64,000 nucleotides of DNA from Ceratodon purpureus (taxonomy: Eukaryota > Streptophyta > Bryopsida > Pseudoditrichales > Ditrichaceae). Under the pieces are notes generated by a model, which had not been told where the DNA came from, did not search any database, and saw only the letters and a list, made by a program, of their open reading frames with translations. The position numbers were made by a program, and so were the translations under genes. The DNA lies in contig CM026423.1 of NCBI GenBank assembly GCA_014871385.1, positions 19,581,690-19,645,689 of the forward strand, written 5' to 3'. Shown one piece after another: positions 1-64,000 of this stretch; positions within the stretch are counted from its first letter, which is position 1, and each line of letters opens with the position of its first letter.

Positions 1-3000
1 CATCAACCCACTTCTTAAACCTCTGAGGAATATCCTTTTTGTCAATGGCACCCTTTACAACCAACTCCCTCCAGAAATACCTCAAGATAGCCCGCTTCAT
101 TGCATTCTCAGCACCAGCTTGGTGGAGAAATGGCTCTTTCTTGGTAAAGGTACCAGCCTTAGGGAAAAAAGGCTTAAAGGCCCTGCCCCACAAAGTGATG
201 GAATGAGCCTCAATCCATGAGCCAATATCATCTACAGGATTAGGTAAATCCTCTGTCCTCAAAACTATCATGTCCTCCTCTACAATCTTGTTATAACGAA
301 TGACTGCCTCCTCCTCTAGCTGCAAATACAATCAATTAAAAAACACATAAGAATACATGACCAATTTCATGATGAAGAGTTATGTTAAACTGCAATAAGC
401 AACAACTGTGAAATGAAATGCAAAAGCTTAAGAATTAGAAACTTACCCCAGCCCAGAATGCAGCCTGATCAACCCAAGGGCGGAGAACTAAATCAGAAGC
501 TGGATGTGGAGGAAAATTGTACTCCTGCCGACTCTCCTTGCTCATATTCCACCACTTCAACCACCTCTCTTTGTACTTGGGAGAAACCTTAGCACTTGAA
601 AAAAGCTGCAACTTTTCAGCGGTCATCTCTGCCTTATTATAAAATATGTCAAAGTGCCGGATAATCTGCAAATAAGAAGTCAAGCATCATCTTAGAATAA
701 GATCATAAAATCTCCAATGACCTTATAGAAATACAAGTTCAATTATAATGAACTTCACGTTCTGATTATAAGGGAGAGTGCACAAAGATACAAATCATTC
801 TGGATATGCAAAGCTCATGACTGCTTACAGAAATTCAATACAGATTCCTCATAACACACTGTCCATTGATCACCTCTGATAAAAGTCAAGATTCACTGAA
901 AGAACAATTTAAAATGAAGGCACCACAATATTAAAAACGAATAGGGACCAAACCTCGAACTCAGCTCCACATCAATAGCACGGACTGATTGAATCAAAGA
1001 CGCCAACCAAAGCCCACACAACAAAAATAATAAAATACCGAAGCTCGAGCTGAGCTCATGAGCCAGAGCAGAGACTTCAGCAAAAAAAAAAACCAACACT
1101 GCTGTGCGGTAGAGCAACCGCATCAGCAAGAACCAAAGTGTTTTGCCCCGGCCGAGGCACCCCTCGGATCCGAGGCATGGTCTGGGGGTGACCTCGGCAC
1201 TCACTCAAAACTCCAACCAGCCACAAAAATGGTTGCCTCTCATACAGGCAACCACAAAATTAAAAAAAAAAGGAACCGCGAGAGAATCTACAGTTGATCC
1301 TCTCCTCGGATCCGAGGACACACAAGACAGTTACAGGGAAGATACCGAAGCTCGAGCTGAGCTCATGAGCCAGAGCAGAGACTTCAGCAACAAAAAAAAA
1401 CCAACACTGCTGTGCGGTATAGCAACCGCATCAGCAAGAACCAAAGTGTTTTGCCCCGGCCGAGGCACCCCTCGGATCCGAGGCATGGTCTGGGGGTGAC
1501 CTCGGCACTCACTCAAAACTCCAACCAGCCACAAAAATGGTTGCCTCTCATACAGGCAACCACAAAATTAAAAAAAAAAGGAACCGCGAGAGAATCTACA
1601 GTTGATCCTCTCCTCGGATCCGAGGACACACAAGACAGTTACAGGGAAGATACCGAAGCTCGAGCTGAGCTCATGAGCCAGAGCAGAGACTTCAGCAACA
1701 AAAAAAAACCAACACTGCTGTGCGGTATAGCAACCGCATCAGCAAGAACCAAAGTGTTTTGCCCCGGCCGAGGCACCCCTCGGATCCGAGGCATGGTCTG
1801 GGGGTGACCTCGGCACTCACTCAAAACTCCAACCAGCCACAAAAATGGTTGCCTCTCATACAGGCAACCACAAAATTAAAAAAAAAAGGAACCGCGAGAG
1901 AATCTACAGTTGATCCTCTCCTCGGATCCGAGGACACACAAGACAGTTACAGGGAAGATACCGAAGCTCGAGCTGAGCTCATGAGCCAGAGCAGAGACTT
2001 AAGCAAAAAAAAAAACCAACACTGCTGTGCGGTATAGCAACCGCATCAGCAAGAACCAAAGTGTTTTGCCCCGGCCGAGGCACCCCTCGGATCCGAGGCA
2101 TGGTCTGGGGGTGACCTCGGCACTCACTCAAAACTCCAACCAGCCACAAAAATGGTTGCCTCTCATACAGGCAACCACAAAATTAAAAAAAAAAGGAACC
2201 GCGAGAGAATCTACAGTTGATCCTCTCCTCGGATCCGAGGACACACAAGACAGTTACAGGGAAGATACCGAAGCTCGAGCTGAGCTCATGAGCCAGAGCA
2301 GAGACTTAAGCAAAAAAAAAACCAACACTGCTGTGCGGTATAGCAACCGCATCAGCAAGAACCAAAGTGTTTTGCCCCGGCCGAGGCACCCCTCGGATCC
2401 GAGGCATGGTCTGGGGGTGACCTCGGCACTCACTCAAAACTCCAACCAGCCACAAAAATGGTTGCCTCTCATACAGGCAACCACAAAATTAAAAAAAAAA
2501 GGAACCGCGAGAGAATCTACAGTTGATCCTCTCCTCGGATCCGAGGACACACAAGACAGTTACAGGGAAGATACCGAAGCTCGAGCTGAGCTCATGAGCC
2601 AGAGCAGAGACTTAAGCAAAAAAAAAACCAACACTGCTGTGCGGTATAGCAACCGCATCAGCAAGAACCAAAGTATTTTGCCCCGGCCGAGGCACCCCTC
2701 GGATCCGAGGCATGGTCTGGGGGTGACCTCGGCACTCACTCAAAACTCCAACCAGCCACAAAAATGGTTGCCTCTCATACAGGCAACCACAAAATTAAAA
2801 AAAAAAGGAAACACAAAGGAATCTGCAAAAAAATTAATACAGGAAGGATCATACCTCCTTGATAAACCCATCACCGTTAGCTGGATTGGCGATCGCAATA
2901 TAACGCTCCAATTGTGTTAATAGTGAGGTTTTTATCGCTTTAACAGCCTTCTTACTAGCTGTAAGGAGCTCAGAGGGACTTCCGTGCCGATCTTCTCCCA

Positions 3001-5934
3001 CTCCAGTTATCAAGGAGTCTTTGTATGCTCGAATGGCCTCCTCTTGAGCGGCTAAAATCTCCCTCTATATTCATGCATTTTTATATAATTAGCTTTTGAA
3101 TACTTACATTATAAGAGAACGTGGCCATGAAAATGAAATAAACTTGCTTACCTCGTATAAGAAGTTGATGAATGCATCTACCGTAAGATGATACCATTTC
3201 TTGTTTTTGCTTCGTGTCCACTCAAGAATGCTTGCCTGCAAGTCCTCCTCCTTCACCAAACCTTTCAGTTGGTCAAAGTCCAACAAACCGATCTGTTGGA
3301 CACGCCTCAACTCATGAGTCCAGTGCTGCGCCACGTGGTCTACCTGATTCTTCCTGAAACACATTACACAGAAATTCATAGATATGAAGAAAACAAAAAT
3401 TGACATTGGCATGTTGAGTAAATGGACACGTTCATGCAGAAACTACAAATCCATTATTAATAAAGGTTAAACGTTTGGAATACTTACTTGTTCCAATCAG
3501 TCATGGCGTGCAACATCATATTGCAATTTTCAGGTGTGATGTTTATGATAACAGAGCGAACAGAAACATGGAATTCTGCATCCTGTTGATGAAGGGCGTT
3601 GATGCTCTCAGTCCATGCAATGTGCCGATGATTCCCGTCCCAAACATAGAAGAATCGGTTGGAGAATTTCTCCAACCCTGGAGTCGAAAGCAAGCGCCCC
3701 TCGAATTCACGATCCTCCTCGCGCCATAACTCTGACCACGATGCCCTGTCCATCTCTGTGACATATGACTCTTCCATCCTAAAACTTTTCAACGAGAGAT
3801 AGAAACATGCCGATGCCCGCCTGTAGCCACGCGTGAATTCGGCCTTGAGCTTTTGAATGTCGTACTGCAATGGCTCCCTCACATCCTTCATGGGGATCAT
3901 TCTGCAGAGTGGCACGTCAATCTCCATTCCTGGCAAATCTACCGCACTCTGAAGTGCAAGGTGCGACGTTCCCATCACTTCCCTGCGTAACATGTTCTCC
4001 ATTGCTGCCATGCCCCCTGCGCTATTCTCCATGTCAGCGTTTCTGCATGGTACCTCCTCCATCCCATGGTCGCTGCTCATCTGCAGAGAAGTAGATTAAA
4101 TCGGAGATTCTCAGTAAATTATATCAATGCAAGATAAACAAGAATTTCACTCTTGCAAGAGGAAGACCAAAGAAGTTCCAAGTAACTATCCAGCACACTA
4201 AATCCTAGACGAAGCCCTCAAACTATGAGTGTGAAATCTTAATTCGATCCAAGCTCAAAGAATCCTAAGTAGCCACTCTGACACCTAGCATGGCACAAAC
4301 TCATTCGAAGTTCACTCCAGCAAGCACTTACTGCCTCCATCTGACTAGCAGCCGCAACTGTCCTCTGGGGCTCCGGGGAGGCAACCGAATGGGTGTCTTC
4401 TAGAAACTCGATATTAAAATTGTCCTCCTTCGGGTTACGAAGCTCCTCGACCGCCTGCAAAGAGAGAATGAAAGCTGAACAGTAGAACCAGCGACAAACT
4501 ATTCCAATCAGCCTAGCTGTACAAGAAATCAAAGAAACGTGATCCCGATCATCTCTTTCTAGAACACACGAAGTCGAAATTCAGCTCCAGGCAAGTGGGG
4601 ACTGCAAGCGAAATCCAATGAGATTAAGGTTTTTAACCAATAATTATCATGCATGGTCTAGCTAAATTCAAGCTCGTAATCACAGAGGGACATCAAATTC
4701 TAAGTAACCATTCAGCTCAAATCAGCCTAGAGTATTCAGAGTTCACATAAGTCTCAGAAGTCGAGTGGAGACATGGTGCTCGAAACAAAATTACCCATAA
4801 CCAGCACCTCACATCGCCAGAATTTCTTATCATAAGAATGTCACTCCTACACTCATACACTCATGCAACAGTGACGTCTGTTTACGGATTACCACAAACC
4901 TTCAAGCTATTCTTCGGTTCATCTCGTTTGCACCAAAGTCACGGAAATAAGTCGGGGAGAACTGAATCAAATTTACCTCTTCGAAGTGGCTGGAATTCGT
5001 TGCTCTGCTCAACACCTCTGAGACCGCAACGAGGTGGGTGTCTCCCAGAATTCGGAGTTCAGAGCTGTCCTTTCTTGACGTATCCAGAACCTCGATCCCC
5101 TGGTCCACAATATTGATATTACCCAACATGTGCTTCTTAGAGATTCCCTGGAATTTGTGACCTAGGGTTTGGGTGCTTCATCTGAAGCTAATATCGCACT
5201 TCGTGATCATAACAGATTCCTATAACTTGTCGACAGCTCTATGCATTGGAAGAATAATGCAAACCCAAGTAGTTACGAGGAAGAATGTTTACCTGGTCTT
5301 GAGAGAACACCGTTGAAGTGAGAGCAGCCGGCTCCTCGCTCGTGCAACCGAGGTCAGCTCCTTCTGCAGTTGAGGCTGTACTTCGATGTGTGAACCCCGT
5401 ACCACCAAAATCTGAGTCAACCGAGAGGCCCTGCAGTCAATGCACATGCACCATAATTGCGTCACGCCTCCCTATCCAGTCTGCTCGGAAATTACTTGAC
5501 CGTGATACCATCAAACTCACCAACTGCATCTCAGTAACGTACGGGAACTCTAGAACTTGAAATCCAATGGCTAAGCTAATTCCTCGAAAAAATCGTCCAT
5601 AGCAAGAGCTTGTGCGGGTTAAACCCAATGAAATAATAAATCAAACATGATAAACTTAAAATGTACATAAAGAGGAAAAGTAGTGAGCAAACAAATAAGT
5701 CTGGTATACTTGACATATAGTAGCCAATTTCTTGATTTTTAGATGGCCAGATTCATCTGATAAACAATCCACTTCTGCGATACGGCTGAGAGCATCCTTC
5801 TCCTTACGTCTCCTCTGGTATGTGATCTGCTTTGAATTACCAAAATGAGAACCTCGCCTTCTCCCTCTACCTCTAGTCGTACATGATCTAGGAGCCCTAG
5901 GCACTCTTGTACTAGGTTCTTCCCCGTCCCTCAT
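1..5934 (-). CDS. ParB-like / DNA methyltransferase-like protein of the MULE, left copy, 3' part missing
   Basis: Multi-exon gene on the minus strand, homologous exon by exon to the one at 20968-28640. Exons by position: 5710-5934, 5293-5430, 4977-5099, 4332-4454, 3488-4080, 3152-3353, 2855-3064, 447-665, and 1-319 (partial). Each has exactly the length of its counterpart, with GT/AG borders and compatible phases. The 3488-4080 exon carries the ParB-like DGNHR motif. The large intron 666-2854 contains the 306-308-bp palindrome array. The methyltransferase half lies beyond the window edge. The chosen start is the first in-frame ATG of the basic, Arg-rich exon (5932-5934). An upstream exon is possible because the frame stays open beyond it. 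The exon structure is conserved between two diverged copies, which argues for a real gene. Confidence 0.7.
1034..2809. repeat. Tandem array, 306-308-bp unit, with paired CCTCGGATCCGAGG palindromes
   Basis: About 5.8 head-to-tail units lie inside the large intron of the left ParB-MTase gene. Each unit carries two perfect 14-bp palindromes, at 1162, 1304, 1470, 1612, 1778, 1920, 2085, 2227, 2391, 2533 and 2697 (11 in all), spaced alternately about 142 and 164-166 bp. Units are almost identical apart from length changes in A-runs, so the array was homogenised recently. The open frames on the plus strand (for example 2027-2920) arise because the period is divisible by three where the A-runs allow it, and are not genes. 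Confidence 0.9.
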
Positions 5935-6584
5935 GTGTCTAATTAACACGCTCCCGCAAACATACAACTGACTGAGACGACTGTCATGAAATTGATAAGT
6001 GAGACGTTCATTGTCACTTAGCAGACTATGTGTATCCTCTCCTCTAATCCCTAACACACTTGTATTGTGAGTGGTACCTGCTTTGGATCGTGCCAGTATT
6101 TAAATAAACTATAATATTAGTAAACATTTGAATTATTGCCACTAGACTAAGAAAATGATGTCCAATATCGATCTGTAAAGAGTATGACATAATATTATGT
6201 TTGAATTATGGAGATCCACTAATTATCTTTTCATGACCTGAACGCAATTTAGAACGTCCAATTTAATAAACTGTATCTTAACAAGCCCCTATTTAAATTA
6301 AAGGTCAATCCTACAAGATGAAATTGACGGCTGCTTGTTATATTTGTAGTAACAAAAGACAACCATATTGGCGCTCTCAGCCGCCTAATCACTTTAGTAT
6401 GTCACATACTAAGTAACTAAATTTTGTGCTCTACAGGTCATGCAATATCCACCTGTACAAATTAATTATTTTAAGAACATATAAGGTGGCCATTTATTTA
6501 GCCCCTAAAGAACTATATAGTCCCTACAATGTCTTGGAGTCACAACTCATTGTATTGTAGTGTTCCCAGTCCACCTCTCCTCCA
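5935..6584. promoter_or_regulatory. Divergent intergenic region between ParB-MTase and transposase genes (left copy)
   Basis: About 650 bp separate the ParB-MTase start (minus strand) from the transposase start (plus strand). The open frame of the ParB-MTase side continues into it to about 6057, so an additional 5' exon may lie here. It is strongly conserved with 20319-20967 in the other copy. It probably holds both promoters. I could not single out a TATA box with confidence. Confidence 0.5.
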
Positions 6585-9500
6585 ATGCATGATTGTACTT
6601 CTTCCATCTTCTATAGTACTCTTAGAATGGCCTCTCTGCGAGCTCATGATGGAGGTATTCCTTTTGTGATGTCTGTAGGTCCAGACAATAAGGTAGTTGT
6701 GGAGGAGCGATTGCTTAGTCTCAGGTTTGGATTTAGAGCCGGGACTATTTACGTGGAAGAAGAGGTTTTTGATGATAATGGAGAGATTCGTGAGTGTATA
6801 TTTCAAGTGAAGGATAGTACACCTGATGGTTACATCTGGACTCTTAGCACTGGAATGTTCAAGGTCTATGGATTATCAGATGCACAGATGTCTGAGTCTA
6901 CTGTTCTCTTGACCCCTCCTCCTTCAACGTCTACGGTACCAGTTCCTGGTCGAGCATCTGTAAAAATTGAACCGAGTGACAATTCAGTGCATTTGTTGAG
7001 TGACTCGGATGATGACACTCACAGTGAGATCAAGTTAGGAGATACTAGGTCAAATCCATTCCAGTCTCGGGGGTCTCAGCAGTCAAGTCGTCCATCTCGA
7101 CAGAGCAGTCGTTCTAGTATGTCCGCATCATTGTCTACAGGGCGTCCACCTATTCACCCTACTTCCCAGAAAAATAGAAGCGTCTTGTTTGCCATCAGGA
7201 TGACAGCATCGAGAAGGGGCTCCCGATCAGAACTGTCGCAGATTGATTTTGACACAATTGACCATGAACAAGTGAAGTACTTACCGCCAGTTTATGACGG
7301 AGACAAGATTTTTGAGCTGCCCCCTTTACCTGAAGGAGTTCCAACTCAATTTGGAGGTGGCATGGACGGGATGAGCAAGCAGTATGATGGCCACACCTGG
7401 TGCAAGACCATGACCACAAACATCAAGAACGAGTATGGCCTCACATATCGTAAGTCATCCTGTACTGGACATTTAGAATGTCCCAACCCTAATTGCGATT
7501 ATATCTGCAGGAATAATGGAATGGTAAACAAAACAGAATGGTCAGGTGTAGCCTTAGTACCGTTTTCTGTAGGAGGATCTTCCACGGAGAAGTCTACATT
7601 AGCATGCAAAGTATGTAAGACACCTCCAATTTGTCTAGAATTGTGCGACGCTAGGATCTACCACGTGTCGTCCACAGATAAAGATGCTACCCGTGCGGCC
7701 ATTCATTTAGGACGTCACAGACATCCTGTATCTCAAGGTAGATGTCAGGATTCAATGGACATAATGTTTGAGTGCATTGCTAAGGAGGTTCAGAAGACAC
7801 CTAACGCCAAAAATTCGGCTATCGTCTTAGCGGCCAGCAAGCAGTACCTTGCAGATGCTCTGATCCGTCCGACTGCAGGAGGTACCCATCTACGAGGAGC
7901 ATCTATGGATGCTGTAATGGACCAATTTGAGACTCTTACATCACCAAACATACGGAATTTTGTTTCTGGCTCCAAGAGATTTTTCCGCCAAGGAAGAGGA
8001 GTGACAGACAGCATCCTGGAGCTGAAGGACTATTCGAACTTTGATTTCATCCACCGTAATCAATTCCCTGGACAGAACGAAGGGAAGGTATTTCTGTTCA
8101 AGATGTCCACTGATCGTCCAGGGAGCGGTGTCGATTTAGTGAAGCGCATGCAGCCTGGAGGCGATCTTCAAGACTGCTGGATCATGTTCGATCATGTCAG
8201 GCGCGTAGCGGACTGGACTACTATGGCATGCCACGTTTATGACAGTAAATACTGTAAAGTTATGACGATTGCCCTTTGTGACATGCAATCTGAAGATGCT
8301 GCTGCTCAGGAGTTATTTTGGCTTCAGCTTAATGAAGTTATGCGGAAGAACGGCCATGAAAATACAAATTTCAAAGGATTCATGGCTGACAACGCTGGAG
8401 CCAACTGGCACGCTGTTCGTAAGGTGTATGGGAACGGCGATCCCAATGATCCAATGGAAGAACGTGAACGCACTTGTCTTTTCCACTGGACAAAGTGCTT
8501 GCAGAGGGCAACTTCCCGGAACATCTTGCCAAGCTTTCAAGACCAACACAAAGCTTTGTGCAAAGTATGGAAGGACGCAAAGACCCAAGAGGAAGCAGAC
8601 GCACAGTACAACGTCATCCGCGGGTGGTGGCTTTCGTCAGGCGCCACAACTGAAGAAGGAAGGGGTCATCTAAATGATTGGATGGCTTTCTGGCACTATC
8701 GATATAGACAATGGGGAGGCTCAATGCAGCTTGTAAGTTGAATTGTCTTTAAACCTTTTGTGAAGTATTAGTTAACTTTAATTATTTTTTATAATCATGA
8801 GTATGACATCATTTGTTTTTTTTTTTTTCCCCAGGATCTTACACTTGACGAGAGAGCCGACATGCCTTCGTGCAACCTTGCCGAAACCGTCCACAACAGA
8901 TGGCTTCAACAATCAGGGAATACAATGACATGTTTGTACGAGGCAACAGTGGATGATATGATCCGAGCATTCATGCAGATAACAAGTTACCGGTCTTGGC
9001 TGAAGGGAGGAAAGGGCGGTAAAGGTCCGGACAAAGCAGAACTTCGTTTACGCCACGCTCAACGCTCTGGTGACCCCAAGTTGATTGCTGAGGCAGTGAA
9101 CTCGTACCCGGGAGCCGAGGATATATTGACGAAGAAAGGAGGCTTGGAAGGTGCAGAGATCTTTGGATCTACAAAACGGAAGTTAGATTTGCCGCCCGGT
9201 TCCAGTCATGACTCTCATCGTTATGATACAGTGAATTACTCCATTCCTCGTGATGGCACCAGATCCACCAGAGCACGCATTGAGGAGGCCCTTTCTCAAC
9301 CTGACTCGGGAGTTCAACACACTACTTCAGTGCAGGAGACAGATTGCGACCCCTCTAAGTGGCACATTGCCAGACTGTCCGGCAAGTCTAACCGAAAATG
9401 TCAAGCAATGCAGGCTCATACAAATGAGAAGTGCGATACCCGAGTGCGTCGAGGTACACATGGTACGCCTGCTCCTACATATGTAGGGCTGAAGAAGGAG

Positions 9501-10205
9501 TTCAGAACCGATCGCCATATTTCTACTGACTTCTGGTTTTGCGCTGATGACATTAATAGATGTGTGAAGGGCACGAAGAAGTCGTTTGTGATCGATTGGC
9601 CATCTATCCCGCAGACTTGGCCTGTGAAAAGGGGCACGAACTTGACAATCAAAGAGATTTTGGATCTTGAAGAGGCCGGGTTCCAACTCCAACAACGTGG
9701 AGTACTATCACCTCGACGTCAGTTCCAGGTCTCTGCTAATATGCCGCTTCCAAGGAGTCATTTCCCGGTTCCTGTCGATCCTGATACACACCCGACGACT
9801 CGAAACGGATATGCCATCAGGAGAAGTTCTGACGCTCCTACCTCCGACCACCGCAACAAGTGGAGCAGCGCGGGTCTCATGAACAAGTATTGGATAACAA
9901 GTGTCACATCAATCCCTTATCCAGGATTTGGCTGCGTCATCTCCTTGAAGAGTCCAAGTGAAACCATATATTGTATCACCATCACGGACTTCCCTGGATG
10001 TACTTGCCCCGACTTCATGAAAATGACTTCGGAAACCCTTGGCAAAAGAGGCCAGTGGAAGTACTGCAAGCATGTTTATTATATCTTCCGCTATCTATGT
10101 GAGATGGATTACAAGGTTGATACTTTTATGCACGCCCCTAGCTTCAGCTTCAACGAAGTTATGCGTGTTCTGGAGATGGCCAAAGTTGCTGAACCGCTTG
10201 AGTAG
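6585..10205 (+). CDS. Mutator-type (MULE) transposase with SWIM zinc finger, left copy
   Basis: Two exons, 6585-8732 and 8835-10205, give 1,172 aa. The intron is 102 bp, with GTAAGT donor and a long T-tract before CCCCAG. Visible parts are: a Ser-rich acidic N-terminal third; a Cys/His cluster (about residues 285-385) ending in an H-x-H (GRHRHPV), as in WRKY/GCM1-type DNA-binding domains; a DDE core with candidate D536, D602 and E733 and a C631-x2-H634 motif; and a C-terminal SWIM finger C1105-x-C1107...C1127-x-H1129. The third acidic residue lies in exon 2, so splicing is needed for activity. The protein should bind the terminal repeats and cut and join the element in the nucleus. The start ATG is shared by both copies; a second Met lies 14 codons on. 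It differs from the right copy at roughly 30 residues and shows no break. Confidence 0.85.
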
Positions 10206-10414
10206 TTTTTCTTATGGTTAGACTTTGAAATTAAGTGACCAGTACACTTCAAGAATACATTATATCAATAGCGGAATTGATTTGTTTTTGCTTTGTGCTT
10301 GATTTGGAATCCGCAGAACATAAATAAAGGTCACTATTTTATTTAGTTATTGTTCACTTCTCAAATGTTTTCGTGTGAAAATTAAGAGGAGAACCAATGT
10401 TTTGGCATACTTAG

Positions 10415-10452
10415 GGAATATTCTCTCCTCGGATCCGAGGAGAGAATATTCC
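10415..10452. promoter_or_regulatory. 38-bp perfect palindrome near the transposase-side tip (left copy)
   Basis: Every base pairs with its reverse complement. The core is CCTCGGATCCGAGG (10427-10440), flanked by symmetrical GAATATTCTCT arms. It sits about 330 bp inside the element end and 210 bp after the transposase stop. It could be a protein-binding site, a methylation target or a cruciform/transcription-end element. Both copies keep it at the same place. Confidence 0.8.
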
Positions 10453-10736
10453 TGCATGACCTCAAAATATTCCTTTTCCACTTCCGAGACCACGAAAATG
10501 AGATAAAAAAAATTCCAAAAAATAGGATATCCATTCTGTACTAAACCCTAAACAGTTAGATATTACCTGAAACCGCGCACATTTCATTCATTCCACGGTT
10601 ATAGGGTCTACTTATTTGGCATTCGTATATTCAAGCAAAGTGTCCCAAATCGCTCATCATTGTGTGATTGCTCTCAAAAAAATTCAAAAAATATACGAAA
10701 AACTCAATTTTTTACACAGAAATTGAATTTTTTTGG

Positions 10737-10778
10737 GCTCACCGCTCACTGCTCACCGCTCACCGCTCACAAGATAGC
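10737..10778. repeat. Terminal inverted repeat core of the MULE, left copy, transposase side
   Basis: Identical, as reverse complement, to 16126-16167 and, in the same orientation, to 29423-29464. It consists of nearly five copies of a heptad (CCGCTCA, or TGAGCGG on the other strand, one unit with A for G) and ends in ACAAGATAGC. The repeated heptads suggest several transposase-binding sites side by side. Confidence 0.9.
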
Positions 10779-10785
10779 GTCGCTG

Positions 10786-13700
10786 GAGCGTCATCTAATA
10801 AAATTTGACTTAAGCGGAGCTTGACCGGACCCTAAATTAACCCGTTTTTGTTGAGTTGATGCTTTAAGTTTAATATAGATGTTGCTTGTTGGATATTAGA
10901 TACTGTGTAAACATATTGTTGAGAAGCTTTGTGGTTAATTAACTGAATTTTGTTGTTTACGCTTGGTACGTATTTGTATTTCATTTGAATTCCATATTAT
11001 ATCGCGCCATACCATTTTGTGAGTGTATCTCAATTAGCACATACCTTGTCAATTTGATAAATCTAGAGAGTATTGTTGGGGAGAGTTGCATGTACAAAGC
11101 AAGTGTATAGGAATTATATAAGTATATATTATATTAATATCATATTTAAAAAATAAAGAATAAGTGGCTTAGCATTTATCAGTAGTTCATAGTATATTGT
11201 TAGATAGAATTCAACAATAATCTAATCTATTTGATGAGCCCCTGCACAAGTGGATAGAATCTTTAAGTAAAGTTGTCATGTTAGTCATGACTATATATTA
11301 CGATGTAGAATTCTTTGGCATAATATAAGTATATCACCAAACTACACGAGAATAATTTGAAGATAGCATTGTATACCAAATATGAATTGTTGAACCTTCA
11401 GGCTTGCGACAATAGTATGAGTCACTTGGAAATAGCTTACAAATTTTTTTGATCATTATGATTATTTATAGAATTTTTGCCTTCTTCATTCTTCAAGGTG
11501 CAACATTTCAAGGTGATAGAAAAGTCAAGTTTGCACTTGACTTAGGTTGAAAAAATACAATAAATTTCCTATTTTAAGAACATTATAGTATGCTGTAGAC
11601 TTTACCATAAGTCATGAATTTCGTAAAAACAAACCATTTTGGAACTATCAAAATCTATTGTCCTTTAGGATACATCTAACAAATACCATAGAGATCTTCA
11701 CAATATTTTTAACAAAGTTAGCTTCAAAAAATTAAAGATTCTATGATGAAGATTGTTGGTTGGATTGTTGCTTTGCAAATACATGGTGAAATTCACTATT
11801 CTAAAACTATCAATTTCATCATTGATGTACTGTAATGATTTGAATCCTCTCTAAATTAATTACTTTGGAACAACTAAGTCATATCATGTCTATTGTAATA
11901 GCATATAAGGTAGTAATATTCACAACCAATAATTTGAAGAATTGTGCATTTATGGAGCTTATAAAGAATTTTGAAGTATTTTTTCTTTGAACCCCATTCT
12001 GAAGAGAAGATGGAATCAAAGTAGAATATGAATTTCAAACTAATACATAATTTGCTATATTTTGTGAAATTGAAATGTCATAGTGGCCTACTATCGAATA
12101 GGTGGTGCATAGAAACCAACCAATATGCACATCAATCTATAATCAATAAACTTGACGAAATGGACTTGAATTAGATTATCAGATGGCTTATGGATTTCAT
12201 TCCAAAATGCAAGGAAAATTGGACTTCAAAAATTGGTTTTGGAAAAATGACGATACCCAATGCTTCTCCTGAGGTTGAATGCCATAATTTTTCACCCACT
12301 TGATTGAAGAACATGTTTCAATGTAAGCATCCTGGATCACAAAAAGAGGATGAGATTTCAAATAGCACTACCCTACTCGGAAGGAAGTTGTTGACTGTCC
12401 GGAAAAGTGTGGCGCTGGCAGATGATGAAGTGGACTCTGACAGGAGGCATTGGCAGCCAGGCAGCTCTGACAATGCGGAGATGATTATCTGTAAGCAGGA
12501 TGCAGTCTTCCAGCAGGGCTTGGGCTGCCAGGAGGGCTGGAGCACGGATGAGGGTGAGACTGAGACGACAACATGCTTGCCCCCATGTATGATGCTGTGA
12601 TTGCACATTCTGTATGAGGCCCAGCACATGCAAATCTAGTAAGACAAAATGCGTTAAAACATCTTCTCAAGTCTCCTCTTCATTGATCATGAATAAGTAT
12701 CTTGAGTATGTTTTAAGTTTTCACGTAAGAAGACTCAAGGAACAAGCAACTCTTAATCTCTAGATTTGTAAGCTTGTTTACATACTTTCAAAGATTCTCA
12801 TTTATCACAAAATAAACCATCAACTTTTGAAGACAAAGAATGACAATGTATGATCAAGCCTTGTGAACATTTTGTGACAATGTATGATCAAGCCTTCACC
12901 AACAGCATTCAGCCGCTTTATTACCCACCATAGTTTCTTGAGTTCAATGGAATGAGTATGGATGTTTTCATAGTTGGGTGTATCTATGATGTGCTTTTGA
13001 TAACAAAACAGTTTTTCCGAAAACAAAACAGTTTTTTTTCAAAAACAAAAACAAGACCTTTAATTTAGGATGCTAGTATTTCACAAAATATTTAGCATCT
13101 CATGAAATTAAAAAAATTCAAAGTTGTTACATATAGTAATTTCTTCTTTTGGGAATAATATATGAAGTTGTAAAGAACATATGTGCCTAAGGATGTGTAA
13201 GCAATGATGCTCACTTGTGGCTAAAATTTTCTAACATGTGGCTTCAGCATCCTCAAGAGAAGAAAAAACCAGATCTTGCACATCTTGAGGTGCTACTCAC
13301 ACAATTGGGAGTACAAATTGACCACCAAGTTCCATGTCTTCACTTTCCTTCAAATGCTCCGCTGTGCCATCGGCAATCAATCAGGAGAATATCAGACTCT
13401 CCAGAACATGAGACTTGGCCCAAGTTCCCATTCAAGCTGCCCATTGAAACTCATCACACAATTCGCAGGTTCTAGATTCCAAGCAATAAATAAATAATTG
13501 CAGCAGAAATCGATTGTTCTCTCAAACTCCAAACTTCCATCAAAGATCTCTGCACTTCCGCAATCTTGACTCCAAGCTTGTAACTCCCAAAAGCTTGCCT
13601 GGATGACAAGGTGAGGAGAGCATTTGAGCAGGTCGCAAGGTGGTTATCTTCATCCTCGAAGCTGTTACGCACAATCACCACCATCAGAAGCAAATCTCCG

Positions 13701-15417
13701 ATTGCCATCTTCATATTTCGACACCTCAGGTTTTGAAAATGAAAGTGGTTTCCTGTCATCACCCGCAATTACAGTACCATCTTCATTAAACATTACATCA
13801 TCAGGTAACTATTCCAGAACACACAGATCGCTCAAATGACTAGACTTGTACTTCAACAATGACTACGGTACTTTTTGAAAATGTGGAAGACTGTAATTAC
13901 GAACCTTTCCTGTCGAGCAATCATAAACTCGAGGTGGCTCATCAGACCCCTCTTCAAGACCGGACCCCAATCTGCACCTCCCGCTTGTGCTTGAGTTGTA
14001 CACTTCTGCTACAATGCTCGATTCAGGGCACCACCGACATAGCCTAGTACTGTTACAATTCTGTAAGTCCCCGTCTTACGATCCACTGTCAACTGCGAAA
14101 AATTGCACAGGGAGTTGTCTCCACTCTCTTGTTAATGGATTTCCAACAAGAACATGCATCACTTCAATCTCCCTATGTAAAGCAGACGCCAGAAAAACCA
14201 GCCATCGGAGCAATACTTGGAGTACCAGTCGTCTGTAGCAATGTAAGAGCTCACCATAGATTTCGTCAAGACCGGCCTAAATGCCAGTGGGGCAGCTTGG
14301 ACGCCATTAAGAGCCAAAATCAAAAGCATTCACCCACTTCCAAAACTGTGCGTCATAGACTCTTCCATCGATCGACTCAAACTGGCTCCTGAAGACGCTA
14401 CCAGCTACACCTCGACGCTTCCAGCTTCCAGCTTGTGGACAGCGTTCCAATGCGAGCAATGCCATCGATCGACAGACGAGCAAATACATACTCCAACAGG
14501 TCCTGCGGTAGCCAGCTTGCTCCACACACCAGGATCGACCTCACACGGACATCGACCCCATCTGCCAACAAGGGTTGTACTGCTATAAAACTCTACTCAC
14601 TTACCCAACTGCAGGATAATCCGAAACCTGATCCAGCAACGTCGAAGGTATTTACAACTAGAATGAGCGGGCCGAATGATCAGTTTAAGGATGGCAAAAA
14701 CTTCTGCAATTACTCTCCACGCTCGGCTAATTAGTCGTGAGTCGTGACTGTGAGTGATAGTTTGTGAGTTAGGTTAAGCTTGTGAGTCTGATCCAAAGGA
14801 AGCTTTACAGTGCAGTAGTGTGGCATGATATTGTTGCATGCCTCGTCGATCAGGATTTCGGGAGTTTGTTAAGCTTAGCAATGTGGTGCACTTCAGTGTA
14901 GTGATCATGTGCATTGAGAGCGAAATCTAGAATCATTGCTGTGAATGCGTGCTATGATCGACCCGGGTCAGACAGGCTTCACCAGCACTACTGGGACGCT
15001 CCAGATTCTGGTTTGCTGGCCCTGCCCTTTTAGGGAAGGATTTTACTTTACACTAAGTTATGTAGATGGATAATGGTGGATAATGTAGATGGATAGTATT
15101 ATGGTGGAGCATCTGGGTCCAAAAGGTTTGGTCTAACCATTAAAGCTCCCTTTGAACTAAGGAGTGAATCTTATATTCTTGAAAGGGGCAACTCCAAAAA
15201 ACAATTGTATATAAGCAAATGGGTGTTGAGCAAGTGGACATTGAAGATCAGTTAATGATAGTTGATGAAATTGAATGTCTTTGATTTAATTGATTTATTT
15301 GAATTCGTGGAATTGTCTTTGATATACTTGAATGTCTTTTGTTTTGTATTTAATGGAATGTTGAGTTGAGGTGTATTTAATACCTTATAAAATGAGAGTA
15401 TCTTTCAAGGGTGGATC
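10786..15417. other. Spacer between the two MULE copies; no gene supported
   Basis: AT-rich DNA with two GC-richer patches at about 12300-12640 and 13200-15020. Those patches contain only short, overlapping frames in several phases with no recognisable domain or splice pattern. They look like old repeat or gene debris. No structural RNA or terminal repeat was found. A 20-bp-scale local duplication (TATGATCAAGCCTT) occurs near 12850-12895. Confidence 0.4.
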
Positions 15418-16107
15418 TTAACCCCTAAAGGACAATCTGCCACATTTAGGCTTTTTTTGAATTTGGGCATGTACCTATGAATGCAATTTATATCAGGATT
15501 CTCTGAAATTTTTATTGAAGGTGGGCCGTTCGGAGATCTTCGTGTGGGTATTTTTATTTTTCAATTCCGACATCAGGATCAAAAGTTATGAAGGTTTAAG
15601 TGTCAAATGCTGCTCGTTGGGCAACTGCTGAATTTTTCTAAGCCACTATGAATGCAGCAAATTCTGCCCAAAACTGCCCAAAATTGTCCAAAGACGAAAC
15701 TTTGAAATTCCACCAAAAATTAAGATTTTGATATTTTTCAAAAATAAAAATTTCTATGTATAGAGAAGGCAGTAGAGCATGTTCCCGCCGTTCGGATTTT
15801 TAACCCAAATTTTTTTCATATACTATTTTTATTATCCAGAAACGGCCTTTGTTTGTGAATTTCAGTATACCCCCTAGCGGAAAATGATTTTTTGGCAACT
15901 TTCCACAAATTTTTTGAATATAATTTTCTTATTACAATTAGCTTACTCAGTCTTCTTTGACGTGCATCAAAACCCGCAAAATCCATAATGCAAAAAAATG
16001 GTTTTTGGGGCCTTCAAAACTCTGATGTCCCCTTTTTTTGCAAGGAAATAAAAACTTGTTTTTCTACTTTGAACGTTAGGATCTTGCAATTGGTGAAGAA
16101 TGAGTGT

Positions 16108-16118
16108 GTGAGATTTGG
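16108..16118. repeat. Target-site duplication of the right MULE copy, left side
   Basis: GTGAGATTTGG, repeated exactly at 29471-29481. The uninterrupted homologue near 40460-40490 (inverted) has a single related sequence here, which confirms the duplication. Eleven bases fall in the 8-11-bp range known for Mutator-like elements. Confidence 0.85.
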
Positions 16119-16125
16119 CAGCGAC

Positions 16126-16167
16126 GCTATCTTGTGAGCGGTGAGCGGTGAGCAGTGAGCGGTGAGC
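16126..16167. repeat. Terminal inverted repeat core, right MULE copy, transposase side
   Basis: Starts GCTATCTTGTGAGCGG and continues with TGAGCGG/TGAGCAG heptads. It is preceded by seven bases (CAGCGAC) shared with the left copy but not with the opposite tip. Confidence 0.9.
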
Positions 16168-16452
16168 CCAAAAAAATTCAATTTCTGTGTAAAAATTTGA
16201 GTTTTTCGTATATTTTTTGAATTTTTTTGAGAGCAATCACACAATGATGAGCGATTTGGGACACTTTGCTTGAATATACGAATGCCAAATAAGTAGACCC
16301 TATAACCGTGGAATGAATGAAATGTGCGTGGTTTCAGGTAATATCTAACTGTTTAGGGTTTAATACAGAATGGATATCCTATTTTTTTGAATTTTTTTTA
16401 TGTCATTTTTGTGGTCTCGGAAGTGGAGAAAGAATATTCTGAGGTCATCAGA

Positions 16453-16488
16453 GAATATTCTCTCCTCGGATCCGAGGAGAGAATATTC
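16453..16488. promoter_or_regulatory. 36-bp perfect palindrome near the transposase-side tip (right copy)
   Basis: The same site as 10415-10452 of the left copy, one base pair shorter at each end. The 14-bp core is at 16464-16477 and the GAATATTC arms are intact. The outermost mismatch beyond the palindrome is the only difference, while the surrounding non-coding DNA shows more changes. Confidence 0.8.
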
Positions 16489-16698
16489 CCTAAGTATGCC
16501 AAAACATTGGTTCTCTTCTTAATTTTCACACGAACACATTTGAGAAGTGAACAATAACTAAATAAAATAGTGACCTTTATTTATGTTCTGCGGATTCCAA
16601 ATCCAGCACAAAGCAAAAACAAATCAATTCCGCTATTGATATAATGTATTCTTAAATTGTACTGGTCACTCAATTTCAAAGTCTAACCATAAGAAAAA

Positions 16699-19600
16699 CT
16701 ACTGAAGCGGTTCAGCAACTTTGGCCATCTCCAGAACACGCATAACTTCGTTGAAGCTGAAGCTAGGGGCGTGCATAAAAGTATCAACCTTGTAATCCAT
16801 CTCACATAGATAGCGGAAGATATAATAAACATGTTTGCAGTACTTCCACTGGCCTCTTTTGCCAAGGGTTTCCGAAGTCATTTTCATGAAGTCGGGGCAA
16901 GTACATCCAGGGAAGTCCGTGATGGTGATACAATATATGGTTTCACTGGGACTCTTCAAGGAGATGACGCAGCCAAATCCTGGATATGGAATCGATGTGA
17001 CACTTGTTATCCAATACTTGTTCATGAGACCCGCGCTGCTCCACTTGTTGCGGTGCTCGGAGGTAGGAGCGTCAGAACTTCTCCTGATGGCATATCCGTT
17101 TCGAGTCGTCGGGTGTGTATCAGGATCGACAGGAACCGGGAAATGACTCCTTGGAAGCGGCATATTAGCAGCAACCTGGAACTGACGTCGAGGTGATAGT
17201 ACTCCACGTTGTTGGAGTTGAAACCCGGCCTCCTCAAGATCCAAAATCTCTTTGATGGTCAAATTTGTGCCCCTTTTCACAGGCCAAGTCTGCGGGATAG
17301 ATGGCCAATCGATCACAAACGACTTCTTTGTGCCTTTCACACATCTATTAATGTCATCGGCGCAAAACCAGAAGTCAGTAGAAATATGACGATCGGTTCT
17401 GAACTCCTTCTTCATGCCTACATATGTAGGAGCAGGCGTACCATGTGTACCTCGGCGCACTCGGGTATCACACTTCTCATTCGTATGAGCCTGCATTGCT
17501 TGGCATTTTCGGTTAGACTTGCCGGACAGTCTGGCAATGTGCCACTTAGAGGGGTCGCAATCTGTCTCCTGCACTGAAGTAGTGTGTTGAACACCCGAGT
17601 CAGGTTGAGAAAGGGCCTCCTCAATGCGTGCTCTGGTGGACCTCGTGCCATCACGAGGAATGGAGTAATTCACTGTATCATAACGATGAGAGTCATGACT
17701 GGAACCGGGAGGCAAATCTAACTTCCGTTTTGTAGATCCAAAGATCTCTGCACCTTCCAAGCCACCTTTCTTCGTCAATATATCCTCCGCTCCCGGGTAG
17801 GAGTTCACTGCCTCAGCAATCAACTTGGGGTCACCAGAGCGTTGAGCGTGCCGTAAACGAAGTTCTGCTCTGTCCGGACCTTTACCGCCCTTTCCTCCTT
17901 TCAGCCAAGACCGGTAACTTGTGATCTGCATGAATGCTCGGATCATATCATCCACTGTTGCCTCGTACAAACATGTCATTGTATTTCCTGATTGTTGAAG
18001 CCATCTGTTGTGGACCGTTTCGGCAAGGTTGCAGGAAGGCATGTCGGCTCTCTCGTCAAGGGTAAGATCCTGGGAAAAAAAATGAAACAAATGATGTCAT
18101 TTTCAGGATTATAAAAAACAATTCAAGTATACTAATACTAGATGAAAGGTTAAAAGACAATTCAACTTACCAGCTGCATTGAGCCTCCCCATTGTCTGTA
18201 TCGATAGTGCCAGAAAGCCATCCAATCATTTAGATGACCCCTTCCTTCTTCTGTTGTGGCGCCTGACGAAAGCCACCACCCGCGGATGACGTTGTACTGT
18301 GCGTCTGCTTCCTCCTGGGACTTTGCGTCCTTCCATACTTTGCACAAAGCTTTGTGTTGGTCTTGAAAGCTTGGCAAGATGTTCCGGGAAGTTGCCCTCT
18401 GCAAGCACTTTGTCCAGTGGAAAAGACAAGTGCGTTCACGTTCTTCCATTGGATCATTGGGATCGCCGTTCCCATACACCTTACGAACAGCGTGCCAGTT
18501 GGCTCCAGCGTTGTCAGCCATGAATCCTTTGAAATTAGTATTTTCAAGGCCGTTCTTCCGCATAACTTCATTAAGCTGAAGCCAAAATAACTCCTGAGCA
18601 GCAGCATCTTCGGATTGCATGTCACAAAGGGCAATCGTCAGAACTTTACAGTACTTACTGTCATAAACGTGGCATGCCATAGTGGTCCAGTCAGCTACGC
18701 GCTTGACATGGTCAAACATGATCCAACAGTCTTGAAGATCGCCTCCAGGCTGCATGCGCTTCACCAAATCCACACCGCTTCCTGGACGATCAGTGGACAT
18801 CTTGAATAGAAATACCTTGCCTTCGTTCTGTCCAGGGAATTGATTACGATGGATAAAATCAAAGTTGGAGTAGTCCTTCAGCTCCAGGATGCTGTCTGTC
18901 ACTCCTCTTCCTTGGCGAAAAAACCTTTTCGAGCCAGAAACGAAATTGCGTATATTCGGTGATGTAAGAGTCTCAAACTGGTCCATTACAGCATCCATAG
19001 ATGCTCCTCGAAGATGATTACCTCCTGCAGTTGGACGGATCAGAGCATCGGCAAGGTACTGCTTGCTGGCCGCTAAGACGATAGCAGAATTCTTGGCGTT
19101 AGGTGTCTTCTGAACCTCCTTAGCAATGCACTCAAACATTACGTCCATTGAATCCTGACATCTACCTTGAGATACAGGATGTCTGTGACGTCCTAAATGA
19201 ATGGCCGCACGGGTAACATCTTTATCTGCGGATGATACATGGTAGATCCTAGCCTCGCACAGTGCTAGACAAATTGGAGGTGTCTTACATACTTTGCATG
19301 CTAATGTAGATTTCTCGGTGGGAGATCCTCCCACAGAAAACGGTACGAAGGCTACACCTGACCATTCTGTGCTGTTTACCATTCCATTATTCCTGCAGAT
19401 ATAATCGCAACTACGGTTGGGACATTTTAAATGTCCAGTACAGGATGACTTACGATATGTGAGGCCATACTCGTTCTTGATGTTTGTGGTCATGGTCTTG
19501 CACCAGGTGTGGCCATCATACTGCTTGCTCATCCCGTCCATGCCACCTCCAAATTGAGGTGGAACGCCTTCAGGTAAAGGGGGCAGCTCAAAAATCTTGT

Positions 19601-20318
19601 CTCCGTCATAAACTGGCGGTAAATACTTCACTTGTTCATGGTCGATTGTGTCAAAATCAATCTGCGACAGTTCTGATCGGGAGCCCCTTCTCGATGCCGT
19701 CATCCTGATGGCAAACAAGACGCTTCTATTTTTTTGGGAAGCAGGGTGAATAGGTGGACGCCCTGTAGACAATGATGCGGACATACTAGAACGACTGCTC
19801 TGTCCAGATGGGTGACTTGACTGCTGAGACCCCCGAGACTGGAATGGATTTGACCTAGTGTCTCCTAGCTTGATTTCACTGTGAGTGTCATCATCCGAGT
19901 CACTCAACAAATGCACTGAATTGTCACTCGGTTCTATTTTGACAGATGCTCGACCAGGAACTGGAACAGTAGACGTTGAAGGAGGAGGGGTCAAAAGAAC
20001 AGTAGACTCAGACATCTGTGCATCTGATAATCCATAGACCTTGAACATTCCAGTGCTAAGAGTCCACATGTAACCATCAGGTGTACTATCCTTCACTTGG
20101 AATATACACTCACGAATCTCTCCATTATCATCGAAGATCTCTTCTTCCACGTAAATGGTCCCGGCTCTAAAACCAAACCTTAAACTAAGTAGTCGCTCCT
20201 CGACAAGTACCTTATTGTCTGGACCTACAGACATCACTAATGGAATACCCCCGTCATGAGCTCGCAGAGAGGCCATTCTAAGAGTACTATAGAAGATAGA
20301 AGAAGTACAATCATGCAT
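16699..20318 (-). CDS. Mutator-type (MULE) transposase with SWIM zinc finger, right copy
   Basis: Exon 1 is 18171-20318 and exon 2 is 16699-18069 on the minus strand, 1,172 aa. Exon lengths equal those of the left copy to the base. The DDE candidates, C-x2-H, H-x-H and SWIM ligands are all unchanged. The reading frame happens to stay open upstream to 20477 in this copy only, so the conserved ATG at 20318 is preferred. Changes between the copies concentrate in the Ser-rich linker and the Cys-rich N-terminal region. The divergent neighbour is the ParB-MTase gene, 649 bp away start to start. The protein should be the element's own mobilising enzyme. Confidence 0.85.
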
Positions 20319-20967
20319 TGGAGGAGAGGTGGACTGGGAATACAACAATACAATGACTTGTGACTCCAAGACATTGGAGAGACTATATAGTTCTTCGGGG
20401 GCTAAATAAATTGGCACCTTACATGTTCTTTTAATAAATAATTTGTACAGGTGGATATTGCATGACCTGTAGAGCACAATATTTAGTTACTTAGTATCTG
20501 ACATACTAAAGTGATTAGGCGGCTGAGAGCGCCAATATGGTTATCTTTTGCTACTACAAATATAACAAGCAGCCGTCAATTTAATCTTCTAGGATTGACC
20601 TTTAATTTAAATAGGAGTTTGTTAAGATACAGTTTATTAAATTGGACGTTATAATTTGCGTCCAGGTCATCAAACGATAATTAGTGGATCTCTATAATTC
20701 AAACATAATATTCTGTCATACTCTTTACAGATCGATACTGGACTTCATTGAAGGATCTAGTGGCAATAATTCAAATGTTTACTAATATTATTGTTTTTTA
20801 AAATACTGGCACGATCCAAATCAGGTACCACTCACAATACAAGTGTTTTAAGGATTAGAGGAGAGGATACACATACTCTGCTAAGTGACAATGATGGTCT
20901 CACTTATCAAGTTCATGACAATCCTCTCAGTCAGTTGTATGTTTGCGGGAGCGTGTTACTGAGACAC
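20319..20967. promoter_or_regulatory. Divergent intergenic region between transposase and ParB-MTase genes (right copy)
   Basis: Counterpart of 5935-6584. The stretch 20820-20967 is an open frame in phase with the first annotated ParB-MTase exon, preceded by a plausible acceptor (AATCAG at about 20824). Its translation contains GEDTHTLLSD, which resembles the DTH motifs of later exons. The true gene start may therefore lie in an upstream exon within this region. Confidence 0.45.
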
Positions 20968-23900
20968 ATGAGGGACGGGGAAGAACCTAGTACAAGAGTG
21001 CCTAGGGCTCCTAGATCATGTACGACTAGAGGTAGAGGGAGAAGGCGAGGTTCTCATTTTGGTAATTCGAAGCAGATCACATACCAGAGGAGACGAAAGG
21101 AGAAGGATGCTCTCAGCCGTATCGCAGAAGTGGATTGTTTAGCAGATGAATCTGGCCATCTAAAAATCAAGGAATTGGCTACAATATGTCAAGTATACCA
21201 GACTTATTTGTTTGCTCACTAGTTTTCTTCTTTATGTGAATTTCAAGTTTATCATGTTTGATTTATTATTTCATTAGGTCTAACCCGCATAAGCTCTTGC
21301 TATGGACGATTTCTCTGAGGAATTAGCTTAGCCATTGAACTTTTCGTTCTAGAGTTCCCGTAAGTTAGTGAGATGCATTTGGTGAGTTTGATGGTGTCAC
21401 ACTCAAGTAATTTCCGAGCAGACTGAATAGGGAGGCGTGACGCAATTATGTGCATTGACTGCAGGGCCTCTCGGTTGACTCAGACATTGGTGGTACGGGG
21501 TTCAGACCTCGAAGTACAGCCTCAGTCGCAGAAGGAGCTGACCTCGGTGGCACGAGCGAGGAGCCGGCTGCTCTCACTTCTACGGTGTTCTCTCAAGATC
21601 AGGTAAGTACTCTTTCTCATAACTACTTCGGTTTGCATTATACTTGCAATGAATAGAACTGTGGACAAATTCTAGTCATGGTCATGATCACAAAAGGCGA
21701 CATTAGCTTCAGATGCAGCACCCGAACCCTAGGTCTCAGATTTCAGGGAATCTTTTATAATCACTTGTTGGGTAATATGAATTTCGCATTACAGGGGATC
21801 GAGGTCCTTGATAGGTCGAGAGAGGACCACTCAGAACTCCAAATTCTGGGAGACACCCACCTGGTTGCGGTCTCAGAAGTGTTGAGCAGAGCAACGAATC
21901 CCAGCCACTTCGAAGAGGTAAGTTTCATTCAGTGCTCTCCGACTTTGGTGCAAACGAGAAGAACACAGGAATAGCTGTAAGGTTTCTGATAATCCGAAAA
22001 CAGATGTCACTGCTGCATGAGTGTATGAGAGTACGAGTGACATTCATATGATAACAAATTCTTGGGATATCAGGTGTTGGTTATGGGTAATTTTGTTTCC
22101 AGCACCATGTCTCGACTCGACTTATGAGACTAATGCCAAGTCTGAGTACTCTAGCTATTTCAATCAAACAAGCTAGTCGTTGAATACTCGTCGTTACCGT
22201 GTCAATCAGTCAGTACTGAAGCCTAATCTGCCTGTGCCTGGTACGATAGACCTGGTTGTGTTGGTGCCGATGCATGGTATCCTGAGCTGAATGGTTACTT
22301 GGAGCTGAATGGTTACAACAGCTGAATGGTTACTTGGAAATAGATGTCGTCCTTTGATTGCGAGCTTGAATTTAGCTAGGCTATGCATGATAATTATTGA
22401 TTAAAAACCTTAATCTCATTAGACTTCGCTTCCAGTCCCCACTTGCCTGGAGCTGAATCTCGATTTCGTGTGTTCTAGAAAGAGCTGTTCTTAGAAAGTA
22501 TCTTTGATCTGTCATACAGTTAGGCTGATTGAGATAGTCTGTCGTTGGTTCTAGTGTTCAGCTTTCATTCTCTCTTTGCAGGCGGTCGAGGAGCTTCGTA
22601 ACCCGAAGGAGGACCGTTCTAATCTCGAATCTCTACAAGATACCCATTCGGTTGCCTTCCCGGAGCCCGAGAGGACAGTTGCGGATTCTAGTCAGATGGA
22701 GGCAGTAAGTGCTACCTGGATTAACCTTTTAATGAGAAGTTAGTTTCTGCGATGCTAGGTGTCGGAGTGGCTACTTAGGATTCTTTCAGCTTGGATCGAA
22801 TTAAAATTTCAGACTCATACTTTGAGGGCTTTGTCTAGGATTTAGTGTGCTCAATAGTTACTTGGAACTTGATTTGGTCCCTCTCTTGCAAGAGGGAAAT
22901 TCTTGTTTATCTTGCATTGAAATAATTCAATTTTATCTACTTGTTTGCAGATGAGCAGCGACCATGGGATGGAGGAGGTACAATGCACAAACGCTGACAT
23001 GGAGAATAGCTTAGGAGGCATGGCTGCAATGGAGAACATGCTACGCAGGGAGGTGATGGGAACCTCGCACCTTGCACTTCAGAGTGCGATGGATATGCCA
23101 GGTATGGAGATTGACGTGCCACTCTGCAGAATGATCCCCATGAAGGATGTCAGGGAGCCATTGCAGAACGACATTCAAAAGCTCAAGGCAGAATTCACGC
23201 GTGGATACAGGCGGGCATCGGCATGCTTCTATCTCTCATTGAGGAGTTTTAGGATGGAGGAATCATATGTCACTGACACGGACAGGGCATCGTGGTCAGA
23301 GTTATGGCGCCAAGAGGATCTTGAGTTTGAGGGGCGCTTGCTTTCTACGCCGGGGTTGGAGAAATTCTCCAACCGATTCTTCTATGTTTGGGACGGGAAT
23401 CATCGACACATTGCATGGACTGAGAGCATCAACGCCCTTCATCAACAAGATGCAGAATTCCATGTTTCTGTTCGCTCTGTTATTATCAATGTCACACCTC
23501 AAAATTGCAATATGATGTTGCACGCCATGACTGATTGGAACAAGTAATTATTCCAAACATTTCTCTATTTTTTATTATGGCTTTGTAGATTCTGTATAAA
23601 CTTGTCCATTTACTCGCATTGCTTATGTCAATTTTGGTTTTATAAATATCAATGAATATTTGTGTAATGTGTTTCAGGAAGAATCAGGTAGACCACGTGG
23701 CGCAGCACTGGACCCATGAGTTGAGGCGTGTCCAACAGCTCGGTTTGTTGGACTTTGACCAATTGAAAGGATTGGTGAAGGAGGAGGACTTGCAGGCAAG
23801 CATTCTAGAGTGGACACGAACCAAAAACAAGAAATGGTATCATCTTACGATTGATGCTTTCATCAACTTTTTATACGAGGTATGCAACATTATTTTCCTA

Positions 23901-26900
23901 TCCTTGCTACGTCCTCTAATAATGTAAGTACTCTACAACTAACTATATAGTACTCTGCATCCAGAGGGAGATATTAGCCGCTCAAGAGGAGGCAATTCGA
24001 GCATACAAAGACTCTTTGATAACAGGACTGGGAGAAGACCGGGTGGGAAGTCCCTCTGAGCTCCTTACAGCTAGTAAGAAGGCTGTTAAAGTGATTAAAA
24101 CATCGCTACACACGCGATTGGAGCGCTTCGTAGCAATCGCCAATCCAGCTAACGGTGATGGATTTATCAAAGAGGTATGCGGTATTGCTATCAATGTTTG
24201 AGAAAATGTTGTTTGAGGTGGCACCCCCGATCCATGCCTCGGATCCGAGGGGTGCCCATGCGCATGCTTGGTGAATCACTTTTTTTGCAACTTGAGCTCC
24301 AGCCGAGTGCTGGAGACTCAAAGCTTTTGTTTTATCTCTTGATATTATCATTCTATTGTTTGTTGCTTGCGGTGAGATGCATGGCTACAGCCTGCACTGA
24401 GCAGGCAAAGACGTCGGTTTCGTTTTTTATTTTTGAGGCAAGCCTCACTGGGAGGCCTGCGCTTTGGTCGAAAACCTTGCCTTTCTCTGAAACCTGCAGC
24501 CACCGAATTGGTGTCCTCGGATCCGAGGCGAGAATATTCTCGAAATTCCTCTGGTCCGAAATGTCGAGAACACCAGGTGGCTGCGGGTGTTGAAGCAGCG
24601 CCTTCCTGTTTTTTTTTGTTTTCACGCTAGCCTCACTTGGAGGCTTGCGGTATTGCTATCAATGTATGAGAAAATGTTGGTTGAGGTGGCACCCCCGATC
24701 CATGCCTCGGATCCGAGGGGTGCCCATGCGCATGCTTGCTGAATCACTTTTTTTGCAGCTTGAGCTCCAGCCGAGTGCTGGAGACTCAAAGCTTTTGTTT
24801 TATCTCTTGATATTATCATTCTATTGTTTGTTGCTTGCGGTGAGATGCATGGCTACAGCCTGCACTGAGCAGGCAAAGACGTCGGTTTCGTTTTTTATTT
24901 TTGAGGCAAGCCTCACTGGGAGGCCTGCGCTTTGGTCGAAAACCTTGCCTTTCTCTGAAACCTGCAGCCACCGAATTGGTGTCCTCGGATCCGAGGCGAG
25001 AATATTCTCGAAATTCCTCTGGTCCGAAATGTCGAGAACACCAGGTGGCTGCGGGTGTTGAAGCAGCGCCTTCCTGTTTTTTTTTGTTTTCACGCTAGCC
25101 TCACTTGGAGGCTTGCGGTATTGCTATCAATGTATGAGAAAATGTTGGTTGAGGTGGCACCCCCGATCCATGCCTCGGATCCGAGGGGTGCCCATGCGCA
25201 TGCTTGCTGAATCACTTTTTTTGCAGCTTGAGCTCCAGCCGAGTGCTGGAGACTCAAAGCTTTTGTTTTATCTCTTGATATTATCATTCTATTGTTTGTT
25301 GCTTGCGGTGAGATGCATGGCTACAGCCTGCACTGAGCAGGCAAAGACGTCGGTTAAGTTTTTTATTTTTGAGGCGAGCCTCACTGGGAGGCCTGCGCTT
25401 TGGTCGAAAATCTTGCGATTCTGAGGAATGTGCAGCCACCGATATGGTGTTCTCGGTTTCCTATAAGTTTTGTTGTGTGGGGCTTTGGTTGGCGCCTTTT
25501 TTCCAATCAGTCTGTGCTATGGATGTGGAGCTCAGCTGGAGTTTTTGTCCGTATTTGTTTGTAGTTTTGTGGTGCCTTAAATTTAATTTTTACAGTCACT
25601 GAATTGTGAGCTTAATCTGAGGTGATTAATGGACAGTCTGCAATAAGGAATTTGTATTGCATTTTTCTAAACAGTCTAGAGCTTTGCAATTTCAGTATGA
25701 TTTTTATCTCTCTGGACTCTTCCTTATAATCTGAATGTGAAGTTCAGTGTAATTGAACTTTAATTTCTATAAGTTCATTTGAGATGATTTGATCTTATTC
25801 TAAGATGATGCTTGTCTTGTTTTCTTTGCTTGTTTCCAGTGCTTCTCCCGTTTAGAGTATGTTATTGTGTACTCTCTTTTTATTTGTAATGCATAGTTCC
25901 ACTTAGTTGTTCATTAATATCAAGTACATTATATAGAATGATATGAATTTTTACTAAGATGATGCTTGACTTGTTTGCAGATCATCCGGCACTTTGACAT
26001 ATTCTATATGAATGCAGAGATGACCCCTGAGAAGTTGCAGCTTTTTTCAAGTGCGAAGGTTTCTGCCAAGTACAAAGAGAGGTGGTTGAAGTGGTGGAAC
26101 ATGAGCAAGGAGAGTCGACAGGAGTACAATTTTCCTCCTCATCCAGCTTCCGATTTAGTTCTCCGGCCTTGGGTTGATCAGGCTGCCTTTTGGGCTGGGG
26201 TAAGTTTCTAATTCTTATACTTTTGCATTTCTTTTCACTGATGTTGCTTATTGCAGTATAACATAACTTTTCATCATAAAAATGCTAATGTATTCATATG
26301 TGTTTTGTAATTGATTGTATTTGCAGCTAGAGGAGGAGGCAGTCATTCGTTATGCCAAGATTGTAGAGGAGGACATGATAGTTTTGAGGACAGAGGATTT
26401 ACCTAATCCTGTAGATGATATTGGCTCATGGATTGAGGCTCATTCCATCACTTTGTGGGGAAAAGCCTTTAAGCCTTTTTTCCCCAAGGCAGGAACCTTT
26501 ACCAAGAAAGAGCCATTTCTCCACCAAGCTGGAGCTGAGAATGCTATGAAGCGGGCTATCTTGAGGTATTTCTGGAGGGAATTGGTTGTAAAGGGTGCCA
26601 TTGATAGGAAGGATATTCCTCAGAGGTTTAAGAAATGGGTGGATGTTTCTAGCAGTGAGTGCATTTTTACAGATTATCAGAGGAGGCATTTTGGAGCTCC
26701 TCATCTCCTTCAGTGTCCTTGGTACCTGGAGCTCAAGGAGAATGATCAATGCCCAGGGGAAGAGAGAGGTCTTAAGGCAAGTTGTGAGAATTTGATGAAG
26801 CAGCTTGGGGATGAGAACATGGTGGGTTTGGAGGAGGATACCTCGCAGGTTGGTGATGATGCCGCTCTTTCTGAGAGACAGAAGAAGAAGGTGGCTGAGA

Positions 26901-28640
26901 GGAAAGCAAAGACAGAGGCAAAGATGAAGGAGAAGGAAGACAAGAAGAAGGAGAAGGAGCAGGAAGCTAAGCTCAAGAAGGAAGTGGCAGCAAGGAACAA
27001 GGAATTGGCCAAGTTAGTTTTGAAGGAAGGGCCAGAGAAGTTGATGTCTCATGTTGGCATCTCTCCTTCAGGCAGTAGCATGCAGGCTGCCATAGTTCCT
27101 TTACTTCCTCAGGTGCCTCAGTTTTCTACCCCCATGCCTTCTCAGACTATCTACACGATTCCATGCTCGCAGTTGGATGAGGTAGACACTAGTGTTGAGA
27201 TCATCAATGATTGCCCTATGGGCATTTTGGATTTGTTTACTTCTTTATCCGAGGGGGATGTGCCTGAGATTTGGAGCAAGATCAAGGATTGGATCCAGGA
27301 CCATCACGGTAGCAAGGCTAGGAATTTTGGGGGTGAGGAGGCTGAGGCTGCTGTGGACCTGATCATTTTTGATGTGCCAGAGGATTTACCAGTTCCAGGT
27401 TTAGGGCAAGATGGTGAGATTCCCTCCTGGAACAAGCACCCCAAGATTTCAGCAGGGAAAAAAATGGAGTCTTCATGGATTAAGGCCCATTTTGAGTTTG
27501 CTATGCAGTTTCTGCAAGATGATGGAGCTTTGATTGTTTTTTACCCTGATTCAAAGTTCATTTCGAATGAGCTTATTTCCTGGGCAGAGTGGGCTAACTT
27601 CCAGGAAGAGGCCAAGTGGTTTGCAATCAATGGCCTGCCATTGACTATTCCAGACCGTTATCCACGCCAGCACAAGACTTTTATGGTCAAGTGCTTCATC
27701 AAGATGGAGAATGTCGAGGAGGAAGTTCCAAGGTCTATGTTCCAGTTTCATGATAGGGCTGAGCTTGGTGCCTATGGCATCAAGCTCTCCTCTGATGGAC
27801 ATTGCACTAATTTGATTACTGCAGATTCTCTGACAATTAATTCAGAGACTGGGGAGCCATTCAGAGGAGCACGGGAGAAGACTTCTAACCTCTTGCAGGC
27901 TCTAATTGATTTGTGCACGGTTGAGAATGACATTGTCATGGATCTCACAGCTTCTACAGGTATTAATTTGTTTTAGTTTTTTGATTAAAAGAATTTTGTA
28001 TTTCGTTTTCTAATTTTTACTTATATTTTGGAGTTCTAATTTCTGTGCAGGTGCTTCCATTCGAGCTTCCAAGAGTCTCCGGCGTCATGTCATAGGCTTT
28101 GAGCCTGACACCACCTTGTACAAGCAGGTGTTGCTGCCTCTTCTTCCAAGCACGGAGGAGGTTGAGTCTACTCCAATTCCTGTGCCTTCACCGAAGAAGA
28201 AGCGTTCGGTTGAGTCAGACGATGAGCCTGAGAGGAAGACTGCCCCCAAGCGTTCTTGTAAGTAAGTCTTTACATTCATTTGTCCTTTGTTTATTTTTTT
28301 TTAAAGTTTAGTTCAATATTTATTAGACTGTAAAATTGTCATGTGCAGTCGGAAGAAAGCGTTGAAGAATGACATTGGTGGCTCTATTATCTCGCGCCAT
28401 CTTAGCAAGATAAGGAGTCCAGTTAGACCTTTAGAGCTTCCACATTATGCAGAGATGCAAGCTCAAGCCTATTTAGCTGCTTCTTCTCCATCTATTTCAT
28501 CTGATAGAGATAGCATTTGTCGTGATGCTGAGATTTATCTTGACATAGCTGCAGAAGTTGCCAGAGTGGTATTATCTAGTGATAGCGATTCTTATCATGG
28601 TTGGATTGATACTCGTAGCGATGACGAGATGTCTTCTTGA
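20968..28640 (+). CDS. ParB/sulfiredoxin-like domain fused to a degenerate adenine DNA methyltransferase-like domain (MULE cargo gene)
   Basis: Predicted exons: 20968-21192, 21465-21602, 21795-21917, 22582-22704, 22951-23543, 23678-23879, 23965-24174, 25981-26199, 26327-27959, 28051-28261, 28349-28640. All have GT-AG borders and the phases join without a stop to 1,322 aa. Residues 1-75 are basic (RGRGRRRGS). Exons 3 and 4 encode a duplicated 41-aa module. About residues 258-400 fit a ParB/Srx fold: IPMKDVREP with a following helix, then WDGNHRHIAW (DGNHR 351-355). Residues 790-846 are a Lys/Glu coil. About 930-1190 fit an N6_N4 methyltransferase with motif IV before motif I: the position of DPPY reads DVPE (960-963), and motif I reads DLTASTG (1150-1156) then GFEPD. 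A basic nuclear-signal-like tail follows. ParB-methylase fusions are known from phages and bacteria; occurrence in a plant MULE is inferred here. Exact function is unknown, and catalysis is doubtful. Confidence 0.7.
24175..25440. repeat. Tandem array, 468-bp unit, with CCTCGGATCCGAGG palindromes, in intron of the right ParB-MTase gene
   Basis: About 2.7 units. Perfect 14-bp palindromes occur at 24237, 24515, 24705, 24983 and 25173; the last partial unit has lost its second site. A second palindrome, CGAGAATATTCTCG, follows at 24529 and 24997. The array sits in the same intron as the 306-308-bp array of the other copy. The units resemble each other mainly around the two palindromes (ACCCCC..CCATG before and GGGTGCC after the first; GTGT before the second). 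Confidence 0.9.
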
Positions 28641-28894
28641 TCATTGCATATTTACTCTATATTGTTATGTTTTCCCTACTTATATATTATAGGATTGTTT
28701 TGGCGTTGGATTTTATATTTTGCCTCAACCTCACTTTATTCTACTTCTTTATGAATTTCTATACCAGCCATAGGAGTAATTAACTCTCAGTTAATTAATT
28801 CCGCACCTTTAAATCAGTCATCCAACAATTAGATAAAAAATTATACATCCCAAAAAACTAGAAGCCGTAATAGCCGTTCTGTATATCTGTTCTT

Positions 28895-29205
28895 CACCTA
28901 ATTTTGTTTTACTTTTTTTTATCTTTCCTCTTTTTCTCCTATATGTACTTATTCATTGTTTTTTATTTTTTTGTTAATTCTTTTTTATGTTTTATCTTTT
29001 CTTTTTTTGTTTTCTTTTTTTTTATTCTTTCATTTTCTTCTTTCGTTGTTTTTGTTTTTTTTTTTTTTTTCTTCTTATTTTCCTTCATTTTTTTATTTTC
29101 TTCTCTATATCCCTTTTCATTATTTATTTTAATCTTTTTTTTTTCTTTTATTTAGTTATTTTTTTCTCTTTTCTAATTTTTTTCTTTATTTTTTTTTTTT
29201 CCTCT
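28895..29205. repeat. Pyrimidine (T-rich) tract between ParB-MTase 3' end and MULE tip
   Basis: About 310 bp almost free of purine runs on the plus strand, dominated by T with scattered C and TTCTT motifs. The phenylalanine-rich frames over it are composition artefacts. The homologous segment of the left copy lies outside the window. Confidence 0.8.
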
Positions 29206-29422
29206 TGGTCTTCATGGCGTGGAATTGATAAGATAAACGAAAAAAAAATCACAGTTTATTCGGGTATGAATCGGGTGCAAATTTCTACATTTATCAATTT
29301 AGAAGCCATTTTTTTGGAATATACCCTAAAACACCTTCCACGGTCATAGGTCCCATATATGCCATGTCATGCAAAATCATCTCAAAATATCAAATAAATA
29401 GTCAAAAAATTGAAAATTTAGT

Positions 29423-29464
29423 GCTCACCGCTCACTGCTCACCGCTCACCGCTCACAAGATAGC
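29423..29464. repeat. Terminal inverted repeat core, right MULE copy, ParB-MTase side
   Basis: Perfect inverted match over 42 bp to 16126-16167. The last six bases before the duplication (ATTCCC) differ from the other tip, so the extreme ends are not symmetrical. Confidence 0.9.
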
Positions 29465-29481
29465 ATTCCCGTGAGATTTGG

Positions 29482-32358
29482 TGGACATGTAGACATAGAA
29501 GTTAGCTACAAGATCTTACGGTTAGATGTACTAAAACAAACCCCAAGTTTGCAAAATCCACCTTGCTTTGAAGAGGGGCTGTTCTGAGGTAGTTTTGATG
29601 AAAAATACCCTCAGAACTTTAGGGGTTAAGAGATAAGTGATGCATAATCAAAATGAAGTTTTAGCACAAAATAAAGTTGTAAATATTGGGGGGAGAACAC
29701 AATAAAGTCTACCACAAAATGCAACATCTGATCACTATGAAGTGAATATGTATTGTTTATCACAACTCAAAGCTGATTTTGAACATTTTGGTGCAATTTT
29801 TTAGCATTTTTGTCACTTTTAGAATGTCATAAGTTATCTCACAAACATCTACATTAAAAAACAACTTCAATCGAAACTTAATTTGACCGCTAGTTCTAAA
29901 TCATGAAAATGAATTTTACAAAGTCTTAATTTCTTCGTTTGGTGCCATTTATTGTCTTTAGAGGATGTTTTTTTCAATTTAAAAAATAATGTTTGGTGAA
30001 AAAAAAACTCACAAAAAGTAGTGTAGGAGTGATCCTCTTAAAACGATCATTGCCATACTTTTGGAACCCTATACTAATTAATGAGTATATGAATTGATTA
30101 TTTTAGAATACCCTCACAAACATATAGAAGGCACCACCCCATCGGAAGTGATTTTTGGATAGTTTTTTATTTTTTTTATTTTTTTTTATTTTTATTTTTT
30201 TTTTTATTTTATAATTCTTTTCTAGCCAGTTGTTCAAATGACTGAATTCACTTTGCTTGGATTTAAAGCCTTCATACAATAACTTTAAACTTTCTACTTT
30301 GCACAAAACTTTTCTAAGTTGTAGAAAAACAAACAGAGAATCTATATCACCAAAAAGATTGAATTGAATTACATCTTTCTATCACCTTTGTGCAATTTTT
30401 GCAAAAGCCCTGAAATTGACAAATAGTTAAGAACTTTTTTGGTCTACTTTATTGTGCTCCTTCCGTTGACATGCAGATTATATCTTTATGATTGGATTCA
30501 ACGCAATAACAGTTCATATTTTTAAATGAATTTGTAGTATATAATTTTTTATGTATCAAATGAAAACCAACATGTTTACTCATATAATTTTGTAGTTGAT
30601 TGAAAATTAAAAGCACTAAAAATGGTTAGATATTTTATAATAGCATATCATAATTTAAATGGTTTTTTGCTTTAAAGATTTCATGGAAGAATCTAATGAA
30701 CTTTAAGTAGTTGATAAATTTAATCATAAGTAAATAATGGAAGGATAATAATCTATTTATTATCTAATGAGTTAATTCTAAAAGGTTGGATCACAGAAGA
30801 AAAAAAGTTTAAAAATTAAAAATTAATTCTCAAAAACTTTTTGTTTTTTGTTTAAAATTAAATCAATAATTAAAGTCTCAAACTTTTATATAATATCTAC
30901 TCTTTATTCATAAGTTCAAACATAGTAGAACCAAACAAGAAGTTCACCTAGAGAAGCTTGAATATCTATTTAAAGTGTGACAATTGCATCCATTTCATTG
31001 TAAATAATTAAAATTTTATTTAATTTCTTCTTAATTTTTCTGTTTTTTTTAGACAAAACTTGCAAATGTATATAAATGTAGAATCTAGAAAAATATTATT
31101 GAAATTTAAAAAATATACCTAAAAAAACAAAAATTTCAAAAAGCTTGGTTGTCCATAATTTTCTTTTAAAAATGAAGTTATTAGATTTCTAAAAATACCT
31201 TACAAAAATTTTAGGCTAAATTTCAAAAATAAAAAGTTCCATGAGGTTTTCATTTCCCATTGGTTGGAGCCTAATTCACTTTTGCAATGTTTGCTTCCAA
31301 CTAGACTATGAAAAACAAATGGATTCTAATCCAATATTTCTTCGATATAAATCCAAAAGCTAGGTACCATGACTAGCGTATGAACCATATGATAAAAACT
31401 CTTGGTTTCCTTGGACTCAAACCCAATGCATGTTGGTGTAAAGCGGCCCTTGGTTGTGATATTTGTATAATGGCAGTTAGCACTAGGACAGTGCAGTTGG
31501 GATTAATTAATTATAAGTTAGTACTAAGTGTAAGCTAATCCGTTTGGCAGATTGTAGGCACCCCTGAGTCTGAGATCTGACGGCTCGCACGAAAGAATCC
31601 AATCCTGATCTGACGGACGTCAGTGGTGGAGGCGGAATATCAGCTCTGCTCTGTCATTGCTCAGGGACCAGGGTCATTGCTCTGCAATAAGTTAATCTCT
31701 GCTGCCCTCTCAAGCTCTGAAACTCTGCCTCTGGCCCAGGCTCAGGCCAGTGTACGCCACAACACCACATTCTGTTGTTTCTGTCAAATAATTCTTTTAT
31801 TTTTCCTCATTATAAATAATTAAAGTTTAAAAAAATACTTACTGTGGGCCATGGAGATTATGTGCTTAGGAGATGTAATACCAATTCGTATTTTTCATGA
31901 AAGTCATAGCATGAAATTTGTCAATGTACGGCACCTCAACCATAGTTCATTTTCTTAGTTTTTAGAACACAATATGTTGATATTGATGTAGCTGATTTTT
32001 TAAATCAAAATCAAACGTTGAAAAGTAGAGGAAATTCTATTATGTTGTGAGCAAACTTCAAGTTCAAAGGAAGGTAATTATGAAAATAAATTTCAATGAA
32101 TCTAGAGAATTATTTTCAAAAGGAAAAACTGACTATGAATAACATTTTTAATGTCAAATTTATTTTAAAATGTGTAATTATTTAATATCAAAGAACACAA
32201 AAGAATTTGACAGTGCACATTGTTTGATTTTTTGAGAATCCTTGGGACACTGGTCATTTATAAACTGTAGTGGGTGGGTATATTCATAAACTATACGAAC
32301 AAATCCCAAGCAGCTCTGTCAAACCAAAGTGAAAGAAGTTCAAAAAGTACCGATGAGT
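29482..32358. other. Remainder of the piggyBac-like target, then AT-rich DNA without recognised genes
   Basis: The first ~145 bp belong to the interrupted piggyBac-like repeat. After 29630 the DNA is extremely AT-rich with long A and T runs. A GC-richer patch at 31540-31770 has a 66-codon frame (31623-31823) with no recognisable motif. I see no supported gene, RNA or terminal repeat. Confidence 0.4.
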
Positions 32359-32375
32359 GAAGGTGAATGAGTTTT

Positions 32376-32894
32376 TTTTGTTTTTTTTTTAAGCAAATGA
32401 ACGAATTTCATTGCAAAGAATTTAAAGTACAATCCTCATCAGACAAATGTCCAGGGCAATGACAAACTTTTGACTTCTGAACCATGTAAAAGAGAAAACA
32501 TCACAATCAGTTAGGAATTATACCACCTGGAGGGATTAGTTTCTATATGACTATAAGACCTGTTCTGTGACCAAATATATTTATATTTAGCCCATTTAGA
32601 GTCAAATGCTCTAAGTGTACTCTGAATCTGTGCTTCTAACTCTGATCTATTAATTGCTTTGAGGGTGCGTCTCCAGTCAATCCTTCCATAATCCAACATT
32701 GATTCCCAAATAAATTGCCTGACTTGAATAAACCTCCGTCTTGCACCCTCAAACACCTGGCTGTTGCGACTTCTCCAAATTGTCCATAATCCCACCCCTC
32801 TTAGCCAAGACCTTAACTACACAAATCCTCTATCTGCGTCTAAACCTTATAGCATGACCAAATAGGCATTGGGCTAAGGTCATCTTCTATGGGG
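32376..32894 (-). mobile_element. 5'-truncated LINE insertion (3' end of ORF2)
   Basis: On the minus strand a frame of about 94 codons (32511-32795) contains GLWTIWRSRNSQVFEG, the W-x-IW-x-x-RN signature of the zinc-knuckle region after plant L1-type reverse transcriptases. The copy ends in a poly-A tail on that strand (the T-run at 32376-32391 on the plus strand). It is flanked by an exact 17-bp duplication GAAGGTGAATGAGTTTT at 32359-32375 and 32895-32911. About 520 bp long, it lacks nearly all of the element and cannot be active. Confidence 0.8.
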
Positions 32895-33660
32895 GAAGGT
32901 GAATGAGTTTTGAGCCCAATAAGAATTTTCCTATTGTCTCATGAAGAGTTCAACTTCCAAATTCAAGGGGCACTACATTAGTTATTCAAGGTTGAATAGG
33001 CATAAATAGATTAAACACCTCTGTTATTGCTTCCATTTGTGGTAGAGTATGAGAAAGAATTAATTAATTAATGATGGATTATGGCAATCTATGAGACAAG
33101 GTGAGTACCCTCTTAATTTCATTTTAAATCTCTATTTTACCAAAATATAAAGAGGAATGATAAGAAACTCTCAACATGAAATTACAGTGTAAAAATAAGG
33201 GATTCAAACATTTGTGTCATGAAATCAATGCCTCCTTTACATATTCAAAGTGGCATTGCTTTAGGTAGTTGTTCAGGGCTTGCATGTCCTCCGTGCATGC
33301 CCTTAACTTACATGACTTCTGTTAATTTCTGGTACTGCTGGCCTTCCAACTTACTTCCCCATCTTCAAATGTCAGCTGCCTGTCAAACATGTCCCTCTGA
33401 ACTAGTACTCCCCCAACACATCACACCAATTGTGCAGATGCACGACTGTAAACACCCATTATAGCTCAAACTTCGATTTCATACTACTTCAAAATCTCAG
33501 TCAAGTGTACAACATACTGCACATATACTGGACCAAAATTGAAAGTGGAAATATTGAAAAATCAAAACTTGAGCAGAATTACAATGCAACTCACTAGACT
33601 GAATACAGTAGAGGATTTGGGTTGCCTTGCTGAACATGTGCCAGGGACATCAACCATAAC

Positions 33661-34062
33661 TGAGGTAACGGGCCATATTCTCAACTGAATTTTGAGTTTG
33701 CATACTTAGGCCTATGAAAAAAAAAAAGTTTACAATTTTCGGATGCTCCACAAAAGTAGTGCAAAGGCATCCTCAAAAAAATTACATTTTTTTAGCATTT
33801 CTACAATTTTCTATGAATTTTCAAGCCTGAAAGCATAGAGTGACTATTAACCCCCAATAGAACCATGGCTTTCATGAGAGGTTGGATTTTGAAGATAGTG
33901 CGCTTACTGCACCAATCACAAGCACTCAACTTTCCCAATCATAGATGTAATTAGAACATTTGTGGGAACTTTCTGAAACCAAATTGGGTGATTTTTGGAA
34001 TCGAGCTCTACAATTCTAGGGTCGGAAATTGGGCTTGCTCAGGTATATGGCCCGTTATCTCA
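33661..34062. mobile_element. Foldback/MITE-like element with ~18-bp inverted ends
   Basis: TGAGGTAACGGGCCATAT at the left end and the inverse TGAGATAACGGGCCATAT at the right end, 402 bp apart, one mismatch. No coding capacity. The flanking duplication is not clear, so the superfamily is not assigned. Confidence 0.5.
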
Positions 34063-34408
34063 AGTTCACAAAAAATAAATATAAATATAAATATTTAAAA
34101 TTTATTTTTGAAAAAATAAATTTTTATTACTATTATTATTATTAATTTTTTAAATTTTTTCCATCATATATTGTAGGATCATGAAATCAATTACCGAAAG
34201 ATTATTTGGCTCATTTTTAGAGTGTTTAAGTTGCAAGGATTGGTGAATTATATATAATGTTTAAAGTGAAGAAAACAATTTCTTTAGAGTTCTGCTACGA
34301 AGGATCTTTGTAGAATGATATTTTTTCACTTGTGAAAGGTGAGGATTATTAACCATCACAATATAGACAATCAAGACAGGTGTTGAAAGTCTTGTCGACG
34401 ACGAACGC

Positions 34409-35251
34409 ATGAGGCTTCTCAGTGCCTGGAATGAGGCCTTTGGACCCGTGGCAAAGATCTCTCTCCACTTTGAAGAAGAACGAGAGCGTCTTAAGCACGT
34501 GAACCGCAAGCTTGCGGAGAAAGAGGACAATTACGACTGTGCAGTTCATGAGTATGAGCAATCGCGAGGCGTGCTCTCGGCTATTCAAGAAGAAGCAGAA
34601 CTACAGCCAGAACAATGTGTACACACCAAGTCCCTTTCAAAAATCTGTGAGTCCCTCGTGAATTCATGGTATAAGAATGTTGAAGCAGCTCGCAAACATA
34701 TAGGAGCATGGGATTTTAAATCCAAGCGTCAAACTATAGTCGTGGCGAAGCTTGGTATAGAGTTGGCAACGATAGAAGCTGATTACAAGGCCACGTGTGC
34801 TGCAGGGTTGTCATAACGGACGGACATGGGCAAAATTTCCGGACACGGACGGACGGACGGACGGACCGGTCGGTCCGGGGTGAAAATCGGACATATTCTA
34901 TGAATATTCCTAATTTTTTCTCAAATATGCTCGAATATTCTCGAATATTCTCTTATGGACCGGACATAACCCTTAACGGACGGACGAGCGGACCGGACGG
35001 ACGGTCCGGTCCTTATGTCCCATGAACAACCTTGGTGTGCTGAAATCGACTCCAAATACAACGATCTGGATGCACCTTTGATCCATGATAGATTTAGAGT
35101 GTGCTCTCTGAGTCCACAGTTTGAGAATATGTCAGCAATTACCGTGGAAACTATTAATTTTGAAACATCGCTTTTTTCCTCTAATCAGTGTCTGAAGACC
35201 ATGACAATACTTGTGAACAATTGTATGTGGGACCAATCAGTAGACATTTAG
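34409..35251 (+). pseudogene. Unidentified coiled-coil reading frame interrupted by a hAT MITE
   Basis: The frame starting at 34409 (open upstream to about 34361) encodes a charged helical segment (EEERERLKHVNRKLAEKEDN) and continues to the hAT insertion at 34803. The insertion plus one duplication is 240 bp, a multiple of three, and the same frame continues after 35043 to a stop at 35249-35251. The host sequence was thus a continuous open frame of some 200 codons before the insertion. GC content is above its surroundings, so this may be a remnant or captured exon of a host gene. I do not recognise the family. Confidence 0.4.
34803..35034. mobile_element. hAT-type MITE, 232 bp, with 8-bp target duplication
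   Basis: Ends are CAGGGTTGTCAT and the inverse CAAGGTTGTTCAT. They are flanked by GTGTGCTG at 34795-34802 and again at 35035-35042, the 8-bp duplication expected for hAT. The interior is rich in GGAC repeats (GGACGGACGGACGGAC) and GAATATTCTC motifs, with no coding capacity. Confidence 0.85.
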
Positions 35252-36815
35252 ACTCACAATAGATGCCCGATCTGTAATCCACTGTAATCACCCGAAGTTA
35301 GAACTTCTATTTCACGGCAATCTAAGGTTTCATAAACTGTATCACACTTCTCCTAAGTTTGTTAATTACAAGCTTCATATCGGACTTATGCATGTATGGG
35401 GCTTGATGTGTAGCGACTTGATTCGTGAGGAGAAGCTTCCAGATAGCACATGCTATACTCGGCACCGCAAATTTGGCCGCATATAAACTCGGCACAAACT
35501 AAGTCACTTGGGGAGTTTACCTCGCTTTGACAAGACCGGATGAGAATGGATGACGTTTTGTTCTAAAGAAACCTCCGTGAGAGACACCACAGAAACTATC
35601 TCTATGGGTAAACTAGGTTCACCAACCCGTAGTAAATGCCTGAAATCGAGGAGCATGCCAGAAATAGTCATTCTTCTCATTGGACGAAGGAAGCCTCGAA
35701 GTTTTTTCAAGCACTTTGACCCCATGCTACTTTGGATCCTACAATACTAACACCGAAACGATCCCTCTGCCAATCAACACTAAGAGTGTAAAATACATCT
35801 ACACCATTTCGATTTTTTAGTGTAGTGGCTCCGTGTTTTCGTCTCTTATTTCGACTAGTGAATGTTATGGATTTGTTAACAAAATTTTAGATATAACAAA
35901 GGTACGGCATTTTGAAGATACAAAACCTTGTAGATCAATGAAAGGATTCTTAAAATAAATACACAATTGATTTCTCTACCTTATTTAAATTACACTTGGT
36001 AATATTTGGAAATTTCTTGTACAACCATATCAAAGTTTCTAATATCCAAATTGTAGTAACCAAATAGTTGGTTGGTAGTAGGTACCATTATGCACATGGA
36101 ATTGAATAATATTCCATTTAATTTTCTAAGATTATAATGAAACAAATCTGTAATTATATATTTCTCAACTATATAGAGTGAAGTTGGACTAAAAATGTGG
36201 AAAAATATAAACTATTATGAATGATTTGTTCATGTTCCAAAGAGAACTAGTCCTTCAAACCCAGAAAAAATAATCATGAATTTTCATACATGCATTTTAA
36301 TACTCAGCATAATTTGATGTTTTAATTACCTAGTAATTATTGTAATGTATTGCAATATGGAAAGTTGCACATATCAATATCCAAGTTAACACACTTCTTT
36401 ATACATTCATAAAGATTTTAGACTGTGTGTGAGAATTAGACCTATCCATTTTTGATCCGATACTTCACTTCATTCTTGGCCTTATTCATGATTATGATAG
36501 AGAAACATGTTTAGGTGCAAAAATGTTTAACTTACTAGATTGGAGCACATTTTGCAGTGCAAGTATTTTTTTATCACTTATTTGATGTAAGATGAGTCTA
36601 CAAATAATTCTATTGTCAATTTGTAATAGAAATTTCAGAATTTATTTGGAAGTCAAAACAATTGTGTTTTTACTACAAGTACGTAGTTGACTTTTTTATT
36701 GAAACTCATTAAAATCTAAGAATTTTTAAGCCATATAGCAACAAGTTGCGCTGTAAAATATAATCACCTTCACATTATTTTTTGCACTTTGGTTCCACTA
36801 GTGGCATCTAAGCCA
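35252..36815. other. AT-rich DNA, no gene recognised
   Basis: Short frames on both strands between 35500 and 35750 overlap each other and lack any domain. The first ~500 bp have a more gene-like composition and may belong to the same decayed locus as 34409-35251. The rest is simple AT-rich sequence. Confidence 0.35.
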
Positions 36816-36819
36816 TTAA

Positions 36820-37740
36820 TCCCTAAATGCTCTTGAAAATTTCAGGCTCAAACTGTCTTTTGATACCTCTTTGTAAGGCAAACTGATTTTTTTAATTTCA
36901 TAACATTCTTTTGCAATTTCAACCGTAGGATCTTATAAATAACTCATCAAAAAGCTATTTCTCAAATTCTTAGAGTCAGAAACCAAACCAATCGCAAGAT
37001 CGTGATGTTTAAACTTCCAAGACAAGTTATTTCCAATCCTTCAAAAAACTAAAATCTTGGCTTCAACAAATTTTCAGAAAATATGCTTTAAAATTTTAGA
37101 ATGGGAAATTGCATATTCTATTTAAAGAATGACTTGAGATTCTTCACAAAAAATCTCAAAACATTAAACCTTAATTTTCATCTTCAAACCATAAATAATT
37201 AGAATAAGATGTAGAATAGAGGGAAAAACTAAACTACTAATTTTGTCCACATAAAAGTAGATATAGTCAATTCCAACGGTGAAGATGATGTAACAAGTAA
37301 CCAAAAACTTTTCCAATTTTTAATTTTGAAAAATTGCTAAAATCGAGTTTAAAATCAATAGTTGAAGTTATTTTTGATGAAGAGTTGACCGAACTGCCCG
37401 CATAATATGACTTCTCATATCTCTTACCTCACTTATTGGATTGGCATGGCTCAAAGCTTCCTATGTGCATACAAATCAGTAGAAAATGATGATATTTTAA
37501 TTTATTTTTAAAAAAAAAATTTGAGTTTTTTTTATGTTGCCCGCGTTGAGATTTTGAACCTTTAATCCTTCATAACTTTTTCATTACATATCAGAATCAT
37601 ATGAAACAAAGCTTGACATGTACATAATGACTAAAAGAATCTACATACAAAATTTCAAAACTTAATAATTATTTTTGACGTTGTAGCAGCCTGCCCAAAA
37701 TAGGCTGCGACCACATTTTGGTCGCCAGTGCATTTAGGGG
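36820..37740. mobile_element. piggyBac-like non-autonomous element, 921 bp
   Basis: Flanked by TTAA at 36816-36819 and 37741-37744. Inverted ends are TCCCTAAATGC and, inverted, CCCCTAAATGC. The ends resemble those of the element at 40323-41266 (CCCCTAAAG), so both are probably members of one family mobilised by a piggyBac-like transposase elsewhere. There is no coding capacity. Confidence 0.65.
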
Positions 37741-38251
37741 TTAACATGGGGATAAATACACATCTATCTAAATATGAGGTGGAAAAACAAGAGGAGAGGT
37801 AGACACTAAGGTAAACTAGTATGTGACCACTATTGATATGTGTGCACCAATTACATAAATACCTAAAATTACCAAAAACACATTCAGTAGCCACTAACAA
37901 GTTTAATTTGATGCAATTAGAGCAAGATAGTGGTGGTAATGAACGGATAAATCAATCATTCTAATTTTGACAAAAATCATGTCATGATAATGTGCTTGGT
38001 ATATGGTGGTGTCTAAATGGAATTAAGTTGATTTTACACACATTAAGTAATGATGGTTGAGTGTTGATTAGATGGATAATGGGTTCTTCTTAAGGTATAT
38101 GCTCTAATATCCTTTGGAAATTCACAGTTAATTCAATATTTATTTCAAAATTATGATTTCAATTATATTGATCTTCAAACCTTATTTTCTTCCAACAAAA
38201 AATAACCAATGTTTTGCACAATCCTTGTAATAGTTTGCATTCCTCATTGTA

Positions 38252-38514
38252 CAGATCATGGGCTACTTTACCTTACACTAGTGGTAGATTACAAAGAAAG
38301 AGAAGAACATAGAGTTTTGGTGATCACAAGAGATTTGCAGGGCAATGATGAGGTAGCAGCAATGCCCATATGCAATGCCAGGCTGCCACATATGCATAGA
38401 ATTGTGGGGCTTGCTTTGGGAGGAGAGTGCTACATAATTAGGTCAACTGTGGCAGTGTCACCTGCTCTAAACCAGATTATTGAGAACTCATGTTACCAGT
38501 ACATGAAGTACTGA
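38252..38514 (+). pseudogene. Unidentified exon-like fragment
   Basis: An 87-codon open stretch follows a good acceptor (TTCCTCATTGTACAG) and ends at a TGA at 38512-38514. Its composition is more balanced than the surroundings (DYKEREEHRVLVITRDLQGN). No partner exon or known domain was found. It may be a gene fragment or chance. Confidence 0.2.
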
Positions 38515-38921
38515 ACAAGATCAGATCATCCCGATCTTTTGATGTAAGTTAACTCTTGTGCATCAACATTTTATTTTAGCACAAGTGAGATGCTTTTATA
38601 TTTCACTCTGAGTCAGGAGCTTGGGAGGCAAGCTCAAAAAATACATGAAAAGGTGTAGCCACATGAGAGAGGAACTGACATACGCTTGACACAAACTTTG
38701 AGTTTTCTACCAATTGGAGTACTGTAAAGTGACCAAGTAACTGTAGGCCATGTTCCATGTGAAGTAACTTGCCTGCAGACTTCCAAGCAGTTCTTTGGCA
38801 CCATGCTGGTGAGCAAGAGGTACGCATTGAAGCAGATTATGCTGATGCTTACAATAGAATATGAGATAGGGCATGACAATATTTCCCTTGAGTTTGTGTT
38901 TGAAAATGTAATGTAATCTAA

Positions 38922-40170
38922 AAGCATCCACAGCGGTGCTCCTCAAGCCGGGCCTCGGGAAACGCTTTCCCTGTCTCCAAATTTCAGATTTCCCGGCCGG
39001 CATTAAGATACACATACCTATAACCAATAACTTAAGCATTTTAGCATAGCTTCTCTTGTGTTATGAAGAAGGAGTTATTTTTTGTTTGTAGAAACATAAG
39101 GTTCATGAAGAATGATAAATTTTCAAAATTAATTGAGTAAAATTCAAATTACTACAATTTTTTTTGTGCGAAAGTTGTTCACAGCCCATAACCAACATAT
39201 AGCCTCACCCATAACCAACAACAACAAGAGTAGTGAACAAACATAAAGTGAATAAACAGAGGCATCCTATTTGATGACGCATCCTAAATCTACTGTTCAT
39301 CAATTATCGGTTTCTGATTTTTCAATTCACATCAACTAGGAAGTCTACTTATTTGCGATGGGTGTGTTATCGGATATGGGCATGTATACCTTAGAGGGTC
39401 TCCAACGGTGTCCCTCAAACCAGACTTGCTCTAATTCCCGCCCTCCGCGTTTCCCCCACGACGCGGCTACATTGCCATCTCTCTCCCTTTGTTCTTTTGT
39501 TTTTCAGAGCAAAATTGTAGCTTGGGTGTTTTTGGGCATTTTTATTTTTTTGGCTTTTGGTTTGTTATTGGATGGGGAGTTTTGCAAAATGGACCCCAAG
39601 AAGGAATAGATGGAAGCTGGTTGGGCCGCAATAATTGATGATGAAGAAGAGAGTAAGTTCTTTGGTAGTATTTATTTAGTATCATTAGAAGATTATCAAT
39701 GCTTTGGATGATTGTGTGAGTTGAATATCTCAACATGAACTATTGTAAAAATAGTATAGTAATAAAATTTTGACAACAAAAGGTTTATAGGGTTTAAAAA
39801 GTAATTGTTGGCTTCGATTAAGGCCCCAAGTTCTACACTTGGGGACTCCAAGTTGTTGGATTTCATTATCACGTGTAGAAATTTTGGTTTATTACAAGTC
39901 ATATGTCGGCATCCCTCCATGTCGGCGCAACCCCTAACCCACAAACAATGCCAGCTCATCCAAATTTGGCTGTGATGCCTCCTATGAACCTAACGGCTTC
40001 TTTATTTTCAGGTTCCGAGTGGGAAATCTCAATCACTTGGTTGACAAGTGGAACATATATTTGAAGGGGCCTGAAGCCGCGTTTTCCGTTGGCAAGCACC
40101 GGTGCGAGAATAATCCGGACCCGCAATATTTAGCACAGTCTCAACTTGAGTAGGACTAGTGTGGATGCTT
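38922..40170. mobile_element. PIF/Harbinger-like non-autonomous element, ~1.25 kb
   Basis: Inverted ends AAGCATCCACA at both tips are flanked by a 3-bp TAA duplication (38919-38921, 40171-40173), as in PIF/Harbinger. A second end-like motif near 39394 (TTA then GAGGGTCTCCAACGG) suggests a nested or composite structure. The frame at 39358-39609 contains a hydrophobic stretch but no transposase motif. Confidence 0.5.
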
Positions 40171-40322
40171 TAAGGGGAGGTTTACACCATGGACCAAAAG
40201 CAGCTCCCATAGTGTTAAAGAATCTGTGTTTGGCTTCTTCAAGTCATCCCGAGATGCTTGGGTTTATACTACAAGGGAAAAAGCAAAGCAACCAAAGGAG
40301 TTGAGGTTCCAAAAGGCTTTAA

Positions 40323-41266
40323 CCCCTAAAGTTCTGAGGGTATATTTCATCAAAACTGCCTCAAAACAGCCCCTCTTAAAAGCAAGGTGGATTTTGCAAA
40401 GTTGGGGTCTTTTTTAGTACATCTAACCATAAGATCTTTTAGCTAACTTCTATGTCTACATGTCCATCAAATATTACACACTCATTCCTCACCAATTGCT
40501 AGATCATAACGTTCAAAGTTGAAAAACAAGTTTTTTAATCCAAAAAGGGATGAGCAGAGTTTCAAAAAGGGATGAGCAGAGTTCCAAAAAGGGATGAGCA
40601 GAGTTTCAAAAAGGGATGAGCAGAGTTTCAAAAAGGGATGAGCAGAGTTTTGAAGGCCCAAAAAACCATTTTTTTGCATTATGGATTTTGGTGGTTTTGA
40701 TGCACGTCAAAGAAGACTGAGTAAGCTAATTGTGTTAAAAATATTACATTCAAAAAAGTTGTGGAAGGTTGCCAAAAAAATCATTTTCCGCTAGGGGATA
40801 TACTGAAATTCACAAACAAAGGCCGTTTTTGGACAATAAAAATAGCATATGAAATTTTTTTTGATTAAAAACCCAAACGGTGGGAACAGGCTCTACTGCC
40901 TTTTCTATACATAGAAATTTTTATTTAAAAAAAAAATCAAAATCTCAATTTTTGGTGGAATTTCAAAGTTTCGTCTTTGGGTAGTTTTTCGCAGTTTTTC
41001 GCAATTTTGGGCAGTTTTGGGCAGAATTTGCTGCATTTACAGTAGCTTAGAAAATTTCAGCAGCTGCCAAACGAGCAGCGTTTGACACTTAAACCTTCAT
41101 AACTTTTGATCCCAATGTCGGAATTGAAAAATAAAAATACACACATGAAGATCTCCAAACGGCCCACCTTCAATAAAAATTTCAGAAAATCCCGATGTAA
41201 ATTGCATTTATAGGTACATGCCCAAATTTCAAAAAAGCCCAAATGTGGATGATTGTCCTTTAGGGG
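40323..41266. mobile_element. piggyBac-like non-autonomous element, uninterrupted copy, 944 bp
   Basis: TTAA duplications at 40319-40322 and 41267-41270, with inverted ends CCCCTAAAG. It matches, inverted, 15422-16118 plus 29482-29625. It contains a private 22-bp tandem repeat that the other copy lacks. Only short frames are present, so it is non-autonomous. Confidence 0.7.
40542..40651. repeat. Five tandem 22-bp repeats (AAAAAGGGATGAGCAGAGTTTC)
   Basis: Five head-to-tail units inside the piggyBac-like element, one unit with a C for T. The homologous place in the copy at 15422-16118 has a related single segment, so the expansion occurred in this copy. Confidence 0.85.
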
Positions 41267-41270
41267 TTAA

Positions 41271-43700
41271 AATAGGCCTAGTAGATAATATTGAAGGATT
41301 CACGACTTTTGTGGTGAGAAAGGCAAAAATGGTTCTCTTGTTGCAAAACGAGGAGACCCTAGACAATAAATGTTATTTTAATACATTTAAACAATTTTTT
41401 TACCAGAGACCAATGTTCTATAATTTCCATTAATAACCAATCATTTAAAAATCAACGCAATCATTTTTTAGTACATTGTCATTCTTTTTGGTCCAAGTTT
41501 AGTTTACATTTAGTGAGAGGCCCAAAGGCTTTGAAGATTACATTTCTCTAAAGTGTGACCATAGAATTAATTCATTTTCTTTGGTAGTCTAGAGTGTAAC
41601 ATGCCTCTAATCCAAGTGGTTTTAGTCTAATTATTAGAAATAATGTGAACAAGTAATGAATTCTTGAAGTATAGATAATAGTAGTAAAAATTTATACTTT
41701 AGGTACACTCAAAGTGGGCATGATGATTTCATACAAATGGTGGTCTAAAATCAAGATGAAGGATTGTTGAAAGAAATTTGGGTTCTTTAATAACCATTTT
41801 GAGGTAAATCCTCAATGCCACTTTTAATGAATCATTATATTACGTTTGTATTCATGAAGTTACATAACAAATTCATTAAAAATTATTCCAATTTCATCTT
41901 TAGATAATTTTATTTCTACTATAAGACAAATAAATTTGAATGAAATTTATAGCCATTTAAAGCTCTAAAGAAATAATTATACGTCGAGAAATGTGAAAGA
42001 GAAAAAATCCTTTAAAATATCTTATATGCCAACATTTCCAATATAATAAAATAAACCATTTCCATAGTTTTATTTTTTCTTACTATGGAAATGTTTTATT
42101 TTATAATATATTTTATTCTTTTGATTATTTCAATGATGACCATATTGGGTACTTGCATAAGAAAACCTTTGAGGTATCAAAAGGATATTGTATGATAGCC
42201 CAAATTGCATGAAGGTTTTGAAAAGCTACTTAGGTACCAAAAAAAAAACATATTCCCCCAATATTTATACAAATCCATACCTTGAAAAATATCAAAAAAA
42301 TTATGTTAAAAATGCGCTTGTTATTTTGGCCTAATTATTGCTTTAGGAATTTAAGCTTGGTTGTTCTTAATGTTATTAATGAACTAGTGGCAATTTGAAG
42401 TACCCCATTTCTTTTTAAATAATTATTCAGTAAACACTTAATTTTCTTTGGTATTCAAAGGATAAAGTTTTATTAGCTTCATCTAAATCTTACTCCCACT
42501 TGTCTATACTATCATTATTGTAATTTATTTATAAAAGAATCTTTATAGGTGTGATGTAATGGGATACTCATTTCAATGGAAGTTCTAGATTGTTAAACTT
42601 CAAAGTATCAGAGGTCAACAATTTCTTCAAAAGTAAAGGTGGTGAACACTCTTATGGATATTGCAGCCCACAATATTTTTTTCTTCATAATTTGTACTCT
42701 ATATAGCATTTGCTGGAGCTGTGTCAGAAGTGTAGTACATAGGAGTCCAACCTTTACATGAAGTACTTTACATGTACAAGAGATCATTTCCTTTGAATCC
42801 CATAGCCAAGAATTCATTTCTAATAATTCATCATACCGGTTTGTTCCTTAATTGAAGATCATCACTCATCAAACCTCAGCAGGTAAAAAACATTGCAAGA
42901 TTTGACCACATACGGAGCAAAAGACAACCTTTAAAACTGGTGTCAACATGGCAACACCAGATTTGTGCTAGCATATACTTAAAAGATATACACCAAAAAT
43001 GTAATTCCATCATAATGTACGAAGTAAATACACCTGTACAGAACCTTTGCATTCCATAGACCTATCAATTTGTTCGCACACAAGGTCATCAACATGCCAA
43101 CTCCCGACAAAGTAAAGCTGCACATTCTATGGCAGTCCAAGTACAAGCGCAACCATCACCCAAAGAAGGCAAAGCATCAAAATTGCAATATCACCTCACC
43201 CTCCAATAATATTACTGCATGATAACTTCCTTGTCGTCACAACACCCACATCATTTGTAAAGCGACAAAGAGCAGCTAAAACCCCCACAGTAAAATCCAC
43301 TCAATAACTCCCCATCCCTCCCTCAAAGACAGACAACAAACAGACACCCCGGTGAGCAGTAAAACAAGCATCCCCCCATTACACGGCGCAGAACATGCTC
43401 CCCCTATTCTGCCACGGAATCTGCCCCCTTAACATTCCCCCTACCCCTTCCCTCGTTCCCCTCGTTCCCAATCCTAGGTTACAATGTTCCCACATCCGAG
43501 AACGCTCATATTTACGTTCCCGGTGTCCCGCGAACTTACGTTTCGTGAACTAAGTAACTAACCTCTGGAGTCACCAGACTGGTGGATATTCTACCTGCAG
43601 TAAGATAATACTAGTTAACTAACCCGACCCCGCTGACATGAGCCAATCTGACCGATGTTGCTTACCCCTAAACCCGACACCTGAGGAACCGTCTTTGTAC
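41271..43700. other. AT-rich intergenic DNA upstream of PIN
   Basis: Strongly AT-rich to about 42900, then becoming C-rich toward 43450 (runs such as CTCCCCATCCCTCCCTC). No domain-bearing frame or terminal repeat was seen. The C-rich part may already be distal promoter of PIN. Confidence 0.4.
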
Positions 43701-45303
43701 CTCAATCAAGAACGATGTAGATTTCTGAAGTTATTATATTCTCTAGGAGGTGGATAGTGCACAACGGTGGCGGTTTTGGGATATAAATCTCTTCCAGAGT
43801 GCGTGCTCCCGATGTCCCAATATGTACGTGCAGGGGTGATTTCAGAGATGGAGTCTCGGCTGGAGATCGGCGACCAGTGGATGGGGGAGTTGAAAGCAGA
43901 CCAAGACGGGGGTTGGGCGACCGGGGGGTGGGGGGGCGAGAGTACAGAAGCGCTTGCGCTGCTCCGGCTGCAAAGGCATCAAGGCCTGCGGCTCCGTCCA
44001 TCATTCGCTCCGCCTTGCCACCATTGCGAGAATCCCTCGATCGTGTCTGCGCCTCCGTGCAATCACGGCGCTTCCAACGAGCCTGGCCTCGCCCGGTTTG
44101 GTGCCGGAACGGCTGCGTTATGACGCCCACAGGCAGCTGCATGTTGTGGTAGAATCATTGTGGGTGACCTCATCGCGAGCTGTAGGTTAGGCCAGCCCCT
44201 GCTCCCTGCACTGTAGTTCGGTTTCCAGCTCCCGAGTGTGTCTTCTGACTGCGAGGTTTTAAGGTGGGAGTATCCGAGCGGAAGGTTGGGAGTTTTGCGT
44301 TTTGGGTTGGGTGTTTTTGGGGTGGAATCGAAGTGAAGGGAAAGGAAGAGAGTGGCTTGGTTGGGATTAGTTTGTCGTGTTTGTTTTTGTGATCGTTGAT
44401 TCTTTGATGTACTTGAGCGAGTTTAATATTACCCATTTCTGTCAGGTTTTGAGTTTGGGATTAGGCGTTAGGGAGTTGTTGGGTAGTCACGGTTGCAGTA
44501 TTTCCGCTGTATGTTGGTGTGTGGGAAGGAGTAGTCCTTGTTGTTGTTGTTGTTGTTGTAGAGGTGTTCCATTGCTGCGCCGTCTTTTCAAGAGACATGT
44601 GTGAGGGCGCACGTGTGGGTTTTTTTTTGGTTGTCCTGAGAGCGCTTTGCGTTTCGCCATTCTGGTGTTTTTGCTTCGCATGTCAATGCATGTTGAGTGT
44701 TGTTGGGAAGCGGAGTGATTTCTGTTTGTAGTGGACGTTGGATACATTGTGGGATTCGTCGTGGGAAGTATAGTGGGATATTGCTGGTGAACAAGTTTTT
44801 GTCTTGTGAGTTTTGGACTCGAGACCGCATTTTGAGTCCATTGGCAGAAGGGTGGTGATTAGTCTCGAAGTGCACTCTGTGGCCTGTTGAAGCTTGCGTT
44901 GTGGCCATCTTGGTTCATCGAGAGACACAGAGGTGTAGATCGACAGGAGGTCGGTTTGGTGGAAAAGTGAGGTTGTGTTTAGCTGGCAAGAGATTTTGTC
45001 TCCCCCGTTACGTGAGACTGGCGAGCTACCGTTGATCGAGACGGTGTGTTGGTGTTCTTTAAATGCGTTGACGGGATTCTGGAGTGTTGAAGCTCGCTAT
45101 TTCTTTGCAGTTGTGTGAGAATCCGAGTTCATCTTCTACAGAGTACTTCCATGTGCGCATGGAGTGAGATCTAAGCTGAAGGGGCTCTTAAGCTCGTGAA
45201 GTGTGACTATCAACCTGGGTTAGAACAGACCCCTGCTCTCGTGTACCGATTCAAGTGATCCTGTTTGAGCAGAGAGCGCGGCCGGCATAGCTTTGTTCTC
45301 AAG
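43701..45303 (+). promoter_or_regulatory. Probable promoter and long 5' leader of PIN
   Basis: GC content rises sharply from about 43760. Overlapping short frames on both strands are typical of GC-rich leader DNA and are not called genes. A (TTG)n microsatellite lies near 44538. One TGTCTC auxin-response-type hexamer occurs at 44997-45002; a single copy is weak evidence. Several short upstream ATGs precede the start codon, so upstream frames could dampen translation. No TATA box was identified with confidence. Confidence 0.45.
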
Positions 45304-48300
45304 ATGATTACCGGCCATGACTTTTACAATGTCCTCAGCGCCATGGTGCCACTGTATGTGGCGATGATCTTAGCCTACGGCTCGGTGAAGTGGTGGGGGA
45401 TTCTGACGCCGCAGCAGTGTGGCGGGATCAACAGATTCGTGTCCATTTTTGCCGTGCCTCTCCTCTCCTTCCAGTTCATCTCCGGCAACAACCCGTACGA
45501 GATGAATTTCAGATTCATTGCAGCAGACGCGGTGTCGAAGGTGTTCGTGCTCGTGTGCTTGGGTCTCTGGGTGCGCTACTCGAAGCGAGGGAGCCTGGAG
45601 TGGATGATTACATTGTTCGTGCTGATCACTATTCCTAACACGCTTGTGATGGGAACGCCTCTGTTGGCCGCCATGTATGGAGCAGGTCCTGGTTCTCTCA
45701 CCGTTCAGGCCGTCGTGCTGCAGTGCATTATCTGGTACACTCTGTTGCTCATCATGTACGAGTACCGGGCGGCCAAGATTCTCATCACGCAGCAGTTCCC
45801 CGAAAACGCTGCGTCTATCGTCTCCTTCAAGGTGGATTCTGACGTGATGTCCCTCGACGGGCGGGAGCCCGTGCTCACCGAAGCCGAGATAGGCGAAGAC
45901 GGGAAACTGCACGTCAAGGTGCGAAGATCTGTGTCGTCGAGATCCCAGGGCATGCACTCCACGCACCACTCCATGCCCTCTTCCAAAGCTCTCACACCGC
46001 GCCCTTCCAACCTCACCGGAGCGGAGATCTACTCCATGCACTCATCTGTGAACCTCACCCCAAGAGACTCCAGCTTCAACCAGGGCGAATTCTACTCCAT
46101 GATGTCGCAGAGAAGCCCTCACCGTCAGTCAAATTTCGACACTTCTGATGTCTACTCGCTGCAATCCTCCCGAGGCCCCACTCCTCGCACTTCAAATTTC
46201 AACGAAGAAAATTCCAAGGACATGCACACTCACATGCGGGGCTTGAACATGAATTCCCCTCGGTTCGCCCCGCCCTTGTATCGTAACGGAGGTGGAGGGC
46301 GCCTGTTCATGCCCCGGAGTGGCCTTGGTGGAGTTGAAGCTCAAGGACATGGTCCCTTGAGCTCTCTGGGAGCTCCCGGCATGGGCCCAGATGGTCGCAC
46401 CATCTACCCAGGCAGCAACACAGCCATCAGCATTGTGACTTCCGGAGGCGGTGCAAACAATCCCCCTGCTCCACCAACCAGTGTCAGTACCCAGATTGCA
46501 GTCAACCCGGTGTTTTCTCCACGAGCTTCACAAATCGCGAAGAAGGTGAAGGACCCCAGAGCTTCGCCAAAGACGGACGAGGACGCCAAGGAGCTTCACA
46601 TGTTCGTATGGAGTGCGAATGCGTCGCCAGTCTCGGAAGCTGGGTTGCACGTCTTCGGAGGAAACGATCATGTTGCATCTGGTAATCTTCAGCCAAGCTT
46701 CGACCCCAAGGAAGTGCGCATGCTTGTGCATCCACAGTCAGACCATGGTCGCTCCGCAGGTGAATTAAGTACCCACTTCGTGTATTAATTCGGTCTAATT
46801 ATGTTGAAATGGTTCGTGGTTCTGTTCTTTTACAAGAATACAGTTCCTTGATAGGAAGTTGATGATTGTATTGGTTGTACGTTTGAGTGGAACTTGTTTT
46901 AGGTTTGTTTTGGTAATCTGTGCCCTGTTGCTTAGTTGTTATTGTTGTTTCTGTTCCAGCAAATCCTAGAACATACGATGAGTACTCTCGAGAGGACTTC
47001 AGCTTCGGAAACAGGAATGATTTGAAACTGGAGGACATTGACAAGGACGGACCTAGGCTGGACAACAAGTTTGGTTCGACTTCGACTGCTGAATTGACTC
47101 CGAAGCTACCAGAGGACGAGGCAGCGAAAGGCATGCCACCTTCTACAGTGATGATTAAGCTTATTGCGGTCATGACGTTTAGAAAACTCGTCTGGAATCC
47201 AAATACTTATTCCAGTTTGCTTGGGGTGATTTGGTCATTAATTGCATTCAGGTAAAGGAGGCTACTATGCAAACTTTCCCAACTGTAACGAGCACTTGTT
47301 CTGAGTCTTCTGAGATGATGAAGGCGCACCTGTTTACCTTGTTAAGGGGTTCAAGTAATGGGAGAAATATGTTTTAGCACAGGCCAAGTACTGAGTGCAA
47401 CACTTAAATTCCTGTTCTGACCTGCCGTGTTTGGTAACTTCTATGTTGCAGGTGGCACTTTGAAATGCCAATCATTCTATATAAGTCTGTGCATATCCTT
47501 TCAGATGCAGGTCTTGGGATGGCTATGTTCAGTCTTGGTGAGTCTCGATTAACCTGGCTTTTGGCGAGAAACAAACGTACTACAGGCATATTCCAGTCAG
47601 GCCAGCTGACAGTATAGTTTACCATCTAGAACACGTGATTTCTGTCGATTCTTTAATATTATCTTGAACTGATCTTGTGCAAACTTTCATTACAGGCTTA
47701 TTCATGGGCTTGGGTGACCGGATTATCGTGTGCGGGACGAAACTTGCAGTATTCGGGATGGCTCTCCGATTCCTAGTCGGTCCAGCTGTGTTTGCTGCAG
47801 CATCATACATAGTGGGGCTTCGTGGTGTGAGCCTCAACGTGTCCATAGTGCAGGTGTGTACATTTCTGCTTTCCCAGCCGAATTTCAATATGCTTTGCTT
47901 TTTCTTCACAGCTGCTCTGAGCGTTACATCGCACTCGTTCTTGAAGCATTGTAATAATCTGAAAATTTACTTGCCTTGAGTGCAGGCTGCATTACCACAA
48001 GGAATTGTACCGTTTGTGTTTGCGAAGGAGTACAATGTGCACCCGGAGATACTAAGCACTGCGTAAGCATCTTCTATGCACTCGAAACATTGTGAATCTG
48101 AATTCAGACCTTAACTGATCAAGTAGACAAACGCTTAACTGACCTGAAAACATGTACTGAATGAGTGCTCTCTAGAGGTTTTCTTTGATCCATGCAACGA
48201 CCTCATTCGGTTTCGAAGTTAACAAATTTTGTGACTGACTGTGATGACAGGGTGATCTTTGGAATGCTTGTGGCCCTGCCAATTACGCTGTTGTACTACA

Positions 48301-48317
48301 TACTACTTGGTCTGTGA
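45304..48317 (+). CDS. PIN: PIN auxin efflux carrier, canonical long-loop type
   Basis: Six exons: 45304-46759, 46960-47251, 47452-47537, 47696-47853, 47986-48062, 48251-48317. All have GT-AG borders and join in frame to 711 aa. The start [11 protein letters not shown] is the classical PIN N-terminus; the frame is open upstream but has no earlier ATG. The first ~160 residues hold the N-terminal membrane bundle ([29 protein letters not shown]). A ~390-residue hydrophilic loop follows, then the C-terminal bundle with NPNTYSS (565-571) and [15 protein letters not shown]. The loop has TPRPSN (231), TPRDSS (252), PHRQSN (272) and TPRTSN (293), matching the TPRXS phosphosites that AGC kinases use to set activity and polarity. 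PINs export indole-3-acetic acid across the plasma membrane. The length and loop match moss PINA-type proteins. Confidence 0.95.
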
Positions 48318-49002
48318 TAGGCCGTCAAGGCCAATATATTGGTTGGGCTTTAGGAGACCTACACACACCTTCGCTGAAGCCAGCTCTTCGCCACTTGGCC
48401 ACTTTTTGAGTACACAATTGTACATGATCACTAGCGGTTGAGCCCCCCAATGGTGGTTTCAAATTATTTTTCTTCGTCCATTTTGACAGGCCATTTAGAT
48501 ATCAGATCAGCCAGAGTCTGCTTCAGGTATAGCAACATGATCTTGTGTAATTTATAATGACCCCTTGCAACTCCAAGGACAAGGACTGGAGCTGCTTTGT
48601 GGAGGTCCAACGCTACATTGGAGGAGGTTGAGCCTCAGTATTGTAATTCCATTATGATGAAACTTTAAATCCTTCTCGAGCTGGGCCTCTTCATTGTTCT
48701 GGTGAGCCTTGTTTCACCTATTCGCGTCCTCGTTACTTTGCTTTACAGTCCTAAAAAAATATACTCACGTCTGTAATGATTCATGCTGACGATGCTCCCT
48801 TTCTACTCTTCACTCTCACGTACTCAAGCTACCTTTGCGGTGGGGTTTGTGATTGCAGGAAACAACTGATTAGCGACAGAGGCCAATAGAGAATACTTGT
48901 ACTAGATGAAAGTCTGTGTTACCATCTTTTAGGATGCTGCCTGTTCTGAGGTGTGCCCCATTGTGTCTTTCACTGTAACCCTTTGTTCTGGGTTTTCTAC
49001 AA

Positions 49003-49008
49003 AATAAA
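49003..49008 (+). terminator. Candidate poly(A) signal of PIN
   Basis: AATAAA about 690 bp after the PIN stop, followed by T-rich DNA. A long 3' UTR is plausible but cDNA evidence is absent, and an alternative signal may be used. Confidence 0.35.
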
Positions 49009-52000
49009 GTTTGAGTAACTTCACATTTTTTCTTCAACCCAACTCTGCTTGATCTAGTATGACTTACAACACTGCAGGTACTGAATCAAATGAAATCTGA
49101 GGTACCTTGGGCTTTGAAATTTTAATTCACTCGAATTGGGAGTACTCTCCATGCTTAAAAGTTGGGACCGTATGATGGCACAAAGAACATGCAGTGCACA
49201 AAGGGTGTGTATCTGTAAATTTCCAACCAAGAACTTAGATGGTGCAGTTATAATTACCCTAGTAGTTCTGTTTGTTGACTCAAATTCATGCGTAAATTTG
49301 CATGCTAGTCTTGTACAATATCCTGTATTGCAGCAATCAAGACCAGTGGCCCCCCTAAGACCCCGCTTTAGCAAACATTCTTGTGGGCCCTTATTTTGGA
49401 CCACAGTAAGGTTTCAAGCATGATGCGGGATACATGGAAGGAATGTGCAAGGCTCGAAAAGTGTCTGCCATGAGTCCAAGTGGGACTAGGGTCAACTGCT
49501 AAAGTATTTCTTGTTCAACTGTTAACTATTGCTTGAGCAATATTTGAACTGGGTAGCAAAGAGTCCCTCAGTATTCTGTTAGGAATGAGTGTCTAACATG
49601 ACAGTTGAATCAAGTGTGACATAAAATAAAATAAAATATTACTTTTCATTTGTGTCAAATATGCACTCAAGTTTCACCCAGAAAAATAATCTTTTCCTTC
49701 TTCATTTTCGAAGATTTTAAAAGTAGTTTCTTGTAGTGAGGGAATGCTCATCGAGTAGTAGCTGCTGCAAGAATTGAAGAATACAGAGTGGTGGACAGGT
49801 CAAGCAGGCCGTACGTTGAGTCAGGCTGCTTGTGCACGATGATACATTCTTTGACAACTTGGTGGTACGTCCTTTGGATTCCTACAAATTTACATGCTGT
49901 CTTTACTTCAAGTGGGCAAGAGCGTTACAAGAGGAGGCTCAATTTCATGTGCTTGGGCGCCCCTTTCGAACATCATGGATAAGTCTTTGAAGACTCATTC
50001 GCAGTATAATTCTGCCAACTATCATTCAAGATTTGATGCCACGTATACAGGCAGCCTGGTGGCCTGGCCCAGTAACCTGTAGGAATTGAAATGTCTGAAG
50101 AAGGGAGCCAGAGGTGGCAAACGTGACCATCATTGTTATAAACAGTCTGAGGACCATAAAAAGCAGATGAGAAATGGATTGCTGATGGAATTTGTCTCCT
50201 GCAATTTGAGTTGACAAACACATGGGGCTTGTCAATAATGCACTATTATATTAAACTTCTTGCATTGTGCACAGGGTACTAGTTTCATTTCAGGCTTTGC
50301 ATTTGCTAAGAGTTAAATTTTCATTTTTATTTGAAAAAGAAAATGAAAGAGTTCCTCAGACCTCCCTCAGACATTCAATTGAAGCCACACTGGTTGATGA
50401 GGTAATGATAAGTTACCTATTGCGTTGGTGTCTAGTTTTTTTCCTGCTGCATTTCACTCCTCTCATGGCCAGATCATGATGTAAACCATAGCGCATGCCC
50501 TTGCTTCCTTATGCCCTCCCAACCACTTGCAGTGTGCAGGCATGGGCGTTTCACACTCATGAAAAGGGGAGTTGCTCTTGAGTGGTGCTTTGTTTTGGTG
50601 CGAACGTCTCACATGCTGCAGAAGGGTATGGAGCAGATTTTCCATGAATGGCTCTGCACACCATGCTCCATCTCTTGATCTTGTTTCGCAGATGCCTTGC
50701 ACAGACAACCCTATGTTGCAGGATTGAACTGGTTGAATCACTCGATTGCAGAACCATTGAATGATTCAACTGCAGGCTTTGTGGATCATATGAAGAGCTG
50801 AAAACTCCCATCAGTCTACTGATCAGCTCTTGTTAAGTGACGAATCTGGCCTTTCTATGGAACTCACATATGTTGTACAGGCCCAAACTTATCTTAAATC
50901 TGGCCTTGAGTAAGACACGTGCGTGTTGGGCTAACATCCTCCAGACAATTGGACAATATTTTTTCCAATTTAAAAGTTGAGTTTGTGGTGTAGTAGAAAT
51001 TGTGGAGAGATCTTTAGCACAATTTAGAAAGCCAAAGTCTAATAAAAATTAGTCCTAATAAACTCTTGAGTTCACACACAAGTGGAATTACACCGACCAG
51101 TTTCAAAGATTTTTCATGTAAGGGATATTTAGAAGTAAGATTACTCTGAATCTTTCTACAAATCACATTATAAAAAATAAAATGTGGTGCACCTCATACT
51201 TTGTTCGGACTACTTATTACTTGGAATATCAAACAGTGATGCAAATATTGTGGATATGCCGGTCAAGACTCAGGGTAATATGCATACACTCCACGTGCAT
51301 GAACACAAATGCATACAATTGACACACAGGAACAAATTTTAAAAAGGATCCTTGTCTGAAAATGTAGATGATTTGCTTCAGGAGGGACCGATATCTTTTG
51401 AGACTCCTGTCTGGTAGCCTTTGGCCAAACCAGCCTAAAGTAGCGGAAGGTAGAGTCCTTTAAAGAATTTGAAAAGGTGATTGAGCAATCTTGAATTTTA
51501 ATGCTCAAATGCTCTTTAGACTAACACCCGACCACAACCATACTGTGGAAAATTGCAGCTATCAAAAGCAGCTAAAAGTCTTACACCAAACAGAAGAGAC
51601 ATGCCTTCAAACATATTGCTGATTAAAAGCATGGGTTGAAAGGCCTTGTCCATCACTTTGCCTCACCCCTCATTAGACAAGATCGCCAACAAGTTGTTTC
51701 ATTACATACAGACAGACACAAAATGCCAAGTACTTTAGACATTGAGAAAAATTGGCATGTGACTCAGCTGAGAAAATGGAGGGGACATGTGGATGGCCGT
51801 TGTTCCAAAACATGCTCCAAAAATGATTCAATTGCCTCATCAAGAGAGCCTTGCAGTTGTAGCAACACCGACTAGTGGGTAGGCTTTGTTGGGAAGTTTC
51901 CACACAAGCAAGTTTCTTCTTCATTTGTATGTTAGCAAGGTCCACCTAATGCTTCAGTATGAAACATAATTCTAAGTTAATCTCTGTGTATATGTAAGAA

Positions 52001-54050
52001 AGGATGCACAATTTAAATTATTATGTACTGCACACAGCACATGGCAGCAGTACTGGTGATGTGCTAGCTCTGATAAAGCTTGTCTTTGCGTTGACGGGAG
52101 GGATTGGTAGTGTACTAAGGTGGCCAATTTACAGTAGTTGTAATCCATTGTTAATTCAAATTTGTGATAATTAATTAGAGTATTACTGGGTATCTGGATT
52201 CAAACATGGCTAGCGATCATATGACAGTGGCCTCACTTTCGGTGCTGTACCTGATCAATCTCCCTAGGCTGAGGCTCAACTAATGTACTCTCTGAGTTTA
52301 AACGTTTAAACCTTGTGTTGCCGGGCTAGTTGCCTGCTGCAGCACAGGAACTGTGAACGGCATCATTGAAGCAAATGATACTGGGAGCCCATCGTTCTCT
52401 TTTATGTCTCTGGATGTTAAGGATCATATAATATGGCTATTCAGAATGACCAGAATCGCTACAAGACCCTTCTCTGGTAGACAAGGTGTAGCAGTATATT
52501 AGAATCCACCAGTTTGTACTTGTATGCTCTTGAAGTACTCCCGGAAAGAGTGAATTATTCATCGTCCTAGAATGGGTTTTTGTTTGCTATGTACCATAGT
52601 CACACAGCATAAATGTTCAAAGATTTGCAAGGATTTTTTCTCACTTTTGGACATATTTTTCTCACATCTTTTGTCTTTGATAATTCAAAAGATAGTAAAT
52701 TGATAGTACAATATAGAGAGGGTTTTGTATTTGAAGGTTGGTTTCAAAATAAGAATTTGAAAGCGCCAAATTGAGTTTTAATAACTCAAATGTTCAAATG
52801 TTCAAATCCAGCCCCTCACCTACAAGAAGAATCATGAAGACTATATGCAATTGTTAAGGGATTACAGTACTAACATTGCTCACTGCACTTTTCTTTTCAA
52901 AATATCTGTGTCAATAGAGCTCAACAGCCTGCAGTAGAGCTCTTGGCTGTGAGCTTGCACACGTCCACGTCTTGGCTGGATGCCGACCCAAATCATGAAA
53001 AGGAAAGACTGCACAAAATGAATGGAAACTAACTTGTTGGGATGTCTCATGTGCCTGTTTTACAAACATCAAAGTTTTTACAGTAGGCCGGAAAGGCCGA
53101 ACGGTGATCTGTTCAGTTTGTTGAGGTTTCATGTGCCTTTGATGGTTGTGCCATGTTCCTGCCATATTCCTGCTCATTTTGATCAATAAGATGCTATCAT
53201 TCAAAGTGTTTGATGGTTTGTGGTGTGCATGGTAACTGTTGTCAGAAAAGGGGATGGTTGGGTTGCAAATATGAGACATGGGCAAACAACAGGAAGTTTT
53301 TGCAAGTTATCAATACAAATTTAAAGTCCACCACAAAGGACAATCTATGTGGAAAAAATATCTCCGCCGTGATGTGCATTCTAAAACTCTGACATATGTT
53401 TGTGATGTAAATTGCTGGTGGAGGCTTGCAGCCTTGATAGCTCTTCATGAGGAGAAAGTTTGTTTACATGTTGATGTTGTTCATGCCCTGTGCACTTTAA
53501 AGGGTAATGCTTTTTGTCAAAGAATTGCCTGGAAACAAACTAAAACACCTAATGTGTCGACATGACAACAGCTTTCAGACTTGAGCTAATTCCTAACATA
53601 TTATTGAACTAATGCTGCAAAGGCCTGACCATAAACAACACGTGCCACAACAGCAACAGATTAAGGGGAGTCATACAAACACAATATGCCAGAACAGCAA
53701 CTGATAACGGAAGACACACAAGGCATCCTCCCATTCTCAGAGGATTGGTCTCATTCACTTCATGATTCCTCAGAATTATGTCTCTCAACATTTAGGAAGA
53801 TAGAATATAGCGATGGCACCATGAGAAGCGTTCTCCCATGTCCATTCTCAGAGGACTTGAGAGAGGGTATCTGGATGGATGCTTGAGAATTGGAAATTGC
53901 ATGCGGAGATTGGAATTTCGGCATATTCTTCATGCTTCAAACCTTTCTACTTATGCATAAAATTATCACTATATATATATATTCTAAATTTCAATAGCAC
54001 ACTCTTCCTTCACCATACATGTATTCCAAATTCGATCCAAATACCACATT
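49009..54050. other. Intergenic DNA between PIN and the duplicated block; no gene supported
   Basis: Moderately AT-rich. Many frames of 60-124 codons occur on both strands (for example 49054-49423, 52911-53285, 53278-53565) but they overlap, lack domains and show no consistent splice structure. No tRNA-like cloverleaf or terminal repeat was noticed. Confidence 0.35.
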
Positions 54051-54791
54051 CCAAAGCAGACAACAACTTGTGCATCGCACCATGACTGTCCTCCTGAAAA
54101 CACACCGCAGACAGAAAACAGTCTACCAAACTACAACTAGAAATGTCACTGCCAATTATATATGCAAGCACATGGACAGGAAGGACAGAGCATGGAACGT
54201 ACTCAAGGACACAACATCCAAGCTTCACTACTTGAAACAAGTAAGTCCGCCGCAACACGTACTCTCCCCATCACGAACATATATCGCACAAAACCGATCA
54301 TACCATGCAATCTAGATTAATATGCTTATCCACGCCTCCGGATAGTTAACGCATGCGTCCCGACTCACGACTTGCAAAGCAATTAAGCCATGCATCCGGC
54401 GAATATTAATGGGGCCTTGTGCATGAAGGTAGCCATCAAATTGACGACCAGTCTGTGGAATCGGAAGGAAACATTCACCTACCACTTTCCAAAGCAGACA
54501 GACAACAAGTGCATCACAAGTCCAGTGTACTCTCGAAAACACACCGTAGACAGAAAACAGATCAAATTACAACTAGAAATGTCACTGGCAGTGCAAGCAC
54601 ATAGACAGGACAGAGCAATATGGAACGTACTCAAGGACACAACATCCAAGTTTCACTACTTGAAACAAGTCCGCCGCAACACGTACTCTCCCATCACGAA
54701 CATATATCGCACAAAACCGATCATACCATGCAAGAAAGATTAATTGCAGAAGTCCTAAATGCATAACCACGCAGGCCTCCGGATAGTTAAT
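54051..54791. repeat. Imperfect tandem duplication of a ~300-bp block (54051-54350 and 54489-54791)
   Basis: Both blocks run from CCAAAGCAGACA through AACGTACTCAAGGACACAAC and CATATATCGCACAAAACCGA to CCTCCGGATAGTTAA, offset by about 438 bp. They differ by small indels and substitutions. Short frames inside (such as the one ending TKPIIPCKKD) are not convincing genes. The block lies upstream of a possible 5' leader at 54790, so it could carry promoter sequence. Confidence 0.8.
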
Positions 54792-55088
54792 GGTGATTGA
54801 GCGTGCGGGGTTGGGATTGGCGTTTGATTGAAGTTGCGGTGTACTTGTGTGGGAGTTTTGGAGCAGGGGAGGAAGAATTAGACCTCTGGAGCTCGCGCTT
54901 ATGGTGTTTGTTGTCGAGGATTGATTGAGCGTTGATAGTTTGGATTGGTGTTTGATTGAGGTCAGTTTCGATGGCTTCTGCGGGAGTTTTGACGTAGTAG
55001 TGGAAGTTCGCTGAAGAAGAGATTAGAGGAAGGAGTACCGAGGGTTTAAGGTAGTTATTTGGTTTAGTCGATTGGCATCAAGGCGACC

Positions 55089-55277
55089 ATGGCTACGGTG
55101 TTAAAGCATGGCTGCCGGTTGCAGCATACGTTGCAGACATGGCAGGGGACGGTGTTGAATGACGGGATGGCCAAGAGCCGGGATCATGTGATGCCGGAGT
55201 GGTTCTTCACGGAGCGAGGCGCGGCGAGTATCTTGGATGCAGCACATTTTTGCATAACATGTGGCGTTTTTGCATAA
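55089..55277 (+). CDS. Small hypothetical ORF or first exon
   Basis: 62 codons starting in a favourable context (ACCATGG), with GC-rich codon use like the neighbouring CDC123. It is preceded by 300 bp that look like a 5' leader. Starts MATVLKHGCRLQHTLQTWQ and contains several Cys. No known family was recognised. It could be the first exon of an unrecognised gene, a short gene, or chance. Confidence 0.25.
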   Translation: MATVLKHGCRLQHTLQTWQGTVLNDGMAKSRDHVMPEWFFTERGAASILDAAHFCITCGVFA

Positions 55278-55342
55278 CGTGACATGTGAGACCTGGCGTT
55301 TGTTAACATGTGGTCGTGCACGGGTTTGGGAGGTTTGTTACA

Positions 55343-55556
55343 ATCGTAGAGGATTCAGAGGATCAGAAGATTCAGAAGAGACACAAGTTGTGGATCAATT
55401 GTTCGTAGACCATAGCCAATCTTTGTAACGATGAGTAGTGATGGTTTGAGTGCTCCGTTTGTGTGAATTTAGTTTGGCTTTTCTCGTACAATGGTCGATT
55501 TACTTTCGTTGTTGTGTCTCATCTGAATCTTCTGAATCCTCTGAATCCTCTACGAT
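55343..55556. repeat. Foldback element with ~43-bp inverted arms
   Basis: Arm 55343-55385 (ATCGTAGAGGATTCAGAGG...) is the inverse of 55514-55556, with one mismatch and a single-base indel, separated by about 128 bp. The arms contain GATTCAGA/TCTGAATC repeats. It could be a MITE or give a transcribed hairpin in the CDC123 leader. Confidence 0.7.
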
Positions 55557-56138
55557 CATAGATCAAACATAGAAACTGCGGAGAATCATACATAGATCAA
55601 AGCAAGCTTAACCGCCGAGCATCAAGCCTTAAGAGCTAGAAGTAAAGTCCGAGGAGAGACATTGGAGCCTGAGAAGATTGAAGCATCTGTGCCGTGCCTC
55701 TTTCATTTCTGCAGTATTTTTCATTCCAAAATTTCCATTCCATTTTGTAGAGAGATTTGTGTAAGAATTTGATGCAACATTGCCTATGACTTCATTCAAA
55801 CCAGCTTTCAATTACAGCACAGGACTCTAACTTTAACTTTAGCTTTCACCTTATCTTTTGCCTTCACATGTTATGCAATGACTCACATGTTTTAGGGTTT
55901 TATGATGCATGAGTATCGTCCTGATTGAGTACATTTACATGCTCTGTAATTTGCTGAAGTGTGTCTGCGTTTTGAGGATCATGCTGCTGGGACTAGCATA
56001 GATTACACAAGCATTGATCGGAGCTTGGAGAAGGGTGTGGTGTTTTGCACGTTCGGTTTCGCAAGGTTGAGGAGTAGGGTTTAAGCGGGGGTTTTGGGGG
56101 CAGAGCAGGGTTGTGGTTTTGGTGTTGGCGTTTTCAGG

Positions 56139-57155
56139 ATGAAGGAATCGGACGTTTTGCGGTGTCAGATACAGGAATGGTATCCCAAGTTTCGAACGAG
56201 GTCGATCAAGACGAAGTTTGTGCAGCTGCCGGAGGAATTCGTGAGTTATCTTCTGGAAGACGGGCTGTTTCTGCCGGAGGATAGCGATGCAATGCCGAGG
56301 AGGACGCAAGTGCGGGTGCCGCAGCTGGAGGCGGAGGGGTATTCGGAGTGGGAGGTGGAGGAGGACGAGTCTGACGCTCCAGTGGTGCCGACGTTTCCAG
56401 AGTTAGCAGCGGAGGTGGAGAGGGCGATTGAGAGTTTGGGGGGCGTCGTGCTTCCCAAGCTGAATTGGAGTGCGCCCAAGGACACGGCCTGGATTGCGAC
56501 GACGGGGAGCATGAAGTGCGAGAATTTTGGCGAGGTTTCGCTGCTGCTCAAGGCGTCGGACAACGTGGTTCATGATCTGTGCAACGCGTTCGACTCGTGC
56601 GACGATAAGAGCATGGAACGGCCTTCCCAAGTGGTGCTCGCGTTGCGGAAGTGGTACGATGTGAGGCCCGAGATGGAGTTCCGCGGGTTTGTGCGGGGGA
56701 ATGCCCTCCTCGGGGTTTGCCAGCGGGAGGTGACAGGGTTTTACGAAACGTTGCTCGGTAGAGAGGACGAGATCTCTGACCTGGTTTTGGATTTCTTTTT
56801 GGACAATCTCAAGGATGAGTTCAATGGCGGGGACTATACCTTCGATGTCTATATCACGAAAGAGAACAAGGTGAAACTGGTCGACTTCAATACTTGGGGA
56901 GGCTCGACCCTTCCGCTCTTGTTCAGTTGGGAGGAACTGGAGGAGAAATTCGCCGAGTCTGAAGCGCAGGGCTCAGCATCGAATCCTCACGTCGAGTTCC
57001 GGATCGTTACTAGTGAAGGACTGGTGCAATTAGGGTTGCGAGTCGGCACAGGCGTGCCCATAGATTTTGTGAACCAAGGTGCATGGGAGGACATCATCAA
57101 GAGGGAGTCCGAAAGAGAGGCTCGCGAGGCCTATATGGGACGAGCTGGAGCATGA
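56139..57155 (+). CDS. CDC123: CDC123/D123 family translation initiation factor eIF2 assembly protein
   Basis: A single exon of 338 aa, close to the usual length of about 330-340. It begins MKESDVLRCQIQEWYPKF, matching the family start (a C-Q...WYP pattern). The frame is open upstream to 56094 but without ATG. An acidic linker (residues 69-80, EEDESDAP) precedes the conserved core LPKLNWSAPKDTAWI (105-119), LRKWYDVRPEMEFRGFV (169-185) and DVYITKENKVKLVDFNTWG (236-254). The last holds the Asp/Asn metal ligands of the ATP-grasp fold (D249, N251). In yeast and animals CDC123 binds the C-terminal domain of eIF2-gamma and promotes assembly of the eIF2 trimer in the cytosol, so a housekeeping role is expected here. 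Confidence 0.95.
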   Translation: MKESDVLRCQIQEWYPKFRTRSIKTKFVQLPEEFVSYLLEDGLFLPEDSDAMPRRTQVRVPQLEAEGYSEWEVEEDESDAPVVPTFPELAAEVERAIESLGGVVLPKLNWSAPKDTAWIATTGSMKCENFGEVSLLLKASDNVVHDLCNAFDSCDDKSMERPSQVVLALRKWYDVRPEMEFRGFVRGNALLGVCQREVTGFYETLLGREDEISDLVLDFFLDNLKDEFNGGDYTFDVYITKENKVKLVDFNTWGGSTLPLLFSWEELEEKFAESEAQGSASNPHVEFRIVTSEGLVQLGLRVGTGVPIDFVNQGAWEDIIKRESEREAREAYMGRAGA

Positions 57156-58034
57156 ACTTGGAACTATGCCTTTGTACCTCTTGTAATTCTCAGCAAGTGT
57201 CACACCGATTGTAAATCCGGCACATATCTAACGATGTTTTTTCTCCTCACAAGCTCACGGTCTTGCGTTGCTTATCATGTTTCGATTCCGAATGATGAGA
57301 TTACACCAACCGTGGTAGGGTTTTGTTCTGGACATTGTTCAGAATCCGAACCATCATTCTTACCCTTGCAGTTCGGTATAATTCTCCGTGTAGCCCTGAG
57401 CTTTATTCACTCACATTTTGTATCCTTTCCTGCTCTCTCGGCTCGGTCAAGGATTTTTGGTCTAGTTTAAGATTTAGGATCTTCAGCTTGGTTACTTGAC
57501 AAAACAGGTTCTTCAGCACACCGCTGGGAAGGACAAGCCAACGAGCAGTGTTGGCGATTTTAGTAAAACGTGCTCAGAATCACCGAGCTAGGGATTTACA
57601 GTCTGCTCAAGAAATTGCCGAACCAGAGCCTTCATGCTTTCTTCTCATGAAGCAAGAGCTTGCGTGGAAGATGCGTATCTGGTTGTCTGAGATCAGTAAG
57701 ACAAGGGGGCTGACGAAATCACGCAGGAGTTTGTTTTTACGCAATCATGTCTACTCAAGTGGCCCATCGGATGCCAAGAAGTTCAAGAACAATGAACGAA
57801 GACAGGAAAAAGATAATTCCACCCTCGCTCTTCGGCACTGCTTACTATAAGTAAATACTCAACCCTCCAGAAACTCAAGGGACTGAAGTAGCAAGCTCCA
57901 ACTTACTTGTTTAATAGCCAGCTGAGTTTAAATTGTTGAGCGAGGGGACCGGTTTAAAGCAGGTAAGAGCAGGCGGAGACGTTGTCTGTGAGATATATCC
58001 CTTTGGTGAAGCTGCGGACAGATCGTGAAGGCTA
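57156..58034. other. CDC123 3' region and delta-tubulin 5' region
   Basis: Contains a 100-codon frame (57548-57850, basic, no known domain) that is more likely leader or chance than a gene. The last 150 bp before 58035 have leader-like composition. No separate promoter motif is certain. Confidence 0.4.
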
Positions 58035-60436
58035 ATGGGATCGTTACCAGCGTCCTGTGTGGTAGTGCAACTGGGTCAAGGAGGGAATCAGCTTTACACA
58101 AACTTCTTCACTGCCCTCGCCGAGCTGGCTAATCAAGCAGAGGAGAACACAGGATTTTTCAGAGAAGGGTCTAAGGGGTATCAAATAGCACGTGCCGTCC
58201 TCATTGATATGGAGCCGAAGGTTCGAGAATTTTCGCTTTAGTCCTAATAGTTGAGAATTAAGGATTTAAAGCACTTTGCCCTTGTTTCGATAAGAGTGTT
58301 TGGATTTTACCGAACATTTGCATTTGCATTCTATGCTTTGTGACGTGGAGATGTTAGTATGAAGGTAGTATCGTCAGCCATGAAACGCGCAGCAGGAAAG
58401 AATCAGAACAGCGCAACATCTTGGAAGTATTGCCCGGATCGTCAGATCACTCAGGACAGCGGATCGGGCAACAACTGGGCACGGGGATTTCACGTCCATG
58501 GGCCGCGGTGCCGTGAAGCAATTTCGAATATTATACGGCTTGAGGTGGACACTGATATTCGGATTGCATTTGTAGAGTCTGCAAACTTGTGTTCCTTAAA
58601 ATTGATATACGCTTTTGAACTTATGAAACCCAACAGCCTCGTGAGGAAGTAGAAATGTAAGTCCATAGTGCTGTCCAGAATTGATTTATTTTTTGTTAGA
58701 TCAACGACGATATACATTTCAGTTCTAGCCATGACAAGGAAGAAAAAGACACAGTCAATGTCAAAATTAACAACATTGATGTAACCGAACAAATGTGCTC
58801 ATAGTTGATGCCTGGATTACCTTTTGAGGAGGGAGGAGAGGGCGATTCGTGTCTGTGATTGTCATTATCGCATTATGATTGAGGGAGTGGTGCTGGTGTG
58901 CTTGGGCCCTGAAGACCAGCCTCTGCTTGTTTTTCAGGTAGAGGCATGTGATTTGTTTGGAGGTTTTTTAACAGCACAAAGTATGGCTGGCGGCACTGGC
59001 TCCGGCCTTGGTAAGATTCAATGGCCTCCAAGATTATTGTGACGTGCGATGATGTTGAATCTATCCTCCACAATGTCAAAAGTGTAGTTCAGGGTTTAGG
59101 GTTTAAGGATTAAGGGAAGCCTCTGTTCCTTTCACGTGCAGGTACATACGTAACGGAGTTGCTCAAGGATGAATACCCATCCGCATGTGTGCTAAGCCAC
59201 TGTATCTGGCCTTTCGAAAGCGGCGAGGTCATCGTACAGAACTACAACGCGCTGCTTACTTTGGCAAAGCTCCAGGAGTTTGCCGATGGCATCATCATCT
59301 CGCAAAACGAATCCCTTTCTTCGATATGCAAGAAGGCACTCGGCATTCCAAGGCCGTCGTTTGATGACATGAACGACGTGGTTGGTCATTCCTTGGCCTC
59401 CATATTTCTCCCAGCCTCGTGGCGATCAGTTCGCCCTTGTGAATGGAACGAGCATACTCGCAAGACAGCCCGAGATAAGGGTGACAATCAGGATTTCGCG
59501 AAAGCTGGCATTTACGGAGCTGGAATGCCTGTGCGCCTACTCTCTGACTTGGTCTCGAAACTATGCGCTCACCCTGGATATCGCATGTTGTCTTTGAGGT
59601 TCACCCCACAGGCAAGTCATCTATCGCCCCTTGCTGACTCCTTTCAGAAAGTATCGGAATTTGGGTGGATATCGTTTTCTCATAAGTTCATTGACCTTGG
59701 AGAAGCTCCTTGGCCCTTGGTAGGCTACACCGCTTTTATGAACAGTGTCATTGGAAGATGATGTTCTGGTACATGTTTTTGGGGATGGTTTCTTAAGTAC
59801 TATTAGGGATATATTGGCAAAAGGATGCATCCTTCTAGTTACTTATTAATGCAATATTGTTTGCACATGCTCTATATTCTAAACTGATTGTATGCACATG
59901 TGTAAACATTGCAGATTTCACCGAAGTCGTTGAACTTCACCACCTTTAACTGGAGAGCGCAAACGAAGCAGTTGCAGCAAATGCTTGTGACTGGCGCTTT
60001 AGGAGACTTCGACATGGACTGGAACCTGACATTACCTGACAAAGGAACCTCAACCGGTGCAGCTGCATCACGGTTCAAGGGCGGCCGCACTGTCAACCGA
60101 TGCCTGGCTAACTTGTTGGTGTTAAGGGGAATTGGTAGTCACGACGCAGACGTGAGTGGATTCGAGCATGAGAGCATGTACCCTGTCTGGTCGGTGGACC
60201 CCTTGAGTGTGGCCATGAACCCTGCCAAGCTTGGGAAATATGAGATGTCCGCAGGTCTGCTAAGCAACTGCCAATCCAGTGTAATGTGCACCTTCAGGGC
60301 TCTTTCCAGGGCTTATGGGATGTTTGCTTCACGAGCATATTTACATCAGTATTTTCAGCATGGCATGGAGATGGCGTCATTTGACGCTGCATTTGCAACT
60401 GTGGAAGATGTCATCTCTCGCTACCATGCGCTGTGA
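58035..60436 (+). CDS. TUBD1: Delta-tubulin
   Basis: Five exons: 58035-58220, 58365-58544, 58938-59010, 59142-59611, 59915-60436. They join in frame to 476 aa (human about 453). Visible motifs: VVVQLGQGGNQ at the N-terminus (usual C of GQCGNQ replaced by G), ARAVLIDMEPK, DSGSGNNWARGFHVHGP, the tubulin signature AGGTGSGLG spanning the exon 3-4 junction, WPFESGEVIVQNYNALLTL and the C-terminal ASRAYLHQY. Order and wording follow delta- rather than alpha- or beta-tubulin. The last intron has a GC donor (CAG/GCAAGT). About 25 extra residues lie near SIFLPASWR, which may be a retained micro-intron or a lineage insert. Delta-tubulin supports centriole/basal-body triplet microtubules, so this fits a plant with flagellate sperm. 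Confidence 0.9.
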
Positions 60437-61333
60437 TTCTCGGTTTCTTTTAGGTGAAAAGCTTGCTCTTTCAACATTGTCATTGAAACAAGAAGAAATT
60501 TTCATTTTGATGAATATTGTGTAAACTTGAGAGTTATTGAATATTTTGCGGTTCATTAGACTTGTTTATGAAACGGTCATAGCTTTGTTTAGTCATTTTC
60601 TAAATCAGTTATGTAATTTTTTAGTATGTCTTTAATCAAGGTGATCTGTTCAATGGGGAACCCATCTAAAATGTGACCAGATATAACACCTCATTGATTC
60701 TATTATATTGAATCCTCAAAGAACCCTCTATTGGTGGCATTTAACAGACTTATTTTGGTGCCAATTTTTTGCATTATGTAAGGTCTAAGTTATATACTTC
60801 TATGTGTACGTGATGTTAGATTCTTGTATGTAATATTGGGAAAATTTTGTGATTTAACATAATTTTGTATTATTGTTGATACTCATTATATTTTATTTTA
60901 ATTCAATATTTTATAGAATTTGAGTATGTTTTGGTCATATTAAAGGTTTATAATTATTCTTGAAGTGATTTTTTTTTTCTTGAACCCTAACTTTTGATAT
61001 AATAGAGAATTATTTTGTTGCATCCTAGCCAAAAAAGGTGATAAAAATGACTCTTGTGGAATGAATTTTTTCACCATGAACCTAGTTCTCTTTAAAGCAA
61101 TTATGTGATTATTTGTATAAAAATCTCAAAGGTAATAGAATTGTATATCCAAAAAATACAAGTTATCCTTTGTCGAGGAAAAACGGCAAGTTATCCAACC
61201 ATATGAATGTTGTGGAGACTTGCTTTGGCTCCTTCTACAAAATTGTCTTTATCATCTACATGTGTAGAATGAAGATTATCTCATGTATATAGACCATATA
61301 TTGAATGGCAGAAACATATGCATAAAAGACAAA
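60437..61333. other. Delta-tubulin 3' flank, AT-rich
   Basis: No open frame of note. The sequence becomes steadily more AT-rich. No clear AATAAA lies close to the stop codon. Confidence 0.4.
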
Positions 61334-61551
61334 CTCCCTCAGTCTCACTAAAAGAGCATGGTTTTCTAATAATAATATATTTAAGGGCATTTCTAAATTT
61401 AGAAACAAGTTGGACAAATTTGGAAATAAGTGGAAAAATTTAGAAACAAGTTGCCAAATTTAGAAATAATTTGGCCAAATTTAGAAACCACTATTTTTTT
61501 TTGAGATAGATTATTTTACCAAACCATGCTCTTTTAGTGAGACGAAGGGAG
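61334..61551. mobile_element. Stowaway-like (Tc1/mariner) MITE, 218 bp
   Basis: Inverted ends CTCCCTCAGTCTCACTAAAA and, inverted, CTCCCTTCGTCTCACTAAAA continue to about 31 bp. The right end is followed by TA; the left TA appears changed to AA. CTCCCTCCGT-type ends are the Stowaway hallmark. The interior holds about four degenerate ~22-bp repeats of the type AATTTAGAAACAAGTTG. Confidence 0.75.
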
Positions 61552-64000
61552 TAGAAGATATGACTAACTACTACTTCAACAATCAATAAAATCTAACATC
61601 AATTTTTACAAATCACACATATGCAGTTCACTGTTGAACCATGATGTCATCTTCAAAAAAATACTTGAAATTCCTATATGAAAACTTCAAAGAATTTGTT
61701 TTAATTATTAAATGACAAGTATCAATATTAAAAGAGTTTGTAGACAGTCAACACACACACAACATTTAGGAAGGTTTTATAGGAATTCAAATGAATCATC
61801 AACTCAACAACGATAGAGTCATCATTAGTGTATTCAAAATATGTGCAAAAAACTAAGAAATATTATATCCCTCCATGTTGAATATATGATTATACAGTAA
61901 AATTAAAATAGCATGTGTATATCAAAAAACACACTTCCAACCATTTCAAATTTTCAATCAACTGCGTTTATTATTTTTCAAGAATACATTGACCAAATGA
62001 AGCAAGCACTACTTAGGCCCTCTCTTTTAGACTATCATCCAATTTTTTTCAAACCTCAGTATATATATATTCACTCTAGATTTTTATGTATTTTTATCAA
62101 TTCACGGAGTAGTGCGTGTAGAAATGGTGATCTGATTTTCCCAATCTATGCATACTCTCCATGCACAAATATGAACATCATACTTACATGGCCAGTTCTG
62201 AATGGATTACAAGTTGTTTCTTTTATAACACACGGAGTGACAAATGAGTGGTCACTCAGGCAGTAAAGGGTTAAGATGATGCTCAGTTGTACTCCAGAAG
62301 CACACATCGAGTCTTCCGCCTTTTGGACTTTGCAGAGTTGGATTGTGAATCAAACAAGCTGGCTTTGCCTCTTCCATAAGGTCATGTCTAATTTTCTTCA
62401 AGGTGAGCTTGCATCTCCTCTAGAGTGCTCTTTTTGATTGAGCTGTACTGTGAGTGAATATCTCAGCTGAAATATTGAGCGTTCGTGCACTCCCCTTCAT
62501 CACCTATTGGACTGCTTTTGATGGAACTGAACAATATCCAGATCATCATGCAGACTTGAGATGCTTGAATTTACTAATTTATGTCCAATTCATGCAAAAA
62601 TTGCGCAAACGCTTTGACACTGTTCATGCAGTCAAGGCTTGGTCCCAGGGCCCAGAAGTAGCAGTCAAGGACTCCTCCATGCCGGCCTATTTCCGGCTGT
62701 TTTAACAGGTAGTTTGGGCTCTCAACGCCGAGGTTACCTAGGGTTACTAATTTTATGAGGTCAAAAGGACTTGACTACTCCTAGATTCATAGAGAGCTCC
62801 GAGAGAGGTGGAGAGAGCACATAGGATTAGGGTTCCAAATGGTGCAGAGTGACCCGCTTTATATACTCGGACTCCCAGTTTAAGAGTTCAGCAAATAAGT
62901 AAGCAGTAAAGATGTGAGATAAATTGCAAGGGTTAAGAAACAAAAGAAGGATATGATAGAAGAAGAAATATATTTTTAGTCAAGAACGTATTTACAGTGA
63001 AATTTTGAAGTTGAAAGTAGTAGTTTCTTGTAGCTGAACATAGCTTGGCATGAATATGAGCAAGTGGTATCTTTCTAGCAAGACACATGCATCTATAGAA
63101 AAGAGTAATACCTCCTATAAACATCCTAAACTTCATCCATTGATGGCATGTGGAACTTTAAAAATTATCCTTTAAAGAACCAAAAATCACTCAAGTAGCA
63201 CCATGTTGCACTGGAGCAAATATCCCTATTTCCGTGTGTGAAAATGTCAAAAACCAAGCCTAGAAGGTTCTATGATGGTGCTATAAGGACCTATGCATGA
63301 GCTCAACCTCCATATTCAACAAAAAGAATTGGAGGGGAGACAAAGTTGTTAATCTAGCTTCTTAGGCAAACTCGCACCGACAGTAGAGCGCCAAAGTCAC
63401 TAAGGAAAGCAAGCGCGACTACAATTGCAATGCCGTGATCATGATTTGCTCCAAATGAACTCCAGTCCTCATTTGGCCAACTCTAATTGAAGATCCACCT
63501 TATACTCTGGATTGCAACGATGCACTCGTGGAGGTGGAGTCGGAGGAGGCATCTCATGTACACTCCTCTCTTCTAATTTGACAGTCCTTTATTTTGCGAA
63601 TCTCTTAGCTATTTTCTCTTTGTACATTTGTGGCAACACTTTATAAAAGTGTCTATCTTCATTTCTAGGTGTTGGAGCATCGATACTTTTTACAAACTAC
63701 TGCAGCTCCTTCTTTGCCTCCTGAATAGTTTTGGTAGTCTATTTTTGTGCAAAGGCTTCTTTTGCACAAGCATCACGAGCTCTTTGAATTTCTCCCCTTT
63801 CTTGAGTTGCTTCTCAATAGTCCAAGCTTCTTTCTTCCTCTTCCCTTCAAGCTTTTGATACTTAGCCTTTTTCAAAGTTTTCTCTTTCCGCTTTGCCTTC
63901 AGTTCCATAACTTGCAAGTATTCTTAGTGCATCCAATCAGTGGTTTTTCTTGACTCTTTCGGCGTCGTGGCTCCACTGGAATCTTTGGCATACCTTAAGG
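61552..64000. other. Distal intergenic DNA, no gene supported
   Basis: AT-rich to about 62250, then mixed. Around 62700-62890 the minus strand shows TATATAAA (62858-62865 on the plus strand) followed by a CT-rich stretch, a possible promoter reading leftward. No downstream gene is recognised. The Lys-rich minus-strand frame at 63690-63917 is helical in composition but has no domain. Confidence 0.3.

Follow-up and report, generated by a model that had tools for sequence, protein, structure and literature searches.

The 64,000-nucleotide stretch of DNA analysed here (the window) contains two copies of what appears to be a family of plant Mutator-like (MULE-type) cut-and-paste DNA transposons with two dedicated, divergently transcribed genes, a transposase gene and a second gene (gene 2) encoding a protein with a methylase-like domain. 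Comparison of the copies indicates purifying selection on both genes, for gene 2 over the part before that domain. By analogy with known systems, we tentatively propose, at somewhat less than even confidence, that the gene 2 protein is a sequence-specific factor that binds a 14-bp palindrome, CCTCGGATCCGAGG, and counters silencing of the element or controls its expression.

Copy 1 is a complete element of 13352 bp, at positions 16119–29470 of the window (Table 1). The initial annotation had described it with an exact 11-bp duplication and 42-bp inverted tips, and the element is confirmed in both respects. The duplication, GTGAGATTTGG, is exact and occurs only twice in the whole window, both times flanking copy 1. 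The terminal inverted repeats pair perfectly over 42 bp and retain 77% identity over 92 nt. Beyond the paired stretch, the left end has 7 further bases (CAGCGAC) and the right end 6, which match at two of the six paired positions. The length of the duplication falls in the 8–11 bp range given for MULEs in PMC6446971, and the perfect tips agree with the tens to hundreds of bp given for terminal inverted repeats of MULEs. The window also contains a gene for a PIN-type auxin carrier, which indicates plant DNA.

The copy 1 transposase, which would move the element, is an open frame of 1172 codons in two exons with a GT..AG intron. MULE transposases are recognized by a DDE triad with a CxxH between the second D and the E, plus a SWIM-type CxCxnCxH. 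Residue patterns resembling these signatures occur in the expected order (D536, D602, C631-x2-H634, E733 and CxC-x19-CxH at 1105–1129). Profile searches at E up to 10 returned no Pfam or PHROGs family for the transposase; in Pfam, this holds for the exons taken singly and for the spliced protein, and includes the MULE family (PF10551). The Pfam SWIM profile gave no match to the transposase, and the sole NCBIfam match was udk (E 0.049, far under the cut-off). The AF2 model of the transposase core, from a two-row alignment, has a pLDDT of 39.9, too low to judge the fold. Since no Pfam MULE profile matches, we label the element MULE-type rather than a proven member of the MULEs. The earlier description as a "giant MULE" is plausible from the duplication length and the residue patterns, the latter being the sole basis for calling the transposase SWIM/DDE.

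Gene 2 of copy 1 is divergent from the transposase gene and consists of 11 exons on the + strand (20968–28640), with 1322 open codons and GT..AG boundaries at all ten introns. The arrangement of two divergent, fully open genes first seen in the sequence is thereby borne out. The start codon at 20968 was chosen as the first ATG in its frame, and copy 2 is the sole support for exon 1. CpG depletion was considered as a mark of past methylation and rejected: a sharp CpG trough spans 25457–27999, but TG+CA does not rise there.

Table 1. Positions of the features of the two element copies in the window.
Feature	Position	Strand	Remarks
Left target site duplication GTGAGATTTGG	16108..16118	none	exact match to 29471–29481
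Left terminal inverted repeat, copy 1	16126..16167	+	42 bp, perfect; holds 7-bp GTGAGCG tandem
Subterminal palindrome, copy 1	16453..16488	none	36 bp, perfect; CCTCGGATCCGAGG core at 16464
Transposase exon 2, copy 1	16699..18069	-	carries E733; CxC-x19-CxH at 1105–1129
Transposase exon 1, copy 1	18171..20318	-	carries D536, D602, CxxH 631–634
Gene 2 exon 1	20968..21192	+	
Gene 2 exon 2	21465..21602	+	
Gene 2 exon 3	21795..21917	+	resembles exon 4
Gene 2 exon 4	22582..22704	+	resembles exon 3
Gene 2 exon 5	22951..23543	+	FFYVWDGNHR at 23377–23406, sole ParB-like signature
Gene 2 exon 6	23678..23879	+	
Gene 2 exon 7	23965..24174	+	
Intron 7 tandem array, copy 1	24178..25456	+	period 468 x 2.7; 5 palindromes: 24237, 24515, 24705, 24983, 25173
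Gene 2 exon 8	25981..26199	+	
Gene 2 exon 9	26327..27959	+	N6/N4 methylase-like domain; DVPE (motif IV) at 27371–27382; motif I from 27941
Gene 2 exon 10	28051..28261	+	methylase-like domain ends here
Gene 2 exon 11 and stop	28349..28640	+	
Right terminal inverted repeat, copy 1	29423..29464	-	42 bp, perfect pairing with 16126–16167
Right target site duplication GTGAGATTTGG	29471..29481	none	exact match to 16108–16118
Copy 2, same family	1..10785	-	antiparallel to copy 1; cut by window edge
Gene 2, copy 2	1..5934	-	exons 1–8 complete, first 319 bases of exon 9
Intron 7 array, copy 2	1035..2810	-	period 308 x 5.8; 11 palindromes
Transposase exon 1, copy 2	6585..8732	+	
Transposase exon 2, copy 2	8835..10205	+	
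Subterminal palindrome, copy 2	10415..10452	none	38 bp, perfect
Terminal repeat, transposase side, copy 2	10737..10778	-	42 bp, identical to copy 1

Eighteen occurrences of the palindrome CCTCGGATCCGAGG were counted in the window, where 0.10 would be expected. All 18 sites are perfect, though two mismatches were allowed, and all lie inside the two copies, with none in the 39.9 kb of the window outside them. Sixteen are located deep in intron 7 of gene 2, and the other two are found one near each copy's transposase-side tip. This distribution is lopsided, which counts against a binding role as proposed here: no site lies close to copy 1's tip on the gene 2 side (the corresponding tip of copy 2 lies outside the window). 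Apart from the palindromes, the array units differ between the copies (periods 308 and 468): the matches at E < 1e-4 are two palindrome-holding stretches only, of 42 bp (88%) and 25 bp (92%).

These arrays resemble the target arrays of VANC in the VANDAL elements of Arabidopsis, and it is from this resemblance that we infer their function. VANDALs are MULEs that carry further genes next to the transposase. The short motifs to which VANC21 binds sit in tandem repeats within introns of the VANC21 and VANB21 genes and also upstream of VANA21, and these repeats undergo turnover from copy to copy (PMC5735166, PMC10398659). The same combination of a short motif, tandem repeats in introns or other non-coding DNA of the element and turnover of the repeat units is found here. 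In contrast to CCTCGGATCCGAGG, the VANC motifs quoted in these two sources are of 8–9 bases and non-palindromic, and VANC is described there without a methylase fold. The likeness proposed is one of function only. VANDALs are also where we found transposon-encoded anti-silencing factors described in detail (PMC5735166, PMC10398659).

On this analogy, the gene 2 protein, built on a bacterial-type N6/N4 methylase domain of doubtful catalysis, would be a sequence-specific DNA-binding factor of the element. It would bind CCTCGGATCCGAGG, probably as a dimer, in the arrays of its own intron 7 and at the single site near the transposase-side tip. Binding may keep the non-coding DNA of the element clear of host silencing, or control expression, as VANC does for VANDALs. 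Together with the methylase-like partner, the palindrome clusters look like a self-regulation or anti-silencing kit, although the transposase or a host factor could also be the reader of the palindrome. The more specific proposal is that sequence-specific anti-silencing was invented a second time, independently, in plant DNA transposons, with a bacterial methylase converted to a non-catalytic reader of a 14-bp palindrome repeated in the element's own intron and thereby shielding the element from host silencing; this we consider fairly unlikely. If a plant element does combine a bacterial-type partner with palindromic arrays of its own in this way, anti-silencing systems would seem to arise repeatedly. 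The model could be tested in genetically tractable plants, and plant chromatin could become addressable through a new sequence-specific handle. The case is also relevant to the entry of bacterial DNA-modification domains into eukaryotic mobile DNA and to the loss or change of their catalysis there.

Accessory transposon genes such as mudrB and those of the CACTA TnpA-type proteins are the model for a different role, in which the gene 2 protein would be a transposition co-factor, binding either the transposase or the subterminal palindrome to aid synapsis or integration, the intron arrays being enhancers or by-products. The two divergent genes are conserved together, and the longest palindrome is the subterminal one in both copies (36 and 38 bp), as would suit such a co-factor. 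However, the palindrome is present at only the transposase-side tip of copy 1, and most sites (16 of 18) are buried in an intron. We judge this role rather unlikely.

The methylase homology of gene 2 is real. The protein matches PF01555 (N6/N4 DNA methylase) with E 1.4e-6 and 28.8 bits, above the Pfam cut-off of 26.7, and the PADLOC model MTase_II with 2e-9 over model positions 28–246 of 260; the match to the NCBIfam CcrM model (E 0.002) is far under the cut-off. The motifs follow the beta-class order, consistent with homology to type II beta-class enzymes. For comparison, seven phage methylase CDS were taken and one (L001) was dropped for lacking [DNS]PP[YFW], so that the remaining six all bear the motif by selection. 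Against a profile of these six, gene 2 outscores 1000 of 1000 shuffles, the matched stretch being the motif I region only.

The catalytic motifs themselves are altered. In the aligned column of the catalytic motif IV, (D/N/S)PP(Y/F/W), gene 2 reads DVPE, with V in place of one P and E in place of the aromatic residue; CcrM, L001 and the six motif-selected phage methylases all have that aromatic residue. The SAM motif I is TASTG as against FxGxG, and GSG is found in all six aligned phage proteins and in L001. Such changes in motif IV or motif I usually abolish methylase activity. Because motif IV is DVPE and the SAM loop is STG instead of GSG, methylase activity of the gene 2 protein is doubtful, and our guess from the motifs is that catalysis has been lost. 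The initial label "DNA methyltransferase-like" therefore holds for homology and is weakened for an active enzyme.

These substitutions weigh against gene 2 encoding a functional DNA methylase (N6-adenine or N4-cytosine) that would mark the DNA of the element itself and so change how the host or the transposase handles it, a phage-like self-modification otherwise suggested by the clear beta-class homology and motif order. The V-for-P change alone need not matter: L001 reads DIPY, as does the best tblastn phage match, annotated as an adenine-specific methyltransferase, so the first P of motif IV is not invariant. The DIPY of L001 led us to give slightly more weight to an active enzyme and slightly less to the palindrome-binding factor; we nevertheless regard activity as unlikely. 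Methylase domains are carried by other eukaryotic mobile DNA, including mariner-type elements of marine viruses (PMC3627910) and retrotransposons, DIRS among them, that encode adenine or cytosine methylases (DNMTs or Dam-like enzymes; PMC5890265). As those sources describe them, they differ from the present case, where the element is MULE-type, the gene is separate and intron-rich, and the catalytic motif is altered.

Copy 2, which was absent from the initial annotation, lies 5.3 kb from copy 1 in opposite orientation and contains the same tip and both genes in the copy 1 order. Homology between the copies begins exactly at the tip on the visible side (element base 1 = 10785). In gene 2, each of the eight exons that are complete in both copies has the same length in the two, with GT..AG introns, and the 717 shared codons contain no stop and no frame-breaking indels. 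Over these codons dN/dS is 0.164 (Fisher p 5e-26), with 0.11 in exons 5–6 and 0.11 in exons 7–9; for the transposase it is 0.076. These values come from one comparison of two copies from a single window, and for gene 2 they cover the part before the methylase domain, ahead of which copy 2 ends. Given this purifying selection, gene 2 belongs to the family as a maintained component, in agreement with the earlier proposal of a eukaryotic transposon family with a dedicated partner gene.

The counter-case raised with that proposal was that relatives lack gene 2, or that it was captured once as a passenger; in the one relative at hand, copy 2, the gene is present, its introns are kept and it is under purifying selection. 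Passive carriage (transduplication) of a host or bacterial gene that was captured a single time, and is shared by recent descent without function, is already disfavoured and very unlikely. MULEs do tend to acquire host gene fragments (PMC6446971) and only two copies are seen, but selection and an intact frame over 717 codons argue against passive carriage, as do exons of constant length beside seven aligned introns that differ by 8–28%. A local segmental duplication instead of two insertions would fit the proximity and opposite orientation of the copies, but is highly improbable since similarity stops at the element tip on the one visible side, copy 1 is flanked by an exact 11-bp duplication of its own, and the palindrome arrays are unlike in both unit and number.

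The "ParB-like" part of the initial annotation found no support in any sequence test. Pfam gave no ParB match in gene 2, the best match of exons 5–6 being Utp13 (E 0.0024, under the cut-off), and phmmer against PDB gave no ParB support. With 18 phage ParB domains (CDS from 16 phage loci, hand-picked among 60 listed of 327 records, the ParB-annotated L010 and L015 being unused), the profile score of gene 2 falls inside the range of its own 500 shuffles, and hhalign gave 1.7% probability over 13 residues. The DGNHR of exon 5, comparable to the GxxR nucleotide-contact motif of ParB, is present in both copies; the exon 5 model, from a two-row alignment, has a pLDDT of 35.3, too low to show a ParB fold or its absence. 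Phage fusions of ParB with N6/N4 methylases are similar to gene 2 in having the methylase domain on the C-terminal side, and the upstream DGNHR recalls their GxHR signature. They differ in that gene 2 has no significant ParB similarity, changed catalytic motifs, 1322 residues and 11 exons.

Searches for relatives gave little. With tblastn, gene 2 from exon 5 onward (1119 of 1322 aa) has weak phage matches among the best 20 of 150 records (E up to 10), the best being a methylase (E 0.08). Viral contigs were scanned with peptide patterns from the exon-5 and exon-9 proteins and from transposase exon 1, and genome contigs with those from transposase exon 1; these scans confirmed no relative, and the tip pattern had 0 matches in viral contigs. 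Absence from these viral, bacterial and archaeal collections says little.

Other MULEs with partners, namely those with SET genes in Phytophthora, antisense PMD genes in plants and ULP1/KAONASHI, also pair the transposase with an extra gene, which several groups carry in opposite orientation; no N6/N4 methylase-like or ParB-like gene is listed in the parts of these sources available (PMC6446971, PMC13317346, PMC12730594). A word search of the accessible text of PMC6446971 for "parb" and "methyl" returned one sentence, on VANC. Fungal DNA transposons with a TET/JBP dioxygenase likewise combine a DNA transposon with an epigenetic enzyme, but the enzyme and the hosts are different (PMC12730594). 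In the open-access literature searched, no MULE carrying an N6/N4 methylase or ParB-like gene is described in the text available. New here are the CCTCGGATCCGAGG arrays in intron 7 and the sites near the transposase-side tips of both copies.

The element that the initial annotation placed at 16119–29470 (copy 1) is real, with an exact target duplication and paired inverted ends, although pairing is imperfect over the outermost 6–7 bases. The two genes claimed for it, a transposase and a divergent 11-exon gene (gene 2), both have fully open reading frames and GT..AG introns; their start codons are our choice. A long T-rich tract (28961–29201) adjoins the gene-2-side tip. Comparison of the element with the window revealed a second copy (copy 2), antiparallel to copy 1, which starts at 10785 and is truncated by the window edge at base 1. 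As the similarity starts precisely at the tip, element base 1 corresponding to 10785, copy 2 looks like an insertion of its own rather than a shared flank, and it also carries the 42-bp tip repeat. The comparison covers the transposase-side end, the far end and its target duplication falling outside the window, and our statements on the family rest on these two copies. Copy 2 contains eight complete exons of gene 2, all equal in length to those of copy 1, followed by 319 bases from the start of exon 9.

Features of the two element copies (window coordinates)
Feature	Position	Strand	Details
Copy 1 target duplication	16108–16118, 29471–29481		11 bp, exact; no third occurrence in window
Copy 1 inverted ends	16126–16167 with 29423–29464		42 bp, perfect pairing
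Copy 1 transposase	20318–18171, 18069–16699	minus	2 exons, 1172 codons
Copy 1 gene 2	20968–28640	plus	11 exons, 1322 codons
Copy 2 transposase	6585–8732, 8835–10205

Nei-Gojobori counts between the copies gave 104 synonymous and 31 non-synonymous changes over the 1172 transposase codons (dN/dS 0.076), and 87.8 and 60.2, respectively, over the 717 codons of the shared part of gene 2 (dN/dS 0.164; 0.475 for exons 1–4, 0.108 for exons 5–6 and 0.107 for exons 7–9). The compared coding sequence contains no stops or gaps, and the seven aligned gene 2 introns (array-bearing intron 7 left out) are 72–92% identical. Given this selection and the intact frames, gene 2 has therefore been preserved as a protein-coding gene throughout the divergence of the copies, over the part before the methylase domain, which lies beyond the cut of copy 2. 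Its presence and constraint in copy 2 also favor the proposal that it is a dedicated partner of the element. Synonymous divergence (16699–27959 against 1–10205) is uneven, with dS of 0.11 for gene 2 exons 1–4, 0.15 for the transposase, 0.26 for exons 5–6 and 0.30 for exons 7–9, which could result from recombination between element lineages. Exons 3 (21795–21917) and 4 (22582–22704) of gene 2, 41 codons each, are alike (BLOSUM62 score 60, reached by 0 of 2000 shuffles) and probably represent an exon duplication.

A search of the window for the palindrome CCTCGGATCCGAGG, with two mismatches allowed, returned 18 sites, all of them perfect, against 0.10 expected. Every site lies within a copy (12 in copy 2, six in copy 1). 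Tandem arrays in gene 2 intron 7 hold 11 and five of these, respectively, and one per copy lies close to the transposase-side tip within a 36- or 38-bp perfect palindrome. The arrays consist of 5.8 units of 308 bp in copy 2 and 2.7 units of 468 bp in copy 1. At E < 1e-4 the units match only around their two palindromes (42 bp at 88%; 25 bp at 92%); therefore, the array sequence has turned over and the palindromes have been kept, as would be expected of a binding site under selection. Alternatively, the palindromes themselves may drive repeat formation. A GAATATTC / TCTCGAATAT repeat cluster lies outside the elements at 34902–34952, and its 8-mer also flanks some palindromes inside them.

In our proposed mechanism, the element would use the gene 2 protein as a DNA-binding factor that works through the CCTCGGATCCGAGG palindromes. 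The VANDAL elements of Arabidopsis, as described in the portions of the sources consulted, are a close functional parallel to a two-gene element with palindromic intron arrays: short motifs bound by VANC21 lie in tandem repeats within VANC21 and VANB21 introns and upstream of VANA21, the repeats turn over between copies, and VANC21 binding accompanies methylation loss (PMC5735166; PMC10398659). We tentatively favor a VANC-like or regulatory role for gene 2. A function as a transposition co-factor seems rather unlikely.

A third reading, that gene 2 encodes an active self-methylase, is slightly less likely still. The C-terminal part of gene 2, as the annotation had proposed, resembles DNA methyltransferases: it matches PF01555 (Pfam, E 1.4e-6, above cut-off), PADLOC MTase_II (2e-9, covering most of the profile) and a PHROG DNA methyltransferase (1.7e-6). 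The NCBIfam CcrM model scored far under cut-off (0.002), and the PDB gave weak matches only, with CcrM at the top (E 0.03). Against a profile of six phage methylases, gene 2 outscored 1000 of 1000 shuffles, the matched stretch lying around motif I. By these profile matches, the C-terminal part is related to the beta-class N6/N4 DNA methylases. The catalytic motif is DVPE, compared with DPPY or SPPY in the six aligned phage proteins, which were selected for carrying that motif, and the motif I sequence is DLTASTG, against GSG in those proteins. Loss of the proline is not unusual, since a seventh phage methylase (L001, the best tblastn phage match) has DIPY, with GSG. However, a glutamate in the aromatic position and an STG loop are unusual, which makes catalysis doubtful rather than demonstrably lost. 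That gene 2 is a mere passenger is improbable. CpG observed/expected falls to 0.13–0.27 at 25457–27999 of copy 1 (3′ intron 7, exons 8–9), compared with 0.44–1.03 in its remaining 500-bp windows, and is 0.14–0.41 at 1–1000 in copy 2; no rise in TG+CA was seen in the trough. The methylase half may differ in origin or in codon choice.

The label "ParB-like" found no profile support. It derives from a single short stretch, FFYVWDGNHRHIAW, in exon 5 of both copies. Gene 2 has no ParB match in Pfam (best for exons 5–6, Utp13, 0.0024, under cut-off) or the PDB, falls within the range of its shuffles when scored with a profile of 18 phage ParB sequences, and has an hhalign probability of 1.7%; the AlphaFold model of exon 5 (pLDDT 35) was too low for use. 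Fusions of the ParB fold to N6/N4 methylases are reported in phages in the consulted part of a survey that includes eukaryotes (PMC12704722).

Only part of the "giant MULE" with a SWIM/DDE transposase could be upheld. The transposase matches no family in Pfam or PHROGs at E up to 10, its one NCBIfam match is far under cut-off, no MULE profile match was obtained, and its predicted structure was too poor for use. Its residue order (D536–D602–C631xxH634–E733) and a CxC...CxH pattern close to the C terminus agree with what we take to be the arrangement in MULE transposases. The 11-bp duplication lies within the range of 8–11 bp quoted for MULEs in the part of the source consulted (PMC6446971). Duplication length and residue patterns thus suggest a MULE-type element. 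In the portion of the literature covered, MULEs with extra genes (PMD, SET, ULP1) and DNA methylases in retroelements and viral mariners are already known; in this partial search, no MULE-type element was described as carrying palindromic arrays in an intron or a gene resembling N6/N4 methylases.

Elsewhere in the window, one long exon encodes part of an auxin efflux carrier of the PIN type (45310–46785; Mem_trans 3.1e-53, PDB E 3e-129), which identifies the host as a plant. The window also holds a D123/CDC123 gene (56085–57155; 1.8e-94) and a partial tubulin-family gene (59114–59761; 6.7e-13).
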